Positions 1 through 52,391 of a stretch of 52,391 nt of DNA are shown here, in pieces; the stretch's first letter is position 1; each line of letters begins with the position of its first letter. The translations under genes were made by a program, and so were the position numbers. The stretch is from Prevotella sp. (lineage in GTDB: Bacteria; Bacteroidota; Bacteroidia; Bacteroidales; Bacteroidaceae): NCBI GenBank assembly GCA_017458005.1, contig JAFTGH010000026.1:1-52391 (forward strand), written 5' to 3'. The notes beneath the pieces are model-generated. The model made no database searches. It worked only from the letters and a program-made list of their open reading frames with translations, and had not been told where the DNA came from.

Positions 1-1
1 C

Positions 2-130
2 CTCGTGCTCCGCCTCGACTGGGGTGTCGGGCTCCATATGCCTTACGAGACAGGCAAGAGCGGCTATTTCAATACCGATGGCTTCAAGCGGAACCAATCC
101 CTCCATTTCGCCATCGGCTATCCGTTCTGA
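2..130 (+). CDS. C-terminal end of an outer-membrane beta-barrel protein (BamA/TamA-like), partial
   Basis: Only the last 42 codons are in the window; the gene begins upstream. The fragment reads as the closing strands of an outer-membrane barrel: RLDWGVGLHMPYETGK, then SLHFAIGYPF and stop. A terminal aromatic residue (Phe) after alternating hydrophobic positions is the usual C-terminal signal of barrels inserted by the BAM complex, and the RLDWG...FAIGYPF pattern resembles the D15/Omp85 surface-antigen proteins of Bacteroidales. That family inserts outer-membrane proteins or transports substrates to the surface. The reading frame is open from base 2. The exact family member cannot be fixed from 42 residues. 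Confidence 0.7.
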   Translation, partial: LVLRLDWGVGLHMPYETGKSGYFNTDGFKRNQSLHFAIGYPF

Positions 131-152
131 TTCATTTCGTACAATGAGACGG

Positions 153-180
153 GGAATTCATACAAATTCCTCGCCTTTTT
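153..180 (+). terminator. Possible terminator after the barrel gene
   Basis: GGAATT and AATTCC form a short stem around a CATACA loop, followed by a C/T-rich tract containing five consecutive T. It lies between the barrel stop and the convergent RhuM-like gene. The stem is only six pairs, so this is tentative. Confidence 0.35.
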
Positions 181-184
181 CCCC

Positions 185-1057
185 CTACTTAATCATCTTC
201 ATGAAGTCATCCGCTATGATGTCACGCATCAAGGCAAAGGCAAACCACTTCTTTCCCAAGTCCTTGATGGAGGCACCAATATGATACACTTCTTCATCAA
301 TCAGCAGGAAGCGGTCGTGAGCCTTGTTGAAACACCTCACCTCTATGGAAGCATATTGCTCATTATGCCGTTTGACATCCAATTGGAACTGGTCAGTAAT
401 AGATTTGGTGTATATCGTTGCTGATACTTCCTCTTTCCGTTTGTCCAACAACGACAACACCGTGTCATCCACATAATTGTCTATCAGGACAATACGCCTA
501 TTAGCCTTTCTGATTAAGTCTGAAGCGAAACGGTATGCGTCAAATACCTGTCCGTCAAAGAAGATTCCCTGTTGAGGAGGTAGTGAGGTCTGTACGAAAA
601 AGTCCACTTTGTTTCGTATCTCAGCGATTTCCCTCCCTTGCTTCGCCATTGTCCGTCTAATCTCAGATATCTGCTGGTTGACGGCATATCCACTTAAAAG
701 ATACTGTTTCAGTATGCTATTTGCCCATTGACGGAATCTGATGCCTTGTTCTGACTTCACTCGATATCCAATGGATAATATCATATCAAGATTATAAAAG
801 TCAACAAAACGATTTACAATTCTGTTTCCTTCATTTTGAACTATCGCAAATTTTGCGACAGTTGGGATATTGATTAACTCTTCCTTTAAAGCATTATTAA
901 TATGCTTACCGATTGTCTTAACATCTCTTCCAAACAGAGATGCAATTTGCTGCCTGTTAAGCCAAACAGTCTCATTTTCAACTCTCACTTCCAACCTGAT
1001 GGTTTCATCAGGTTGGTACAATACGATTTCACCAGTTTGTCTCTCTTCTTGTGCCAT
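185..1057 (-). CDS. RhuM-family protein with a C-terminal phospholipase D-like half
   Basis: A 290-residue protein. The N-terminal half (about 1-150) has the RhuM pattern: IVLYQPDETIRLEVRVENETVWLNRQQIASLFGRD, followed by a helical region with RFRQWANSILKQYL. This family was first named from a Salmonella pathogenicity island and is common beside restriction systems; its biochemical role is unsettled. The C-terminal half (about 165-290) resembles PLD-like domains: strand-like RRIVLIDNYVD, then HDRFLLID (247-254) and GASIKDLGKKW. That is close to an HxK(x)4D core with Arg or Phe at the usual Lys position, so activity is doubtful. A coiled-coil-like stretch (125-152) links the halves. It is transcribed alone, convergent with the barrel gene. 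A TACCTTCG box about 40 bp upstream could be its promoter. Confidence 0.75.
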   Translation of the reverse strand: MAQEERQTGEIVLYQPDETIRLEVRVENETVWLNRQQIASLFGRDVKTIGKHINNALKEELINIPTVAKFAIVQNEGNRIVNRFVDFYNLDMILSIGYRVKSEQGIRFRQWANSILKQYLLSGYAVNQQISEIRRTMAKQGREIAEIRNKVDFFVQTSLPPQQGIFFDGQVFDAYRFASDLIRKANRRIVLIDNYVDDTVLSLLDKRKEEVSATIYTKSITDQFQLDVKRHNEQYASIEVRCFNKAHDRFLLIDEEVYHIGASIKDLGKKWFAFALMRDIIADDFMKMIK

Positions 1058-1272
1058 AATGATAGTCGAATAGTTGATGTTCCTATTCTCGTCTGCGAAG
1101 GTACAACAAAATTTCTATTCTGCAAAGACTTTTACATCATTTAAGATAAATCCTATTCCTCCCCCTCATCAGGGAGGGCAGAAGGGGCTTTCCTTCATTT
1201 CTCAAAAGTACGAAGTTATATGACACCTCCAAATATTTTCCCCTTTTTCTTCTTTGTTTCAGAAATAATCGC

Positions 1273-1280
1273 TATCTTTG
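1273..1280 (+). promoter_or_regulatory. Bacteroidetes -7 box for the structured RNA
   Basis: TATCTTTG matches the TAnnTTTG -7 consensus, with a TTTG at 1253-1256 as a possible -33 element. Transcription would begin near 1286, just before the first predicted stem of the structured RNA. Confidence 0.6.
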
Positions 1281-1285
1281 CAAAT

Positions 1286-1621
1286 GACTAAGCCAGTCTT
1301 TTTGAGGACAGGGCGGGTCAAGACATCGATGGACAGAGACTACCAAGCCGTTTGTAGGGCTGGTCTCGGAAAGGCGTTTACTGAACGTTATCATTCTGTG
1401 CTGTCAAACTTCGCAACTTTGAACTTCCCACAGAGGTAATGCAACGGAACGTCTGCGTGGGTAGATTATATCCCAACTATTGCTATATGTTATAATGTAT
1501 AGTTCTAGGTGCACATATAATCTCTTGGCGTGGGCTGGCTGCGTTGCTTATCCTTGGGAAGGGGCAATGCGAAGGCCTGACAGCAGGGATGGGCGAAGGT
1601 AGAAACTCCCATGCCTTTTTT
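1286..1621 (+). ncRNA. Unidentified structured RNA of about 340 nt
   Basis: The gap from 1058 to 1684 has no convincing coding frame but is rich in nested helices. By eye: GAGAC (1336-1340) pairs with GTCTC (1363-1367), with AGCC/GGCT inside. TTATC-CTGTG-TCAAA pairs with TTTGA-CACAG-GGTAA (1388-1438). AGATTATAT (1463-1471) pairs perfectly with ATATAATCT (1515-1523) and encloses the hairpin CTATATG...TGTATAG (1483-1502). GCGTTGC (1541-1547) pairs with GCAATGC (1564-1570) around a CCTT/AAGG stem. A GC-rich hairpin with a T tract closes it. It has its own promoter and terminator. I did not find the conserved blocks of RNase P, tmRNA or SRP RNA. A 6S-like RNA or a Bacteroidales-specific orphan RNA are possible. 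The 5' end is inferred from the promoter. Confidence 0.6.
1587..1621 (+). terminator. Intrinsic terminator of the structured RNA
   Basis: GGATGGG (1587-1593) pairs with CCCATGCC (1608-1615) with one bulged G, and six T follow at 1616-1621. Confidence 0.6.
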
Positions 1622-1684
1622 GTTTCATCTGTTGTTATTAAATCTTTCGTGAGTCAGGGAGTCCTCACTATTGTATTCTAATTG

Positions 1685-1924
1685 ATGGCAAACGAGAAAG
1701 AGAAAAAGTCCATTCACATTGGTTCCGTAATCAAAGAAGAACTGAATCGGCAGGGCAGAACAACTGTCTGGCTTGCAGAGCAATTGGGCTGCCATCGCAC
1801 CAACCTCTATAAGATATATGACAGACGAACTATCGACACGGGTGTCCTTCTGCGCATCAGCCGTATCATGGGTTACGACTTCTTTCAACTATACTCCGCT
1901 AATCTTGCAGGCAATGTAGTGTAG
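1685..1924 (+). CDS. Small XRE-type helix-turn-helix protein
   Basis: A 79-residue protein from ATG 1685 (a TTG lies one codon earlier and is less likely). A lambda-repressor-like fold covers nearly the whole length: IGSVIKEELNRQ, then TTVWLAEQLGCHRTNLYKIYD, which reads as helix 2, turn and recognition helix, then TGVLLRISRIMGYDFFQLY. Proteins of this size usually bind DNA as dimers. It sits 60 bp after the structured RNA terminator and upstream of the secreted-protein gene, with a 16-bp palindrome just after its stop that might be its operator. A small hairpin GTGAG/CTCAC lies in its leader. The regulatory target is unknown. Confidence 0.75.
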   Translation: MANEKEKKSIHIGSVIKEELNRQGRTTVWLAEQLGCHRTNLYKIYDRRTIDTGVLLRISRIMGYDFFQLYSANLAGNVV

Positions 1925-1930
1925 CGGATT

Positions 1931-1946
1931 TGGCTACATGTAGCCA
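1931..1946. promoter_or_regulatory. Perfect 16-bp palindrome between the HTH gene and the next promoter
   Basis: TGGCTACATGTAGCCA reads the same on both strands. A further GGCTAC half-site follows at 1951-1956 and a GTAGC precedes it. There is no T tract after it, so an operator is more likely than a terminator. It ends about 40 bp upstream of the -7 box of the secreted-protein gene. Confidence 0.5.
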
Positions 1947-1988
1947 GGTAGGCTACGTTATTGTCTTTTTGTTTAGTTGGTAATTAAA

Positions 1989-1996
1989 TATCTTTG
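1989..1996 (+). promoter_or_regulatory. -7 box of the secreted-protein gene
   Basis: TATCTTTG followed by CA fits the TAnnTTTG consensus. It places the transcript start near 2002 and therefore supports ATG 2042 as the start codon. Confidence 0.6.
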
Positions 1997-2041
1997 CACT
2001 TTACAAAGTACACAATTACTCACTTAATAGTAAAACTAATT

Positions 2042-4954
2042 ATGAAAAGACAATTACGTAAACTATGGTTACTGGCATTGTTTGGAATGATGTCAGTAGG
2101 TGCATGGGCAGATGGGATTACCACTGCTGCCGGCTTAAAGACAGCCATTGAGGGGCTGACGACAGATGACCAAACAATTACTCTTGGGGCAAAGATTACT
2201 TTAGTAGAAAACATTAACTGTAGTCACAGTTTTACATTAGACTTGGGCTCCTATAGCATCACCAAGGGTAATTACTCAATCGCATTGGGTGATGGGGTGA
2301 CAGTGACCACCAGTAAGAGTGCTACAGTGTTCACAACTTCAGTAGAAAACAAGAACGTTTGTTACAAGCGCCTAGAATCAGGTTATTCCTATCATGTGGC
2401 AACAGCCGTGGCAAAGACAACCTATTTCTTTGAAACACTGGAAGATGCCATCACCTATTATGCCACCTCATCAAGCCAGACAACGATTACATTGTTGAGT
2501 GATGCCTCTCTTTCCTCCGATGTTGTAGCACCAGGAATCGCTACCGCTTCCGCACTTTATATCAAACAGGGTGACTACACCCTCACGGCTGGTGAAAATA
2601 AGATTTATCTTAGACGTGATGTCACTGGTGGTACTGACAAAGAAGTAAGTGGGCTGTTTGCTGTATATACAGAAAATACAGGGTGTCAATTGAATAATCT
2701 TGCTGGCACCACAACCTATCCTTATCGCTACCAGTCGGTATATAGCAAAGAGGCAAAAGTTGGTGAAACGGAATATGAAACCTTTGCCGCTGCTGTCGAT
2801 GCTGCCACTAATGGAGAGACAATTACGCTATTAAAGAGTGGTATTACCTACACCATGTCTACAGGGCAAACACTGAAAGTGAAAAGAGTGGGATGTACTG
2901 TTGAAGGCAATGAACATAGTTATAATATCACGGTTAATGCGCCAGTGAATTATGTTGTAGCAAAGTCCAGTGAGAAAGTTGATGGCTTTTGGGTAGATAC
3001 TTATAGTGTTGAGACTGCCTCAATAGAATACACTAATGGAGGAGGAGTGGTTAGTTATCTTAGTGCTATGCCTTCCGCACTAAGCAATGGTACTTACACA
3101 TTGTTGAAAGATATAACTGTTTCTTCAACAACCTATCCATTAAGTGCTACAGCCTCAAATGTTACTTTTGACCTAAATGGTTTTACCTTTACTAATACTG
3201 CACCAAGTTCATCGTCAAATTATTGCTTTGGATTGATAAGAGAAAACCAGAAACTAACGATTAAGGACGAGTCTGTTGGAAAGACTGGTAAGATAGTTTC
3301 CAACAACTGCATTTTTGTGGACAAGAGTGGTAACGAATTGGACATGGAGGCAGCCATTGAAGTGACAGGTGACTTTGCTATTGCAACAAACGGCTCGTCA
3401 ACGACAAGCGGAACTATCAACATCAATGATGGTGCTCAGATAACATCAAATACTGTAGCCGTCTATCTTCCAGGTGTGACTACGACGACTATCTCGGGTG
3501 GTACCATCATCGGAACGACAGGTGTCTATCAGAAGTCTGGAACACTGAATATCACTGGTGGTTCCATCGTTGGTAATGGTGCTAAGGCTGATTTTGTCCA
3601 TAATGGTAATGGTGCCAATTCAACAGGCGATGCATTGGTTATTGAGAGTTGTGGCTATCCTGGTGGCGATCCAACAGTCAGCATCTCTAGTGGTACATTC
3701 ACCAGTACCAATGCTGATGCTATTGCCAGTTACGCTACTGAAGGTCATGCAATAGTAACAGGTTTCATCACAGCAGGTACTTATAGTTCTGACCCCAGCA
3801 ATCATGTTGCCGAAAACTATGGAGCTGTAAAGGTAGATGATGTTTGGAAGGTTGGCGCCGTTACAGACCTGCAAGATAAAGGAGATACAAACACAACAGA
3901 GAGTTATACTGTCATCGAGGGTAATGCTGCAGTAACCTCCGTCTCAACAGAAGAGGGTGCTACTTCTGTAACGATTCCAGAATCAGTCAGTGGTTCTAAT
4001 GTCACCTCTATTGCAGAGAATGCTTTTGACGATGTGGAGAACAAAGACGAGATTCAGTCTATCGATCTCTCTGCGACACATATCACAGGTGTAGAGGTGG
4101 ATCGTAGTGAGGGTGTGTTCGCTGACTTCCCAGAGGAGACCCTGATCTATATGCCTGCAGGCAATACCGCTGCGGTTGGTGAGAAGAACGTCATCATCAA
4201 GGACGGGTCTGATAATCTGAAATGTGCCGACTTCGTGATGACAGATACGAAGTCGTACAGTGTTCCTAAGTCCTTCACAGCAGAGAAAGCAACCTTAACC
4301 CGTACGTTTACCTATGGTCAGACCTGTACCGTATGTCTGCCTTATAATGTAGACGCAGCCAACGTCAAGGGTAAGATATACAAGTATAGTGGTGTCTCTG
4401 CTGGTAAGGTAACCATGACGGAAGACACAGACGGTCTGGATGCCAACGTCCCCTATATCTATGTGCCAGATGCTGGTAGTACGGATAATATTGAGCAGAC
4501 TTCGAGTGTTACGGTAAATATCGCAGATGCGAATACCGCCGATGGTGACTTTACTTTCACTGCTAACTATACTGACAAGACCTTTACTTCCGATGAAATA
4601 ACAAAAGGTATTTATGGCTTCGCAGCAAAGGCTGCAGATGGCGCAAACGTAGGTGACTTCGTGAAGTGTACTACTGGTGCTTATATCAAGGGCATGCGTG
4701 CATATCTTGCCTATACTGGAGGTAGTACTGGTGATGAACTTGAGGGTCCTGATGGTGCTGCTCGTGGTGTGGAGTTGCCAGAGAGTATGGAGGTCATCCT
4801 CGTCGATAGTGATGGATATACTACCAGTATTGCAACGCTGGAGTTGATGAATAGTGATGACGACGCACCTCGCTATAACCTTAAAGGTCAGCGTGTCGGA
4901 AAGAACTATAAGGGTATTATCATTAAGAATGGTCAGAAGGTAATTATAAAATAA
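2042..4954 (+). CDS. Large secreted surface protein with beta-helix and BspA-like repeats and a C-terminal sorting tail
   Basis: A 970-residue protein. It starts with a signal peptide (MKRQLRKLWLLALFGMMSVGAWA, cleavage near residue 23). The body is rich in Thr, Ser and Gly. Two related units contain an 'ETLEDAI...TITLLSD' / 'ETFAAAVDAATNGETITLLK' pattern. Around 457-600 there are GGTI...GGSIVG...SSGTF repeats of parallel beta-helix type. Residues about 640-716 (ITSIAENAFDD-like pattern, VTIPESVSGSNVTSIAENAF) resemble BspA-type leucine-rich repeats. The last residues (YNLKGQRVGKNYKGIIIKNG, then QKVIIK) match the tail found on many Prevotella surface proteins and resemble a short type IX secretion sorting domain. 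Adhesion or matrix binding is the usual idea for such proteins but is not shown here. The start follows the promoter at 1989; an upstream in-frame codon lies inside the promoter. Confidence 0.8.
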   Translation: MKRQLRKLWLLALFGMMSVGAWADGITTAAGLKTAIEGLTTDDQTITLGAKITLVENINCSHSFTLDLGSYSITKGNYSIALGDGVTVTTSKSATVFTTSVENKNVCYKRLESGYSYHVATAVAKTTYFFETLEDAITYYATSSSQTTITLLSDASLSSDVVAPGIATASALYIKQGDYTLTAGENKIYLRRDVTGGTDKEVSGLFAVYTENTGCQLNNLAGTTTYPYRYQSVYSKEAKVGETEYETFAAAVDAATNGETITLLKSGITYTMSTGQTLKVKRVGCTVEGNEHSYNITVNAPVNYVVAKSSEKVDGFWVDTYSVETASIEYTNGGGVVSYLSAMPSALSNGTYTLLKDITVSSTTYPLSATASNVTFDLNGFTFTNTAPSSSSNYCFGLIRENQKLTIKDESVGKTGKIVSNNCIFVDKSGNELDMEAAIEVTGDFAIATNGSSTTSGTININDGAQITSNTVAVYLPGVTTTTISGGTIIGTTGVYQKSGTLNITGGSIVGNGAKADFVHNGNGANSTGDALVIESCGYPGGDPTVSISSGTFTSTNADAIASYATEGHAIVTGFITAGTYSSDPSNHVAENYGAVKVDDVWKVGAVTDLQDKGDTNTTESYTVIEGNAAVTSVSTEEGATSVTIPESVSGSNVTSIAENAFDDVENKDEIQSIDLSATHITGVEVDRSEGVFADFPEETLIYMPAGNTAAVGEKNVIIKDGSDNLKCADFVMTDTKSYSVPKSFTAEKATLTRTFTYGQTCTVCLPYNVDAANVKGKIYKYSGVSAGKVTMTEDTDGLDANVPYIYVPDAGSTDNIEQTSSVTVNIADANTADGDFTFTANYTDKTFTSDEITKGIYGFAAKAADGANVGDFVKCTTGAYIKGMRAYLAYTGGSTGDELEGPDGAARGVELPESMEVILVDSDGYTTSIATLELMNSDDDAPRYNLKGQRVGKNYKGIIIKNGQKVIIK

Positions 4955-4966
4955 ACAGCGTAGACT

Positions 4967-5086
4967 ATGAAAAAAGAATATAAGACACCTCGTCAGGAGG
5001 TTATTCGGATGCAAAATCGTTTTGCATTGTTGTATGGTAGTGAACTCGGTTCACGCTCTAACGATGACTACGAACTTGACGAATAG
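4967..5086 (+). CDS. 39-residue peptide of the MKKxYxxPxxEV type
   Basis: A small frame of 39 codons begins 12 bp after the stop of the surface protein: MKKEYKTPRQEVIRM at the start and a Ser/Asp/Glu-rich end. There is no signal peptide. Short peptides beginning MKK-x-Y-x-x-P are common after surface-protein or TonB-linked genes in Prevotella and Bacteroides, and none that I know of has a proven function. A strong terminator hairpin follows 35 bp later, which fits co-transcription with the upstream gene and ends the unit here. Confidence 0.65.
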   Translation: MKKEYKTPRQEVIRMQNRFALLYGSELGSRSNDDYELDE

Positions 5087-5120
5087 GTAAAGTATCTTTT
5101 ATACAGAAAAGATTGTTGAC

Positions 5121-5161
5121 AATACGACTGGTGTTTTGAATGACTCACCAGTCGTATTTTA
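5121..5161 (+). terminator. Terminator after the small peptide gene
   Basis: AATACGACTGGTG (5121-5133) pairs perfectly with CACCAGTCGTATT (5146-5158), followed by TTTATAT. The 13-bp stem with a 12-nt loop is a convincing terminator. Confidence 0.75.
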
Positions 5162-5192
5162 TATAGGTAGCATCTGCATGACAAGTAATTTT

Positions 5193-5211
5193 CGTGAGGA
5201 GGCTCCTCACG
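5193..5211. repeat. Perfect 9-bp-arm palindrome beside the dispersed element
   Basis: CGTGAGGAG, one G, then CTCCTCACG. It sits immediately before the left end of the dispersed palindromic element and is absent from the second copy. Confidence 0.6.
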
Positions 5212-5213
5212 GA

Positions 5214-5763
5214 AGAAGCCTCTACATCCTCCCTTCGGAGCCCGTACCTTCGACCCTCGAAGGCGGCACTTCCTGCCCTCGAAGGTACGGGCTTCGTGGC
5301 AAGGAGGCCGTACCATCGTAAATTGACGCATAAAAAGGATTTTGAAAAATCTACTCCCATACTCCCTTTTCCTTCTAAAATGCCGATGTACAGAGCGTTT
5401 CAAGACGGGAGTAGAAGAATCTACTACTCCCGTCCTACTCCCGTTTTCGAATGAATGGTAAAAAGGGAGTAGTACGGGAGTAGTTGTAGCAACTACTCCC
5501 GTGCCTTGCGCCCTTTATTTATCGAGGATTGAGACACATGATGGGAGTAGGGGAGTAGTTTTTTCGAATTCTTTAAAAAATCTATCGGTAATTGAAGGGT
5601 AGTCAGTTACCGACAGAAGGGCATCCTGTCGGCAATTGATTATTCCGATACTTGGAATCACTGTTCCGCATATCTGGGAACATTGTTCCCAATGCCTCGA
5701 AACTATGTATCCGAGGCTTCCGGAAGAGTCTTCCGAGGCATCCGGAATGCTCTTTCCAAGCAT
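5214..5763. repeat. Dispersed palindromic element, copy 1 (about 550 bp)
   Basis: The stretch aligns along its whole length with 51715-52252. It has no convincing gene. Its parts in order: a block of CGAAGGTACGGG-type units in both orientations (5225-5320); GACGCATAAAAAGGATTTTG; several hairpins made of GGGAGTAG and CTACTCCC, including GACGGGAGTAG...CTACTCCCGTC and ACGGGAGTAGTTG-TAG-CAACTACTCCCGT; hairpins CCGACAG...CTGTCGG and GGGAACATTGTTCCC; and a right end of TTCCGGAAG and CCTCG...CGAGG palindromes. It resembles a composite of several REP-like families rather than an insertion sequence, since there is no transposase. The edges are set by the alignment to copy 2. Confidence 0.85.
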
Positions 5764-5878
5764 GGGAATGATTTGAGGCTCAAAATAATATTTGGTTTTT
5801 TGTTCGATTTGAATAAATTTTTCACGCTCAAGAAAGCAAATTTATTCGCTTTCTCTTTGCTTATTCAAAATTTTGCAC

Positions 5879-5886
5879 TATCTTTG
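5879..5886 (+). promoter_or_regulatory. Possible upstream promoter of the infC operon
   Basis: TATCTTTG preceded by TTTTGCAC. It is followed by a GTCGAA...TTCGAC hairpin (about 5894-5913) and an A-rich tract. It could drive a longer leader ahead of infC. The rest of 5764-6011 is AT-rich and I see no gene in it. Confidence 0.35.
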
Positions 5887-5965
5887 ACTTTCGTCGAAGT
5901 TACTCACGTTCGACAATAAAAATAAAAAAAACTTCTTTTTATTTTGTATTTTGCTCACTTATTTG

Positions 5966-5973
5966 TAACTTTG
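5966..5973 (+). promoter_or_regulatory. -7 box of the infC-rpmI-rplT operon
   Basis: TAACTTTG, preceded by TTTGCTCACTTATTTG. The whole block is nearly the same as that before gyrA (37734). Transcription would begin near 5979, giving a leader of about 33 nt before ATG 6012. Confidence 0.65.
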
Positions 5974-6011
5974 CACCCAATTTGAGAAATTAGAGTCGAG
6001 AAAGATAGTCG

Positions 6012-6704
6012 ATGAAGAATGACAACATGAAGAATCAGTACCGCGTCAACGAGCAGATTCGTGTGCGTGAGGTACGAATTGTAGGCGAGGGTGGCAGCAC
6101 TGTCGTTCCTACTCGTCAAGCATTGGATATGGCGCGTGAACAGGGAGTTGACCTTGTGGAGATCTCGCCAAACGCTAATCCTCCTGTTTGTCGTCTGATC
6201 GACTACTCGAAGTTCCTCTACCAGCAGAAGAAGCGCCAGAAAGAGATGAAGGCGAAGCAGGTGAAGGTGGAGGTGAAGGAGATTCGCTTCGGACCCCAGA
6301 CCGACGAGCATGACTACCAGTTTAAACTGAAGCATGCCAAGGAGTTCCTGGAAGAAGGTAATAAGGTACGCGCGTACGTGTTCTTCCGTGGTCGCTCCAT
6401 CCTCTTCAAAGAGCAGGGCGAGGTGCTGTTGCTCCGTTTCGCCAACGACTTGGAGGAAGTAGGAAAGGTGGAGGGCATGCCCTCGCTGGAAGGAAAGAAG
6501 ATGTTCCTCTATCTCGCTCCCAAGAAGGCTGGTGTGGCAAAGAAGAGTCAGCAGGCTCGTGACCGAGAGGCTTTGGAGGCTGAGGCTAAGGAGGCTGCCA
6601 AGCAAGAGCAGGAGACACAGGCACCTGCTAACGGTGGTCTGTTCGCCAATGCGAAGATCAGTGCCGATGCGCTGAAGAAGTTGACGGAGAGTGAGGACGA
6701 ATAA
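6012..6704 (+). CDS. infC: Translation initiation factor IF-3
   Basis: A 230-residue IF-3. It binds the 30S subunit, favours correct start-codon/initiator-tRNA pairing and prevents early 50S joining. The N domain (about 8-80) shows [19 protein letters not shown] and [20 protein letters not shown], the linker is KQKK-like and Lys-rich, and the C domain (about 85-175) has [29 protein letters not shown] and [12 protein letters not shown] tail of about 50 residues, rich in Ala, Glu and Lys, extends past the usual end of about 180 residues. A second in-frame ATG lies five codons in, so the start could be 6027. It heads the classical infC-rpmI-rplT operon. The start codon is ATG; the unusual AUU of enteric infC is not used. 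Confidence 0.97.
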
Positions 6705-6777
6705 GCAAAGAAAAAAGGTGGCGCGCCCGGTATATGCGTAGTCGCCGATTATAATAACAATTTAAATTTTTAAAACA

Positions 6778-6975
6778 ATGCCAAAAGTAAAGACAAATTC
6801 CGGTGCGAAGAAGAGATTCTCTTTCACTGGTACAGGTAAGGTCAAGAGACACCACGCTTACCACAGTCACATTCTGACGAAGAAGACCAAGAAGCAGAAG
6901 CGCAACTTGGTAGGTTCAACCATCGTTGATGTATCGAACATGAAGCAGGTTCGTGACCTGTTGTGTCTCCGTTAA
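6778..6975 (+). CDS. rpmI: 50S ribosomal protein L35
   Basis: A 65-residue basic protein with the L35 signature: MPKVKTNSGAKKRFSFTGTG, then KVKRHHAYHSHILTKKTKKQKR. It is a component of the large ribosomal subunit. It lies 73 bp after infC and 37 bp before rplT, the conserved order of this operon. Confidence 0.97.
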   Translation: MPKVKTNSGAKKRFSFTGTGKVKRHHAYHSHILTKKTKKQKRNLVGSTIVDVSNMKQVRDLLCLR

Positions 6976-7012
6976 TTCACCTATTGTCAAACATTTAAAG
7001 TAAGAAGAAACT

Positions 7013-7357
7013 ATGCCAAGATCAGTAAATCACGTTGCATCAAGAGCAAAACGTAAAAGAATTCTGAAACTCACTCGCGGTTACTTTGGTGCCCGCAAGA
7101 ATGTTTGGACAGTAGCCAAGAACACTTGGGAGAAGGGTCTTACCTACGCTTATCGCGATCGTAAGAACAAGAAGCGTAACTTCCGTGCCCTGTGGATTCA
7201 GCGTATCAACGCTGCAGCCCGCTTGGAGGGAATGAGTTACTCTGTTCTGATGGGTAAACTTGCCAAGGCTGGTATCGAGATCAACCGTAAGGTGCTCGCC
7301 GACCTTGCCATGAACAACCCGGAGGCTTTCAAGGCTATCGTAGAGAAAGTGAAGTAA
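7013..7357 (+). CDS. rplT: 50S ribosomal protein L20
   Basis: A 114-residue L20: [19 protein letters not shown], then [15 protein letters not shown] and [20 protein letters not shown]. It binds 23S rRNA early in 50S assembly and in several bacteria represses its own operon. It is the last gene of the operon and is followed by a strong terminator. Confidence 0.97.
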
Positions 7358-7383
7358 ATCTCCGCATGGAATGAAGAAAAAAG

Positions 7384-7415
7384 GTCGTGACTCTTTGGAG
7401 TTGCGACTTTTTTTA
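7384..7415 (+). terminator. Terminator of the infC-rpmI-rplT operon
   Basis: GTCG..ACTC pairs with GAGT..CGAC (7384-7407), followed by eight T. It is only a few bases upstream of the next promoter. Confidence 0.75.
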
Positions 7416-7416
7416 T

Positions 7417-7424
7417 TACCTTTG
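7417..7424 (+). promoter_or_regulatory. -7 box of the S66 carboxypeptidase gene
   Basis: TACCTTTG followed by GG. It ends only 5 bp before the ATG at 7430, which predicts a leaderless or nearly leaderless transcript. Confidence 0.5.
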
Positions 7425-7429
7425 GGCAC

Positions 7430-8395
7430 ATGAAAAGAATAGTATTGACATGGATGTTGTCGCTGATGCTGTCGCCCATGATGGCACAGTTCCTGCATGA
7501 GGGTGACACCATCGCCATCATCTCCCCGTCGAGTGCGACAGATACCGCTACCATCAATGGGGGTATCCGCACGTTGGAGCGTTGGGGTTTCCATACCGTG
7601 GTGGGGCGCAATGCGTTGAGGGACTATCGCGGCTTCGCTGGTACGATAGAGGAGCGCAAGGCAGACCTGCTGTGGGCTTTGCGGAATCCGCAGGTCAAGG
7701 CGATCATGTGCTCACGAGGTGGCGATGGCGCTGTCCATCTGCTGTGTGAGTTGCCTCTGGGCGTGTTCAGGAAATACCCTAAACTCCTCATTGGCTTCAG
7801 CGACATCACCGCCCTGCTGAGTGCGGAGGCTTGTGCGGGAAACATCGGTATTCATGGCTCGATGTGTCATGCCATCAACACCTATGAGGGCAATGACACG
7901 GTCAGTCAGGCGTTACGTCGCATGATGACGGGTGACTTGCCTGAATACCATGTCGCTCCGCATCCCCTGAACCATTCCGGCAAGGCGGAGGGCATCCTCG
8001 TGGGTGGCAATATGTCGGTGCTGCATGGCTTGGCAGGCTCTGAGTATGACCCCTTGCGACTCCCTAATATCATTCTCTTCGTGGAGGACACGGGGGAGGG
8101 GATGACGAAGGTCGACCGTATGCTGCATAACATAGAGGTGCGTGGTCTGATGTCGCATGTCAAGGGGGTTATTATCGGACGGTTTTCCAATTATAAGAAG
8201 GTGCCGAATACCTTTCCCGACATGAACTATATGTTCCATGAGTATCTGCGGAAATATGGCATCCCCGTCTGCTATAACTTCCCTGTCGGTCATGCCCACC
8301 TACGTAACTTCCCCATGCTGGTAGGCAGCAAGGCGACTCTTGAGGTGAGTGGTGAGGGCGTGACACTTACTTTCCACCCATCCCCTTCATACTAA
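7430..8395 (+). CDS. Secreted LD-carboxypeptidase, peptidase family S66
   Basis: A 321-residue protein with a signal peptide (MKRIVLTWMLSLMLSPMMAQ), so probably periplasmic, whereas the E. coli enzyme LdcA is cytoplasmic. The family removes the terminal D-Ala from muropeptide tetrapeptides during murein recycling. Visible motifs: RGGDG (96-100), GFSDIT (122-127) with the nucleophile Ser124, FVEDTGEG near residue 217 with the likely catalytic Glu, and VGHAHLRNFP near 283 with the catalytic His. The length fits the family (about 300-340). The 3' end overlaps tex on the opposite strand by 29 bp. The promoter just upstream suggests it is transcribed apart from rplT. Confidence 0.88.
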   Translation: MKRIVLTWMLSLMLSPMMAQFLHEGDTIAIISPSSATDTATINGGIRTLERWGFHTVVGRNALRDYRGFAGTIEERKADLLWALRNPQVKAIMCSRGGDGAVHLLCELPLGVFRKYPKLLIGFSDITALLSAEACAGNIGIHGSMCHAINTYEGNDTVSQALRRMMTGDLPEYHVAPHPLNHSGKAEGILVGGNMSVLHGLAGSEYDPLRLPNIILFVEDTGEGMTKVDRMLHNIEVRGLMSHVKGVIIGRFSNYKKVPNTFPDMNYMFHEYLRKYGIPVCYNFPVGHAHLRNFPMLVGSKATLEVSGEGVTLTFHPSPSY

Positions 8396-10553
8396 GTGAG
8401 ATGCGATGGCGGCGCAGGTCGACCTCCAAGACACGTACCATGACATGCTGATGGAGGCGTACCACCTGGGTCGGATCAGTCACGTATTTGTCTGCTAACT
8501 GCGAGATATGTACCAGTCCATCCTGATGTACACCGATATCCACAAAGGCTCCAAAGTTGGTGATATTCGTCACGATACCAGGCAGTTGCATGCCTTCGTG
8601 TAAGTCTTCAATAGTCTGTACGCTGGCGTCAAACTCAAACTCCTCGATTTGTTCGCGAGGGTCACGACCGGGCTTTTCCAACTCCTTCATGATGTCCGTC
8701 AGGGTAGGTAGTCCGATGGTGTCCGTTACATAACGTTTGATGTCAATCTGTGTCCGTTTCTCCTTGTCGCTGATAAGGTCGGCGACGGTGCAGTGGTTGT
8801 CCTTTGCCATCTGCTCCACCACGCTGTAACTCTCAGGATGGACGGCGCTGTTGTCGAGCGGGTTCTTTGCCTCGGGAATGCGGAGGAAGCCCGCACACTG
8901 CTGGTAGGCGGCAGGTCCGAGGCGTGGCACCTTCTTCAGTTGCGCACGACTGGTGAACGCCCCGTTCTCCCTGCGGTAATCCACGATGTTCTTTGCCAGG
9001 GTGGGACCCAGTCCGCTGACGTACATCAGCAGGTGTTGCGAGGCGGTATTCAGGTTGACACCTACGAGATTCACGCAACTCTCCACCGTCTGGTCGAGCG
9101 AGTGCTTGAGTTTCGCCTGGTCCACGTCATGCTGATACTGTCCCACACCAATGCTCTTGGGGTCGATCTTCACCAGTTCGGCAAGCGGGTCCATCAGTCG
9201 TCGCCCGATGCTGACGGCACCACGAACGGTGACATCCTCATCGGGGAACTCCTCACGGGCCGTCTTGGAGGCGGAATAGACAGAGGCACCGTCCTCGCTG
9301 ACGACGAAGACTTTTGGCTTTTGGCTGTTAGCATTTGGTTTTTGGCTAGCGGCTAATTGCCAATTGCTAATGGCTTCCTCCACGAACTCTTTCGTCTCAC
9401 GACTTGCCGTGCCGTTGCCGATGGCTATCGCCTCGATATGGTATTCGTCCAACATCTGCTGCAGATGGACGGTCGCCTGCATGCGGTGGTTGATAGGCGG
9501 GTGGGGGAAGATCGCCTCGTGGTGGAGCAGGTTGCCCTGTGCGTCCAGGCATACCACCTTACACCCCGTGCGGAAACCAGGGTCGACACCCATCACCCGC
9601 TTCTGTCCTAATGGCGCGCCGAGCAGTAGTTGGCGCAGGTTTTCCACAAACACCTTGATAGCCTCCTCGTCGGCTCGCTCCTTACTGAGGTTGGAGAACT
9701 CCGTCTCGATGGAGGGACAGAGCAGACGCTTGTAGCCGTCCTCCACCGCCTCGGCGACCAGTCGCTGGCAGGCACCATTGCCCCTGACGTAGTTTCGTTG
9801 CAGTCTGTTGACAGCCTCGTCGTCGTCGATGGTGATGCTCACCCTCAGAATCCCCTCGCTCTCGCCACGGCGCATGGCAAGGAGACGGTGGGAGGAACAG
9901 CGTCTCAACGGCTCTTCCCAATCGAAATAGTCGGAATATTTCGCTGCCTCGTCGGTGTCCTTCTTCGCTTTCACGACCTTGGAAATGATGAAAGCCTCAC
10001 GGCGGAAGGCGGCACGTACCTGGTTGCGGGAGCGTTCCTCCTCGCTGACCTGTTCGGCAATGATGTCCTTGGCACCTTGGAGAGCAGTTTTTGTGTCGAT
10101 AATGTCGCCGCCTACATAACGTTTGGCGGCTTGCTCGGGATGCGGCTCACGCTGGAGGAGCAGCAGTTGGGCAAGCGGCTCCAAGCCCTGCTCCCTTGCC
10201 ACTTGGGCACGAGTGCGCCGCTTCGGTTTGTAGGGCAGGTAGATATCCTCCAGTGTCGTCGCCTCCCAACAGTCGTCGATGCGCTTCTGGAGTTCTGCGG
10301 TCATCTTCCCCTGCTCGGTGATTGTCTTGACGACAGTATCCTTCCGCTTGGCGATCTCCTGCAGTCCTATCAGGCGGTTGCTGATTGCCGTGATCTGTAC
10401 CTCGTCCAGTCCTCCCGTCCTTTCCTTGCGATAACGGGAGATAAAGGGGATGGTGCATCCCTCGTCCAGTAACTTCAGCGTGTTCTCCACGCCATGCTCT
10501 GGCAGGTGGAGTTCGCTGGATATCAGTTGTGTGAAAATCCTAATCTGTTCCAT
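8367..10553 (-). CDS. tex: Tex-type RNA-binding protein with S1 domain
   Basis: A 728-residue Tex homologue, a nucleic-acid-binding protein linked to transcription and RNA turnover. Order of domains: an N-terminal helical part with EVQITAISNRL and DIYLPYKPKRRTRA, a YqgF/RNase H-like domain (VMGVDPGFRTGCKV, about 335), helix-hairpin-helix motifs (VGVNLNTASQHLLMYVSGLG, FLRIPEAKNPLDNSAVHPE region), and a C-terminal S1 domain (GIVTNITNFGAFVDIGVHQD). The start is MEQIRIFTQ at 10553; an upstream extension would lie inside the promoter. A repetitive insertion of about 20 residues, NWQLAASQKPNANSQKPK, sits between FVEEAIS and VFVVSEDGAS (about residues 394-415). It is convergent with the S66 gene and divergent from the ABC-F gene. 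Confidence 0.95.
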   Translation of the reverse strand: MEQIRIFTQLISSELHLPEHGVENTLKLLDEGCTIPFISRYRKERTGGLDEVQITAISNRLIGLQEIAKRKDTVVKTITEQGKMTAELQKRIDDCWEATTLEDIYLPYKPKRRTRAQVAREQGLEPLAQLLLLQREPHPEQAAKRYVGGDIIDTKTALQGAKDIIAEQVSEEERSRNQVRAAFRREAFIISKVVKAKKDTDEAAKYSDYFDWEEPLRRCSSHRLLAMRRGESEGILRVSITIDDDEAVNRLQRNYVRGNGACQRLVAEAVEDGYKRLLCPSIETEFSNLSKERADEEAIKVFVENLRQLLLGAPLGQKRVMGVDPGFRTGCKVVCLDAQGNLLHHEAIFPHPPINHRMQATVHLQQMLDEYHIEAIAIGNGTASRETKEFVEEAISNWQLAASQKPNANSQKPKVFVVSEDGASVYSASKTAREEFPDEDVTVRGAVSIGRRLMDPLAELVKIDPKSIGVGQYQHDVDQAKLKHSLDQTVESCVNLVGVNLNTASQHLLMYVSGLGPTLAKNIVDYRRENGAFTSRAQLKKVPRLGPAAYQQCAGFLRIPEAKNPLDNSAVHPESYSVVEQMAKDNHCTVADLISDKEKRTQIDIKRYVTDTIGLPTLTDIMKELEKPGRDPREQIEEFEFDASVQTIEDLHEGMQLPGIVTNITNFGAFVDIGVHQDGLVHISQLADKYVTDPTQVVRLHQHVMVRVLEVDLRRHRISLSMKGMGGK
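9310..9373 (-). repeat. In-frame repeat insertion inside tex
   Basis: On the coding strand the stretch is built of AGCCAAAAGCCAAAAG-like and CTAACAGCCAAAAG / GCTAGCCAAAAACC-like units plus GCAATTGGCAATT. It encodes a Gln/Asn/Ser/Pro/Lys-rich loop in a place where Tex proteins normally run directly from the helix after GNGTASRET to VSEDGASVYSAS. Length is a multiple of three in effect, since the frame continues. Confidence 0.65.
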
Positions 10554-10560
10554 AACGCTA

Positions 10561-10568
10561 CAAAAGTA
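10561..10568 (-). promoter_or_regulatory. -7 box of tex
   Basis: Read on the minus strand, TACTTTTG fits TAnnTTTG and ends 7 bp before the ATG at 10553. This predicts a transcript start within a few bases of the start codon. Confidence 0.5.
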
Positions 10569-10643
10569 CGGAAAAATTACGAGAAAGACTTGCTTCTCCA
10601 TCTAATATTTATTAATTTATTTTGCACTCTATCCGTTTTTCAT

Positions 10644-10651
10644 TACCTTTG
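10644..10651 (+). promoter_or_regulatory. -7 box of the ABC-F gene
   Basis: TACCTTTG followed by CATG. It shows that the ATG at 10653 lies at or before the transcript start, so ATG 10671 is preferred. Confidence 0.6.
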
Positions 10652-10670
10652 CATGTTCAAAAGTGACATC

Positions 10671-12641
10671 ATGATATCAGTAGAAGGACTTTGTGTGGAA
10701 TTCAGTGCCAAGCCGTTGTTCACCGACGCCAGTTTCGTGGTGAACGACCGTGACCGTATTGCCTTGGTGGGTAAGAACGGGGCTGGGAAGTCCACGCTCC
10801 TGAAGATACTCTGCGGACAGCAGCAGGCTACCCGTGGCGTGGTGAGTGTTCCCAACGATGCCACCATCGGCTACCTGCCGCAGGTGATGAACCTGCAGGA
10901 CGATACGACGGTGAGGGAGGAGGCGCAGAAGGCTTTTTCCCATATCAAGGAGATGAAAGCCCGTATCGACCAGATGAACCAGCAACTTGCCGAGCGTACT
11001 GATTATGAGAGTGACGACTACCTCGCGCTGGTGGAGAGATTCACCCAAGAGCATGAGCGTTACCAGATGATGGGTGCGGAGAACTATGAGGCGGAGATAG
11101 AGCGGACGCTGACGGGACTGGGTTTCCTGCGTACCGACTTCGAGCGTCCTACCAGTGAGTTCTCGGGAGGATGGCGCATGCGTATCGAACTGGCGAAGAT
11201 TCTGTTGCAGAAGCCCGATGTGCTGTTGCTTGACGAGCCTACCAACCATCTTGACATCGAGTCGATACAATGGCTGGAGCAGTTTCTGGCACAGAGTGCG
11301 AAAGCCGTCGTACTGGTCAGTCACGACCGTGCTTTTATTAATAATGTGTCGAACCGTACGTTGGAGATATCCTGTGGACATATCATCGACTATAAGGTGA
11401 AGTACGACGAGTATGTAGTGCTTCGCAAGGAGCGCCGTGAGCAACAGCAGCGAGCCTACGAGAACCAGCAGAAGGAGATAGCCGACATGCGCCAGTTTAT
11501 CGAGCGTTTCCGCTATCAGGCGACCAAGGCGGTACAGGTGCAGCAGAAGATCAAGCAACTGGAGAAAATCGTGCCTATAGAGGTCGACGAGGTGGATAAT
11601 GCCGCCATGCACTTGAAGTTCCCGCCCTGTCTGCGCAGTGGCGACTACCCCGTGATCTGTGAGGAGGTGCGGAAGAACTATGGCGAACACATGGTGTTCG
11701 CAAACGTGAACATGACCATCAAGCGTGGGGAGAAAGTGGCGTTCGTCGGCAAGAACGGCGAGGGAAAGTCCACGCTGGTGAAATGTATCATGGGGGAGAT
11801 TCCTTTCGATGGCAACCTGAAGATTGGGCATAACATCCAGATTGGCTATTTCGCCCAGAACCAGGCGCAGTTGCTGGATGAGTCGTTGACGGTCTTCCAG
11901 ACAATAGATTATGTAGCGAAAGGAGATATCCGACTGAGAATCAACGATATATTAGGTGCCTTTATGTTCGGCGGTGAGGCTTCCGATAAGAGAGTGAAGG
12001 TGCTGAGTGGCGGTGAGAGAAGTCGCTTGGCGATGATTCGCCTGTTGCTGGAGCCCGTCAATCTCCTCATCCTCGACGAGCCCACCAACCATTTGGATAT
12101 GCCCTCGAAGGATGTGCTCAAGGAAGCCATCAAGGCTTTCGATGGCACGGCAATCATCGTCAGCCATGACCGTGAGTTCTTGGACGGTCTGGTGACGAAG
12201 GTCTATGAGTTCGGAGGTGGTAAGGTCAGGGAGCATCTGGGCGGTATCTATGACTTCTTGCAGGCGAGACAGATAAGCGAATTGAATGAGTTAGGCAAAG
12301 AGAGTAAAAATTCCCACCGTGGGAATGAAACGTTCCCAGCGTGGGAAAGGAACATTCCCACCGTGGGAATGTCCAAGGAGGCGGCACCTAAGTCTGTGGC
12401 GTATGCCGAGAGGAAGGAGCAGCAGAAGAGACTCCGTAAGGCAGAGCGTGCCGTGGAGGAGTCGGAGCGTAAGATCAGCGACATGGAGCGCAGGTTGAAA
12501 GAACTCGACCAGTTGCTGATGGACCCGGCGAAAGCGTCGGATATGGAACTGGTCACCGAGTACACCACCATCAAGAGGTCGCTCGACGAGGAGGTGGAGC
12601 GTTGGGAGCAGTTATCAGAGGAACTAGAACAACTAACATAA
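10671..12641 (+). CDS. ABC-F family ATPase
   Basis: A 656-residue protein with two ABC modules and no membrane segments, as in ribosome-associated ABC-F proteins of the Uup/EttA/YdiF type. Module 1: Walker A GKNGAGKS (about 34-41), signature SGGWRMR, Walker B LLLDEPTNHLD. The interdomain arm carries a charged linker (about 235-310). Module 2: Walker A GKNGEGKS (about 359-366), signature SGGERSR, LLILDEPTNHLD and the H-loop VSHDREF. A C-terminal coiled coil (about 575-655, RLRKAERAVEESERKISDMERRLKEL) follows, as in Uup. Between module 2 and the coiled coil (about 546-567) three palindromic repeats are read in frame as SHRGNETFPAWERNIPTVG. Subfamily and any role in antibiotic protection cannot be set by eye. 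Confidence 0.93.
   Translation: MISVEGLCVEFSAKPLFTDASFVVNDRDRIALVGKNGAGKSTLLKILCGQQQATRGVVSVPNDATIGYLPQVMNLQDDTTVREEAQKAFSHIKEMKARIDQMNQQLAERTDYESDDYLALVERFTQEHERYQMMGAENYEAEIERTLTGLGFLRTDFERPTSEFSGGWRMRIELAKILLQKPDVLLLDEPTNHLDIESIQWLEQFLAQSAKAVVLVSHDRAFINNVSNRTLEISCGHIIDYKVKYDEYVVLRKERREQQQRAYENQQKEIADMRQFIERFRYQATKAVQVQQKIKQLEKIVPIEVDEVDNAAMHLKFPPCLRSGDYPVICEEVRKNYGEHMVFANVNMTIKRGEKVAFVGKNGEGKSTLVKCIMGEIPFDGNLKIGHNIQIGYFAQNQAQLLDESLTVFQTIDYVAKGDIRLRINDILGAFMFGGEASDKRVKVLSGGERSRLAMIRLLLEPVNLLILDEPTNHLDMPSKDVLKEAIKAFDGTAIIVSHDREFLDGLVTKVYEFGGGKVREHLGGIYDFLQARQISELNELGKESKNSHRGNETFPAWERNIPTVGMSKEAAPKSVAYAERKEQQKRLRKAERAVEESERKISDMERRLKELDQLLMDPAKASDMELVTEYTTIKRSLDEEVERWEQLSEELEQLT
12308..12371. 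repeat. Three palindromic repeats inside the ABC-F coding sequence
   Basis: Units ATTCCCACCGTGGGAAT, GTTCCCAGCGTGGGAA and ATTCCCACCGTGGGAAT follow each other with 4-6 bp between them. Each can form a hairpin with CCGTGG/GCGTGG at its centre. They are translated into the linker before the C-terminal coiled coil. Confidence 0.85.
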
Positions 12642-12650
12642 AAAAGAACG

Positions 12651-14690
12651 ATGAAAATTAAAGGAGTATTTATGATGATGTTATTATCATCGATGTCGAT
12701 AGCCACGATGGCGCAGTCGACACTGAGGTCGGGAATCGATCTGACGGACCTCAACCCACAGGTACAGCCTGGTGAGGACTTCTATGGTTACGCCTGTGGC
12801 GGTTGGATGGCAAAGAACCCGTTGCCTGCCGCCTACTCACGCTATGGCAGTTTCGACCGTCTTGCCGAGGACAACAACAAGCGTATCAACGGTATTCTGA
12901 AGGAGTTGCAGGAGAAAACCTACCCACAGGGTAGTGTGGAGCAGAAACTGAGCGACCTGTATAAACTCGCTATGGACTCGGCTCGCCGTGAGCAAGACGG
13001 ACTGGCTCCCGTGATGGGGCTCATCAAGAAGATGGAGGCGGCAAAGACCGTTGCCCAACTTTTTGACATCCAGTTGGAGATGATGCCCTATGGCGACTCG
13101 GAGTTCTTCCATGCCTATATCGGCGCCGACGACAAGAATGCCACCCAGAATATCCTGAGTGTCAATCAGGGAGGACTTGCCCTGGGGCAGAAAGACTACT
13201 ATCTGGAGAACGATGAGGCTACTACGAAGATCCGCGAGAGTTACAAGAAGCACATCGTCCGTATGTTCCAACTCTTTGGCTTCAAGAAGGCTGCCGCTGA
13301 GAAGAAGATGAAGAACATCTTCGCCTTGGAACTCGCGTTGGCAAAGGTGTCGAAGTCACGTACGGAGTTGCGTGACCCCATTGCCAACTATAACAAGATG
13401 ACGTTGAGCGAGTTTGACAGCAAATACCCCCACTTCCAGTTGGAGAGGCAGATGAACGCCAAGGGCATCGCAAGCCAGTATATCCAGGAGATGATTGTCG
13501 GACAGCCAGACTTTATGGCGGGTGCCGACCAACTTTTCGGTAAGATCACCCCCGCAGAGTACCGTGATTATATGGAGTGGGGTGTTATCCGCTCTGCCGC
13601 CGGCTATCTGAATGACGAGGTGCGCGCCGCTAACTTTGACTTCTTCGGCAAGGTGATGTCTGGCAGGAAAGAGGACCATCCCCTCTGGCGCCGTGCCACC
13701 AATCAGGTGCAAGGTGTGATGGGCGAGGCACTGGGTAAGATCTATGTGGAGAAATATTTCCCCGCCTCGTCAAAAGAGCGTATGAAGACTTTGGTGGAGA
13801 ACCTCCGTATTGCTCTTGGTGAGCGTATCGCGGCACAGGACTGGATGGACGACTCTACGAAGGTAAACGCCCTGTTGAAGTTGAATACCTTCTACGTGAA
13901 GATTGGTTATCCTGACCGTTGGACGGATATGAGCGACTTGAAGATTGATGCGAAAAAATCTTACTATGATAATATGCAGGAGTGCAGTCGCTTCTGGAAT
14001 CAATGGCGCATCAACCACACGGCAGGCAAACCTGTCGACCGTGATGACTGGTATATGACTCCACAGACGGTGAACGCCTATTATAACCCAACGACCAACG
14101 AGATTTGTTTCCCTGCTGGTATTCTCCAAGTGCCTTTCTTCGATCCGACAGCCGACGATGCCTTTAACTATGGTGCTATCGGTGTAGTGATCGGTCATGA
14201 GATGACTCATGGTTTCGATGATCAGGGTCGTCGCTTTGACAAAGATGGAAACATGCACGACTGGTGGACGGAAGAGGATGGAAAAAACTTTACAGAGCGC
14301 ACAGACAAGTATGCTGATTTCTTCTCTGGTATCAAGGTGCTGCCTGATTTGAATGCCAACGGACGCTTGACATTGGGTGAGAACCTTGCTGACCACGGTG
14401 GTCTGCAGGTAGCATGGTATGCCTATAAGAATGCGACAAAGCGTGGTCCGCTACCTGTGATTGACGGGCTGACCGCTGACCAGCGCTTCTTCCTTGCCTA
14501 TGCAGGAGTATGGGCTGGCAATATCACTGAGGCGGAGATCCGCAACCGAACCAAGAGTGATCCGCACTCACTGGGTCGCTGGCGTGTCAACGGTGCCCTG
14601 CCACACATTGATATGTGGTATGAGGCGTTCGGTGTCAAGGAGGGCGACAAGATGTTTATTCCTAAGGAAAAACGCCTCTCTCTCTGGTAA
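12651..14690 (+). CDS. pepO: Secreted M13-family metallopeptidase (neprilysin/PepO-like)
   Basis: A 679-residue zinc endopeptidase. A signal peptide (MKIKGVFMMMLLSSMSIATMAQ) directs it out of the cytoplasm. The N-terminal M13 domain starts DLNPQVQPGEDFYGYACGGW. The catalytic domain shows VIGHEMTHGFDDQG (HExxH near residue 516-520), then ENLADHGGLQ (near 576), which supplies the third zinc ligand Glu and the following Asp. NAYYNPTTNEICFPAGIL precedes the zinc site, as in the family, and the end matches the conserved DPHSLGRWRVNGAL. Members cleave small and medium peptides. It starts 9 bp after the ABC-F stop, so read-through is possible, and a good terminator follows. Confidence 0.95.
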   Translation: MKIKGVFMMMLLSSMSIATMAQSTLRSGIDLTDLNPQVQPGEDFYGYACGGWMAKNPLPAAYSRYGSFDRLAEDNNKRINGILKELQEKTYPQGSVEQKLSDLYKLAMDSARREQDGLAPVMGLIKKMEAAKTVAQLFDIQLEMMPYGDSEFFHAYIGADDKNATQNILSVNQGGLALGQKDYYLENDEATTKIRESYKKHIVRMFQLFGFKKAAAEKKMKNIFALELALAKVSKSRTELRDPIANYNKMTLSEFDSKYPHFQLERQMNAKGIASQYIQEMIVGQPDFMAGADQLFGKITPAEYRDYMEWGVIRSAAGYLNDEVRAANFDFFGKVMSGRKEDHPLWRRATNQVQGVMGEALGKIYVEKYFPASSKERMKTLVENLRIALGERIAAQDWMDDSTKVNALLKLNTFYVKIGYPDRWTDMSDLKIDAKKSYYDNMQECSRFWNQWRINHTAGKPVDRDDWYMTPQTVNAYYNPTTNEICFPAGILQVPFFDPTADDAFNYGAIGVVIGHEMTHGFDDQGRRFDKDGNMHDWWTEEDGKNFTERTDKYADFFSGIKVLPDLNANGRLTLGENLADHGGLQVAWYAYKNATKRGPLPVIDGLTADQRFFLAYAGVWAGNITEAEIRNRTKSDPHSLGRWRVNGALPHIDMWYEAFGVKEGDKMFIPKEKRLSLW

Positions 14691-14715
14691 AAAAGAGCCC
14701 AAAACACATAAAAAT

Positions 14716-14748
14716 GCCGTCGTAAATATAAATTTACGGCGGTTTTTT
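14716..14748 (+). terminator. Terminator after the M13 peptidase gene
   Basis: GCCGTCGTAAAT pairs with ATTTACGGCGG (one G-U pair) around a short loop, followed by six T. Confidence 0.8.
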
Positions 14749-14770
14749 GTTTGTTTTAAAAATTTATTGC

Positions 14771-14778
14771 TATATTTG
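14771..14778 (+). promoter_or_regulatory. -7 box of the kinase cassette
   Basis: TATATTTG followed by CA, 27 bp before the ATG at 14806. It follows directly on the M13 terminator, so the cassette begins a new transcription unit. No clear second promoter is seen until 27131. Confidence 0.6.
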
Positions 14779-14805
14779 CACCTAACTTAATGCTATCCTA
14801 AAAAA

Positions 14806-15756
14806 ATGACAAGCGATAATTCCCTTAATACTGAGAAAACCGAGAGGACCATACGCCCCCAGGAAATTGTTCGTGAGAAGGAGCGCATTCGGGAGGATGA
14901 ACCCCTTCAGCCAGCGATGCAGCAACAGCAGCAACAACAGCAGGCTGGAGGAAAGAAATGTCCCTTCTGCGGAGCAATCAACGACCCGGAGGCGATGTTC
15001 TGTGCCCAGTGCGGACAGCCTATCAGCAAGTCATCCTGTCCCTTCTGCGGTGCTGAGGTAGACCCTGATGCCGATTTCTGTGAGACGTGCCATCATTACA
15101 TCCGCAAGGATATCTGTTCCTATTGCGGTGCCCATCTGACGGGTAATGAGGCGTATTGCCCTGAGTGTGGTAGTCCCCGTGGCGGACTGGTGTGTCCCAC
15201 CTGTCATACCATGAATGACTTTGCCTTCTGTAAGCAGTGTGGTACTGCGCTGACTGCCGAGGCAAAGGAACTGGTGAAAGAGTTGCAGAAGAATCCCGAC
15301 TATAAGGAGTTGATGGATGTCGTGCAGGAGTATTCCCGCCTGGAGAGTTCCCTTCCCTATAATTCTGAGCGTGATATCGTCAGGGAGCAGATGAACATGA
15401 AGTTGCGTGAGCGTCTGTTGACCCTGTTGGCGAAAGACGCAGGGGTGGAGAACCCCGTGATTCCGAAGGTGAATACCAAGCGTATGACGAAAGAGGAGTT
15501 GGAGGAGCAGAAGTCGGAGAAGATCAAGACGCTCTCTGCCATCCTCGATAAGTTGGCGGTTCCCCCCACATCCTCTCCGGTGCAAGCCCGCAACTATGCG
15601 ATGGCAAGCAAGCCGATGGGTGTCCGTCTTGCCTGGGTGTGTAACTTCAAGCATGCGCTGCACAGCAGTCCCTGTGGCTGCGCCAAACCTCACCTCGGCG
15701 GAAAATGGGTAGTGTTAGGGAAGAATAGTACTGCGGAAATTAAAGACGATAAATAA
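14806..15756 (+). CDS. Protein with four zinc ribbons and a Cys-rich C-terminal motif
   Basis: A 316-residue protein of unknown function. The N-terminal 50 residues are charged, with a Gln run (38-46). Four zinc ribbons follow with CxxC pairs at 52/55 and 66/69, 78/81 and 92/95, 104/107 and 118/121, 130/133 and 142/145. A helical, charged section (150-255) leads to a C-terminal motif, MGVRLAWVCNFKHAL then SPCGCAKPHLGGKWVVL, with three more Cys that could bind metal or nucleic acid. No catalytic residues and no membrane segment are seen. The stop codon overlaps the kinase start by one base (TAATG), which implies translational coupling. It is probably an adaptor or scaffold for the kinase cassette; that is inference from position. 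Confidence 0.8.
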   Translation: MTSDNSLNTEKTERTIRPQEIVREKERIREDEPLQPAMQQQQQQQQAGGKKCPFCGAINDPEAMFCAQCGQPISKSSCPFCGAEVDPDADFCETCHHYIRKDICSYCGAHLTGNEAYCPECGSPRGGLVCPTCHTMNDFAFCKQCGTALTAEAKELVKELQKNPDYKELMDVVQEYSRLESSLPYNSERDIVREQMNMKLRERLLTLLAKDAGVENPVIPKVNTKRMTKEELEEQKSEKIKTLSAILDKLAVPPTSSPVQARNYAMASKPMGVRLAWVCNFKHALHSSPCGCAKPHLGGKWVVLGKNSTAEIKDDK

Positions 15757-18707
15757 TGGATCAGACCATAAGAAACGTTCAAGGGCAAGAAAGCAAGACC
15801 ATGAGAGTGGCACCCCAGGCGGGTGTCGGGGAGAAGACCTTCGTCCCAGGTAGTGTCAGAGAGTCTGCCCAGACGAATGCTGCTGGCGATTTTATCATCA
15901 AAGGAAAAGTATATCATAACCTCAAATGCCTGAGCGACAATTCGGGTGAGGCACAAGTGTTTTTGGTAGAGTGTGACCAGAAAGAGATGGTCCTGAAAAT
16001 CTACTATCCGAATTTCTCTATCAAGAAGACGTTGTTGCGTATCGTCCAGAGTTTCGGCATGGAGACCATCGTGAAGATATACGACTATGGCAAGACTTAT
16101 GTGGACGGCAAGAACCGTGACTATGAGTTGATGGAGTATCTGCGGGGTGGTACGTTGAGTGAGTACGACCTGGACGGTGACTTCAACCAGTTCCGCCGTA
16201 TCGCCTTACAGGCTGCCGCCGCTCTTGCCTATTGCCATAACAGTAATATCATCCATAAGGATATCAAGCCTGGTAACTTCTTCTTCCGTGATGAGAGCCA
16301 TCAGGAAGTGGTGCTGGGCGATTTCGGTATATCCAGTGTGCTGGAGGGTGATGAGCGAGTGCATAGGACCACCCAGGCTCGTACCCCGGTATATGCCGCG
16401 CCAGAGATGTATAACGATGTGATTGACGGTGAGGTGGAGATCACTCCCTCGGTCGACTTCTATTCTCTGGGTATTACCTTGATGACGCTCTGGCTGGGTG
16501 AGAACCCGTTGAGTCAGAACGAGCGTGTGATGATGCGTAAGAAGAACGAGGGTCGTCTGCCTCGTATCAACGATCTCCCTGACCGTGTGAAGATGCTCAT
16601 CCAAGGTCTCACCGCCGTTAATCCTCAGAACCGCTGGAAATACGAGCAGGTGGAGCGTTGGTTCCTTGGCGAGGATGTCGAGGTGGATATCTCGTCACCG
16701 ATTCTGAAGTACCGTAGTTTCATCGTTGACCCGGAGAAGAACCTCGTTGCCGACAATGTTCACGAATTGGTACCCTTGTTGTTGGATAACGAGCGTCTTG
16801 CCATCAGTTACCTCTATAACGGCAGGATAGCCGGTTGGTTGGAGCAGTGTGGTAATGTAAAACTAAGTTCTGCCGTCAAGGATATCGTCGTCAACCGTTA
16901 TCCTGCTGACCAGCATGCGGGACTGATGGCTGCCATCTATGCCATGGAGCCCACCTATCCGTATGTCGACCTGCATGGTAATCATTGTGATGACATTCAT
17001 AGTGTCAGCATCTCCGTATTGAGTTATCAAGAGGAGTATGCCATTGCCTTACGTAACCCAAATGACACGCTATTCCTTTATATAGAGTCGCATTCAAAGG
17101 CAGATGCCAACCGCCTCCGTAGTTATTTCTCAGAGAAGGAGTTCGACGGGCGTGTCGCTGTATTACGACTCGTCTATGAGATAGATAAAGAGATACCGTT
17201 CTTGAACCAGTATCCTTCCTCAACGCTTCAGGAGATTGTACGCTCCTTCGGCTATGAGGACTGCCCCGAGGACGCATGGATGTCACTCAGTGACGGGCGA
17301 CTCCTGTCATGGATGTACTGTCATGAGGACCGTATGGCATGTGAGGCGTTGCGCATCCTGACTAACGGTCAGAAGCCCTCACGCTCCTTAGGCTATAAGG
17401 TGCTGTACAATATCGACCGTGACGCAGCCTTCGACTTACAGGAGGCTGACACTCCCTATCGTGTGGGTGTGCTGCTCGGGCAACTGATGCAGGAGTGGCA
17501 GCATCTCCCGGAGAAGGAGTTCAACGAGCAGATCAAGGACTTCTCCGACGCGAACGGTCGTTTCGCTTACTTTGCCCAGTTGCACGGATGGTTCGAGCAA
17601 CTGAACCAGGCACGTGCTTGCTTCGACATGAAGAGTGCGGAGAACACGGAGCGTTTGGGGGTCTACGACATGCGGACGGCAGCCTATCGCTTCTGTCGTA
17701 TCTTGGGAGCGCGTCCTTCCTATCTGCTGGACGACGGTCTGGAACTGACAGACGGACTTACTATAGAGCAACTCGGACATCGTCCTGAGATGGTCAAGGA
17801 ATTGAAACGCGGTTCCTTGAGCCAGTGGCTCTCTATTTTCTTCCACGAGAATCCCGAGACGGATTTCAGCGAGACCTATTCCTATGAGCGCAGTCTGGAG
17901 CGATGGATACTGACCCTTGGCGAGATAGATTCCAACCAGCCCTATTTCAAGCGTTTCGGAAATGCCAAGGAGGAGACAGCCTCGAAATACAGGGATGTGC
18001 GCCAGCGTTTCTATCGGGCGAAGAGCAAGGAGAAGACATGGCGAATGGTGTTCTACTCTCTTTGTGGTGTCTGGGCGTTATTCCTGCTTCTCTTCGGAGT
18101 CAGCGGACGTGACTACCTCTTGGATCATGCGGGTATTTCTATCGTGCTTCCTCTTGGTGGTATGACGGCTATTATTATAGGTACTAGGGCCTTTTTCAAG
18201 GGCTATGGCTTCGTCCTGTCCTGTCTGTGGGGACTGCTGGGAGTTCTCTCCTCTTATATCCCCGTGATGATACTGAGGTATGTCAATAGTTCCTCGCCGA
18301 GTTTCTTCATTCCCGCTATCATCTTGATGACGCTGGTATATATGGCTATCTGTCATTTCACAGACTTCCGTGCCGATACTAACAGCGAGAACCTGTTGAT
18401 ATCGGAGGTGATGGACGATGATGTCAAGTCGACCCTGCTGGAGCCGCTCTATTATACTTTCAAGGAAAGGAAGTTCAAGTTCAAGGGTTCTAACTTCGGC
18501 TTGCTCGATGATGTGACCAATCAGGTGCGCTCATTGAGTGGAGAGTCAGTCCTACATTATATATTATGGTCGGCACTGGTAGGACTCTTGTTGATGGAGT
18601 TGATTATCTTCAGCCCCAAACTGTTGAATGTGGGCAACCCTAATCTGGATAGTTGGAAGTTGAAACCGGCGGCAGTGGTTAAACAATTACAAAAGGACGT
18701 GGAGTAA
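15756..18707 (+). CDS. Membrane-anchored Hanks-type Ser/Thr protein kinase
   Basis: A 983-residue protein. The kinase domain (about 48-310) follows a Thr-containing tail of about 45 residues. Visible: VLKIYYP with the ATP Lys81, HKDIKPGN with catalytic Asp169 (HKD rather than HRD), DFGIS with Asp189, TRTPVYAAPE-like activation segment (RTPVYAAPE, Glu217) and VDFYSLGITL. The glycine loop is poor (LSDNSGEAQVFLVE). A large middle region (about 330-755) of helical character has no family I recognise. The C terminus holds four close hydrophobic segments (about 762-780, 790-810, 815-840, 848-866) and one more near 930-950, so the kinase is probably held at the inner membrane. Its neighbours are a zinc-ribbon protein before it and an AAA+ protein 1 bp after it. 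Confidence 0.9.
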   Translation: MDQTIRNVQGQESKTMRVAPQAGVGEKTFVPGSVRESAQTNAAGDFIIKGKVYHNLKCLSDNSGEAQVFLVECDQKEMVLKIYYPNFSIKKTLLRIVQSFGMETIVKIYDYGKTYVDGKNRDYELMEYLRGGTLSEYDLDGDFNQFRRIALQAAAALAYCHNSNIIHKDIKPGNFFFRDESHQEVVLGDFGISSVLEGDERVHRTTQARTPVYAAPEMYNDVIDGEVEITPSVDFYSLGITLMTLWLGENPLSQNERVMMRKKNEGRLPRINDLPDRVKMLIQGLTAVNPQNRWKYEQVERWFLGEDVEVDISSPILKYRSFIVDPEKNLVADNVHELVPLLLDNERLAISYLYNGRIAGWLEQCGNVKLSSAVKDIVVNRYPADQHAGLMAAIYAMEPTYPYVDLHGNHCDDIHSVSISVLSYQEEYAIALRNPNDTLFLYIESHSKADANRLRSYFSEKEFDGRVAVLRLVYEIDKEIPFLNQYPSSTLQEIVRSFGYEDCPEDAWMSLSDGRLLSWMYCHEDRMACEALRILTNGQKPSRSLGYKVLYNIDRDAAFDLQEADTPYRVGVLLGQLMQEWQHLPEKEFNEQIKDFSDANGRFAYFAQLHGWFEQLNQARACFDMKSAENTERLGVYDMRTAAYRFCRILGARPSYLLDDGLELTDGLTIEQLGHRPEMVKELKRGSLSQWLSIFFHENPETDFSETYSYERSLERWILTLGEIDSNQPYFKRFGNAKEETASKYRDVRQRFYRAKSKEKTWRMVFYSLCGVWALFLLLFGVSGRDYLLDHAGISIVLPLGGMTAIIIGTRAFFKGYGFVLSCLWGLLGVLSSYIPVMILRYVNSSSPSFFIPAIILMTLVYMAICHFTDFRADTNSENLLISEVMDDDVKSTLLEPLYYTFKERKFKFKGSNFGLLDDVTNQVRSLSGESVLHYILWSALVGLLLMELIIFSPKLLNVGNPNLDSWKLKPAAVVKQLQKDVE

Positions 18708-18708
18708 T

Positions 18709-21700
18709 ATGGTTTGTGAGAATTGTCATAAAGAAAACCGCTCGATAGCGAAGTTCTGTAAGTGGTGTGGTAAGCCGCTTATCTCACAGAACGTACTCGA
18801 CCAGTTGGTGGGTCTTGATGATGTCAAGAAACAACTCAAGACGGTAGTCGACACCTATACTTATCTCCATTCCCGCAAGGACATCATGAAGGTGCGTCTG
18901 AGCGTGAATGCTATTATCATTGGTGAGACAGGTACGGGTAAGACGGCACTTGCGGAGATTATCCGAGACTATTTCTACCAGCATAAGATTATCGACAAGC
19001 CGAAGTTGACGATGGTGGACGCCGTTGACTACCAGCGTTTTGTCGATAAGTGGGACGATAATATCAAGAAGGCGAAGGATGGTATCCTCTTCTTCGATAA
19101 TGTGCAGAAACTGTTGCCTGATCGCTATTCCAATCAGGTGAACCCCCTCGACAAGTTATTCGTCGAGATGGACAAATGGGACGATAACCCCATCGTCATC
19201 ATCTCCGGTCTGCCTAAAGGCTTGGACGACTTCCTCACCAACAACCCCGCCGCGCAGAACCGCTTCAAGTATATCTTCCGTCTGCCGACTCCCGGCTATG
19301 CCGAACTATGTGAGGTCTGCAAGCAGGAGTTGCGGATGAAGTACGGCATTGCCGCCTATACGCCAGAGGCAGAGCATAAGTTGGAGCGGTACTTCCAGTA
19401 TCAAGTGAAGATCAAGGACGATTCCTTTGGCTATTGTCATCTTGCCGTGAAGACCGCGGAGGATATCTTCACTTCTTTTATCAGCAGAGGTGCTGAGGCA
19501 ACGATGATAGAGGAGAGCGACATCCGTGGCTATGTGCCAGAGGAGCGCACTTTGGATGATATCCTGAGCGACCTCGACCAGTATATAGGAATGGACGAGG
19601 TGAAGAAGGCTGTCCGTGAGATCGCCTACTCGGTACAGAATAGTGTACAGCGTGCCCAGCGCGGACTCGGTGAGCAGCAGAAGGCTGGCATCCATATCGT
19701 CTTGACGGGTAATCCCGGTACAGGTAAGACGACTATCGCCCGTAAGTTGGGTGAGATACTTGAGGCTATCGGTTACCTTGATAGCGGACATGTGGTAGAG
19801 TGTGACCGTGCTAAGATGGTGAGCCCCTATCAGGGTGAGACCCCAAAGGTTGTCGACCGTTTGTGCGACAAGGCGATGGGCGGAATCCTCTTTGTAGATG
19901 AGGCTTATACCTTGGCTCCTGTCAGCCAGGGCGGAGACCGTGACAATCAAGGTGCACAGGCTCTGGAGCAGTTGATGAAGCGCATGGAGGACGACCGCGG
20001 TAAGTTTGTGGTCATCGCCGCCGGCTATCGTACGGAGATGGAGAACCTGTTCCGCATCAACCCAGGTGTGCGCAGCCGTTTCAGTTATTTCCTGAATATC
20101 GACGACTACAATCCCGAGGAACTGTATCAGATCATGCAAGTCTTCGCCAAGTCGAAGAAATATGTCTTTGCTCCTGATGCGGAGGAGTTGGCTCGGAAGA
20201 TGATCACCGAGTTATACGACTCCCGTGACAAGGACTTCGCCAATGGACGTACCATGCGCCAGTTGTTCGACAAGATCACGGCAAAGCAGGCGGAGCGTCT
20301 GCAGAAGGAGGATATGTCGACGAAGACCAACGAGGAGTTGATGACCATCATACAGGAGGATATCCCCTACGAGGCTCCGAAGGCTGTCGACTATACGGAA
20401 TGTCTGGAGAAACTCAACGGCATGGTGGGCTTGGCCGCTGTCAAGCAGGAGATCTCCAACCTCGCCGCCTTCCTCAACCTGCAGATACGCCGTGGCGAGA
20501 CCAACACGTTCCAAGGCAAGCATTATGTCTTTACGGGTAATCCTGGTACGGGTAAGACGACGGTCGCCCGCATCATGGCTGATGTGTTCCGCACTCTTGG
20601 CATCCTCTCCAGAGGGCAGTTGGTGGAGGCAGACCGTAGCAAACTCGTCTCTGGCTACTCAGGACAGACTGCTATCAAGACGAACCAGTTGATCGACTCG
20701 GCGATGGGTGGCGTGCTGTTTATTGACGAGGCATATACCCTGAAGTCCAGTGATCAGGACTCCTTCGGTAGTGAGGCTATCGACACGTTGCTGAAGCGAC
20801 TGGAGGACGACCGTGGTAAGTTCATCTGTATCGTGGCAGGTTATACCGATCAGATGCACGACTTTATCGACACGAACCCAGGACTGAAGAGTCGTTTCAC
20901 GCAGACCATTCACTTCGATGACTATACGCCAGATGAGTTGACTCAGATCTTCGTCAACCTCGCTAAGGGCAAGAACTTCACAGTGGATGATACCACCCGT
21001 GATGCGGTACATCGCCAGTTCGAGCAGTTGTACCTGCGTCGTGACAAGAACTTTGGTAATGCCCGTGAGGCACGTCGTATCTTCGACGCAGCCGTTGAGA
21101 AACAGAGTCAGCGTCTGATGGCGGAGGTGAACAATCCCGACTTCAAGGACGAGGATATGTATCGCATCACGGAGGCAGACCTTGCCGTACAGCAGAGCGA
21201 GAAGGTTCGTCCGTTGGACGAGGTCCTCAACGAACTCGACGAGTTTATCGGTATGCGCTCTGTTAAGAATATGATCCGCCGCCTCGCCGTACAGAGCATG
21301 TTCATGAAACAGCGTGCCGCGATGGGTGCTGGTAAGGTGCAGCAGATGGCGATGAACTTCATCCTGACGGGTAATCCGGGAACCGGTAAGACCTCGATAG
21401 CCCGAAAGATGGGTGAGGTGTTACAGAGTATGGAGATCCTGCCTACCAGCCGTGTCATCGAGGCTAGTCGTGCGACACTGGTCGGTAAGTATATGGGTGA
21501 GACACCGAAGATTGTCAATAACATGTGCGACAAGGCGATGGGTGGTATCCTCTTCATCGACGAGGCATATACCCTGTCGTCGGAGAACGACCAGTATGGC
21601 AAGGAGGCAATCGATACGCTGATGAAGCGCATGGAGGATGACCGTGGTAAGTTCGTGGTCATTGCCGCAGGCTACCAGAAGGAGATGGAGGACTTCATGA

Positions 21701-22026
21701 ATGTCAACCCAGGTCTTGCCAGTCGTTTTACGCATAAGATGCATATCGAGGACTATAACGAGGATGAGTTGTTGGCGATCTACAAGAAGATGGCCGCAAA
21801 GGACAACTACACGTTATCGCCTGCGGCAGAGTTCAAACTCATGGATCTTATCTGTCGTAAGGTGGTCAGCAAGAGCGACTCGTTCGGTAATGCCCGTGAG
21901 ATGCGTAACATGCTTGATGAAACAATCCAGCAGTTGTCTGTCCGTGTCAGTGCCCTGCCTCAAAATGAGGTGACGCAGGAGACCTATCAGATGATACTGC
22001 CAGAAGATATAAAGGATGAGTTATGA
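18709..22026 (+). CDS. Zinc-ribbon protein with four CbbX/SpoVK-like AAA+ modules
   Basis: A 1105-residue protein. An N-terminal zinc ribbon (C3, C6, C17, C20) is followed by four AAA+ modules of the CbbX/SpoVK/EccA class. Walker A sites: GETGTGKT (72-79), GNPGTGKT (334-341), GNPGTGKT (610-617), GNPGTGKT (888-895). Walker B: ILFFDN (126-131), ILFVDEAYT (393-401), VLFIDEAYT (669-677), ILFIDEAYT (947-955). Module 1 has DN where the others have DE, so it may bind but not hydrolyse ATP. Modules 2-4 share RMEDDRGKFVVIAAGY-type strands, pore-side and arginine-finger regions (PGVRSRF, PGLKSRF, PGLASRF). Members remodel proteins as rings. Four modules in one chain is unusual. It begins 1 bp after the kinase stop and overlaps the next gene by 4 bp. 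Confidence 0.92.
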   Translation: MVCENCHKENRSIAKFCKWCGKPLISQNVLDQLVGLDDVKKQLKTVVDTYTYLHSRKDIMKVRLSVNAIIIGETGTGKTALAEIIRDYFYQHKIIDKPKLTMVDAVDYQRFVDKWDDNIKKAKDGILFFDNVQKLLPDRYSNQVNPLDKLFVEMDKWDDNPIVIISGLPKGLDDFLTNNPAAQNRFKYIFRLPTPGYAELCEVCKQELRMKYGIAAYTPEAEHKLERYFQYQVKIKDDSFGYCHLAVKTAEDIFTSFISRGAEATMIEESDIRGYVPEERTLDDILSDLDQYIGMDEVKKAVREIAYSVQNSVQRAQRGLGEQQKAGIHIVLTGNPGTGKTTIARKLGEILEAIGYLDSGHVVECDRAKMVSPYQGETPKVVDRLCDKAMGGILFVDEAYTLAPVSQGGDRDNQGAQALEQLMKRMEDDRGKFVVIAAGYRTEMENLFRINPGVRSRFSYFLNIDDYNPEELYQIMQVFAKSKKYVFAPDAEELARKMITELYDSRDKDFANGRTMRQLFDKITAKQAERLQKEDMSTKTNEELMTIIQEDIPYEAPKAVDYTECLEKLNGMVGLAAVKQEISNLAAFLNLQIRRGETNTFQGKHYVFTGNPGTGKTTVARIMADVFRTLGILSRGQLVEADRSKLVSGYSGQTAIKTNQLIDSAMGGVLFIDEAYTLKSSDQDSFGSEAIDTLLKRLEDDRGKFICIVAGYTDQMHDFIDTNPGLKSRFTQTIHFDDYTPDELTQIFVNLAKGKNFTVDDTTRDAVHRQFEQLYLRRDKNFGNAREARRIFDAAVEKQSQRLMAEVNNPDFKDEDMYRITEADLAVQQSEKVRPLDEVLNELDEFIGMRSVKNMIRRLAVQSMFMKQRAAMGAGKVQQMAMNFILTGNPGTGKTSIARKMGEVLQSMEILPTSRVIEASRATLVGKYMGETPKIVNNMCDKAMGGILFIDEAYTLSSENDQYGKEAIDTLMKRMEDDRGKFVVIAAGYQKEMEDFMNVNPGLASRFTHKMHIEDYNEDELLAIYKKMAAKDNYTLSPAAEFKLMDLICRKVVSKSDSFGNAREMRNMLDETIQQLSVRVSALPQNEVTQETYQMILPEDIKDEL

Positions 22027-22595
22027 TAATATGTCCAAGTTGTAAAGAAGAGATAGAGGAGCAATCCCCTTATTGTGACCAGTGTGGTCAACAGTTGCAG
22101 TATTGCTCCAATTGTGGTCGTGTGGGTACTGGGCGACGCTGTACGCACTGTGGCGGTCTGATGGCTGCCCCCGGAGAGGAGCAACAGCCCAGTCTGACGG
22201 CATCACATGCATCGGCAGAGGAAATCAGTCGTACATTTGCTACGGAGCGTGAGCGAAATCAGGCGATAGCACCTCCCGATGTCCAGATACAGGGTGTTCC
22301 TACGCTGACACTATATAACCCCTCGTTGAATATCCGCATCGTAGGAATCAATGGCGCTATTATCGGGCGCAAGCAGGGTCCTTACCAGCAATTGTTCGAA
22401 GGTAATATGTATGTGTCGAGTGTCCACGCCCAGTTGATCTACAAGCCGGACTCAGGCTGGTGTATCATTGATAAGCATTCGTCTAATGGAACGAAACTCA
22501 ACGAGCGTGACTTACTGCCAGATATCCCGATGTCCATCAATAGTGGAGACATTGTCTCACTGGCAAATATCAACTTGCAGGTGACCGTCAACTAA
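22023..22595 (+). CDS. Double zinc-ribbon protein with FHA domain
   Basis: A 190-residue protein. The N-terminal 45 residues have eight Cys in four CxxC pairs (4/7, 18/21, 28/31, 40/43). A linker leads to a forkhead-associated domain (about 95-188), which binds phosphothreonine. Core residues are seen: IGR near 120, SSVHAQL with Ser and His of the FHA core, and SSNGTKLN with the NGT motif. The gene overlaps the AAA+ gene by 4 bp (ATGA). It is the likely phospho-reader for the kinase two genes upstream, and the zinc ribbons might pair it with the other ribbon proteins of the cassette; both are inferences from context. Confidence 0.9.
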   Translation: MIICPSCKEEIEEQSPYCDQCGQQLQYCSNCGRVGTGRRCTHCGGLMAAPGEEQQPSLTASHASAEEISRTFATERERNQAIAPPDVQIQGVPTLTLYNPSLNIRIVGINGAIIGRKQGPYQQLFEGNMYVSSVHAQLIYKPDSGWCIIDKHSSNGTKLNERDLLPDIPMSINSGDIVSLANINLQVTVN

Positions 22596-22632
22596 GGTTC
22601 CTGAGTATAATTAAGATAGTATTGATAATAAT

Positions 22633-23379
22633 ATGAGTAGAATAGTCTTAACGGCAGCAAGCCGTGTGGGATGTGTGAGAAGTAATAATGAGGACATGGT
22701 GCTTGCCTACGACAAGTTTGTGCGTGGCGAGGCATATCATACAGAGTTTATGACAGAGAACTCCGACCGTTTTGTCATTGCCTTGGCTGACGGAATGGGC
22801 GGTCATAAGGCTGGTGAGGTGGCTAGTGCCGACGCGCTTGCCAATCTGCAGTTCTTCCTGAATGACTTGCCCAAGGGACTCTCTATCAGTGAGTTCAATG
22901 AGATGATTGTGGTATGGCTCGACTCTGTCAATAAGATGATCGCGTCGAAAGGCTATGTGGATCCCAGTCTGTCAGAGATGGGCACCACGCTCGTGGCGGT
23001 AGCCTATTATGAGGGAAAATACTATTGGATGAACTGTGGTGACAGTCGTCTGTACCGTCTGCGTGACGGGAAGATGAAGCAGTTGTCGACAGACCATTCG
23101 CTGAATACCCTCAAGGGTGAGAAACGCCATTCTAATGTGATTACCAATTGTATTGGCGCAGGATGCAAGAACTCCTTCATCGACCTCTATGAGTTTACGG
23201 ATGATTTCCTCACTGGTGATGTCTATATGCTCTGTTCCGACGGTTTGACGGATATGGTGAATGACGAGGAGATAGAGGAGTTGCTTGCAGGAGGTGCCTC
23301 AGCCAACCGACTTTGTGAGGTCGCCATTGAGGCTGGCGGTTATGATAATGTCTCTGTATGTGTGTTTTCTGTAATGTAA
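22633..23379 (+). CDS. PP2C-family Ser/Thr phosphatase
   Basis: A 248-residue single-domain protein phosphatase, metal dependent. Motifs in order: VGCVRSNNEDM (Glu20, Asp21), ADGMGGHKAGE (Asp53, Gly54 metal site), MGTTLVAV, CGDSRLYRLRDG, TDHS, CSDGLTDMVNDEE (metal Asp) and GGYDNVSV. All main PP2C metal-binding positions seem present. No membrane segment or signal peptide, so it is cytosolic. It probably reverses phosphorylation by the kinase of the same operon. It lies 37 bp after the FHA gene and 9 bp before metA. Confidence 0.93.
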   Translation: MSRIVLTAASRVGCVRSNNEDMVLAYDKFVRGEAYHTEFMTENSDRFVIALADGMGGHKAGEVASADALANLQFFLNDLPKGLSISEFNEMIVVWLDSVNKMIASKGYVDPSLSEMGTTLVAVAYYEGKYYWMNCGDSRLYRLRDGKMKQLSTDHSLNTLKGEKRHSNVITNCIGAGCKNSFIDLYEFTDDFLTGDVYMLCSDGLTDMVNDEEIEELLAGGASANRLCEVAIEAGGYDNVSVCVFSVM

Positions 23380-23388
23380 GTTGCGCGT

Positions 23389-24306
23389 ATGCCATTAAGA
23401 TTACCAGATAGATTACCCGCCATAGACCTGTTGAAGCAGGAGAACATCTTTGTGATGGATGACTCCCGTGCCCACATGCAGGATATCCGCCCGCTGAAGA
23501 TTGTCATTCTCAATCTCATGCCGTTGAAGATTACGACGGAGACTGACCTCATCCGCTTGTTGTCGAACACCCCCTTGCAGTTGGAGATCAGTTTCATGAA
23601 ATTGCGTAGTCATACGCCGAAGAACACCCCAATAGAGCACATGATGATGTTTTACCGTGACTTTGCGCAGATGCGCTATGAGAAGTTTGACGGTATGATT
23701 ATCACAGGTGCTCCTGTCGAGACCCTCGACTTCGAGGACGTGAAATACTGGGACGAGATGATGGAGATCTTTACTTGGTCGCGTACGCACGTGACGAGTA
23801 CCTTATATATATGTTGGTCGGCGCAAGCGGGACTCTATTATCACTATGGCATTCCCAAGTATCCGTTGGAGAAGAAGATGTTTGGTATCTTCCCACAGGA
23901 TATCCTGCAACCTCAACAACCCATCTTCCGTGGCTTCGACGATATGTTCCACATGCCGCATAGTCGCCATACCGAGATACACAGGGAGGATGTCCTTGCC
24001 AATCGGGAGTTGACACTGCTTGCCGAGTCGCCTGACAGCGGCGTGAGCATCGTGATGGCGCGTGGCGGTCGTGAGTTCTTTGTCACGGGTCATCTGGAGT
24101 ATGCGCCAGACACCCTCGACAACGAGTATAAGCGTGACAAGGATATCCGTGATGATGTGGACCTTCCCAAGAATTACTATCGTGATAATGACCCCGCTAA
24201 AGGACCATTGGTGACGTGGCGTGCCCATGCCAATCTGTTCTATAGCAACTGGATCAACTATTACGTATATCAAGAGACACCTTACGATATCAGCCAGATA
24301 CGATGA
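23389..24306 (+). CDS. metA: Homoserine O-acyltransferase MetA, probably acetyl-specific
   Basis: A 305-residue MetA, the first committed step of methionine synthesis: acylation of homoserine on oxygen. Visible residues: nucleophile Cys142 (YICWSAQ), His235 and Glu237 (FVTGHLEY). Residue 111 is Glu (ITGAPVET), which in studied MetA proteins goes with acetyl-CoA use; Gly111 enzymes use succinyl-CoA. The product is therefore probably O-acetylhomoserine. The length fits the family. It sits between a phosphatase gene and a U32 peptidase gene, overlapping the latter by 4 bp (ATGA), with no other methionine gene nearby. Confidence 0.95.
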   Translation: MPLRLPDRLPAIDLLKQENIFVMDDSRAHMQDIRPLKIVILNLMPLKITTETDLIRLLSNTPLQLEISFMKLRSHTPKNTPIEHMMMFYRDFAQMRYEKFDGMIITGAPVETLDFEDVKYWDEMMEIFTWSRTHVTSTLYICWSAQAGLYYHYGIPKYPLEKKMFGIFPQDILQPQQPIFRGFDDMFHMPHSRHTEIHREDVLANRELTLLAESPDSGVSIVMARGGREFFVTGHLEYAPDTLDNEYKRDKDIRDDVDLPKNYYRDNDPAKGPLVTWRAHANLFYSNWINYYVYQETPYDISQIR

Positions 24307-26129
24307 TACCTCTCGAACTGCTCGCACCAGCCAAAGACCTTGCCTGCGGAATGGCGGCGGTCGACCATGGCGCTGATGCTGTGTATATCGGTGCTCAGCG
24401 GTTTGGAGCCCGTGCTGCTGCAGGCAATAGCGTGGAGGATATCCGTCAACTCTGTGACTATGCCCATCCCTATGGGGTGAAGGTGTATGTCACGGTAAAC
24501 ACCATCCTTTATGATGATGAGTTGGAGGCGACAGAGCAACTGATCCGCCAACTTGACGAGGTGGGAGTGGATGCTATCCTCGTGCAGGACATGGGTATCT
24601 TGCGGATGGACTTGCCTCCGATAGCGTTACATGCCTCTACACAGACAGACAACCGTACGGTGGAGAAGGTACGCTGGCTCAAGGAACTCGGTTTCCAGCG
24701 TGTGGTCCTCGCCCGTGAACTCTCTGCCAGCGAGATAGCGGAGATACATCATGCGGTTCCAGACATGCCATTGGAGGTATTCGTCCATGGGGCGTTATGC
24801 GTCAGTTATAGCGGACTGTGCTACGCCTCACAGTATTGTTTCGGACGTTCCGCCAACCGTGGCGCATGCGCCCAGTTCTGTCGCATGAGGTTCGACCTGT
24901 TGGATGCCGACGGGCAAGAGTTGGAGCACCAGCGCCATCTGTTGTCGCTAAAGGACCTGAACCAGAGCGATCACCTGGAGGAACTCATCAAGGCAGGAGC
25001 GACCTCTTTCAAGATAGAGGGGCGACTGAAGGACGTGTCGTATGTGAAGAATGTGGTGGCGGCATATAGTCAGCGACTTGATGCCTTTATCCAGAAACAT
25101 CCATACGATTACTGTCGTGCCTCGAAGGGGCATTGCACCTATACTTTCTCCCCGAATCTCAACAAGACGTTCAACCGTGGTTTCACCAATTATTTCCTGC
25201 ATGGCAGAATACCAGACATCTTCTCGCCCGACACCCCCAAGGCGATGGGCGAGTATGTGGGCTATGTCAAGGAGGTGCGCCGTGACTCTTTCAATGTGGC
25301 AGGAACGGCGTCCTTTGCCAATGGTGACGGACTCTGTTATATCAACCAGGAGCGTGAGTTGGAGGGATTTCGTGTCAACCGTGCGGAAGGCAATAGGTTG
25401 TATCCTCAGCAGATGCCGAGGAGTCTGCGGGCAGGGATGGCACTTTATCGGAACAACGATCAGGAGTTTGAGCGCATCCTGTCGCATAAGAGCAGTGAGC
25501 GTAAGATTCCATTGGTGATGCGGTTGAAGGCAACTGTCGACGGCTTCGCACTGTCTGCCGATGGTATAGAGGTAAGTATCTCCTGCGAGCACCAGCAGGC
25601 AGAGAAACCACAGCGTGAGAATATCGTCCGCCAGTTGTCACGACTGGGCGGTACCCCCTATGAGTGTAGTAGGGTAGAGTTGCCGGAAGGCTTCAACTAC
25701 TTCATTCCAAGCAGTCTTTTGGCGGAGTTACGACGTAAACTTGTCGAAGGTACGGCCTCCGAGGGTCGAAGGTACGGCCTCCGAGGGTCGAAGGTACGGC
25801 CTTCGAGGGTCGAAGGTACGGCCTTCGAGGGACGAAGGTACGGCCTTCCTTATCTGTATAATATTTCCAATCGTCTGGCACGTGATTTCTACGAGGAGCA
25901 AGGACTGTCAGACATAGAGCCCGCCTTTGAGATCAGTCGTCCGAGAAAGGAGATATTGCTGATGCAATGTCGCCATTGCCTGCGCTATTCCCTTGGCTGT
26001 TGTGTCAAGCATGGCGGGAGTAGGCCACAGTGGCATGAGCCCCTTTCCCTCCGTCTGGGTGATGGCAGGCGTTTCCGTTTAGAGTTTGATTGTAAGAATT
26101 GTCAGATGAATGTGTATGCGGCAGATTAG
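24303..26129 (+). CDS. U32-family peptidase/hydroxylase (RlhA/YegQ-like) with an internal tandem repeat
   Basis: A 608-residue U32 protein. N-terminal barrel: PLELLAPAKDLACGMAAVDHGADAVYIG; the conserved Cys cluster follows (VHGALCVSYSGLCYASQYCFGRSANRGACAQFCR). Then SLKDLN and SFKIEGRLKDVSYV, typical of the family. Some members are collagenase-like (PrtC) and others, such as RlhA, act in rRNA hydroxylation; I cannot choose between these by eye. Near residues 480-516 the reading frame passes through a 22-bp tandem repeat that yields VEGTASEGRRYGLRG and VEGTAFEGRRYGLP. The normal sequence resumes at YLYNISNRLA. A Cys motif (MQCRHCLRYSLGCC) and NCQMN close the protein. The start ATG overlaps the metA stop. 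Confidence 0.9.
   Translation: MIPLELLAPAKDLACGMAAVDHGADAVYIGAQRFGARAAAGNSVEDIRQLCDYAHPYGVKVYVTVNTILYDDELEATEQLIRQLDEVGVDAILVQDMGILRMDLPPIALHASTQTDNRTVEKVRWLKELGFQRVVLARELSASEIAEIHHAVPDMPLEVFVHGALCVSYSGLCYASQYCFGRSANRGACAQFCRMRFDLLDADGQELEHQRHLLSLKDLNQSDHLEELIKAGATSFKIEGRLKDVSYVKNVVAAYSQRLDAFIQKHPYDYCRASKGHCTYTFSPNLNKTFNRGFTNYFLHGRIPDIFSPDTPKAMGEYVGYVKEVRRDSFNVAGTASFANGDGLCYINQERELEGFRVNRAEGNRLYPQQMPRSLRAGMALYRNNDQEFERILSHKSSERKIPLVMRLKATVDGFALSADGIEVSISCEHQQAEKPQRENIVRQLSRLGGTPYECSRVELPEGFNYFIPSSLLAELRRKLVEGTASEGRRYGLRGSKVRPSRVEGTAFEGRRYGLPYLYNISNRLARDFYEEQGLSDIEPAFEISRPRKEILLMQCRHCLRYSLGCCVKHGGSRPQWHEPLSLRLGDGRRFRLEFDCKNCQMNVYAAD
25744..25850 (+). repeat. 22-bp tandem repeat inside the U32 gene
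   Basis: Four full units and one partial unit of GTCGAAGGTACGGCC followed by TYCGAGG. The period of 22 bp is not a multiple of three, so each unit is read in a different frame and the peptide pattern repeats every three units (66 bp). The same unit, in either orientation, occurs in both dispersed elements at about 5230-5310 and 51725-51815. Confidence 0.9.
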
Positions 26130-27087
26130 GTTATATATACTCACCCTTTGTGCGTTGCTGATGACCGCCTGTTATAACCACGGTCCGCAGACGCCTGACG
26201 CATGGGACTTGACGGAGAAGCAACTGGACTCCATCTCGTTTTTCACTACCCATCACTATACGCAAAACTATAACTTCGTGGTGAAGAGGAAGAGCCTGCC
26301 GCTGTCCGACCAACCCGGTGAGATGGCTTTTGACACCCTCTATGTGGTGGAGGGAGAGCACTTGGTGGTCGCGGATATCCAGACCATCTCCGCCGACTCC
26401 ATCGACTCGGTATGGGTGAAGGTGGCGCGTGACCAGATGACACAGGGGTGGATTCGTGAGAGCGAGATGCTCGAAGGCGTGTCACCCGACGACCCTATCT
26501 CACAGTTTATCGACTTCTTCTCCGACACCCATCTGCTGATCTTCCTTGCCTTCCTCGTCGTGGTGGTTGTCGCCTACGGACTCTACCGACTGAATCGCCA
26601 TGATGCCTATATCGTGCATTTCAATGATATCGACTCTTTCTATCCCACACTGCTCTGTCTGCTGGTGGCGGCGTCGGCGACACTCTATGCCTCGATACAG
26701 ATGTTTGGTGCGGAGACATGGCGTCATTTCTATTACCATCCGTCGCTCAATCCCTTTGCCCTTCCATGGCATCTGGGACTCTTTGTGGCATCAGTATGGC
26801 TGATCATCATCGTGACGGTGGCTGCCATTGATGATGTGCTGCGCCACCTGTCGGGAGCAGACGCATTGCTCTACCTGGGTGGACTGGCTGGCGTGTGTGC
26901 CGTTGACTATGTGGCGTTCAGTGTCTCCACCTTATATTATATAGGCTATCCGTTGCTTGTAGCCTATGTCGTCTTTGCGGTATATCGTTATCTCCATGAT
27001 GCCCGTCGTCCCTACGTATGCGGTCATTGCGGTGCGCCGCTTGCCTCCAAGGGGCGTTGCCCGCACTGCGGCACGGTGAATACCTGA
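26116..27087 (+). CDS. Lipoprotein-like membrane protein with a C-terminal zinc ribbon
   Basis: A 323-residue protein from ATG 26116 (ATG 26110, two codons earlier, is possible). The N terminus has a lipoprotein-type signal (LYILTLCALLMTAC, Cys near 19). A soluble section (about 25-120) ends in an SH3-like pattern, SVWVKVARDQMTQGWIRESE. Four or more hydrophobic segments follow (about 135-155, 172-190, 212-235, 250-295). The tail carries a zinc ribbon, CGHCGAPLASKGRCPHCG. No family recognised. The start overlaps the U32 gene, so it belongs to the same transcription unit as metA and U32 and perhaps the kinase cassette, with which it shares the zinc-ribbon theme. Confidence 0.75.
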   Translation: MRQIRLYILTLCALLMTACYNHGPQTPDAWDLTEKQLDSISFFTTHHYTQNYNFVVKRKSLPLSDQPGEMAFDTLYVVEGEHLVVADIQTISADSIDSVWVKVARDQMTQGWIRESEMLEGVSPDDPISQFIDFFSDTHLLIFLAFLVVVVVAYGLYRLNRHDAYIVHFNDIDSFYPTLLCLLVAASATLYASIQMFGAETWRHFYYHPSLNPFALPWHLGLFVASVWLIIIVTVAAIDDVLRHLSGADALLYLGGLAGVCAVDYVAFSVSTLYYIGYPLLVAYVVFAVYRYLHDARRPYVCGHCGAPLASKGRCPHCGTVNT

Positions 27088-27130
27088 AAAATCCATATAA
27101 ATGTGGATTGTGTGATCCCGCAATCCTCCG

Positions 27131-27138
27131 TACCTTTG
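27131..27138 (+). promoter_or_regulatory. -7 box of the porphyrin gene pair
   Basis: TACCTTTG followed by CA. Transcription would begin near 27144, which rules out the longer upstream frame and supports GTG 27159. Confidence 0.6.
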
Positions 27139-27158
27139 CATCCGTAAAGATTGAGAAG

Positions 27159-28568
27159 GTGCAAACAGACAAAGAAATAGAAACTCCAGTGGTGGTGATA
27201 GGTGCGGGACTGACAGGTCTTACTACCGCCTATTGGCTATCGAGAAAAGGTGTTGGTGTACATATTGTGGAGACTGACACACGTATTGGAGGACAGATAC
27301 AGACCAACCACAAAAATGACTATATCTTCGAGACAGGTCCTACGACCGGTTCTGTCTCGACACCTGAGGTGGCCGAGTTGATGAATGACTTGGCTATCAC
27401 CTCAGGTGGCAAGTGTGTGTTGGAGACTGCGCCCGACTCTTCTAAGCGGCGTTTGATATGGAAAGGTGACCGTTTCCATGATTTGCCATCTGGTCCCTTG
27501 GGTGGATTGACCACCCCCTTGTTTCGTTGGACTGACAAACTACGCATCTTGGGAGAACCATGGCGTAGAAAGGGAACAGACCCAGATGAGAGTGTCGGTT
27601 CTCTGGCTCGCCGCCGTCTGGGAAAGTCTTTTGTCGACTATGCCGTGGATCCGTTTGTATCCGGAGTATATGCGGGTAATCCAGATACGCTAATCACCCG
27701 TTACGCCCTTCCCAAACTCTATAATCTAGAACAGAACTATGGCAGTTTTATCCGTGGCTCCATCGCTAAGATGAAAGAGCCCAAGACTGAGCGGGATCGC
27801 CTTGCCACTAAGAAGGTGTTCTCGGCGCAAGGGGGTCTGAGTCATATTCCACAGGCGGAGGCAGATCATATCGGAGAGGAGAATTTCTCGCTAGGAGTCT
27901 CCAAGGTGAGAGTTGAGCCCGTCGATAGCGGATGGCAGACATCCTTCCTCTCTGCTGATGGACAGCAGGGAGTCATTCGTAGTCGTTTTGTGGTGACAAC
28001 CTGTGGTGCTTACAACCTGCCGGCATTATTGCCTTTCATCGACGAACAGCGCATGGAAGCGATCTCCAGTTTGAGATATGCCCCAGTGATGGAAGTCAAT
28101 GTGGGGATGCCCGACACGTTTGGAGGTGACTATATCGCCTTTGGGGGACTGGTTCCCACGGTGGAGCAGAGGCGCATCCTTGGTATTTTGTTCCCGTCTG
28201 CATGCTTCACACAACGTGCTCCAAAGGGTGGGGTACTGTTCTCTTTCTTTATTGGTGGCATGAGACGTTCTGAGATGCTCGACCTCCCAGATGAGGAGAT
28301 AGAGCGACTCGTGACAGACTGTCTGCATGAGATGCTGAAATTCCCTTTGGAGGCAAAGCCTGATTTTATCCATATATCCCGTCATCAGAAGGCGATACCA
28401 CAATATGGCATTGACAGTGGTCGCCGCTTGGAGGCTGTAGCAAGTCTGGAGAGCCAGTATCAAGGACTCATTCTTGGTGGCAACCTGCGTGACGGTATCG
28501 GTATGGCACACCGTATTACCCAGGCAACGAATATAGCAAATGAGATAATTAAAACACATAATAGATAA
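27159..28568 (+). CDS. hemG: Protoporphyrinogen/coproporphyrinogen oxidase, FAD dependent
   Basis: A 469-residue flavoprotein of the HemY/HemG class that oxidises porphyrinogens late in haem synthesis. The dinucleotide-binding motif VVVIGAGLTGLTTAYWLSR is near residue 11-29, followed by VETDTRIGGQIQT and FETGPTTGS. Middle: DPFVSGVYAGNPD, a hallmark of the family. C terminus: GLILGGNLRDGIGMAHRI with the second FAD site. The start is taken as GTG 27159, since the promoter at 27131 excludes the ATG far upstream; no ATG lies between. The stop is 2 bp before a TonB-dependent receptor gene, so the two are co-transcribed. The symbol hemG is used for this family in many Bacteroidetes genomes; hemY would be the E. 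coli-independent name. Confidence 0.88.
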   Translation: MQTDKEIETPVVVIGAGLTGLTTAYWLSRKGVGVHIVETDTRIGGQIQTNHKNDYIFETGPTTGSVSTPEVAELMNDLAITSGGKCVLETAPDSSKRRLIWKGDRFHDLPSGPLGGLTTPLFRWTDKLRILGEPWRRKGTDPDESVGSLARRRLGKSFVDYAVDPFVSGVYAGNPDTLITRYALPKLYNLEQNYGSFIRGSIAKMKEPKTERDRLATKKVFSAQGGLSHIPQAEADHIGEENFSLGVSKVRVEPVDSGWQTSFLSADGQQGVIRSRFVVTTCGAYNLPALLPFIDEQRMEAISSLRYAPVMEVNVGMPDTFGGDYIAFGGLVPTVEQRRILGILFPSACFTQRAPKGGVLFSFFIGGMRRSEMLDLPDEEIERLVTDCLHEMLKFPLEAKPDFIHISRHQKAIPQYGIDSGRRLEAVASLESQYQGLILGGNLRDGIGMAHRITQATNIANEIIKTHNR

Positions 28569-28570
28569 TA

Positions 28571-31024
28571 ATGATGAAAAGAAGTTTTCTGACAGCGATG
28601 GCTGTCTTATTGATGTCGCCCGTATTGGCGGATACAGTGCATGAAAGTGTTGTATCGGACTCTTCCCGTGTCTATGACCTGGATGAGGTAGTAGTGATAT
28701 CCCAATCAAAAGAATACCTGAAGATGCGCCAGCAACCCCTTAGTTCTAGTGTCCTGACTGGGTCAGAACTGCAAGGATTGGGTATTCGTGACCTGCGAGA
28801 GATCTCAGACTTTATTCCCTCGTTTATAATGCCAAACTATGGTGCCCGATTCACCTCTTCTATATACGTGCGTGGTATTGGCTCACGAATCAACAGTCCT
28901 TCGATGGGTATCTATATCGATGATATTCCTCTGATGAATAAGTCGGCATTTAACAGTCATGTCTACCAGTTGGACCGTGTTGACGTGCTTCGTGGTCCTC
29001 AGGGCACCCTCTACGGTATCAATACGGAAGGGGGACTCATACGTCAGTATACTAAGAGCCCCATGAATTATCAGGGCACTGATGTCCGCATGGGCATTGG
29101 CACCCATTTCTATCGTAATATCGAGGCTGCCCATTATCATAAGTTTAGTGATAAACTGGCACTCTCCATAGCCGCTTTCTATAATGGTACTAACGGATTC
29201 TGGAAAAACCAGTTGACTGGCGAGCGTGCCGATGACATGAACGAGGCGGGCGGGCGCCTTCGACTGGTCTATCAGCCTACCCGACGCCTGTCGTTCGATT
29301 GGATAGCCGATTATCAGTATGTCAACATGAAGGCTTATCCTTATGGTATTCTTGACCCGGAAAGCGGAAAAGTTGTATCGGAACCCAATCAGGACCATCA
29401 GAGCAAATACAAGCGTAACCTCTTCAATACTGGTCTTGCCATCAAATATAAGGGGGCAGGTTTTGACTTCCATTCCAATACCAGTTATCAGTTGTTGAGG
29501 GACGACCTCTTGATGGACAATGACTATTCGGATGTGGATTTCATTGTTGTTAACCAGAAACAGTTGAGCAATGCATTAACGCAGGAGTTCTCTTTCAAGA
29601 GCAATAACGAGAGTTTCTGGCACTGGACGGCAGGTGTGTTCGGCTCTTATCAATGGTTGAAGACAGATGCTCCTAACGAGTTTGGAACAGCCTTTGGTAA
29701 TATGGTAGGGGGACAGATTCGTAACCAGATCTACAACGGTATGTTACAATCGATGGTGCAGTCCTTCTTGGGTCGCGGTATGTCACAGGAGGCAGCCCAG
29801 GCAGCCGCCGAGCGCACCATGGAGGCGCATGGAGTTAATCATACTGGTACAACATTCTTTGTCCCCTCGCTTTTCCATACTCCTCAGTTTAATCTTGGCG
29901 TTTTCCACGAGTCTAATTTCGATATCACGGATCGTCTGACTGCAACTCTTGGCTTGCGATATGATTTCACGCAGGCGAAGATAGACTATAATGTCCAAGC
30001 ACTTCTAAATGTTAACTTAGAGGTGATGGGACTGCCTGTCGCTATCAACATGAACAGTCTGTTAGACCGTTCAGAGAAAGCAAGTTTCAGCCAACTCCTG
30101 CCCAAAATAGGACTTACCTATAAGTTTGATAATGGTAGCAACGTCTATGCTACAGTGGCTAAGGGATATCGTGCTGGTGGCTTCAACGTACAACTTTTCA
30201 GCGATTTCCTCAATAGTTCGCTGATGACAGACCTTCGTAACAATGCGGGTGAGATGATGACACAACTGCAGGCTGCAGGTCATGGAGGGGATGCTATTGT
30301 AAACTTGGACGTTACCTATGGAGAAGACACTTACACCGAACTCCTCAATAGTATCAAGTACAAGCCAGAGGAAAGTTGGAACTTTGAAGTTGGCGCTCAC
30401 CTGAATCTTTTCGACAATCTCATCCACGCAGATCTCGCAGCATACTATATGAAGATACGAAACCAGCAATTGTCTGTGTTTACAACGGATAATGGTTTTG
30501 GTCGTAAGATGATTAATGCCAACAATAGTTATAGTTGCGGTGTCGAGTTGACATTGCGAGGCAGTGCGGTCGACAACCATCTGACGTGGAGTGCAAGTTA
30601 TGGCTATACGCATGCTGCTTTCAAGGACTTTATCTTCAAGAAAAACGCCCAGACTCCAGAGGTAGACTGCAACGGCAATCAGGTTCCGTTTGTGCCGTCT
30701 CATACGCTGTCGGCAATGGCGGATTATCGCTTCGACCTGTCCGACTCGTTCATTAAGAATATTACACTGGGACTGAATATGAATGCACAGGGGAATATCT
30801 ATTGGGACGAGATTAACAGTTACAAGCAGAATTTCTATGTTGTGCCAGGTGCTCATGTCTGCGCAGATCTTAATGTCTGCCAGATTAATCTCTGGGCACG
30901 TAATTTTACAGACACACGCTATAACACGTTTGCTTTCTCTTCAGCGGCAACTGGTACCAACAAGTATTTTGCGCAGCGTGGCAATCCTTTCCAATTAGGA
31001 GTAGATATCAACTTCCACTTTTAA
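28571..31024 (+). CDS. TonB-dependent outer-membrane receptor
   Basis: An 817-residue receptor. A signal peptide (MMKRSFLTAMAVLLMSPVLA) is followed by a TonB-box-like DLDEVVVIS and a plug domain (about 45-165) with LTGSELQGLGIRDLREIS, SSIYVRGIGSR, MGIYIDDIP and VDVLRGPQGTLYG. The rest (about 170-817) is the 22-strand barrel, ending in GNPFQLGVDINFHF with a terminal Phe. No SusC-type carboxypeptidase-like domain is present, so a metal or porphyrin substrate is more likely than a glycan. The gene follows the porphyrinogen oxidase gene at 2 bp, which suggests uptake of haem, a porphyrin precursor or an iron carrier. The substrate is inferred only from this pairing. Confidence 0.93.
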   Translation: MMKRSFLTAMAVLLMSPVLADTVHESVVSDSSRVYDLDEVVVISQSKEYLKMRQQPLSSSVLTGSELQGLGIRDLREISDFIPSFIMPNYGARFTSSIYVRGIGSRINSPSMGIYIDDIPLMNKSAFNSHVYQLDRVDVLRGPQGTLYGINTEGGLIRQYTKSPMNYQGTDVRMGIGTHFYRNIEAAHYHKFSDKLALSIAAFYNGTNGFWKNQLTGERADDMNEAGGRLRLVYQPTRRLSFDWIADYQYVNMKAYPYGILDPESGKVVSEPNQDHQSKYKRNLFNTGLAIKYKGAGFDFHSNTSYQLLRDDLLMDNDYSDVDFIVVNQKQLSNALTQEFSFKSNNESFWHWTAGVFGSYQWLKTDAPNEFGTAFGNMVGGQIRNQIYNGMLQSMVQSFLGRGMSQEAAQAAAERTMEAHGVNHTGTTFFVPSLFHTPQFNLGVFHESNFDITDRLTATLGLRYDFTQAKIDYNVQALLNVNLEVMGLPVAINMNSLLDRSEKASFSQLLPKIGLTYKFDNGSNVYATVAKGYRAGGFNVQLFSDFLNSSLMTDLRNNAGEMMTQLQAAGHGGDAIVNLDVTYGEDTYTELLNSIKYKPEESWNFEVGAHLNLFDNLIHADLAAYYMKIRNQQLSVFTTDNGFGRKMINANNSYSCGVELTLRGSAVDNHLTWSASYGYTHAAFKDFIFKKNAQTPEVDCNGNQVPFVPSHTLSAMADYRFDLSDSFIKNITLGLNMNAQGNIYWDEINSYKQNFYVVPGAHVCADLNVCQINLWARNFTDTRYNTFAFSSAATGTNKYFAQRGNPFQLGVDINFHF

Positions 31025-31095
31025 GTAATAAATACAAAACTAAATTAGACTTAAATTGTTAATAACGTTAAAATTAACGGAATTAATTAACTAAA

Positions 31096-31149
31096 AGACT
31101 TCTTCATATCGGTAAAAGCAGTATCTTTGCTCCCGATATGAAGAAGTCT
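31096..31149. promoter_or_regulatory. Perfect 17-bp inverted repeat bracketing the rprX promoter
   Basis: AGACTTCTTCATATCGG (31096-31112) and its exact reverse complement CCGATATGAAGAAGTCT (31133-31149) enclose a 20-bp spacer that holds the -7 box. The right arm includes the rprX start codon. The left arm is upstream of the transcript start, so the pair acts at DNA level and is not an mRNA hairpin. Confidence 0.85.
31122..31129 (+). promoter_or_regulatory. -7 box of rprXY
   Basis: TATCTTTG followed by CTCC. It ends 8 bp before ATG 31138, so the leader is only a few bases long. Confidence 0.6.
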
Positions 31150-32700
31150 ACTATTTGGACCATAGCCATCGTGATGGGACTCGCATTCCTGGGTCTGCTC
31201 TTCCTTCAGTTCTCCTATGTCGAGGAGATGGTGAAGATGAAGAAAGAGCAGTTTGACGAGAGTGTGAGCCGCAGTTTGTATCAGGCATCGCATAACCTGG
31301 AGTTGGATGAGACCTCCCGTTACTTGGAGAAGGATGTCCAGTCGACGGAGCGTCGTGCGTTCAGTCAGGACTCTGTGATGGTCGACGGACTGGACGGCAC
31401 CATCAAGCAGTCGCACCAGTTCGCGGTCTCCGCCGATGATGGCACGGTATATTCCTCGTTCCAGTTGAAGACCTTCGAGATGAAGCCTGCCTCCGTGCCC
31501 AAGGCGATGATTCTGCGCAAGGACAAGAGTTCGCTCTCTGAGGCGGCGAAGTCGATGCAGGAGATCGTGCGCCAGCGTTATGTCTATCAGAAGGCGTTGC
31601 TCGACGAGGTCGTTTATAACATCCTGTACACGGCGAGCGACAAGCCGTTGAAGGAGCGCGTGAACTTCCGCATGCTCGACAACGATATCCGTAATGAGTT
31701 GCAGAACAACGGTGTCAACATCCCTTACCATCTCACGGTGTCCACCTCCGACGGTCGTGAGGTGTATCGTTGCCCTGACTATAGCGAGGAGGGCGAGAAG
31801 TACAGTTACACGCAGGTGCTGTTCCGTAACGACCCGCAGTCGAAGATGGGCGTGGTGAAGATCCACTTCCCCGATATGAGTAGTTATATCTTCTCGTCCG
31901 TGCGTTTCATGATCCCCTCCTTGGTGTTCACGCTGGTGCTGCTCATCACCTTTATCTTCACCATCGTCCTGATCTTCCGCCAGAAGCGCTATACGGAGAT
32001 CAAGAACGACTTCATCAACAACATGACGCATGAGTTGAAGACACCTATCGCCTCCATCTCCTTGGCGGCGCAGATGATGAACGATCCGAGCGTGACGAAG
32101 AGCGAGCAGATGACCAAGCACCTCGGTGGTGTCATTGCCGACGAGTCGAAACGCCTGCGCTTCCTTGTGGAGAAAGTGCTCCAGATGTCGATGTTCGACA
32201 AGAAGAGCGTGGTGTTCAAGAAGAAGCAACTCGATCTCAACGAGATGGTGGAGAATATCGCCTCCACGTTCACGCTGCGTGTGGAGAATACGGGCGGTAA
32301 GATATATACCCAGATAGAGGCTGTCGACTCGGCGATCTATGTCGACGAGGTGCATTTCCAGAACACCATCACCAACCTGATGGATAATGCGGTGAAATAC
32401 CGTAAGCCCGAGGAGCCCCTTGACATCTATATCCGCACGTGGAACGACCATGACCGCCTGCTGCTGAGCATCCGTGATACCGGTCAGGGCATCAAGAAGG
32501 AGAACGTGAAGAAAATCTTTGATAAGTTCTATCGGGTGCATACGGGTAACAAGCACGATGTGAAGGGCTTCGGTCTCGGTCTCGCCTATGTGAAGAAGAT
32601 CGTCGACCTGCACCAGGGCGAGATCAAGTGCGAGAGCGACCTCGGCAAGGGGACGAAGTTCACGATCTCCCTGCCCATCCTGAAAGAGGACAAAGCGTAA
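31138..32700 (+). CDS. rprX: Sensor histidine kinase, RprX-like
   Basis: A 520-residue sensor kinase. One membrane segment at 7-25, a sensor section outside the cytoplasm (about 30-252), and a second segment at about 255-282. The HisKA domain has FINNMTHELKTPIAS with the phospho-accepting His near 298. The ATPase domain shows TNLMDNAVKYR (N box), IRDTGQGI (G1) and GFGLGLAYVKKI (G2). Layout and length fit RprX of Bacteroides, where the pair was linked to tetracycline-related and stress responses. The naming rests on remembered family resemblance and on the adjacent RprY-like regulator. The start codon lies within an inverted repeat around the promoter. Confidence 0.85.
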   Translation: MKKSTIWTIAIVMGLAFLGLLFLQFSYVEEMVKMKKEQFDESVSRSLYQASHNLELDETSRYLEKDVQSTERRAFSQDSVMVDGLDGTIKQSHQFAVSADDGTVYSSFQLKTFEMKPASVPKAMILRKDKSSLSEAAKSMQEIVRQRYVYQKALLDEVVYNILYTASDKPLKERVNFRMLDNDIRNELQNNGVNIPYHLTVSTSDGREVYRCPDYSEEGEKYSYTQVLFRNDPQSKMGVVKIHFPDMSSYIFSSVRFMIPSLVFTLVLLITFIFTIVLIFRQKRYTEIKNDFINNMTHELKTPIASISLAAQMMNDPSVTKSEQMTKHLGGVIADESKRLRFLVEKVLQMSMFDKKSVVFKKKQLDLNEMVENIASTFTLRVENTGGKIYTQIEAVDSAIYVDEVHFQNTITNLMDNAVKYRKPEEPLDIYIRTWNDHDRLLLSIRDTGQGIKKENVKKIFDKFYRVHTGNKHDVKGFGLGLAYVKKIVDLHQGEIKCESDLGKGTKFTISLPILKEDKA

Positions 32701-32733
32701 GAAACAATATTAACACATTAAAACTGATAAGTT

Positions 32734-33432
32734 ATGGACGAAAAACTGAAAATTCTTCTTTGCGAAGACGATGAGAACCTCGGAATGTTGTTGCGTGAGT
32801 ACCTTGCGGCAAAGGGCTACCAGGCAGAACTCTGCCCCGACGGCGAGGCAGGCTATAAGGCATTCCTGAAGACGAAGTTTGACATCTGTGTGCTCGACGT
32901 GATGATGCCTAAGAAAGACGGCTACACGCTGGCACAGGAGATTCGCACTGCCAATGCGGAGATACCTATCATCTTCCTGACGGCAAAGACGCTGAAGGAG
33001 GATATCCTTGAGGGCTTTAAGATTGGTGCTGACGACTATATCACGAAACCCTTCTCCATGGAGGAGTTGGTGCTCCGTATCGAGGCTATCCTGCGCCGTG
33101 TACGTGGCAAGAAAAACAAGGAGAGTTCCGTCTACCATATCGGCGGCTTCACCTTCGATACCCAGAAGCAGTTGCTGTCTATCGGCGACAAGGCGACCAA
33201 GTTGACGACCAAGGAGAACGAGTTGCTTGCCCTGTTGTGCTCCCATGCCAATGAGATCCTGCAGCGTGACTTCGCGCTGAAGACCATCTGGATTGACGAC
33301 AACTACTTCAATGCCCGTTCGATGGACGTGTATATCACCAAGTTGCGCAAGCACCTGAAGGACGATCCGCAGATCGAGATCATCAACATCCATGGCAAGG
33401 GCTATAAACTCATTGCCCCAGAGGAGGAGTAA
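32734..33432 (+). CDS. rprY: Response regulator, RprY-like
   Basis: A 232-residue OmpR-type regulator. The receiver domain (about 5-120) has acidic residues CEDDE, the phospho-acceptor Asp55 (VLDVMMPKKDG), a conserved Thr (FLTAK) and Lys (ITKPFS). The winged-helix DNA-binding domain (about 135-230) shows LTTKENELLALLCSHANEIL and ARSMDVYITKLRKHLKDDP. It lies 33 bp after rprX and works with it. A bidirectional terminator follows, shared with the convergent gdhA. Confidence 0.92.
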   Translation: MDEKLKILLCEDDENLGMLLREYLAAKGYQAELCPDGEAGYKAFLKTKFDICVLDVMMPKKDGYTLAQEIRTANAEIPIIFLTAKTLKEDILEGFKIGADDYITKPFSMEELVLRIEAILRRVRGKKNKESSVYHIGGFTFDTQKQLLSIGDKATKLTTKENELLALLCSHANEILQRDFALKTIWIDDNYFNARSMDVYITKLRKHLKDDPQIEIINIHGKGYKLIAPEEE

Positions 33433-33452
33433 TAGGTGTGGTAACAAAAAAA

Positions 33453-33488
33453 GAAGAAGGGCGGCCAAACTAATGACCGCCCTTCTTT
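33453..33488. terminator. Bidirectional terminator between rprY and gdhA
   Basis: AAGAAGGGCGG (33454-33464) pairs with CCGCCCTTCTT (33477-33487). There is an A run on the left and T residues on the right, so it can serve both convergent genes. Confidence 0.8.
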
Positions 33489-33518
33489 GTTATGAGGTAA
33501 AAGATTGTTTGTGTTGAC

Positions 33519-34856
33519 TTATACAATACCCTGGCTCATCATAGCGGAGGCAACCTTCATGAAGCCTGCCACGTTGGCACCCTTCACGTAGTTGATGTAG
33601 CCGTCGGGCTGTGTGCCGTACTTCACGCAGTTCTCGTGAATGTCGTTCATGATGCGCTTCAGGTAGTTGTCAACCTCCTCAGCAGTCCATGACAGACGCT
33701 CAGAGTTCTGTGACATCTCCAGACCGGATACTGACACACCACCGGCGTTAGATGCCTTACCAGGAGCATACAGCAGTTTGTTGTCCTGGAAGATCTTGAT
33801 AGCCTCAGGCAGTGAAGGCATGTTGGCACCCTCTGCGACAGCGATGACACCGTTGTCTACGAGCGCCTGAGCCTGCTCGCCGTTGATCTCGTTCTGGGTA
33901 GCGCAAGGCAGGGCGATATCTGCCTTCTCATGCCAAGGACGCTCACCAGCGTGGTATACTGCGTTAGGATACTCCTCGGCATACTCCTTGATACGTCCGC
34001 GCTCCACGTTCTTCAACTCCTTGACGTACTCCAGTTTCTCGGCGGTGATGCCGTCTGGGTCGTAGATATAGCCGTCAGAGTCAGACAGGGTCAAGGGGAT
34101 AGCACCCAACTGGATGCACTTCTCAGCGGCATACTGGGCAACGTTACCAGAACCGGAGATCAGCACCTTCTTACCCTTGATGTCGATATTGCGGGTCTTC
34201 AACATAGAGGTCAGGAAGTATACCGTACCGTAACCAGTAGCCTCAGGACGGATCAGCGAGCCACCGAAGGGGATTCCCTTACCTGTGAGCACACCCTGGA
34301 ACTGGTGGGTGAGTTTCTTGTATTGTCCGAAGAGGTAACCAACCTCACGACCGCCGACACCGATGTCACCAGCGGGAACGTCCTCGTCAGGACCGATGAC
34401 ACGATATAACTCATTCATGAATGCCTGGCAGAAACGCATTACCTCTGCGTCGCTCTTGCCACGTGGAGAGAAGTCTGATCCACCCTTGGCACCACCCATA
34501 GGAAGGGTAGTCAGTGAGTTCTTGAAGGTCTGCTCGAAGGCGAGGAACTTCAGGATACCGAGGTTTACGCTCTTGTGATAACGGAGACCGCCTTTGTACG
34601 GACCAATGGCGTTGTTGTGCTGGATACGGTAACCCATGTTGGTCTGTACCTTACCCTGGTCGTCTACCCATGTGATACGGAACTCGCAAACACGATCGGG
34701 GATGCAAAGGCGCTCGATGAGGTTTGCCTTCTCAAACTCGGGGTGCTTGTTGTACTCTTCTTCGATCGTGGGAAGAACTTGACTTACTGCCTGGATGTAC
34801 TCCGGCTCGTTGGGGAAGCGTTGCTTCAGATTCTCTACAACTTGTGCTGCGTTCAT
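33519..34856 (-). CDS. gdhA: NADP-type glutamate dehydrogenase
   Basis: A 445-residue hexameric-type enzyme that joins ammonium to 2-oxoglutarate, the main nitrogen entry in Bacteroidales. Visible: GPYKGGLRYHKSVNLGILKFLAFEQ (split in the family as K-G-G-L-R-[FY]-H), LPMGGAKGGSDFSPRGKS with the catalytic Lys, DVPAGDIGVGGREVGYLFGQYKK, and the Rossmann motif SGSGNVAQYAAEK. Length is as expected (about 445-450). Coenzyme choice cannot be proved by eye; the S-G-S-G-N-V-A pattern is that of NADP-type enzymes. Its promoter is seen at 34919 on the same strand. Confidence 0.97.
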   Translation of the reverse strand: MNAAQVVENLKQRFPNEPEYIQAVSQVLPTIEEEYNKHPEFEKANLIERLCIPDRVCEFRITWVDDQGKVQTNMGYRIQHNNAIGPYKGGLRYHKSVNLGILKFLAFEQTFKNSLTTLPMGGAKGGSDFSPRGKSDAEVMRFCQAFMNELYRVIGPDEDVPAGDIGVGGREVGYLFGQYKKLTHQFQGVLTGKGIPFGGSLIRPEATGYGTVYFLTSMLKTRNIDIKGKKVLISGSGNVAQYAAEKCIQLGAIPLTLSDSDGYIYDPDGITAEKLEYVKELKNVERGRIKEYAEEYPNAVYHAGERPWHEKADIALPCATQNEINGEQAQALVDNGVIAVAEGANMPSLPEAIKIFQDNKLLYAPGKASNAGGVSVSGLEMSQNSERLSWTAEEVDNYLKRIMNDIHENCVKYGTQPDGYINYVKGANVAGFMKVASAMMSQGIV

Positions 34857-34918
34857 AATCTTTTTCCTTTTTTGGTTATTATACTATTGAAATTACTTGC
34901 TTTGTTTTATTTCGGATG

Positions 34919-34926
34919 CAAAATTA
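34919..34926 (-). promoter_or_regulatory. -7 box of gdhA
   Basis: On the minus strand TAATTTTG followed by CAT fits TAnnTTTG and gives a leader of about 57 nt. Confidence 0.55.
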
Positions 34927-35053
34927 CATCAAAAATTTGAAATACCAAACATTTTATTAAAAAAATAACGAAAAAAGTTTCTTTTTGTCACAAATTGACT
35001 CAAATCAAGCGAAAAATGACAATAACACGGGGTTGTCGTGTGTGCGGAAACAA

Positions 35054-35083
35054 CAAAGTCTGCCCTTTGGCGGGCAGACTTTG
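35054..35083 (-). terminator. Hairpin after clpC
   Basis: CAAAGTCTGCCC (35054-35065) and GGGCAGACTTTG (35072-35083) form a perfect 12-bp stem with a 6-nt loop. It lies 29 bp after the clpC stop. The downstream T tract is short, so the call is moderate. Confidence 0.6.
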
Positions 35084-35111
35084 ACAGGTGTTGGATAAGG
35101 AAGGGGGTAGT

Positions 35112-37631
35112 CTAATGGGTGAACGACAGTTCCTCTTTCCCCTCTACCTTATTAATATATATGGTGTCACCATTCTGAAGGTCTCCGTTGACGATGAGTT
35201 CCGAGATACCGTCCTCGATATACGACTGGATGGCTCGTTTCAGGGGGCGCGCGCCGAACTGCACGTCATAGCCCTTCTCAGCGACAAACTGTTTCGCCTC
35301 ATCGCTCAAGTCGATGGTGTAGCCAAGGTCGCCGATGCGCTTATAGAGTCCTTGCAGTTCCACGTCGATGATCTGCTTGATGGCATCGAGGTCGAGTTGG
35401 TCGAAGGTGATGATCTCGTCCAGGCGGTTAAGGAACTCAGGTGAGAACTGCTTCGACAGTGCCTTTTGCACGATGCTGCGGGCATGCTCCTTGTCCTGCT
35501 CGTTGAGCATCAGGGAGCCAGAGCCTGCACTGGTGAATCCCACGCCACGCCCGAAGTCCTTCAACTGGCGGGTACCAGCGTTCGAGGTCATGATGATGAC
35601 CGTGTTGCGGAAGTCCACGAAGCGTCCATTGCCGTCGGTCAGTCGTCCCTCGTCAAGCACTTGCAGCAGCAGGTTGAACACGTTGCCATGCGCCTTCTCT
35701 ATCTCGTCGAGCAAGACGATGGAGTAGGGGTGACGGCGCACACGCTCTGTCAGTTGTCCGCCTTCCTCATAGCCCACGTAGCCCGGAGGCGCGCCGATCA
35801 GTCTCGACACGTTGAACGACTCCGTATACTCGCTCATGTCGACACGGATGAGCGCCTCGCTGCTGCCAAACATGAACTCGGCGAGTTTCTTGGCGAGATA
35901 GGTCTTGCCCACGCCCGTGGGACCAAGGAACATAAAGGCGCCGATGGGGTGGTTGGGGTCTTTCAGTCCCACACGGTTGCGCTGGATGGCACGTACCATC
36001 TTCTCGATCGCCTTGTCCTGTGCGATGACATGCTGCTTCAACTCGTCAGCCATGCCTTTCAGTCGGATGCCCTCCTCCTGCGCCATGCGCTGTACGGGGA
36101 CGCCTGTCATCATCGACACCACGTCCTGCACCTCCTTCTCCGTCACGGTCTGTCGGTCGTCGATGTCGCCCTCCTGCCATTTGCGGTTCATCTCGGCGAG
36201 TTGGCTCTCCATCACCGTCTGGCGGTCGCGGAAGCCTGCGGCAAGTTCGAAGTTCTGGTTCTTCACGGCGAGTTGCTTCTTCTCCGTGATCTCCTTCAGT
36301 TCCTGTTCCATCGCCGCGATCTCGGGCGGCACCTGTACATTATTAAGATGTACGCGTGAGCCGACCTCGTCGAGGGCGTCAATCGCCTTGTCGGGCTGTT
36401 GGCGGTCACTGATATACCGGTCTGTCAATTTGACACATGCCGCCAGGGCATCATCCGTATAGATCACATGGTGGTGGCGCTCGTAGTGGTCCTTGATGTT
36501 ATGCAGGATCTGCAGGGTCTCCTCCGAGGTGGTGGGCTCCACCTGCACTTTCTGGAAGCGACGCTCCAAGGCACCGTCCTTCTCTATGGAGTTGCGGTAC
36601 TCGTCGAGTGTCGTGGCACCGATACACTGTATGGTGCCTCGTGCCAAGGCGGGTTTCAGGATGTTTGCCGCATCCATCGACCCGGGGGTGGAGCCTGCGC
36701 CGATCATGGTGTGTATCTCGTCGATGAAGATAATCACGTCGGGGTTCTGCTCCAGTTCCTTGATGAGTTGCTTGATGCGCTCCTCGAACTGTCCACGGTA
36801 TTTCGTGCCAGCGACGACACCTGTCAGGTCGAGGGTCACCAGTCGCTTGCCGAAGAGCATGGGGGAGCACTGTCGGCGGGCTATCAACTGGGCGAGTCCC
36901 TCCACGATGGCGCTCTTGCCCACGCCGGGCTCACCGATGAGTATCGGATTGTTCTTCTTCCTTCTGCCCAGGATCTCCACCACACGCTGAATCTCACGCT
37001 CGCGTCCCACAACGGGGTCGAGTTTACCGTCCAGTGCCTGTTGGGTGAGGTCTGTCGAGAAGTTGTCGAGGACGGGTGTCTTCGACTTCGCCTGTTTGGT
37101 CTGTGTGGTCGTCTGGCTGTTTGACGCCGTGCGCTGGTTGCCGCCAGAGGTGTCCTCTTCCTCCTCGTAGTCCTCGTCGGGCAGTCCGATGCCGTTCTTG
37201 ACGCTCAGCAGCGTCAGTGTATCCTCGTAATTCATATTGTTCATTTCTAATACTACTTTCGCTCCGTTGTCCACTTGGTCGTGCAGGATGGCGAGCAGCA
37301 GGTGCTGTTCGTCGACACGGGTGGTGCGCTGGATACGTGCCTCCAGCACCGCCAGTTTCAGGATATTGCTGGCTTTCTCGTTGAGTACCAACTCGTTGGT
37401 ATTGATAGGCATGCCGATCTCATCCTCACGCACGCGTGACTCCAACGCAGTCTTCACGTTCGACAGGTTGATGGCAAGGCGGCGGAACACGTCGTAGACG
37501 GGACCGTCCTTCATGCGCATGATTCCGAGCAGCAGGTGCTCTGGTCCCACGCTCCTGCTGGCGAGTCGTGCGGCTTCCTCGCGTGAGTAGGCGAGAATCT
37601 CTGATACCTTTGGTGAAAATTGACTTGTCAT
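35112..37631 (-). CDS. clpC: ClpC-type AAA+ unfoldase
   Basis: An 839-residue Clp/Hsp100 protein, which unfolds substrates for ClpP. The Clp N domain (about 4-140) has two repeats starting FSPKVSEILAYSREEAARL. AAA-1: Walker A GEPGVGKS (about 232-239) and VIFIDEIHT. A middle region with ELAAGFRDRQTVMESQL is the short ClpC-type linker with a UvrB/UvrC-like motif, shorter than in ClpB. AAA-2: GPTGVGKT (about 567-574), VLLDEIEKAH and the C-terminal D2-small domain. The start MTSQFSPKV is at 37631; an upstream in-frame codon is unlikely. A ClpP-binding loop near the end of AAA-2 could not be confirmed by eye. Convergent/divergent neighbours are gdhA and gyrA. Confidence 0.95.
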   Translation of the reverse strand: MTSQFSPKVSEILAYSREEAARLASRSVGPEHLLLGIMRMKDGPVYDVFRRLAINLSNVKTALESRVREDEIGMPINTNELVLNEKASNILKLAVLEARIQRTTRVDEQHLLLAILHDQVDNGAKVVLEMNNMNYEDTLTLLSVKNGIGLPDEDYEEEEDTSGGNQRTASNSQTTTQTKQAKSKTPVLDNFSTDLTQQALDGKLDPVVGREREIQRVVEILGRRKKNNPILIGEPGVGKSAIVEGLAQLIARRQCSPMLFGKRLVTLDLTGVVAGTKYRGQFEERIKQLIKELEQNPDVIIFIDEIHTMIGAGSTPGSMDAANILKPALARGTIQCIGATTLDEYRNSIEKDGALERRFQKVQVEPTTSEETLQILHNIKDHYERHHHVIYTDDALAACVKLTDRYISDRQQPDKAIDALDEVGSRVHLNNVQVPPEIAAMEQELKEITEKKQLAVKNQNFELAAGFRDRQTVMESQLAEMNRKWQEGDIDDRQTVTEKEVQDVVSMMTGVPVQRMAQEEGIRLKGMADELKQHVIAQDKAIEKMVRAIQRNRVGLKDPNHPIGAFMFLGPTGVGKTYLAKKLAEFMFGSSEALIRVDMSEYTESFNVSRLIGAPPGYVGYEEGGQLTERVRRHPYSIVLLDEIEKAHGNVFNLLLQVLDEGRLTDGNGRFVDFRNTVIIMTSNAGTRQLKDFGRGVGFTSAGSGSLMLNEQDKEHARSIVQKALSKQFSPEFLNRLDEIITFDQLDLDAIKQIIDVELQGLYKRIGDLGYTIDLSDEAKQFVAEKGYDVQFGARPLKRAIQSYIEDGISELIVNGDLQNGDTIYINKVEGKEELSFTH

Positions 37632-37733
37632 ACACCTGTCTACTTGCAAACATCGTGCCAAAAGAAAAATGCCTGTTTATGAGAGGAAGATGAAATAAAT
37701 CTTAATTTATTTTGTTCTTTGCTCACTTATTCG

Positions 37734-37741
37734 TACCTTTG
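37734..37741 (+). promoter_or_regulatory. -7 box of gyrA
   Basis: TACCTTTG preceded by TTTGCTCACTTATTCG, nearly identical to the block before infC. The leader of about 105 nt is A-rich near the start codon. Confidence 0.65.
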
Positions 37742-37854
37742 TACGCTAATTAGAAAATAGGCAAAACGCGTCAGCGGGCTTTAAAAGTGCCTTAAACGCG
37801 AAATATTGAAAAATAAAAGAGTAAAAAGGTAAAAAAGTAAAAGAATAAAATTCA

Positions 37855-40386
37855 ATGGATCAGACTTTTGACAACGACAGAATTATCAAAATCAACATCG
37901 AGGAGGAGATGAAGTCCTCGTATATCGACTACTCTATGTCGGTTATCGTGGCTCGTGCGCTGCCTGATGTGCGTGACGGTTTCAAGCCAGTACACCGCCG
38001 TATCCTGTACGGTATGATGAACATCAACAACGTATCGACACAGCCCTATAAGAAATGTGCCCGCGTCGTCGGTGAGGTGCTTGGTAAGTATCACCCCCAT
38101 GGCGACTCCTCTGTTTACGGAGCGCTGGTGCGCATGGCACAGGACTGGAACCTGCGCTATACGCTGGTGGACGGACAGGGTAACTTCGGTAGTGTGGACG
38201 GCGACTCTCCTGCCGCCATGCGTTATACGGAGTGCCGCCTCTCGAAGATGGGTGAGCATATCATGGACGACCTCGACAAGGAGACGGTCGACATGATGAA
38301 CAACTTCGACGACTCGTTGGTAGAGCCTACCGTGATGCCGACGAAGATTCCTAACCTGTTGGTGAATGGTGGTAACGGTATCGCCGTGGGTATGGCTACG
38401 AACATGCCGACCCACAACCTCGGTGAGGTGATTGACGGCTGCTGTGCCTATATTGATAATCCTGACATCGACACGGATGGTCTGATGCGGTATATCCCGG
38501 GACCTGACTTCCCCACAGGAGCCTATATCTATGGCTTGCAGGGTGTGAAGGATGCCTACGAGACGGGTCGTGGACGTATCGTGATGCGTGCCAAGGCGGA
38601 GATTGAGAGCGGAGAGACGCACGACAAGATCGTGGTGACGGAGATTCCCTACGGTGTGAACAAGGCAGACTTGGTGAAGTATATCGCCGACCTTGCCAAC
38701 GAGCATAAGATTGAGGGCGTTGCCAATGTCAACGATGAGTCAGGTCGTCAGGGCATGCGTATCGTGGTCGACTGCAAGCGTGACTGCAATGCCAATGTGC
38801 TGCTTAATAAACTATTTAAGATGACGGCTCTACAGAGTTCATTCTCAGTGAATAACATCGCTCTGGTGAAGGGTCGTCCCCGCTTGCTGAACCTCAAGGA
38901 GTGTGTGAAGTATTTCGTGGAGCACCGTCACGACGTGACCATCCGCCGCACCAAGTACGACCTGCGCAAGGCACAGGAGCGTGCCCATATCCTGGAGGGA
39001 TTGATCATTGCCGTGAATAATATCGACGAGGTCGTACACATTATTAGAAATAGTAAGACCCCCAGTGATGCCCAGCATAACTTGGAGGTACGCTTCGAGT
39101 TGGACGAACTCCAGTCGAAGGCTATCGTGGATATGCGCCTCGCCCAGTTGACGGGTCTGCGTGTCGACCAACTCCACCAGGAGTTTGACGACTTGCAGAA
39201 ACTGATTGCCGACTTGCAGGAGATTCTCGACAACCCCGAGCGTTGCAAGCAGGTGATGAAGGACGAGTTGCAGGAGGTGAAGGAGAAATATGGTGACGAG
39301 CGTCGTACGGAGATCATTCCCTTCGACCATGAGTTCAACGCCGAGGACTTCTATCCCGATGATCCTGTGGTTATCACCATCTCGCACATGGGCTATATCA
39401 AGCGCACCAAACTCGATGAGTTCCATGAGCAGGGTCGTGGTGGTGTCGGTGCCAAGGCGGCACGTCATCGTGACAACGACTTCACCGAGTATATCTATCC
39501 TGCCACGATGCATAATACGCTGCTCTTCTTCACCCAGAAGGGACGCTGCTACTGGCAGAAGTGCTATGAGATTCCTGAGGGCGACAAGAATTCGAAGGGT
39601 CGTGCTATCCAGAATATGCTGAACATCGATCCCGATGACGCCATCAATGCCGTACTGCGCATCAAGAACTTCAACGATACGGAGTTCCTGAACAGCCACT
39701 ATGTCGTCTTCGCCACGAAGAACGGTATCATCAAGAAGACCTGTCTGGAGGCATACAGCCGTCCACGCACCAATGGTGTCATCGCCATCAATATCAATGA
39801 GGGCGACAGGGTGGTAGGTGTCCGTCTGACCAACGGCAAGAACGAGATAATCCTTGCAAGTCGTAAAGGTCGTGCCGTCCGCTTCAACGAGGATCAGGTA
39901 CGTACGATGGGACGTGTCTCTACTGGTGTTATCGGTATGCGCCTCGACGGTGGTGACGATGAGGTCATCGGCATGGTATGTGTCAACGACCCGCAGCAGG
40001 AGACCATCATGGTCGTCAGTGAGAACGGCTACGGCAAGCGTACTCGTGTTGCGGAAGGTGAGGTCGATGTTTACCGTAAGACCGCTCGCGGCACGAAGGG
40101 TGTGAAGACACTCGCCATCACAGAGAAGACGGGTCGTCTGGTTGCCATCAAGGTGGTGACCGACGAGAACGACCTCATGATCATCAACAAGAGCGGTATT
40201 CTGATTCGTCTGAAGGTCGCTGATGTGCGTGTCATGGGACGTGCCACCCAGGGTGTGCGCCTGATCAACCTCACGAAGAAGAACGACACCATCGCCAGCG
40301 TCTGCAAGGTGATGTCCAGTCAGGACGAGGATGAAGAATACTCCGAGGACTCTGAGACTGCAGAGAACTCCGAGAACCAAGAATAA
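37855..40386 (+). CDS. gyrA: DNA gyrase subunit A
   Basis: An 843-residue GyrA, the breakage-and-rejoining subunit of gyrase. The N-terminal winged-helix/tower region shows [29 protein letters not shown] and the catalytic Tyr in [11 protein letters not shown]. The GyrA box region reads [19 protein letters not shown], distinct from the parC type, and six blade-like repeats follow (for example [30 protein letters not shown]). The acidic tail is typical. In the quinolone region ([17 protein letters not shown]) the residue matching E. coli Asp87 is Gly89, while Ser85 matches Ser83. It has its own promoter and is followed by a TPR protein gene 24 bp later. Confidence 0.96.
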
Positions 40387-40410
40387 ATGTTTAACCAATA
40401 TTAAAGACTT

Positions 40411-41622
40411 ATGAAAAAAGTAATGATGATGGCATTGGCACTCGTAGCAAGTGCTACCGCCTTTGCCGGTGACAGTGACGCCTTGAAGGCTGTCAAGAAA
40501 GCGAAGACTTATGCTGAGGCTGCTCAGTTGGTGAAGACTTCCGCATTCGCCAACGACGAGGAGAAGGCTGCGGCATACAATAAGTTGGTGGACCTCGCCC
40601 TGTCGAAGGTCAGCAAGGAGACGGGTACTATCGCCCAGAACCAGGCTGCCGTACAGTTGGGCACCGGTAAGGAGGAGGCTTATGACACCCTCGGTCTTGC
40701 CGATGCTATCTGCGACGCTCTCGCCGCCGCTGTGGAGTGTAACAAGTACGACCAACTGCCTAACGCCAAGGGCAAGGTGGCTCCTAAGTTCGACAAGAAG
40801 AACGCAGAGCGTCTCTGGCCTATCCGCAGTCATCTGGTGAACATCGGTCAGGAGGAGGCTCGTAAGGGCAACAATGCCAACGTGCTGAAATACTGGGGTT
40901 GCTTCGTTGACTCTTCTGTAGAGCCTCTGTTCGCTGGTCAGAACCATGACGTGGAGAAAGACTATATCGGACAGGTCGCCTATTTCGCAGGACGCTATGC
41001 TTTCGAGGCTAAGGAACTGGAGCGTGCCGACAGATATTTCGACGTGGCAATGCAGGATCCCGAGCAGAAGAAAGAGGCGCTGACCTTCAAACTCTATGCT
41101 GCTGGCAGCAACCTGAAGGATAGGGCTGACTCTCTGCAGTACGTGGAGAAACTGAAGGCTATCTATGCCCAGGAGCCCGATAACGACGTGATCCTCGACA
41201 AACTGTTCTCAGTCTATGACGGTATGAAGGACAAGGCTGCCCAGACAGCACTGCTCGACAACCACCTCGCTAATTATCCTAACAGTTTCGCCGCTCTTGC
41301 CAACAAGGGTATGATGGCTATCGCCGATAATAATGCGGAGGAGGGTGCCAAGTGGTTGCGTAAGGCTGCCGCAGCAAGTCCTGAGAATCCTGTGATCCAG
41401 ACCTATCTGGGAACCTGTCTGAGTGTACAGGCTGGTCAGATTGATGATGCCGCAAAGCGCAAGGCTCTCTATCAGGAGGCTGTACAGGCTCTCGACAAGG
41501 CTAAGGAACTCGACCCCAACAAGCAGCAGGCTAACTGGGGCTACAACCGCTATCAGGCATACTACAACCTCTATGGCGCAGATGCTCCTGAGACGAAGGA
41601 TGCCGAGTTGGACGCTAAATAA
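40411..41622 (+). CDS. Secreted TPR-repeat protein
   Basis: A 403-residue protein with a signal peptide (MKKVMMMALALVASATAFA). The body is all helical. TPR-like units are visible at about 175-215 (IGQVAYFAGRYAFEAKELERADRYF), 235-270 and 290-390 (FAALANKGMMAIADNNAEEGAKWLRKAAAASPENP). It is probably a periplasmic scaffold or assembly factor; no partner is known. It shares a core pattern with the next gene (SSVEPLFAGQNHD / AGSQPLFTGYDYS), so the two are likely diverged duplicates. It starts 24 bp after gyrA and ends 19 bp before the next gene. Confidence 0.8.
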   Translation: MKKVMMMALALVASATAFAGDSDALKAVKKAKTYAEAAQLVKTSAFANDEEKAAAYNKLVDLALSKVSKETGTIAQNQAAVQLGTGKEEAYDTLGLADAICDALAAAVECNKYDQLPNAKGKVAPKFDKKNAERLWPIRSHLVNIGQEEARKGNNANVLKYWGCFVDSSVEPLFAGQNHDVEKDYIGQVAYFAGRYAFEAKELERADRYFDVAMQDPEQKKEALTFKLYAAGSNLKDRADSLQYVEKLKAIYAQEPDNDVILDKLFSVYDGMKDKAAQTALLDNHLANYPNSFAALANKGMMAIADNNAEEGAKWLRKAAAASPENPVIQTYLGTCLSVQAGQIDDAAKRKALYQEAVQALDKAKELDPNKQQANWGYNRYQAYYNLYGADAPETKDAELDAK

Positions 41623-41641
41623 ACGAATTTAATACTTGCAG

Positions 41642-42850
41642 ATGAAGAGGCAAAAGACGATATCGCTGCTTCTCCTGCTGCTCATGATAACACCGTGCCT
41701 GTGGGCTCAGAAAAAAGAGTTCAGTCAGGCACGGTCTTATATCAAGAGCGGCAAGGACTACGACAAGGCGGAGAAACTCATGACCGACTTGCTGGAGAAA
41801 GATGCGGCAAACAAGCAGAACATCAAGATTTATGACCTGTGGTTTCAGGCTGTCACGAAACAATACGAGGCAGCCAATGAGCAACTGTATCTGAAACAGA
41901 AGTACGATACCGCAGCCTTCTTCAATCTGACACGACGACTCTATAGCATCGCCGAGTCTATGGACTCGCTCGACTGCCGACCCGATGAGAAGGGTAGGGT
42001 GAGACCCGCCTTCCGAAAGGACCATGCCGCACTGCTCGACCAGTTGCGCCCGAACCTCTACTTCGGAGGCACCTATTTCCTGCGGAAGGAGGATAACATG
42101 ACAGCGTTCGACTTCTTTGAGACCTACTTGAGAGCCGGTAGCCAACCGCTTTTCACGGGCTATGACTACAGCAAGACCGATAAGCGGATGGCGGAGGCTG
42201 CCTACTGGGCTGAGAGCGCAGGCTATAGGATGCAGGATGCGGAACGCACATTACGCTACTTCGACCTCGCCGTGGCTGACACGGCAAAGGCACGCTATGC
42301 CATGCAGTATGCCTGTGAGGCCTATCGCTGGCAAAAGGACGATGCCGCCTACCTCGCTGCCCTTAAAAGGGGTTTTGAGGCTTATCCCGACTTCCCTTAT
42401 TTCTTCCCCCGATTGATAGACTACTACAACGGGAAGGAGCAACCAGACTCAGCCCTCTATTATGCGGAGGAGGCATTGCGGACCAATCCCGATGCGGAAC
42501 TGTTCTTGCTTGCCAAATCGGTGGCGCTTCTGAACCTTGAGCGTTACGACGAGTGTATCACGGTGAGCGAGAGGCTCATGGCTCTTAACGACTCTCTTGC
42601 CGAGCCCTATTTCAATATCGCCACGGCAAAACTCAATCAGGCGTTGGTGATGGACAGGGAGGATATGTCACGCAGGTATCGTAAGGATATCCGTAAACTG
42701 TATATGGACGCGCGACCTTATATGGAGACCTATCGGAAACTGGCTCCCGACGAGGAAAGGAAGTGGGCGCCGGCGCTCTACCGCATCTATCTCAACCTGA
42801 ATATGGGGAAGCAATTCGAGGAGATAGACAAGGTGATGAAGAGGCTATAA
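41642..42850 (+). CDS. Second secreted TPR-repeat protein, paralogue of the preceding one
   Basis: A 402-residue protein from ATG 41642 (an upstream TTG is less likely). Signal peptide MKRQKTISLLLLLLMITPCLWAQ. Helical repeats of TPR type are seen at about 20-60 (KKEFSQARSYIKSGKDYDKAEKLM), 170-260 and 270-330 (DSALYYAEEALRTNPDAELFLLAKS). It shares the LFTGYDYSKTDKRMAEAAYWA core with the preceding protein. Function unknown. A strong terminator follows directly, ending a possible gyrA-TPR-TPR transcription unit. Confidence 0.8.
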   Translation: MKRQKTISLLLLLLMITPCLWAQKKEFSQARSYIKSGKDYDKAEKLMTDLLEKDAANKQNIKIYDLWFQAVTKQYEAANEQLYLKQKYDTAAFFNLTRRLYSIAESMDSLDCRPDEKGRVRPAFRKDHAALLDQLRPNLYFGGTYFLRKEDNMTAFDFFETYLRAGSQPLFTGYDYSKTDKRMAEAAYWAESAGYRMQDAERTLRYFDLAVADTAKARYAMQYACEAYRWQKDDAAYLAALKRGFEAYPDFPYFFPRLIDYYNGKEQPDSALYYAEEALRTNPDAELFLLAKSVALLNLERYDECITVSERLMALNDSLAEPYFNIATAKLNQALVMDREDMSRRYRKDIRKLYMDARPYMETYRKLAPDEERKWAPALYRIYLNLNMGKQFEEIDKVMKRL

Positions 42851-42854
42851 TGCT

Positions 42855-42902
42855 AAAAAATCGAAAATTAATGCACATGACGTATTAGTTTTCGATTTTT
42901 TT
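42855..42902 (+). terminator. Terminator after the TPR pair
   Basis: AAAAAATCGAAAATTAAT pairs with ATTAGTTTTCGATTTTTT (about 42884-42901), followed by further T. The stem is long and A/T-rich, usable on both strands. Confidence 0.75.
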
Positions 42903-42904
42903 CT

Positions 42905-42912
42905 TATCTTTG
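42905..42912 (+). promoter_or_regulatory. -7 box of the phosphohexomutase gene
   Basis: TATCTTTG followed by TAG. It begins directly after the terminator and gives a leader of about 45 nt. Confidence 0.6.
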
Positions 42913-42962
42913 TAGACTAATCGAATAATGGAATCTAAAACAAACTAAATATTTGTAGTATT

Positions 42963-44708
42963 ATGGAAAATAACGAACTCATTGCTCAGTGTGAGGCACG
43001 GGCGAAAGAATGGCTCTCTCCAGCCTTTGACGAGGAGACACGTAAGGAAGTACAGGCAATGTTGGACAACCCCGACAAGACCGCTTTGGTAGACGCTTTC
43101 TACCAGAACCTGGAGTTTGGTACGGGTGGACTCCGTGGTATCATGGGTGCCGGTACTAACCGCATGAACAAGTATATCGTAGGTATGGCAACACAGGGCT
43201 TCGCCAACTATATTCTGAAGGCGTTCCCTGGCAAGCAGTGCTCTGTAGTGGTTGGTCACGACTGCCGCAATAACGGACGTATGTTCGCAGAGACCGTTGC
43301 CGATATCTTCTCTGCCAACGGCATCAAGGTTTATCTCTTCGAGAGCCTTCGTCCTACCCCAGAGATCTCTTTCGCCATCCGTGAGTTAGGCGCACAGGCT
43401 GGTGTGAACGTGACCGCTTCCCACAACCCCCGTGAGTACAATGGTTACAAGGCATACTGGGATGACGGCGCACAGGTGCTTTCTCCACACGATACTGGTA
43501 TCATCGACGAGGTGAACAAGGTGACCATCAACGACGTGAAGTTTGAGGGTAACAAGGAACTCATCGAGATCATCGGTGGTGAGATGGACTGGGACTATAT
43601 CCAGGCTGTCCATGAGGCATTGATCGACCAGGAGGTCATCAACCGCCAGAAAGACCTGAACATCGTTTACTCCGCTATGCACGGCACAGGTCGTCATATC
43701 GTTCCTATGGCACTCCGCTCATGGGGCTTCCAGAATATCCATGTCGTACCAGAGCAGATGGTCGTTGACGGCAACTTCCCAACGGTTGTCTCTCCGAACC
43801 CGGAGAATGCCGAGGCGATGACACTGGGTATGAAACTCGGTACTCGTCTGAATGCCGACCTCGTGATTGCCTCTGACCCGGACGCTGACCGTCTCGCTAT
43901 CGTCGTTCGCAATCCGAAGGGTGAGTGGGAGATCATCAATGGTAACCAGACAGCGATGATGTTCTGCTGGTATATCATCACCAACCGTAAGAAACTCGGT
44001 CTGATGAAGGGCAACGAGTTCTTGGTGAAGACCATCGTGACCTCTGAGGTCATCGCGCAGATTGCCAAGAAGAACGGCGTGGAGTTGTTCGACGAGTTCA
44101 CAGGCTTTAAGTGGATCGCATACCGCATCCGTGTGAACGAGGGTAAGAAAAAGTACATCGGCGGTGGTGAGGAGAGTTTCGGCTTCCTGCCATTCGACAA
44201 GGTGCGTGACAAGGATGCTCCTGCCTCTATCTGTCTCATCTGTGAGATTGCCGCATGGGCAAAGGATCAGGGCAAGACCCTCTACGACCTCTTGATGGAT
44301 ATCTACGCTGAGTATGGCTTCTCGAAGGAGACAACCATCAACGTGGTGAAGCCAGGAAAGAGCGGTGCCGACGAGATCAAGCAGATGATGGAGGACTTCC
44401 GTAAGAATCCTCCTACGGAGATTGGCGGTTCTAAGGTATGTGTATGGAAGGACTATCGTTCTCTGGAGCAGAAGAATGCCGACGGCAGCGTTTCCAAGAT
44501 TGACATGCCAGCCACCTCTAACGTGCTGCAGTGGTTCTGCGAGGATGGTACGAAGATCAGTGTACGTCCCTCTGGCACGGAGCCGAAGATTAAGTTCTAC
44601 TGCGAGATCAAGGATCCTTCCTTCAAGTGCGCTGGTTGCTACGAGCGTTGCACCAATGCCGCTATGGAGAAGGTTGCCGCCATCAAGAAGAGCCTGAACT
44701 TAGACTAA
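42963..44708 (+). CDS. Phospho-sugar mutase (phosphoglucomutase/phosphomannomutase family)
   Basis: A 581-residue alpha-D-phosphohexomutase, which shifts a phosphate between C1 and C6 of hexose phosphates. Seen in order: GTGGLRGIMGAGTNRMN, the phosphoserine loop TASHNPREYNGYKAYW (near 151-166), the metal loop DPDADR (near 304-309), the sugar loop GGGEESFGFL, and the phosphate-binding RPSGTEPKIKFYCEI near the end. The 580-residue size fits the PgcA/Pgm2-like branch. Substrate preference (glucose or mannose) cannot be told. The last 30 residues carry a CxxC-like pair (KCAGCYERC). It is flanked by its own promoter and a strong terminator. Confidence 0.93.
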   Translation: MENNELIAQCEARAKEWLSPAFDEETRKEVQAMLDNPDKTALVDAFYQNLEFGTGGLRGIMGAGTNRMNKYIVGMATQGFANYILKAFPGKQCSVVVGHDCRNNGRMFAETVADIFSANGIKVYLFESLRPTPEISFAIRELGAQAGVNVTASHNPREYNGYKAYWDDGAQVLSPHDTGIIDEVNKVTINDVKFEGNKELIEIIGGEMDWDYIQAVHEALIDQEVINRQKDLNIVYSAMHGTGRHIVPMALRSWGFQNIHVVPEQMVVDGNFPTVVSPNPENAEAMTLGMKLGTRLNADLVIASDPDADRLAIVVRNPKGEWEIINGNQTAMMFCWYIITNRKKLGLMKGNEFLVKTIVTSEVIAQIAKKNGVELFDEFTGFKWIAYRIRVNEGKKKYIGGGEESFGFLPFDKVRDKDAPASICLICEIAAWAKDQGKTLYDLLMDIYAEYGFSKETTINVVKPGKSGADEIKQMMEDFRKNPPTEIGGSKVCVWKDYRSLEQKNADGSVSKIDMPATSNVLQWFCEDGTKISVRPSGTEPKIKFYCEIKDPSFKCAGCYERCTNAAMEKVAAIKKSLNLD

Positions 44709-44724
44709 TCATTTAAATGATAAT

Positions 44725-44762
44725 AAAAAAAGGGGGATTGTGCGCACAATCCCCCTTTTTTT
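44725..44762. terminator. 38-bp perfect palindrome, bidirectional terminator
   Basis: AAAAAAAGGGGGATTGTG, CG-rich centre, then its exact complement ending in seven T. It separates the mutase gene from the hsd operon. Confidence 0.9.
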
Positions 44763-44764
44763 AT

Positions 44765-44772
44765 TATCTTTG
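44765..44772 (+). promoter_or_regulatory. -7 box of the hsd operon
   Basis: TATCTTTG followed by TAGG, immediately after the terminator palindrome. Transcription near 44778 supports ATG 44797 as the hsdR start. Confidence 0.6.
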
Positions 44773-44796
44773 TAGGCAATAAACTTGAAACTTACA

Positions 44797-47148
44797 ATGG
44801 ACGATATCTTGAAATTGTCAGAAGAGGATATAAAGTTGCGATATATCACCCCTGCCATTCTTAACAAAGGGTGGGCTGTGACTGATATCACGATGGAAAC
44901 TAAGGTGAAACTGACTGATGGCAAGATTAACCTTAGGGGAAATGTCGTGGCTCGTGGCAAAGCGAAGTTTGCGGACTATATGCTCTATTACAATAATGCA
45001 AACCCCATTGCCATTGTTGAGGCAAAGGATGCCAATCATAGTGTCAGTTTTGGCATGCAGCAGGCAAAGGAATACGCCTCGATGATGGATATACCTTTTG
45101 CTTTCAGTTCTAATGGACAGGGGTTCCATGAGTATGACTTCCTGACAGGTAAGGAACGCTCCTTTGCCATGAGTGAGTTTCCTACCAAAGAAGAACTCTA
45201 CGCTCGCTTTCTGAAAGAGAGTAATGGGGGACAAGGATTCACAGAGGATGAACTAAAAGTCATCAACCAGCCCTATTGCACAGGTCAGGATATCTACCCA
45301 CCTCGTTACTACCAGCGTAATGCGGTCAATCGTACAGTGGATGCTGTCGCAAGAGGCGATAAACGTATGTTGTTGGTGATGGCAACGGGTACAGGAAAGA
45401 CCTATACCGCCTTTCAGATAGTCTATCGTTTGTTGAAAGCAGGACTCGTGAAGAAAGTACTTTATCTTGCCGACCGCAATGTGCTGGTCGACCAGTCGAT
45501 AGAGCAAGATTTCAAGCCACTCACCAATACTATCCACAAGGTTAATTATCAGAAGGACAAAGACTCGAAGCCAACAGCCCACGAGGTGTATTTCTCCCTT
45601 TATCAGCAATTGATAGGTGAGAAAGGAAAGCAGAACTACAGGGAGTTGTTCAAACCCGAGTTCTTCGACATGGTAATTGTCGATGAGTGTCATAGGGGGA
45701 GTGCGAAGGATGACAGCAACTGGCGTGAGATATTAGAGTACTTTGAGGATGCCATCCAACTGGGTATGACTGCTACCCCTAAAGAGACACGTTACCAGTC
45801 GAATATCACTTATTTTGGCGAGCCTCTTTACAGTTATAGTCTGAAAGAGGGAATCGATGATGGCTTCCTGGCACCTTTTAAGGTGATCAATATCACCACC
45901 AACATTGGTGACGAATGGCGACCTGTCAAGGGGCAGCGTGATATCTACGGTAATTTGATAGAAGACAGAATATACAATAACCAGGACTACGACTATAATA
46001 TCATCATTGAGGATCGTATCCGTGAGGTGGCTCATGAGGTGAGCAGTTATCTGAAGGCAACAGACCGTATGGCGAAGACCATAGTGTTCTGTGCTGACGA
46101 GGATCATGCGGAGCGTATGCGTATAGCCTTGGTGAATGAGAATGCCGACATGTGTCAGAAATATCCGGACTATGTGGTACGTATCACAGGCAGTGACGAC
46201 TATGGGAAGAGCAAACTCGACTATTTTATCTCCGTATCGTCCAAATTCCCTGTCATTGCCACCACCAGCAAACTGTTGTCTACGGGTGTCGACTGTAAGA
46301 TGGTGAAACTCATCGCCCTCGACCAGTGTATCAACTCCATGACGGAGTTCAAGCAGATAGTAGGACGTGGCACCCGAATACGAGAGAAAGAGGGGAAGAC
46401 GCACTTCACCATCATGGACTTCCGTAATATCACACGGCTCTTTGCCGATCCAGACTGGGATGGTCCGTTGGAGGTGGATAAAGGATACATTAAAGACTCC
46501 TCTACCCAATATCCTAATCCCGACAATGAGGAGCATGATGGAGCAGGAGAGGAGACTATTGACGAAAGAGCACCCAAACCCTTTGTCAATAGTGATGGTT
46601 GTGTGGTGAAGATTATTAATAAGGTAGTGTCTGTCTATGACTCCAATGGAAAACTGCTTCATACAGAGAGTATCACAGACTATACCCGCAAGAATATCAA
46701 TGACACCTATGCCAGTCTGGATGACTTCATCCGTCAATGGAATGCCGCAGAGAAGAAAGAGGAGATATCGAAACTTATGCGTGAAAGTGGTATCGACCTG
46801 CAGGCATTGAAGGAAGACCAGCAGATGGCTGACGTTGACGACTTCGACTTCATCTGTCATATTGCCTATGGTCAGAAGCCTTTGACTCGCAGAGAGCGTG
46901 CCGAGAACGTGAAGAAGCGCAACGTCTTTGGCAAATATGGTGCTGAGGCTCGTAAGGTGCTGGAGGCATTGCTCGACAAATATGCCAACGACGGCATCAG
47001 TCAGTTAGAGAACAGAAAAGTATTGAGCCTCGACCCCTTCCGCCAGATGGGCTCACCTGCCAGCATCGCCAAATTGTTTGGTGGCAACAAGCAATATCTC
47101 GATGCTGTGAGGGAATTGGAAAATATGATCTATAATAATATCGCATAA
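44797..47148 (+). CDS. hsdR: Type I restriction enzyme subunit R
   Basis: A 783-residue HsdR, the ATP-dependent translocase and nuclease of a type I restriction system. An N-terminal PD-(D/E)xK nuclease is seen in KFADYMLYYNNANP and AIVEAKDA. The SF2 motor follows: MATGTGKTYTA (about 197), VDECHRGSAKDD (about 295), MTATPKE (about 327), and QIVGRGTRIREKEGKTHF. A C-terminal helical region (about 640-783) would bind the methylase. The start is ATG 44797, since the TTG at 44785 is only a few bases from the expected transcript start. hsdM follows 3 bp later, so R, M and S share one operon. Confidence 0.96.
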   Translation: MDDILKLSEEDIKLRYITPAILNKGWAVTDITMETKVKLTDGKINLRGNVVARGKAKFADYMLYYNNANPIAIVEAKDANHSVSFGMQQAKEYASMMDIPFAFSSNGQGFHEYDFLTGKERSFAMSEFPTKEELYARFLKESNGGQGFTEDELKVINQPYCTGQDIYPPRYYQRNAVNRTVDAVARGDKRMLLVMATGTGKTYTAFQIVYRLLKAGLVKKVLYLADRNVLVDQSIEQDFKPLTNTIHKVNYQKDKDSKPTAHEVYFSLYQQLIGEKGKQNYRELFKPEFFDMVIVDECHRGSAKDDSNWREILEYFEDAIQLGMTATPKETRYQSNITYFGEPLYSYSLKEGIDDGFLAPFKVINITTNIGDEWRPVKGQRDIYGNLIEDRIYNNQDYDYNIIIEDRIREVAHEVSSYLKATDRMAKTIVFCADEDHAERMRIALVNENADMCQKYPDYVVRITGSDDYGKSKLDYFISVSSKFPVIATTSKLLSTGVDCKMVKLIALDQCINSMTEFKQIVGRGTRIREKEGKTHFTIMDFRNITRLFADPDWDGPLEVDKGYIKDSSTQYPNPDNEEHDGAGEETIDERAPKPFVNSDGCVVKIINKVVSVYDSNGKLLHTESITDYTRKNINDTYASLDDFIRQWNAAEKKEEISKLMRESGIDLQALKEDQQMADVDDFDFICHIAYGQKPLTRRERAENVKKRNVFGKYGAEARKVLEALLDKYANDGISQLENRKVLSLDPFRQMGSPASIAKLFGGNKQYLDAVRELENMIYNNIA

Positions 47149-47151
47149 CGA

Positions 47152-48654
47152 ATGGCACTTACGAATTTTGTAAAAAGCATACGCAACATCATGCGCAATG
47201 ACGCAGGTATTAATGGTGATGCGCAACGTATCGAGCAGATAGCATGGATGTTGTTTCTGAAAGTGTACGATGAGAAAGAGAACGATTGGGAGTTCAACGA
47301 AGACGATTATCAATCATTCATTCCAGAAAATTGCCGTTGGCGCAACTGGGCGAAAGACGAGGGCGATGGTGAGGCATTGACAGCCGATAAACTCCTTGAC
47401 TTTGTCAACAATACCCTGTTTCCAGCCTTGAAATCGTTGAAGGTCACTCCAGCGACACCGATGCGCAGTGCTATTGTGCGTACCACCTTCGAGGATGCCA
47501 ACCAGTATATGAAGGATGGTGTGTTGTTGCGTCAGGTGATTAACGTCATCGACCAACTCGACCTGAGTAATTATGAGGAGAGTCATGCCTTTGGCGAGAT
47601 ATACGAGACAATTCTGAAAGAGATGCAGTCGGCAGGCTCTGCAGGTGAGTTCTACACCCCTCGTGCCTTGACCGACTTCATGGTGGAGATTGTCAGTCCT
47701 AAGATTGGGGAGCATGTGGCGGACTTCGCTTGTGGTACAGGCGGCTTCCTTACCTCATGGCTCAAAGCCCTTGACAAGCAGGTGAAGACGGCAGAGGATC
47801 GTGAGGCTTATGCCAGTTCCATCTATGGCATCGAGAAAAAGCAGTTCCCTTATATGCTCTGTGTCACCAATATGCTGCTGCATGATATTGACTCGCCTCG
47901 TGTGATGCACGATAACTCGTTGACGAAAGATGTGCTAAACTATACGGACGACGATAAGTTTGATGTCATCCTGATGAATCCTCCATACGGTGGCAATGAG
48001 AAGCAGGACATCAAGCGTCATTTCCCCTCCGACCTCAGTTCCAGCGAGACGGCAGATCTCTTTATGGTTGTTATCATGTATCGTCTGCGAGAGCACGGAC
48101 GTGCTGCTGTCATTTTGCCAGACGGTTTCCTGTTTGGCTCCGATAATGCGAAACTCGCCATCAAGGAGAAACTGTTGCGTGAGTTCAACCTGCATACTAT
48201 TATCCGCTTGCCAGGCAGTATCTTCGCGCCATATACCTCTATCGCCACCAACATCCTTTTCTTTGATAACGACAAAGCGGAGGGGGCTGCTGAGGGTTTC
48301 TGTACCAAAGAGACGTGGTTCTATCGTCTCGATATGCCAGAGGGCTATAAGCATTTCTCGAAGACCAAGCCCATGCAGTCAGCCCATTGCCAGCCTATCC
48401 GTGACTGGTGGAACCATCGCACGGAGATGGCAGATGAGGTAAGTGGTGACTACAAGTCACGCTGCTTCTCTGCACAGGAGTTGATGGATTTGCAATGTAA
48501 CCTTGACCAATGTAAGTTCCCCAAAGAGGAAGAAGATGTGTTGCGCCCAGCAGAGTTGCTGAAGCAGTATCACGAGCAGCGTTCCGCTCTCGATGCCAAG
48601 ATAGATGCCCAGTTGGCTGAGATAGAAAGCATCCTTGGAATTAATATCAACTAA
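47152..48654 (+). CDS. hsdM: Type I restriction enzyme subunit M (DNA methylase)
   Basis: A 500-residue N6-adenine methylase. N-terminal helical domain: VKSIRNIMRNDAGINGDAQRIEQIAWMLF. AdoMet motif I: DFACGTGGFLTSWL (about 190). Catalytic motif IV: MNPPYGG (about 275). FYTPRALTDFMVEIV precedes motif I as in the family. With HsdS it forms the modification enzyme and with HsdR the restriction complex. It starts 3 bp after hsdR and ends 12 bp before the Bro-N gene. Confidence 0.97.
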   Translation: MALTNFVKSIRNIMRNDAGINGDAQRIEQIAWMLFLKVYDEKENDWEFNEDDYQSFIPENCRWRNWAKDEGDGEALTADKLLDFVNNTLFPALKSLKVTPATPMRSAIVRTTFEDANQYMKDGVLLRQVINVIDQLDLSNYEESHAFGEIYETILKEMQSAGSAGEFYTPRALTDFMVEIVSPKIGEHVADFACGTGGFLTSWLKALDKQVKTAEDREAYASSIYGIEKKQFPYMLCVTNMLLHDIDSPRVMHDNSLTKDVLNYTDDDKFDVILMNPPYGGNEKQDIKRHFPSDLSSSETADLFMVVIMYRLREHGRAAVILPDGFLFGSDNAKLAIKEKLLREFNLHTIIRLPGSIFAPYTSIATNILFFDNDKAEGAAEGFCTKETWFYRLDMPEGYKHFSKTKPMQSAHCQPIRDWWNHRTEMADEVSGDYKSRCFSAQELMDLQCNLDQCKFPKEEEDVLRPAELLKQYHEQRSALDAKIDAQLAEIESILGININ

Positions 48655-48666
48655 TATATTACAAAA

Positions 48667-49503
48667 ATGACTAAGAAACAAGCAATCAAACTATTTGAGG
48701 AACGTAAAGTTCGTACAGTTTGGGATGATCAGGAGGAGAAGTGGTACTTCTGTGTAGTAGATGTTGTAGAAGCACTTACAGACAGTGTCAACCCAACAGA
48801 TTACATTAAGAAGATGAAAAAGCGTGACCCAGAACTGGCAAAAGGGTGGGGACAAATTGTCACCCCCCTTCCGTTGCAGACTCCAGGCGGAAAGCAAAGG
48901 CTGAATTGCGCTAGTCAAGAAGGGATATTCCGCATCATCCAGTCCATTCCATCACCCAAGGCGGAACCTTTTAAGCAGTGGATGGCTCAGGTGGCAAGTG
49001 AGCGGATAGACCAGATGCAAGACCCAGAACTGAGCATCGACCAAGCCATTGCTGACTATAAGCGCTTAGGCTATAGTGACGCTTGGATTAATCAGCGTAT
49101 CAAGTCGATAGAGGTACGCAAGGAACTCACTGACGAATGGAAACGCACTGGTGTGAAAGAGGGGATGGAATATGCTTCACTGACGGATATCATCACCCGT
49201 GAATGGAGTGGCTTTACTACTAAGCAGTATAAGCACTATAAGGGCTTGAGGAAAGAAAACCTTCGTGATAACATGACCAATCTGGAAATAGCCCTGAATA
49301 TCCTTGCAGAGGCATCAGCCACTGAGATTTCTAAAGACCGTAATCCTAATGGCTACAATGCTCAGACGCAAGTAGCGAAAGAGGGTGGCAGTGTGGCAAA
49401 GGCTGCGCGTAAGCAACTGGAGAGCAAACTTGGGCGCAGTGTTATTACCAAGGATAAGGCAAGTGACTATCTGTTGCCAGATAAGAACGAACAAGAAGAC
49501 TAA
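48667..49503 (+). CDS. Bro-N / DinD-like protein within the hsd operon
   Basis: A 278-residue protein. The N-terminal half (about 1-110) fits a Bro-N domain: VRTVWDDQEEKWYFCVVDVVEALTDSVNPTDYIKKM, then CASQEGIFRIIQSIPSPKAEPFKQWM. The C-terminal half matches the DNA-damage-inducible DinD pattern (RKELTDEWKRTGVKEGMEYASLTDII, RDNMTNLEIALNILAEASATEISK). DinD in E. coli is induced by DNA damage and was reported to inhibit RecA-type filaments; the Bacteroidetes members placed inside hsd operons have no settled role. It sits between hsdM and hsdS, 5 bp before hsdS, and is probably co-expressed with them. Confidence 0.85.
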   Translation: MTKKQAIKLFEERKVRTVWDDQEEKWYFCVVDVVEALTDSVNPTDYIKKMKKRDPELAKGWGQIVTPLPLQTPGGKQRLNCASQEGIFRIIQSIPSPKAEPFKQWMAQVASERIDQMQDPELSIDQAIADYKRLGYSDAWINQRIKSIEVRKELTDEWKRTGVKEGMEYASLTDIITREWSGFTTKQYKHYKGLRKENLRDNMTNLEIALNILAEASATEISKDRNPNGYNAQTQVAKEGGSVAKAARKQLESKLGRSVITKDKASDYLLPDKNEQED

Positions 49504-49508
49504 AACCA

Positions 49509-50945
49509 ATGAACGCACAGCAACTTAGAAACAGCATATTGCAACAGGCGATTGAAGGACGTTTGGTTCCTCAAGACCCTAACGACGAACCCGCCTCCGT
49601 CCTCTTGGAGCGTATTCGTGAGGAGAAACGTAGGTTGGTGAAGGAAGGGAAACTCAAAAAGAAAGACCTTGAGGAAGTGCCTATCTCAGAGGACGAAAAA
49701 ACTTTCGAGATTCCTGAGAGTTGGGAGTGGGTGAGATTTTTCTCTGTTTTTCAACTAGAGACAAATTTGGTTTCACCGAAAATGTATCTTGATTATCCTC
49801 ATATTGCACCTGACATTATTGAGAAAGGTACAGGTCGATTATTAGATTATAGGACAGTAAAGGACAATAAGGTTATAAGTAATAATCATTTGTTTTATAA
49901 GGGACAAATAGTTTATTCTAAAATCCGTCCATTGCTGAGAAAGGCAGTAATTGCCCCATTTGATGGTTTGTGTAGTGCTGATATGTATCCATTATCAACT
50001 CATCTATCTATAGATTATGCTTTGTATTATCTTTTTTCGGACACTTTTAATAGGCAAGTTTCTGATATATGTTCTAGTAGGATAAAGATGCCTAAAATAA
50101 ACCAAAATGAATTGTCATCGGTTATTGTACCTCTTCCTCCTCTAGCCGAGCAACATCGCATCGTGGCAAAGATAGAAGAATTGATGCCAAAGGTGGAGGA
50201 ATATGGTAAAGCACAGGATGCCCTTGACAAACTAAACGAGGAACTGCCTGAGAAATTAAAGAAAAGCATTCTGCAAGAAGCCATAGAAGGTCGCCTCGTC
50301 CCACAAGACCCAAATGACGAACCCGCTTCCGTCCTCCTCGACAAAATCCGCAAGGAGAAAGCCCAACTGGTAAAAGAAGGGAAACTCAAAAAGAAAGACC
50401 TTGAGGAAGTGCCTATCTCTGAGGATGAAATTCCCTTCGAGATTCCTGAGAGTTGGGAGTGGTGTAGGGTTTCTGATATTATGAATGTTGTGATGGGGCA
50501 ATCTCCAGATGGTAATGACGTTTACGAAGCAGTTGAGGATAATGATGCATACGAATTTCACCAAGGCAAAATATGCTTTGGAAAAAGGTTCATTACTCCT
50601 TCTGGTAAATGGTGTAAGTGCCCCTCACGAATAGCAGATTCAGAAAGTTTGCTAGTTTGTGTAAGAGCCCCTATCGGTGATGTTAATATAACACAAAGGG
50701 CAATTGGAATTGGTCGTGGGCTTGCAGCCGTAAAGGGATTTGGAAATATAAGTACTGATTACCTTTTTTACTTAATAACTGCACATAAAAGAAATTTGGT
50801 AGATAAAGGGACTGGAAGTACCTTCAAAGCAATAACAGTAGAGGTGTTAAAAAGCCAACCTATTCCTCTCCCTCCTCTTGCAGAGCAGAAGCGCATAGTG
50901 GCGAAGATAGAAGAACTGTTTGCAGAAATAGATAAACTGAAGTAG
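49509..50945 (+). CDS. hsdS: Type I restriction enzyme specificity subunit S
   Basis: A 478-residue HsdS with two target-recognition domains. A conserved helix block opens each half: RNSILQQAIEGRLVPQDPND at 7-26 and KSILQEAIEGRLVPQDPNDE at 253-272. Both continue with EGKLKKKDLEEVPISEDE and FEIPESWEWV/C. TRD1 covers about 75-205 and TRD2 about 320-460; each ends in LPPLAEQxRIVAKIEEL. At DNA level the repeat blocks share a stretch of more than 40 identical bases (from GAAGGGAAACTCAAAAAG on), which allows recombination between halves. TRD1 is clearly more A/T-rich than the constant parts, a sign of exchange. It lies 3 bp before the DUF2971 gene. Confidence 0.94.
   Translation: MNAQQLRNSILQQAIEGRLVPQDPNDEPASVLLERIREEKRRLVKEGKLKKKDLEEVPISEDEKTFEIPESWEWVRFFSVFQLETNLVSPKMYLDYPHIAPDIIEKGTGRLLDYRTVKDNKVISNNHLFYKGQIVYSKIRPLLRKAVIAPFDGLCSADMYPLSTHLSIDYALYYLFSDTFNRQVSDICSSRIKMPKINQNELSSVIVPLPPLAEQHRIVAKIEELMPKVEEYGKAQDALDKLNEELPEKLKKSILQEAIEGRLVPQDPNDEPASVLLDKIRKEKAQLVKEGKLKKKDLEEVPISEDEIPFEIPESWEWCRVSDIMNVVMGQSPDGNDVYEAVEDNDAYEFHQGKICFGKRFITPSGKWCKCPSRIADSESLLVCVRAPIGDVNITQRAIGIGRGLAAVKGFGNISTDYLFYLITAHKRNLVDKGTGSTFKAITVEVLKSQPIPLPPLAEQKRIVAKIEELFAEIDKLK
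49629..49675 (+). repeat. Near-identical repeat block in hsdS, first copy
   Basis: From about 49646 the bases GAAGGGAAACTCAAAAAG and the following 26 bp match the block at about 50376-50420. The identity at base level, in a protein-coding repeat, is stronger than needed for the protein alone. Confidence 0.6.
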
Positions 50946-50948
50946 TAA

Positions 50949-51716
50949 ATGTCTCGTATTCTCTATAAGTATTTGGACATCCATGGCGCAAGGTGTATGA
51001 TTGGAAACAAAAATCTCCAATTTACTAATGCGACACAACTGAATGATCCTTTCGATTGCCATCCAAAACTCATTGACTACTCGAATATGCCACCCCCTAA
51101 ACCAACAAGGGTATTTGAGGAATTTTGGAAAAGGAAAATGGAAAACGATGCACAGAATAAGCGTAATGAAACATGGCTTTGCAGTCTGTCGAAAGTCAAT
51201 GATTCTATACTTATGTGGAGTCATTATTGCTATAACCACAAGGGTGTTTGTATAGGACTTGACTTAGATAAAGTGATGGAGTTCGTTCCCCCAATGTTTG
51301 GTTCAACATACATCAAGCCAATCGTCCTTGATGTTCAATATAAACAGATAATAGATCGCCCAGACGCATATAGTTCTGCAGAAGATCTATTCAATTATCA
51401 ATGGCAAACAAAAGCCAAGGATTGGGAATATGAACAGGAGGTAAGATTGGTTATGCCAGATCCAAGCATGATATATGCGGCTCTTACTCCATCCCAAGTT
51501 AAACATCCCAAAGATGTTTGGGATAGGTGCGAAATTCATCATTACATGCCCTTGAAGGGCGAATGTTTTGAGTCAATCTATTTTGGTGTTAATACGGAAC
51601 CTTCTGAGAAAGAAAAAATAATATGGTATGCTCGAAATAAGTTAAATCCGCAAATAAAACTTTATCAAATGCGTATAGATTCTGATGCTTTTCGGCTTCA
51701 ACCAGAAGAAATATAG
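50949..51716 (+). CDS. DUF2971-family protein
   Basis: A 255-residue protein of the DUF2971 family. The N terminus has LYKYLDI, and NLQFTNATQLNDPFDCHP with the usual LNDPF[DE] core. The middle shows LCSLSKVNDSILMWSHYCYNHKGVCIGLD and the C-terminal half has YQWQTKAKDWEYEQEVRLVM (W..E.E.R motif). Homologues are frequent in defence islands and near restriction systems, but no activity has been established. It begins 3 bp after hsdS and its A/T content is higher than that of the operon's other genes, so it looks like a late addition. The dispersed palindromic element starts at its stop codon. Confidence 0.85.
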   Translation: MSRILYKYLDIHGARCMIGNKNLQFTNATQLNDPFDCHPKLIDYSNMPPPKPTRVFEEFWKRKMENDAQNKRNETWLCSLSKVNDSILMWSHYCYNHKGVCIGLDLDKVMEFVPPMFGSTYIKPIVLDVQYKQIIDRPDAYSSAEDLFNYQWQTKAKDWEYEQEVRLVMPDPSMIYAALTPSQVKHPKDVWDRCEIHHYMPLKGECFESIYFGVNTEPSEKEKIIWYARNKLNPQIKLYQMRIDSDAFRLQPEEI

Positions 51717-52252
51717 AAGCCCCGACATCCTCCCTTCGAAGGCCGTACCTTCGACCCTCGGAGGTGCCGCCTCCTGCCCTCGAAGGTACGGGCTTCGTGG
51801 CACGGAGGCGGCACCTTCATCATTTGTCGCATAAAAAAGGATTTTGAAAAATCTACTCCCATACTCCCTTTTTCTTCTGAAATGCCGATGTACAGGTCGT
51901 TTCAGGACGGGAGTAGAAGATTCTACTACTCCCGTCCTACTCCCGTGTGAAGTAAAAAAGGGAGTAGTAGGGGAGTAGTTGCTGCAACTACTCCCGTGCC
52001 TTGCGCCCTTTATTTATCGGGGATTGAGCCACATGACGGGAGTAGGGGAGTAGTTGTTGCGAAATTTTTTTAATCAATCGGCAACTGAAGGGTGATTAGT
52101 TACCGATTGATAGCCTTTCAGTCAGAAACTGATTATTCCGATACATGGAATAACTGTTCCGCATATCTGGGAACGTTGTTCCCTATGCCTCGAAACTACC
52201 TATTCGAGATATTGGGAAGAGTGTTCCGAGGCATCCGGAATGCTCATTCCAT
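51715..52252. repeat. Dispersed palindromic element, copy 2 (about 540 bp)
   Basis: It aligns with 5214-5763 from AGAAGCC to CCGGAATGCTC, same orientation. The stem-loops are kept although single bases differ: GACGGGAGTAG...CTACTCCCGTC, GGGGAGTAGTTG-CTG-CAACTACTCCC, ATCGG..AACTG...TTACCGAT, and the CTTCCGAGG-type right end (here GTTCCGAGGCATCCGGAATG). The left block again has CGAAGGTACGGG in both orientations. It follows the DUF2971 stop directly. No gene is seen in it. Confidence 0.85.
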
Positions 52253-52391
52253 GTAGTTTAACGATTTTAGTTGACTACTTGTAGTCTTACTCACAATAAG
52301 GGTTGACCCTGGTTAAACTTAATTTTTAATTCACGTTGACTCGACTTTACGTTAGTCATAATTTGGGTTTACATCAATACTTCGAAACAAG
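52253..52391. other. Non-coding end of the window
   Basis: A/T-rich and without a gene. It holds GACTACTTGTAGTC (52275-52288, a 14-bp inverted repeat) and an 8-bp pair AGTTTAAC / GTTAAACT around it. What these belong to cannot be told, since the window stops here. Confidence 0.4.

Follow-up and report, generated by a model that had tools for sequence, protein, structure and literature searches.

Do five adjacent genes of a Prevotella sp. genome, which encode putative phospho-signalling proteins and an AAA+ ATPase, form one system, and what might this system do? The genes are located in the 52,391-nucleotide stretch of DNA analysed here (contig JAFTGH010000026.1 of the assembly GCA_017458005.1), referred to as the window. 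All five open reading frames were recovered on the plus strand at 14806–23379, and the overlaps and gaps of 1–37 bp given in the original prediction agree with the gene junctions: a 1-bp overlap between genes 1 and 2, a 1-bp gap between genes 2 and 3, a 4-bp overlap between genes 3 and 4, and a 37-bp gap between genes 4 and 5. Pfam matches were obtained in each protein, and the kinase, FHA, PP2C and AAA+ domains are indeed all present in the cassette (Table 1). The single promoter proposed at its front was likewise found as a predicted Bacteroidetes-type promoter, for which 14746–14749 is an alternative first box. Across 91 loci in which gene 1 was called, the pattern TAnnTTTG occurs within 140 bp before this gene, or in its first 60 bp, in 80 cases, and in 68 the first box was found as well. 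The same pattern precedes genes 2, 3, 4 and 5 in 0/96, 2/97, 1/94 and 4/89 cases and occurs in 15 of 480 coding control segments; part of this contrast reflects composition, since the gene 1 leader, unlike the coding controls, is non-coding. The two-box promoter was not seen in the divergent loci L061, L092, L101, L104, L106 and L107. The five genes of the cassette are probably co-transcribed.

Table 1. Predicted features of the cassette and its upstream region in the window
Feature	Position	Strand	Description and basis
Terminator-like hairpin and T run	14716-14743	+	12 pairs; consensus match; separates the cassette from the M13 peptidase gene upstream
Bacteroidetes-type promoter	14750-14778	+	TTTG 14750-14753, N17, TATATTTG 14771-14778; predicted
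Gene 1, zinc-ribbon protein	14806-15756	+	316 aa; ORF call, Pfam
Gene 2, Hanks-type Ser/Thr kinase, membrane	15756-18707	+	983 aa; ORF call, Pfam
Disordered kinase N-terminal tail	15756-15881	+	pLDDT <50 for residues 1-42
Gene 3, zinc ribbon and four-module AAA+	18709-22026	+	1105 aa; ORF call, Pfam, NCBIfam
AAA module 1	18787-19572	+	residues 27-288; Walker A GETGTGKT, Walker B GILFFDN; pore-loop motif absent
AAA modules 2-4	19573-22023	+	residues 289-1105; Walker A GNPGTGKT, Walker B DEAY
Gene 4, zinc-ribbon and FHA adaptor	22023-22595	+	190 aa; ORF call, Pfam
Gene 5, PP2C phosphatase	22633-23379	+	248 aa; ORF call, Pfam

The conservation of the cassette was assessed in 97 loci with a zinc-ribbon AAA+ gene, namely the window, L005–L094, L101, L102 and L104–L107. 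All loci were found by way of the AAA+ gene or the kinase. The loci L001–L004 and eleven loci in which the AAA+ relative is without the N-terminal zinc ribbon (L095–L100, L103 and L108–L111) were excluded; the eleven contain none of the other cassette genes. A gene was regarded as present when it gave a tblastn match. L015, in which two ORFs share the kinase, was nevertheless scored as complete. The order and strand of all five genes are kept in 89 of the 97 loci. Five of the remaining eight are cut by contig ends, and three have no PP2C gene, with room for it in each cassette. Absence of linkage in other genomes, named in the original prediction as an outcome that would speak against it, was not seen. 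The unit also occurs in divergent loci, which have other neighbour genes and encode proteins with 24–43% identity to those of the window. Among 247 genomes of the phylum, the searches with gene 1, the kinase and the AAA+ protein marked the identical five genomes at thresholds of E<=1e-15 (gene-1 profile), E<=1e-50 (kinase profile) and E<1e-250 (AAA+), the two profiles including rows from three of the four marked genomes of another class and none from G410. Because four of the five genomes belong to this other class, the unit is not a Bacteroidales peculiarity, and its original description as a Bacteroidales form is too narrow. In a search of genome contigs with the AAA+ protein, the best 80 of 200 relatives were all titled Prevotella, Prevotellaceae or Bacteroidales. 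The kinase tree contains three groups (the Prevotella type, other Bacteroidales and the other class), with an insecure root and an unsupported base. Within the genus, the AAA+ ortholog is present in 17 of 80 genomes, the window's own included, and metA lies 1.3–1.4 kb from it in all 17 carriers. None of the five genes was found in twelve metA regions from non-carriers, and in five of these regions the peptidase gene lies 119–258 bp from metA. The kept order, the co-occurrence and the empty sites rule out a chance neighbourhood and show, at the level of sequence comparison, that the five genes evolve as a single unit, which genomes usually retain or lose in its entirety.

The patchy presence in the genus and the clean empty sites are also in line with an anti-phage or conflict system resembling KKP, MADS or TerY-P, in which the kinase and the AAA+ protein would detect an infection and cause shutdown of the cell, and the PP2C would be the off-switch. 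The kinase domain matches PADLOC mad6 (1.1e-36) and the AAA+ protein matches IetA (2.3e-28), SUKH or DUF1963 immunity-like genes are located in or beside the cassette at L106, L107 and L101, and SpoVK-family AAA+ proteins and STK/PP2C genes co-occur in some CoCoNuT systems, as described in part of PMC11090510. However, the PADLOC matches span only the kinase or AAA cores. The scores for MAD6 (NF047741; 78.1 bits against a cut-off of 460) and IteA (83 against 510) fall below the thresholds, and the cassette does not classify as MADS. None of the five proteins was recognised by Pfam as a nuclease or another effector, and the site beside metA is fixed in the 17 genus carriers. With the kinase as the sole query, no match was obtained in phage records at E<=1e-10. 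Plasmids gave one kinase at E<=1e-15, which belongs to a different cassette. The 2.2-kb viral contig L124 carries part of a kinase resembling that of the cassette (58%); no viral contig contains all five genes, and the others gave unrelated kinases or kinase/PP2C groups. A mobile or phage origin was rejected on these grounds, and a defence function is regarded as unlikely.

The gene 1 product contains several zinc ribbons (Pfam DZR and other zinc ribbons) and a helical region. Its C-terminal W-x-C-N...H...C...GG-x-W motif is invariant in 17 aligned sequences. Its fold, for which there is an AlphaFold model, is without a significant match in the PDB (best E 0.55). The product of gene 2 matches Pkinase (2e-31). 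Its kinase domain, at about residues 47–305, is followed by a helical region (about 335–725) and five TM-like segments (764–953), the C-end being made of membrane helices. The residues K81, D169 and D189 are conserved in the alignment. The alphaC glutamate was not recognisable across the aligned family, and kinase activity is therefore assumed. The best listed structure matches of the predicted kinase model (pTM 0.47) are protein kinases almost throughout, and they gave no assignment for the helical region. Residues 301–983 gave no significant match to solved structures (best E 0.99), and no client or sensor was found. The gene 4 product combines a zinc ribbon with an FHA domain (Pfam, 6.8e-11), in which G115, R116, S132, H135 and G156 are invariant and N155 is nearly so among 18 aligned sequences; we take these to be the phosphothreonine-binding residues. 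Gene 5 encodes a PP2C_2 protein (Pfam, 6.5e-12) with D53, D137, D203 and D238 invariant in 17 aligned sequences, which are presumably metal-binding. The alignments show that the kinase, FHA, PP2C and AAA modules 2–4 keep the residues predicted to be key to their functions.

In the gene 3 product, Pfam detects AAA in four stretches and AAA_lid_6 in three. Its zinc ribbon, CENC...CKWC, was read from the sequence and is kept in 97/97 relatives. The earlier description of four CbbX-like modules holds for modules 2–4, which contain the pore-loop-like motif Y-x-G-[EQ]-T and the Arg finger motif NPGxxSRF. It does not hold for module 1, which is degenerate, with DN in Walker B and no pore loop. Walker B of this module reads DN or EN, without the catalytic Glu, in 90 of 91 four-module relatives, the one left being unparsed, and module 1 is predicted not to hydrolyse ATP. 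The number of modules ranges from three to six across the relatives, four being the commonest. The AAA+ protein exceeds the NCBIfam cut-offs for the SpoVK, EccA and CbbX models (TIGR02881, 782.6 against 422.95; TIGR03922, 707.5 against 466.65; TIGR02880, 624.5 against 459.25), which allows no choice among the three as the scores are sums over four modules. The best-scoring solved chains are EccA1 (9lur, at the top) and CbbX (3syk and 3zuh). According to the relevant passages of PMC10659427, CbbX, SpoVK and EccA form a clade of narrow-client chaperones, marked by a GY signature in sensor-1 and an Asn four residues upstream of the first Arg finger. Sensor-1 of the window protein reads AAGY, VAGY and AAGY in modules 2–4 and SGL in module 1. 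Read from the sequence, at an approximate register, an Asn precedes the Arg of NPGxxSRF in modules 2–4.

Post-translational control of a secretion system, as in the T6SS threonine phosphorylation pathway or by type VII EccA, would fit the placement of the AAA+ protein in the EccA clade, with EccA1 as the best-scoring chain, and the kinase/FHA/PP2C logic, which is that of PpkA-Fha-PppA in the portions of PMC3953482 considered. Yet VipB/TssC (PF05943) was unmatched in the window's genome, the assembly of which is 92% complete, and an E. coli control was matched. Control of a T6SS was rejected on this basis. No secretion genes were found among the neighbour proteins examined, and VWA and Ter were unmatched in the cassette and in 18 proteins chosen from the surroundings of divergent cassettes, in agreement with the original statement that secretion, VWA and Ter genes are missing. 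A role in secretion is considered highly improbable.

The N-terminal tails of the kinases repeat the motif [D/E]-x-Thr-hydrophobic-Arg, in its fuller form followed by Pro or Val. The tail in the window contains predicted phosphothreonine tags at T4 (DQTIRN), T15 (SKTMRV) and T28 (EKTFVP), the last being an imperfect copy without Arg. Tails were counted in 92 of the 96 kinase ORFs, with the first in-frame ATG, GTG or TTG as the start and with the tail-less fragments L015, L058, L060 and L084 omitted. They contain 153 copies of [DE]xT[IVLMF][RK] against a shuffled mean of 1.9 (maximum 9); outside the tails of the same kinases there are 10 against 17.2. After thinning to 37 kinases, 60 copies were counted against 0.9 (maximum 5). 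The motif with Ser in place of Thr occurs three times and the reversed motif not at all in the tails. This near-exclusion of Ser indicates a preference for Thr alone, such as an FHA reader would be expected to impose. The sequence of the tail drifts and the number of repeats varies, up to seven, and the motif persists. Seven of the 92 tails (L083, L087, L088, L089, L093, L094 and L102) have no T-hydrophobic-[RK], and that of L061 repeats DKTIV instead. The motif is absent from the three proteins that were read out of the four other Pkinase proteins of the genome, and in three of the four genomes of the other class, clusters of the strict DNA pattern occur in the cassette kinase alone. Genome-wide counts of [DE]KTIR in four genomes (17, 13, 17 and 17) are overall not above those of the reversed-pattern control (19, 18, 15 and 32), so that no substrate set can be named. 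The linker of the FHA protein showed no enrichment (3 against 4.0 expected).

The tagged kinase tail is probably what the FHA protein of the unit is built to grip. The tail motif lends strong, though indirect, support to this contact, which the original prediction had singled out. As the tail lies in cis to the kinase, it might instead be an autoregulatory substrate which, once phosphorylated, inhibits or activates the kinase itself, or the AAA+ protein might clamp and remodel the kinase, with no FHA dock in either case. The strong bias towards Thr points rather to a phosphothreonine-specific reader. In addition, a copy of the motif is found at the C-end of the FHA protein in L104–L107, and T-hydrophobic-[RK] is enriched at the N-end of the gene 1 product (49 against 7.5 expected, maximum 17). 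We judge the autoregulatory explanation decidedly unlikely.

We propose, with somewhat more confidence than doubt, that the five-gene unit is a phospho-regulated chaperone module, in which the FHA protein docks on the phosphorylated kinase tail and the AAA+ protein is gathered at the membrane. The membrane kinase would sense a signal through its helical or membrane part and phosphorylate several Thr in the [DE]-x-T-hydrophobic-R-[P/V] sites of its own tail, either in cis or from one kinase to its neighbour. The zinc-ribbon/FHA adaptor would then bind through its FHA domain to the phosphorylated tail, which would serve as a multivalent dock. Purely by inference, the zinc ribbons that the AAA+ protein has in common with the adaptor and with the four-ribbon protein might gather this tandem CbbX-like ATPase at the membrane. 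There, modules 2–4 would act on a single dedicated client, remodelling or activating it in the manner of CbbX, SpoVK and EccA; module 1, non-hydrolysing, would bind nucleotide or have a structural role. The PP2C would strip the phosphates from the tail and release the assembly. Fha binds phosphothreonine that PpkA has placed on a membrane protein, according to part of PMC3953482, and recruitment of Fha by PpkA condensates is reported for one PpkA in part of PMC12607579. The seven tails without the motif, the deviating repeat of L061, the lack of Arg at T28, the unenriched FHA linker, the unrecognised alphaC glutamate and the three cassettes without PP2C count against this module. So does the range of three to six modules, which is at odds with a single fixed ring geometry. 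More tentatively, the unit could be a phosphorylation-gated, membrane-docked remodeller, in which FHA and zinc-ribbon adaptors bind many-to-many to the tags on the kinase's own tail, perhaps in a condensate, and the ATPase of three to six modules, one of them hydrolysis-dead, is thereby switched on for one client. If true, a bacterial AAA+ chaperone would here be controlled directly by writer, reader and eraser, with the tag within the writer itself. The predicted writer–reader contact is one short motif, suited to synthetic peptides, and the unit is compact and genetically separable, with writer, reader, eraser and ATP-driven machine in one operon. The AAA+ series with three to six modules and a conserved dead first module is a natural set for studying concatenated AAA+ assembly.

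No description of the five-gene set was found in the literature searched, which comprised text passages mainly from outside the subscription journals, and the original impression of an undescribed set stands to this extent. Little work seems to exist on Ser/Thr phospho-signalling in Bacteroidota; searches that combined it with Prevotella or FHA gave general papers or none. We infer that the cassette is a variant of kinase–FHA–phosphatase signalling, which would link phosphorylation to a multi-part ATP-driven protein-remodelling machine. With the PpkA-Fha-PppA system, as presented in parts of PMC3953482 and PMC12607579, it shares a membrane Hanks kinase, an FHA reader of membrane-protein phosphothreonine and a PP2C eraser. 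No T6SS was found with the cassette, which also differs in the repeated tags in the kinase's own tail, in the zinc ribbons on three proteins and in the tandem CbbX-like AAA+ protein of the operon. Modules 2–4 carry the motifs of the CbbX/SpoVK/EccA clade, whereas the tandem arrangement of three to six modules after a zinc ribbon, the degenerate first module and the association with kinase, FHA and PP2C genes set the cassette apart from this clade. The TerY-P triad, including that of CoCoNuT, also contains an STK, a PP2C and a zinc ribbon, at times with a tandem SpoVK-family ATPase nearby. Compared with the triad as outlined in PMC11090510, the cassette has an FHA protein, has no VWA, McrBC or helicase/nuclease partners, and its kinase is not fused to a C-terminal zinc ribbon. 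In the archaeal ArnA/ArnB/ArnC/PP2A switch, as summarised in PMC7472852, phosphorylation likewise drives oligomers of an FHA protein, which the kinase builds and the phosphatase undoes, but this switch has a VWA partner and no AAA+ machine. A cassette on the plasmid NZ_CP069422 (L164) of Aristaeella lactis, another rumen bacterium, has STK, FHA, AAA+ and PP2C genes in a row. It contains a ClpX/Cdc48-type AAA_2 protein rather than CbbX modules, a second kinase and a DUF4011 protein, and its AAA+ and FHA proteins were unmatched by the cassette profiles. The KKP module also combines Ser/Thr kinases with a PP2C and involves FHA. In the account given in part of PMC11341870, it consists of a PP2C gene followed by two short kinase genes and comes from prophages, in contrast to the five chromosomal genes with one 983-aa membrane kinase described here. 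Rows of one PP2C and two kinase genes were seen in viral contigs, apart from other cassette genes.

The five-gene unit is real and conserved. Five open reading frames were found exactly where the original prediction had placed them, with the zinc-ribbon, kinase, AAA+, FHA and PP2C domains named there. Relatives were collected by an AAA+ scan with one genome per species, from which the best 80 of 200 relatives were used as loci (titles all Prevotella, Prevotellaceae or Bacteroidales). Together with loci from whole-genome searches and the window, this gave 97 loci, all with an N-terminal zinc ribbon on the AAA+ protein. The five genes are linked elsewhere, the point that a proposed genome survey was to check: 89 of the 97 loci contain all five, with order and strand kept. 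Contig ends account for five of the eight incomplete loci (L058, L084, L091, L102 and L105); for L105, from genome G410, the front half lies on a separate contig (L165). PP2C is missing despite available room from L060, L086 and L090, L060 being also cut at the gene 1 end. Eleven further fetched loci with AAA+ relatives were kept out of this count; none shows the zinc ribbon or any other cassette gene.

As most loci were reached via the AAA+ gene, reverse searches with gene 1 and kinase profiles were added. The gene 1 profile (E<=1e-15), the kinase profile (E<=1e-50) and the AAA+ protein (E below 1e-250) detected the identical five of 247 phylum genomes. Six more of the 247 have AAA+ relatives with weaker matches (E 1e-132 to 1e-144); L108 and L111, from two of these, encode proteins of about 1300 aa without a cassette, as do L109 and L110, AAA+ paralogues in carrier genomes. 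These four proteins, from Bacteroidota genomes outside the window's class, are multi-module and CbbX-like, with three Walker A motifs and no zinc ribbon, and cassette-type kinase, FHA or PP2C genes were not found alongside. Among 197 genomes sampled from the order, three have the kinase at E<=1e-30 (the window's own, G161 and G168), and in all three the AAA+ gene is its neighbour.

The AAA+ ortholog is carried by 17 of 80 genomes of the genus, own included, and in all 17 metA lies 1.3-1.4 kb from it on one contig. The AAA+ match list of a 151-genome family sample contains 12 carriers, nine of the window type and three divergent (G015, G048, G067). None of the five genes was seen in 12 fetched metA regions of non-carriers (6-11 kb each). 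The M13 peptidase gene lies 119-258 bp from metA in five of them (L118, L119, L120, L122, L123), other genes separate the two in three (L113, L114, L117), and the remaining four have a different neighbourhood or the peptidase outside the stretch. Around the divergent cassettes L092, L094, L101, L104, L106 and L107, either no neighbour gene of the window was detected or the flanks hold different genes; the five-gene set is thus kept regardless of context. Such patchy presence would suit a defence system, as would the SUKH or DUF1963 neighbours at three loci, and defence is retained as a less likely rival reading; the constant chromosomal position counts against it, as does the fact that no effector was recognised in the cassette. 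The DUF1963 gene follows PP2C, and the SUKH genes stand inside or just behind the cassette; both protein types are immunity-like.

Coordinates of the cassette, its neighbours and related features
Feature	Sequence	Position	Remark
Five-gene cassette	window	14806-23379 (+)	
M13 peptidase gene	window	12651-14690	upstream neighbour of cassette
Gene 1 C-terminal motif	window	15634-15708	W-x-C-N-x5-H-x2-P-x2-C-x2-P-x2-GG-x-W
metA, homoserine O-succinyltransferase	window	23389-24306	downstream of cassette
U32 peptidase gene	window		downstream of cassette, besides metA
SUKH (SMI1/KNR4) or DUF1963	L106	5289-6083	within or just after cassette
SUKH (SMI1/KNR4) or DUF1963	L107	10445-10966	within or just after cassette
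SUKH (SMI1/KNR4) or DUF1963	L101	18931-19575	within or just after cassette
Single-module CbbX-like protein	L098 (G000:C11)	10380-11453	357 aa
Second phospho-signalling island	L167 (G000:C50, about 86-98 kb)	6048-17864	same genome as window
Plasmid row	L164 (NZ_CP069422.1)	5457-23319	Aristaeella lactis, rumen Clostridia

By sequence pattern, gene 1 is preceded by a terminator-like hairpin and by a promoter of the Bacteroidetes type, whose box seldom occurs ahead of genes 2-5. Only 9 bp separate the PP2C end from the metA start, and metA may be transcribed by read-through from the cassette promoter. The gene 1 C-terminal motif does not vary among the 17 sequences aligned, which come from two classes, and its region has no Pfam match.

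The stretch before the kinase domain (the tail) changes fast across kinases and retains a repeated motif; in the window kinase, residues 1-42 are modelled as disordered (pLDDT below 50). The 92 tails contain 233 copies of T-[IVLMF]-[RK], against a shuffled mean of 13.4 (maximum 27), and 153 of [DE]-x-T-[IVLMF]-[RK], against 1.9 (maximum 9). Outside the tails of the same kinases, the longer motif was counted 10 times with 17.2 expected; 37 dissimilar kinases still yield 60 copies against 0.9 (maximum 5). T-hydrophobic-[RK] sites have D or E at -2 in 65%, R at +2 in 91% and P at +3 in 44%. Serine replaces threonine in three cases, and the reversed motif is absent from the kinase tails. DKTL is repeated seven times in the L101 tail and six times in L165. 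The window tail carries T4, T15 and T28, the last without Arg; in an alignment of 47 sequences T28 never varies and T15 hardly does. T-hydrophobic-[RK] is missing from seven of the 92 tails; L061 has DKTIV repeats and L093 and L094 a different repeat. Gene 1 N-terminal tails are also enriched (49 against 7.5 expected). FHA linkers are not (3 against 4.0), full-length AAA+, PP2C and FHA proteins show little or no enrichment, and the [DE] form is absent from the three that were read among the four Pkinase proteins encoded elsewhere in the window genome. The strict DNA pattern, counted in four other-class genomes, does not as a rule outnumber its reversed control (17 against 15 in G560, below control in the other three); in three of the four it clusters solely in the cassette kinase. 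The G560 tail has V where the motif has I.

FHA domains bind phosphothreonine and not phosphoserine; PMC3953482 describes them as highly specific for phosphothreonine. Because the FHA binding residues of the cassette are kept (18 aligned sequences) and the motif nearly excludes serine, the kinase tail is suggested to be a dock for the cassette FHA domain. L104-L107 carry one motif copy at the C-terminus of the FHA protein itself. Kinase residues K81, D169, K171, N174, D189 and E217 are conserved, as are the key PP2C aspartates. We propose that the kinase phosphorylates its tail threonines, that the FHA domain would then bind them, and that the AAA+ protein would be recruited via the zinc ribbons. 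The central tail-FHA contact is testable with peptides.

AAA+ modules 2-4 contain GNPGTGKT, DEAY, a pore-loop-like Y-x-G-[EQ]-T and NPGxxSRF. In module 1 the Walker A is intact, but DE is replaced by DN or EN and the pore loop is missing; DN or EN was read in 90 of 91 four-module relatives, one being unparsed. Among the 97 proteins, 91 have four Walker A motifs, two have five (L106, L107), two three (L093, L094) and one six (L105); L102 has one, its 493-aa frame stopping 44 bp short of the contig end. The nearest solved structures are EccA1 and CbbX, and the characterised members of this clade have dedicated clients (PMC10659427). Operons are drawn in its figure 3A, and since the legend names a zinc-binding domain, the cassette operon may be among them; a description of the cassette was not found in the literature searched as text passages. 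Streptomyces plasmid proteins annotated with beta-helix match the AAA+ protein in two segments spanning about 550 residues, and tandem CbbX-type modules are therefore probably not new in themselves. The L098 protein combines an N-terminal hydrophobic segment with its single module, which shares 48% identity with module 3 of the window protein.

On sequence grounds, the cassette appears to be a variant of kinase-FHA-phosphatase signalling. It would work like PpkA-Fha-PppA, which is linked to the type VI secretion system (T6SS), although a search for the T6SS core by TssC gave no match in the window's genome (assembly 92% complete). Identity with TerY-P was rejected, no VWA being matched in the five proteins, and identity with KKP and MADS by the tests made (gene order, domain and model matches). 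A precedent for multivalent clustering comes from one Acidovorax T6SS, in which, according to PMC12607579, condensates of the membrane kinase PpkA recruit Fha. Five Pkinase and seven FHA matches in the window genome indicate that the cassette is not its only phospho-system. The L167 island reads FHA, STK, PP2C, FHA, double-FHA/trypsin-like peptidase, unknown, FHA, PP2C, STK and WG-repeat protein, and shows no tail motif. The plasmid locus L164 encodes a DUF4011 protein, STK, FHA, ClpX-type AAA+, PP2C and a second kinase.
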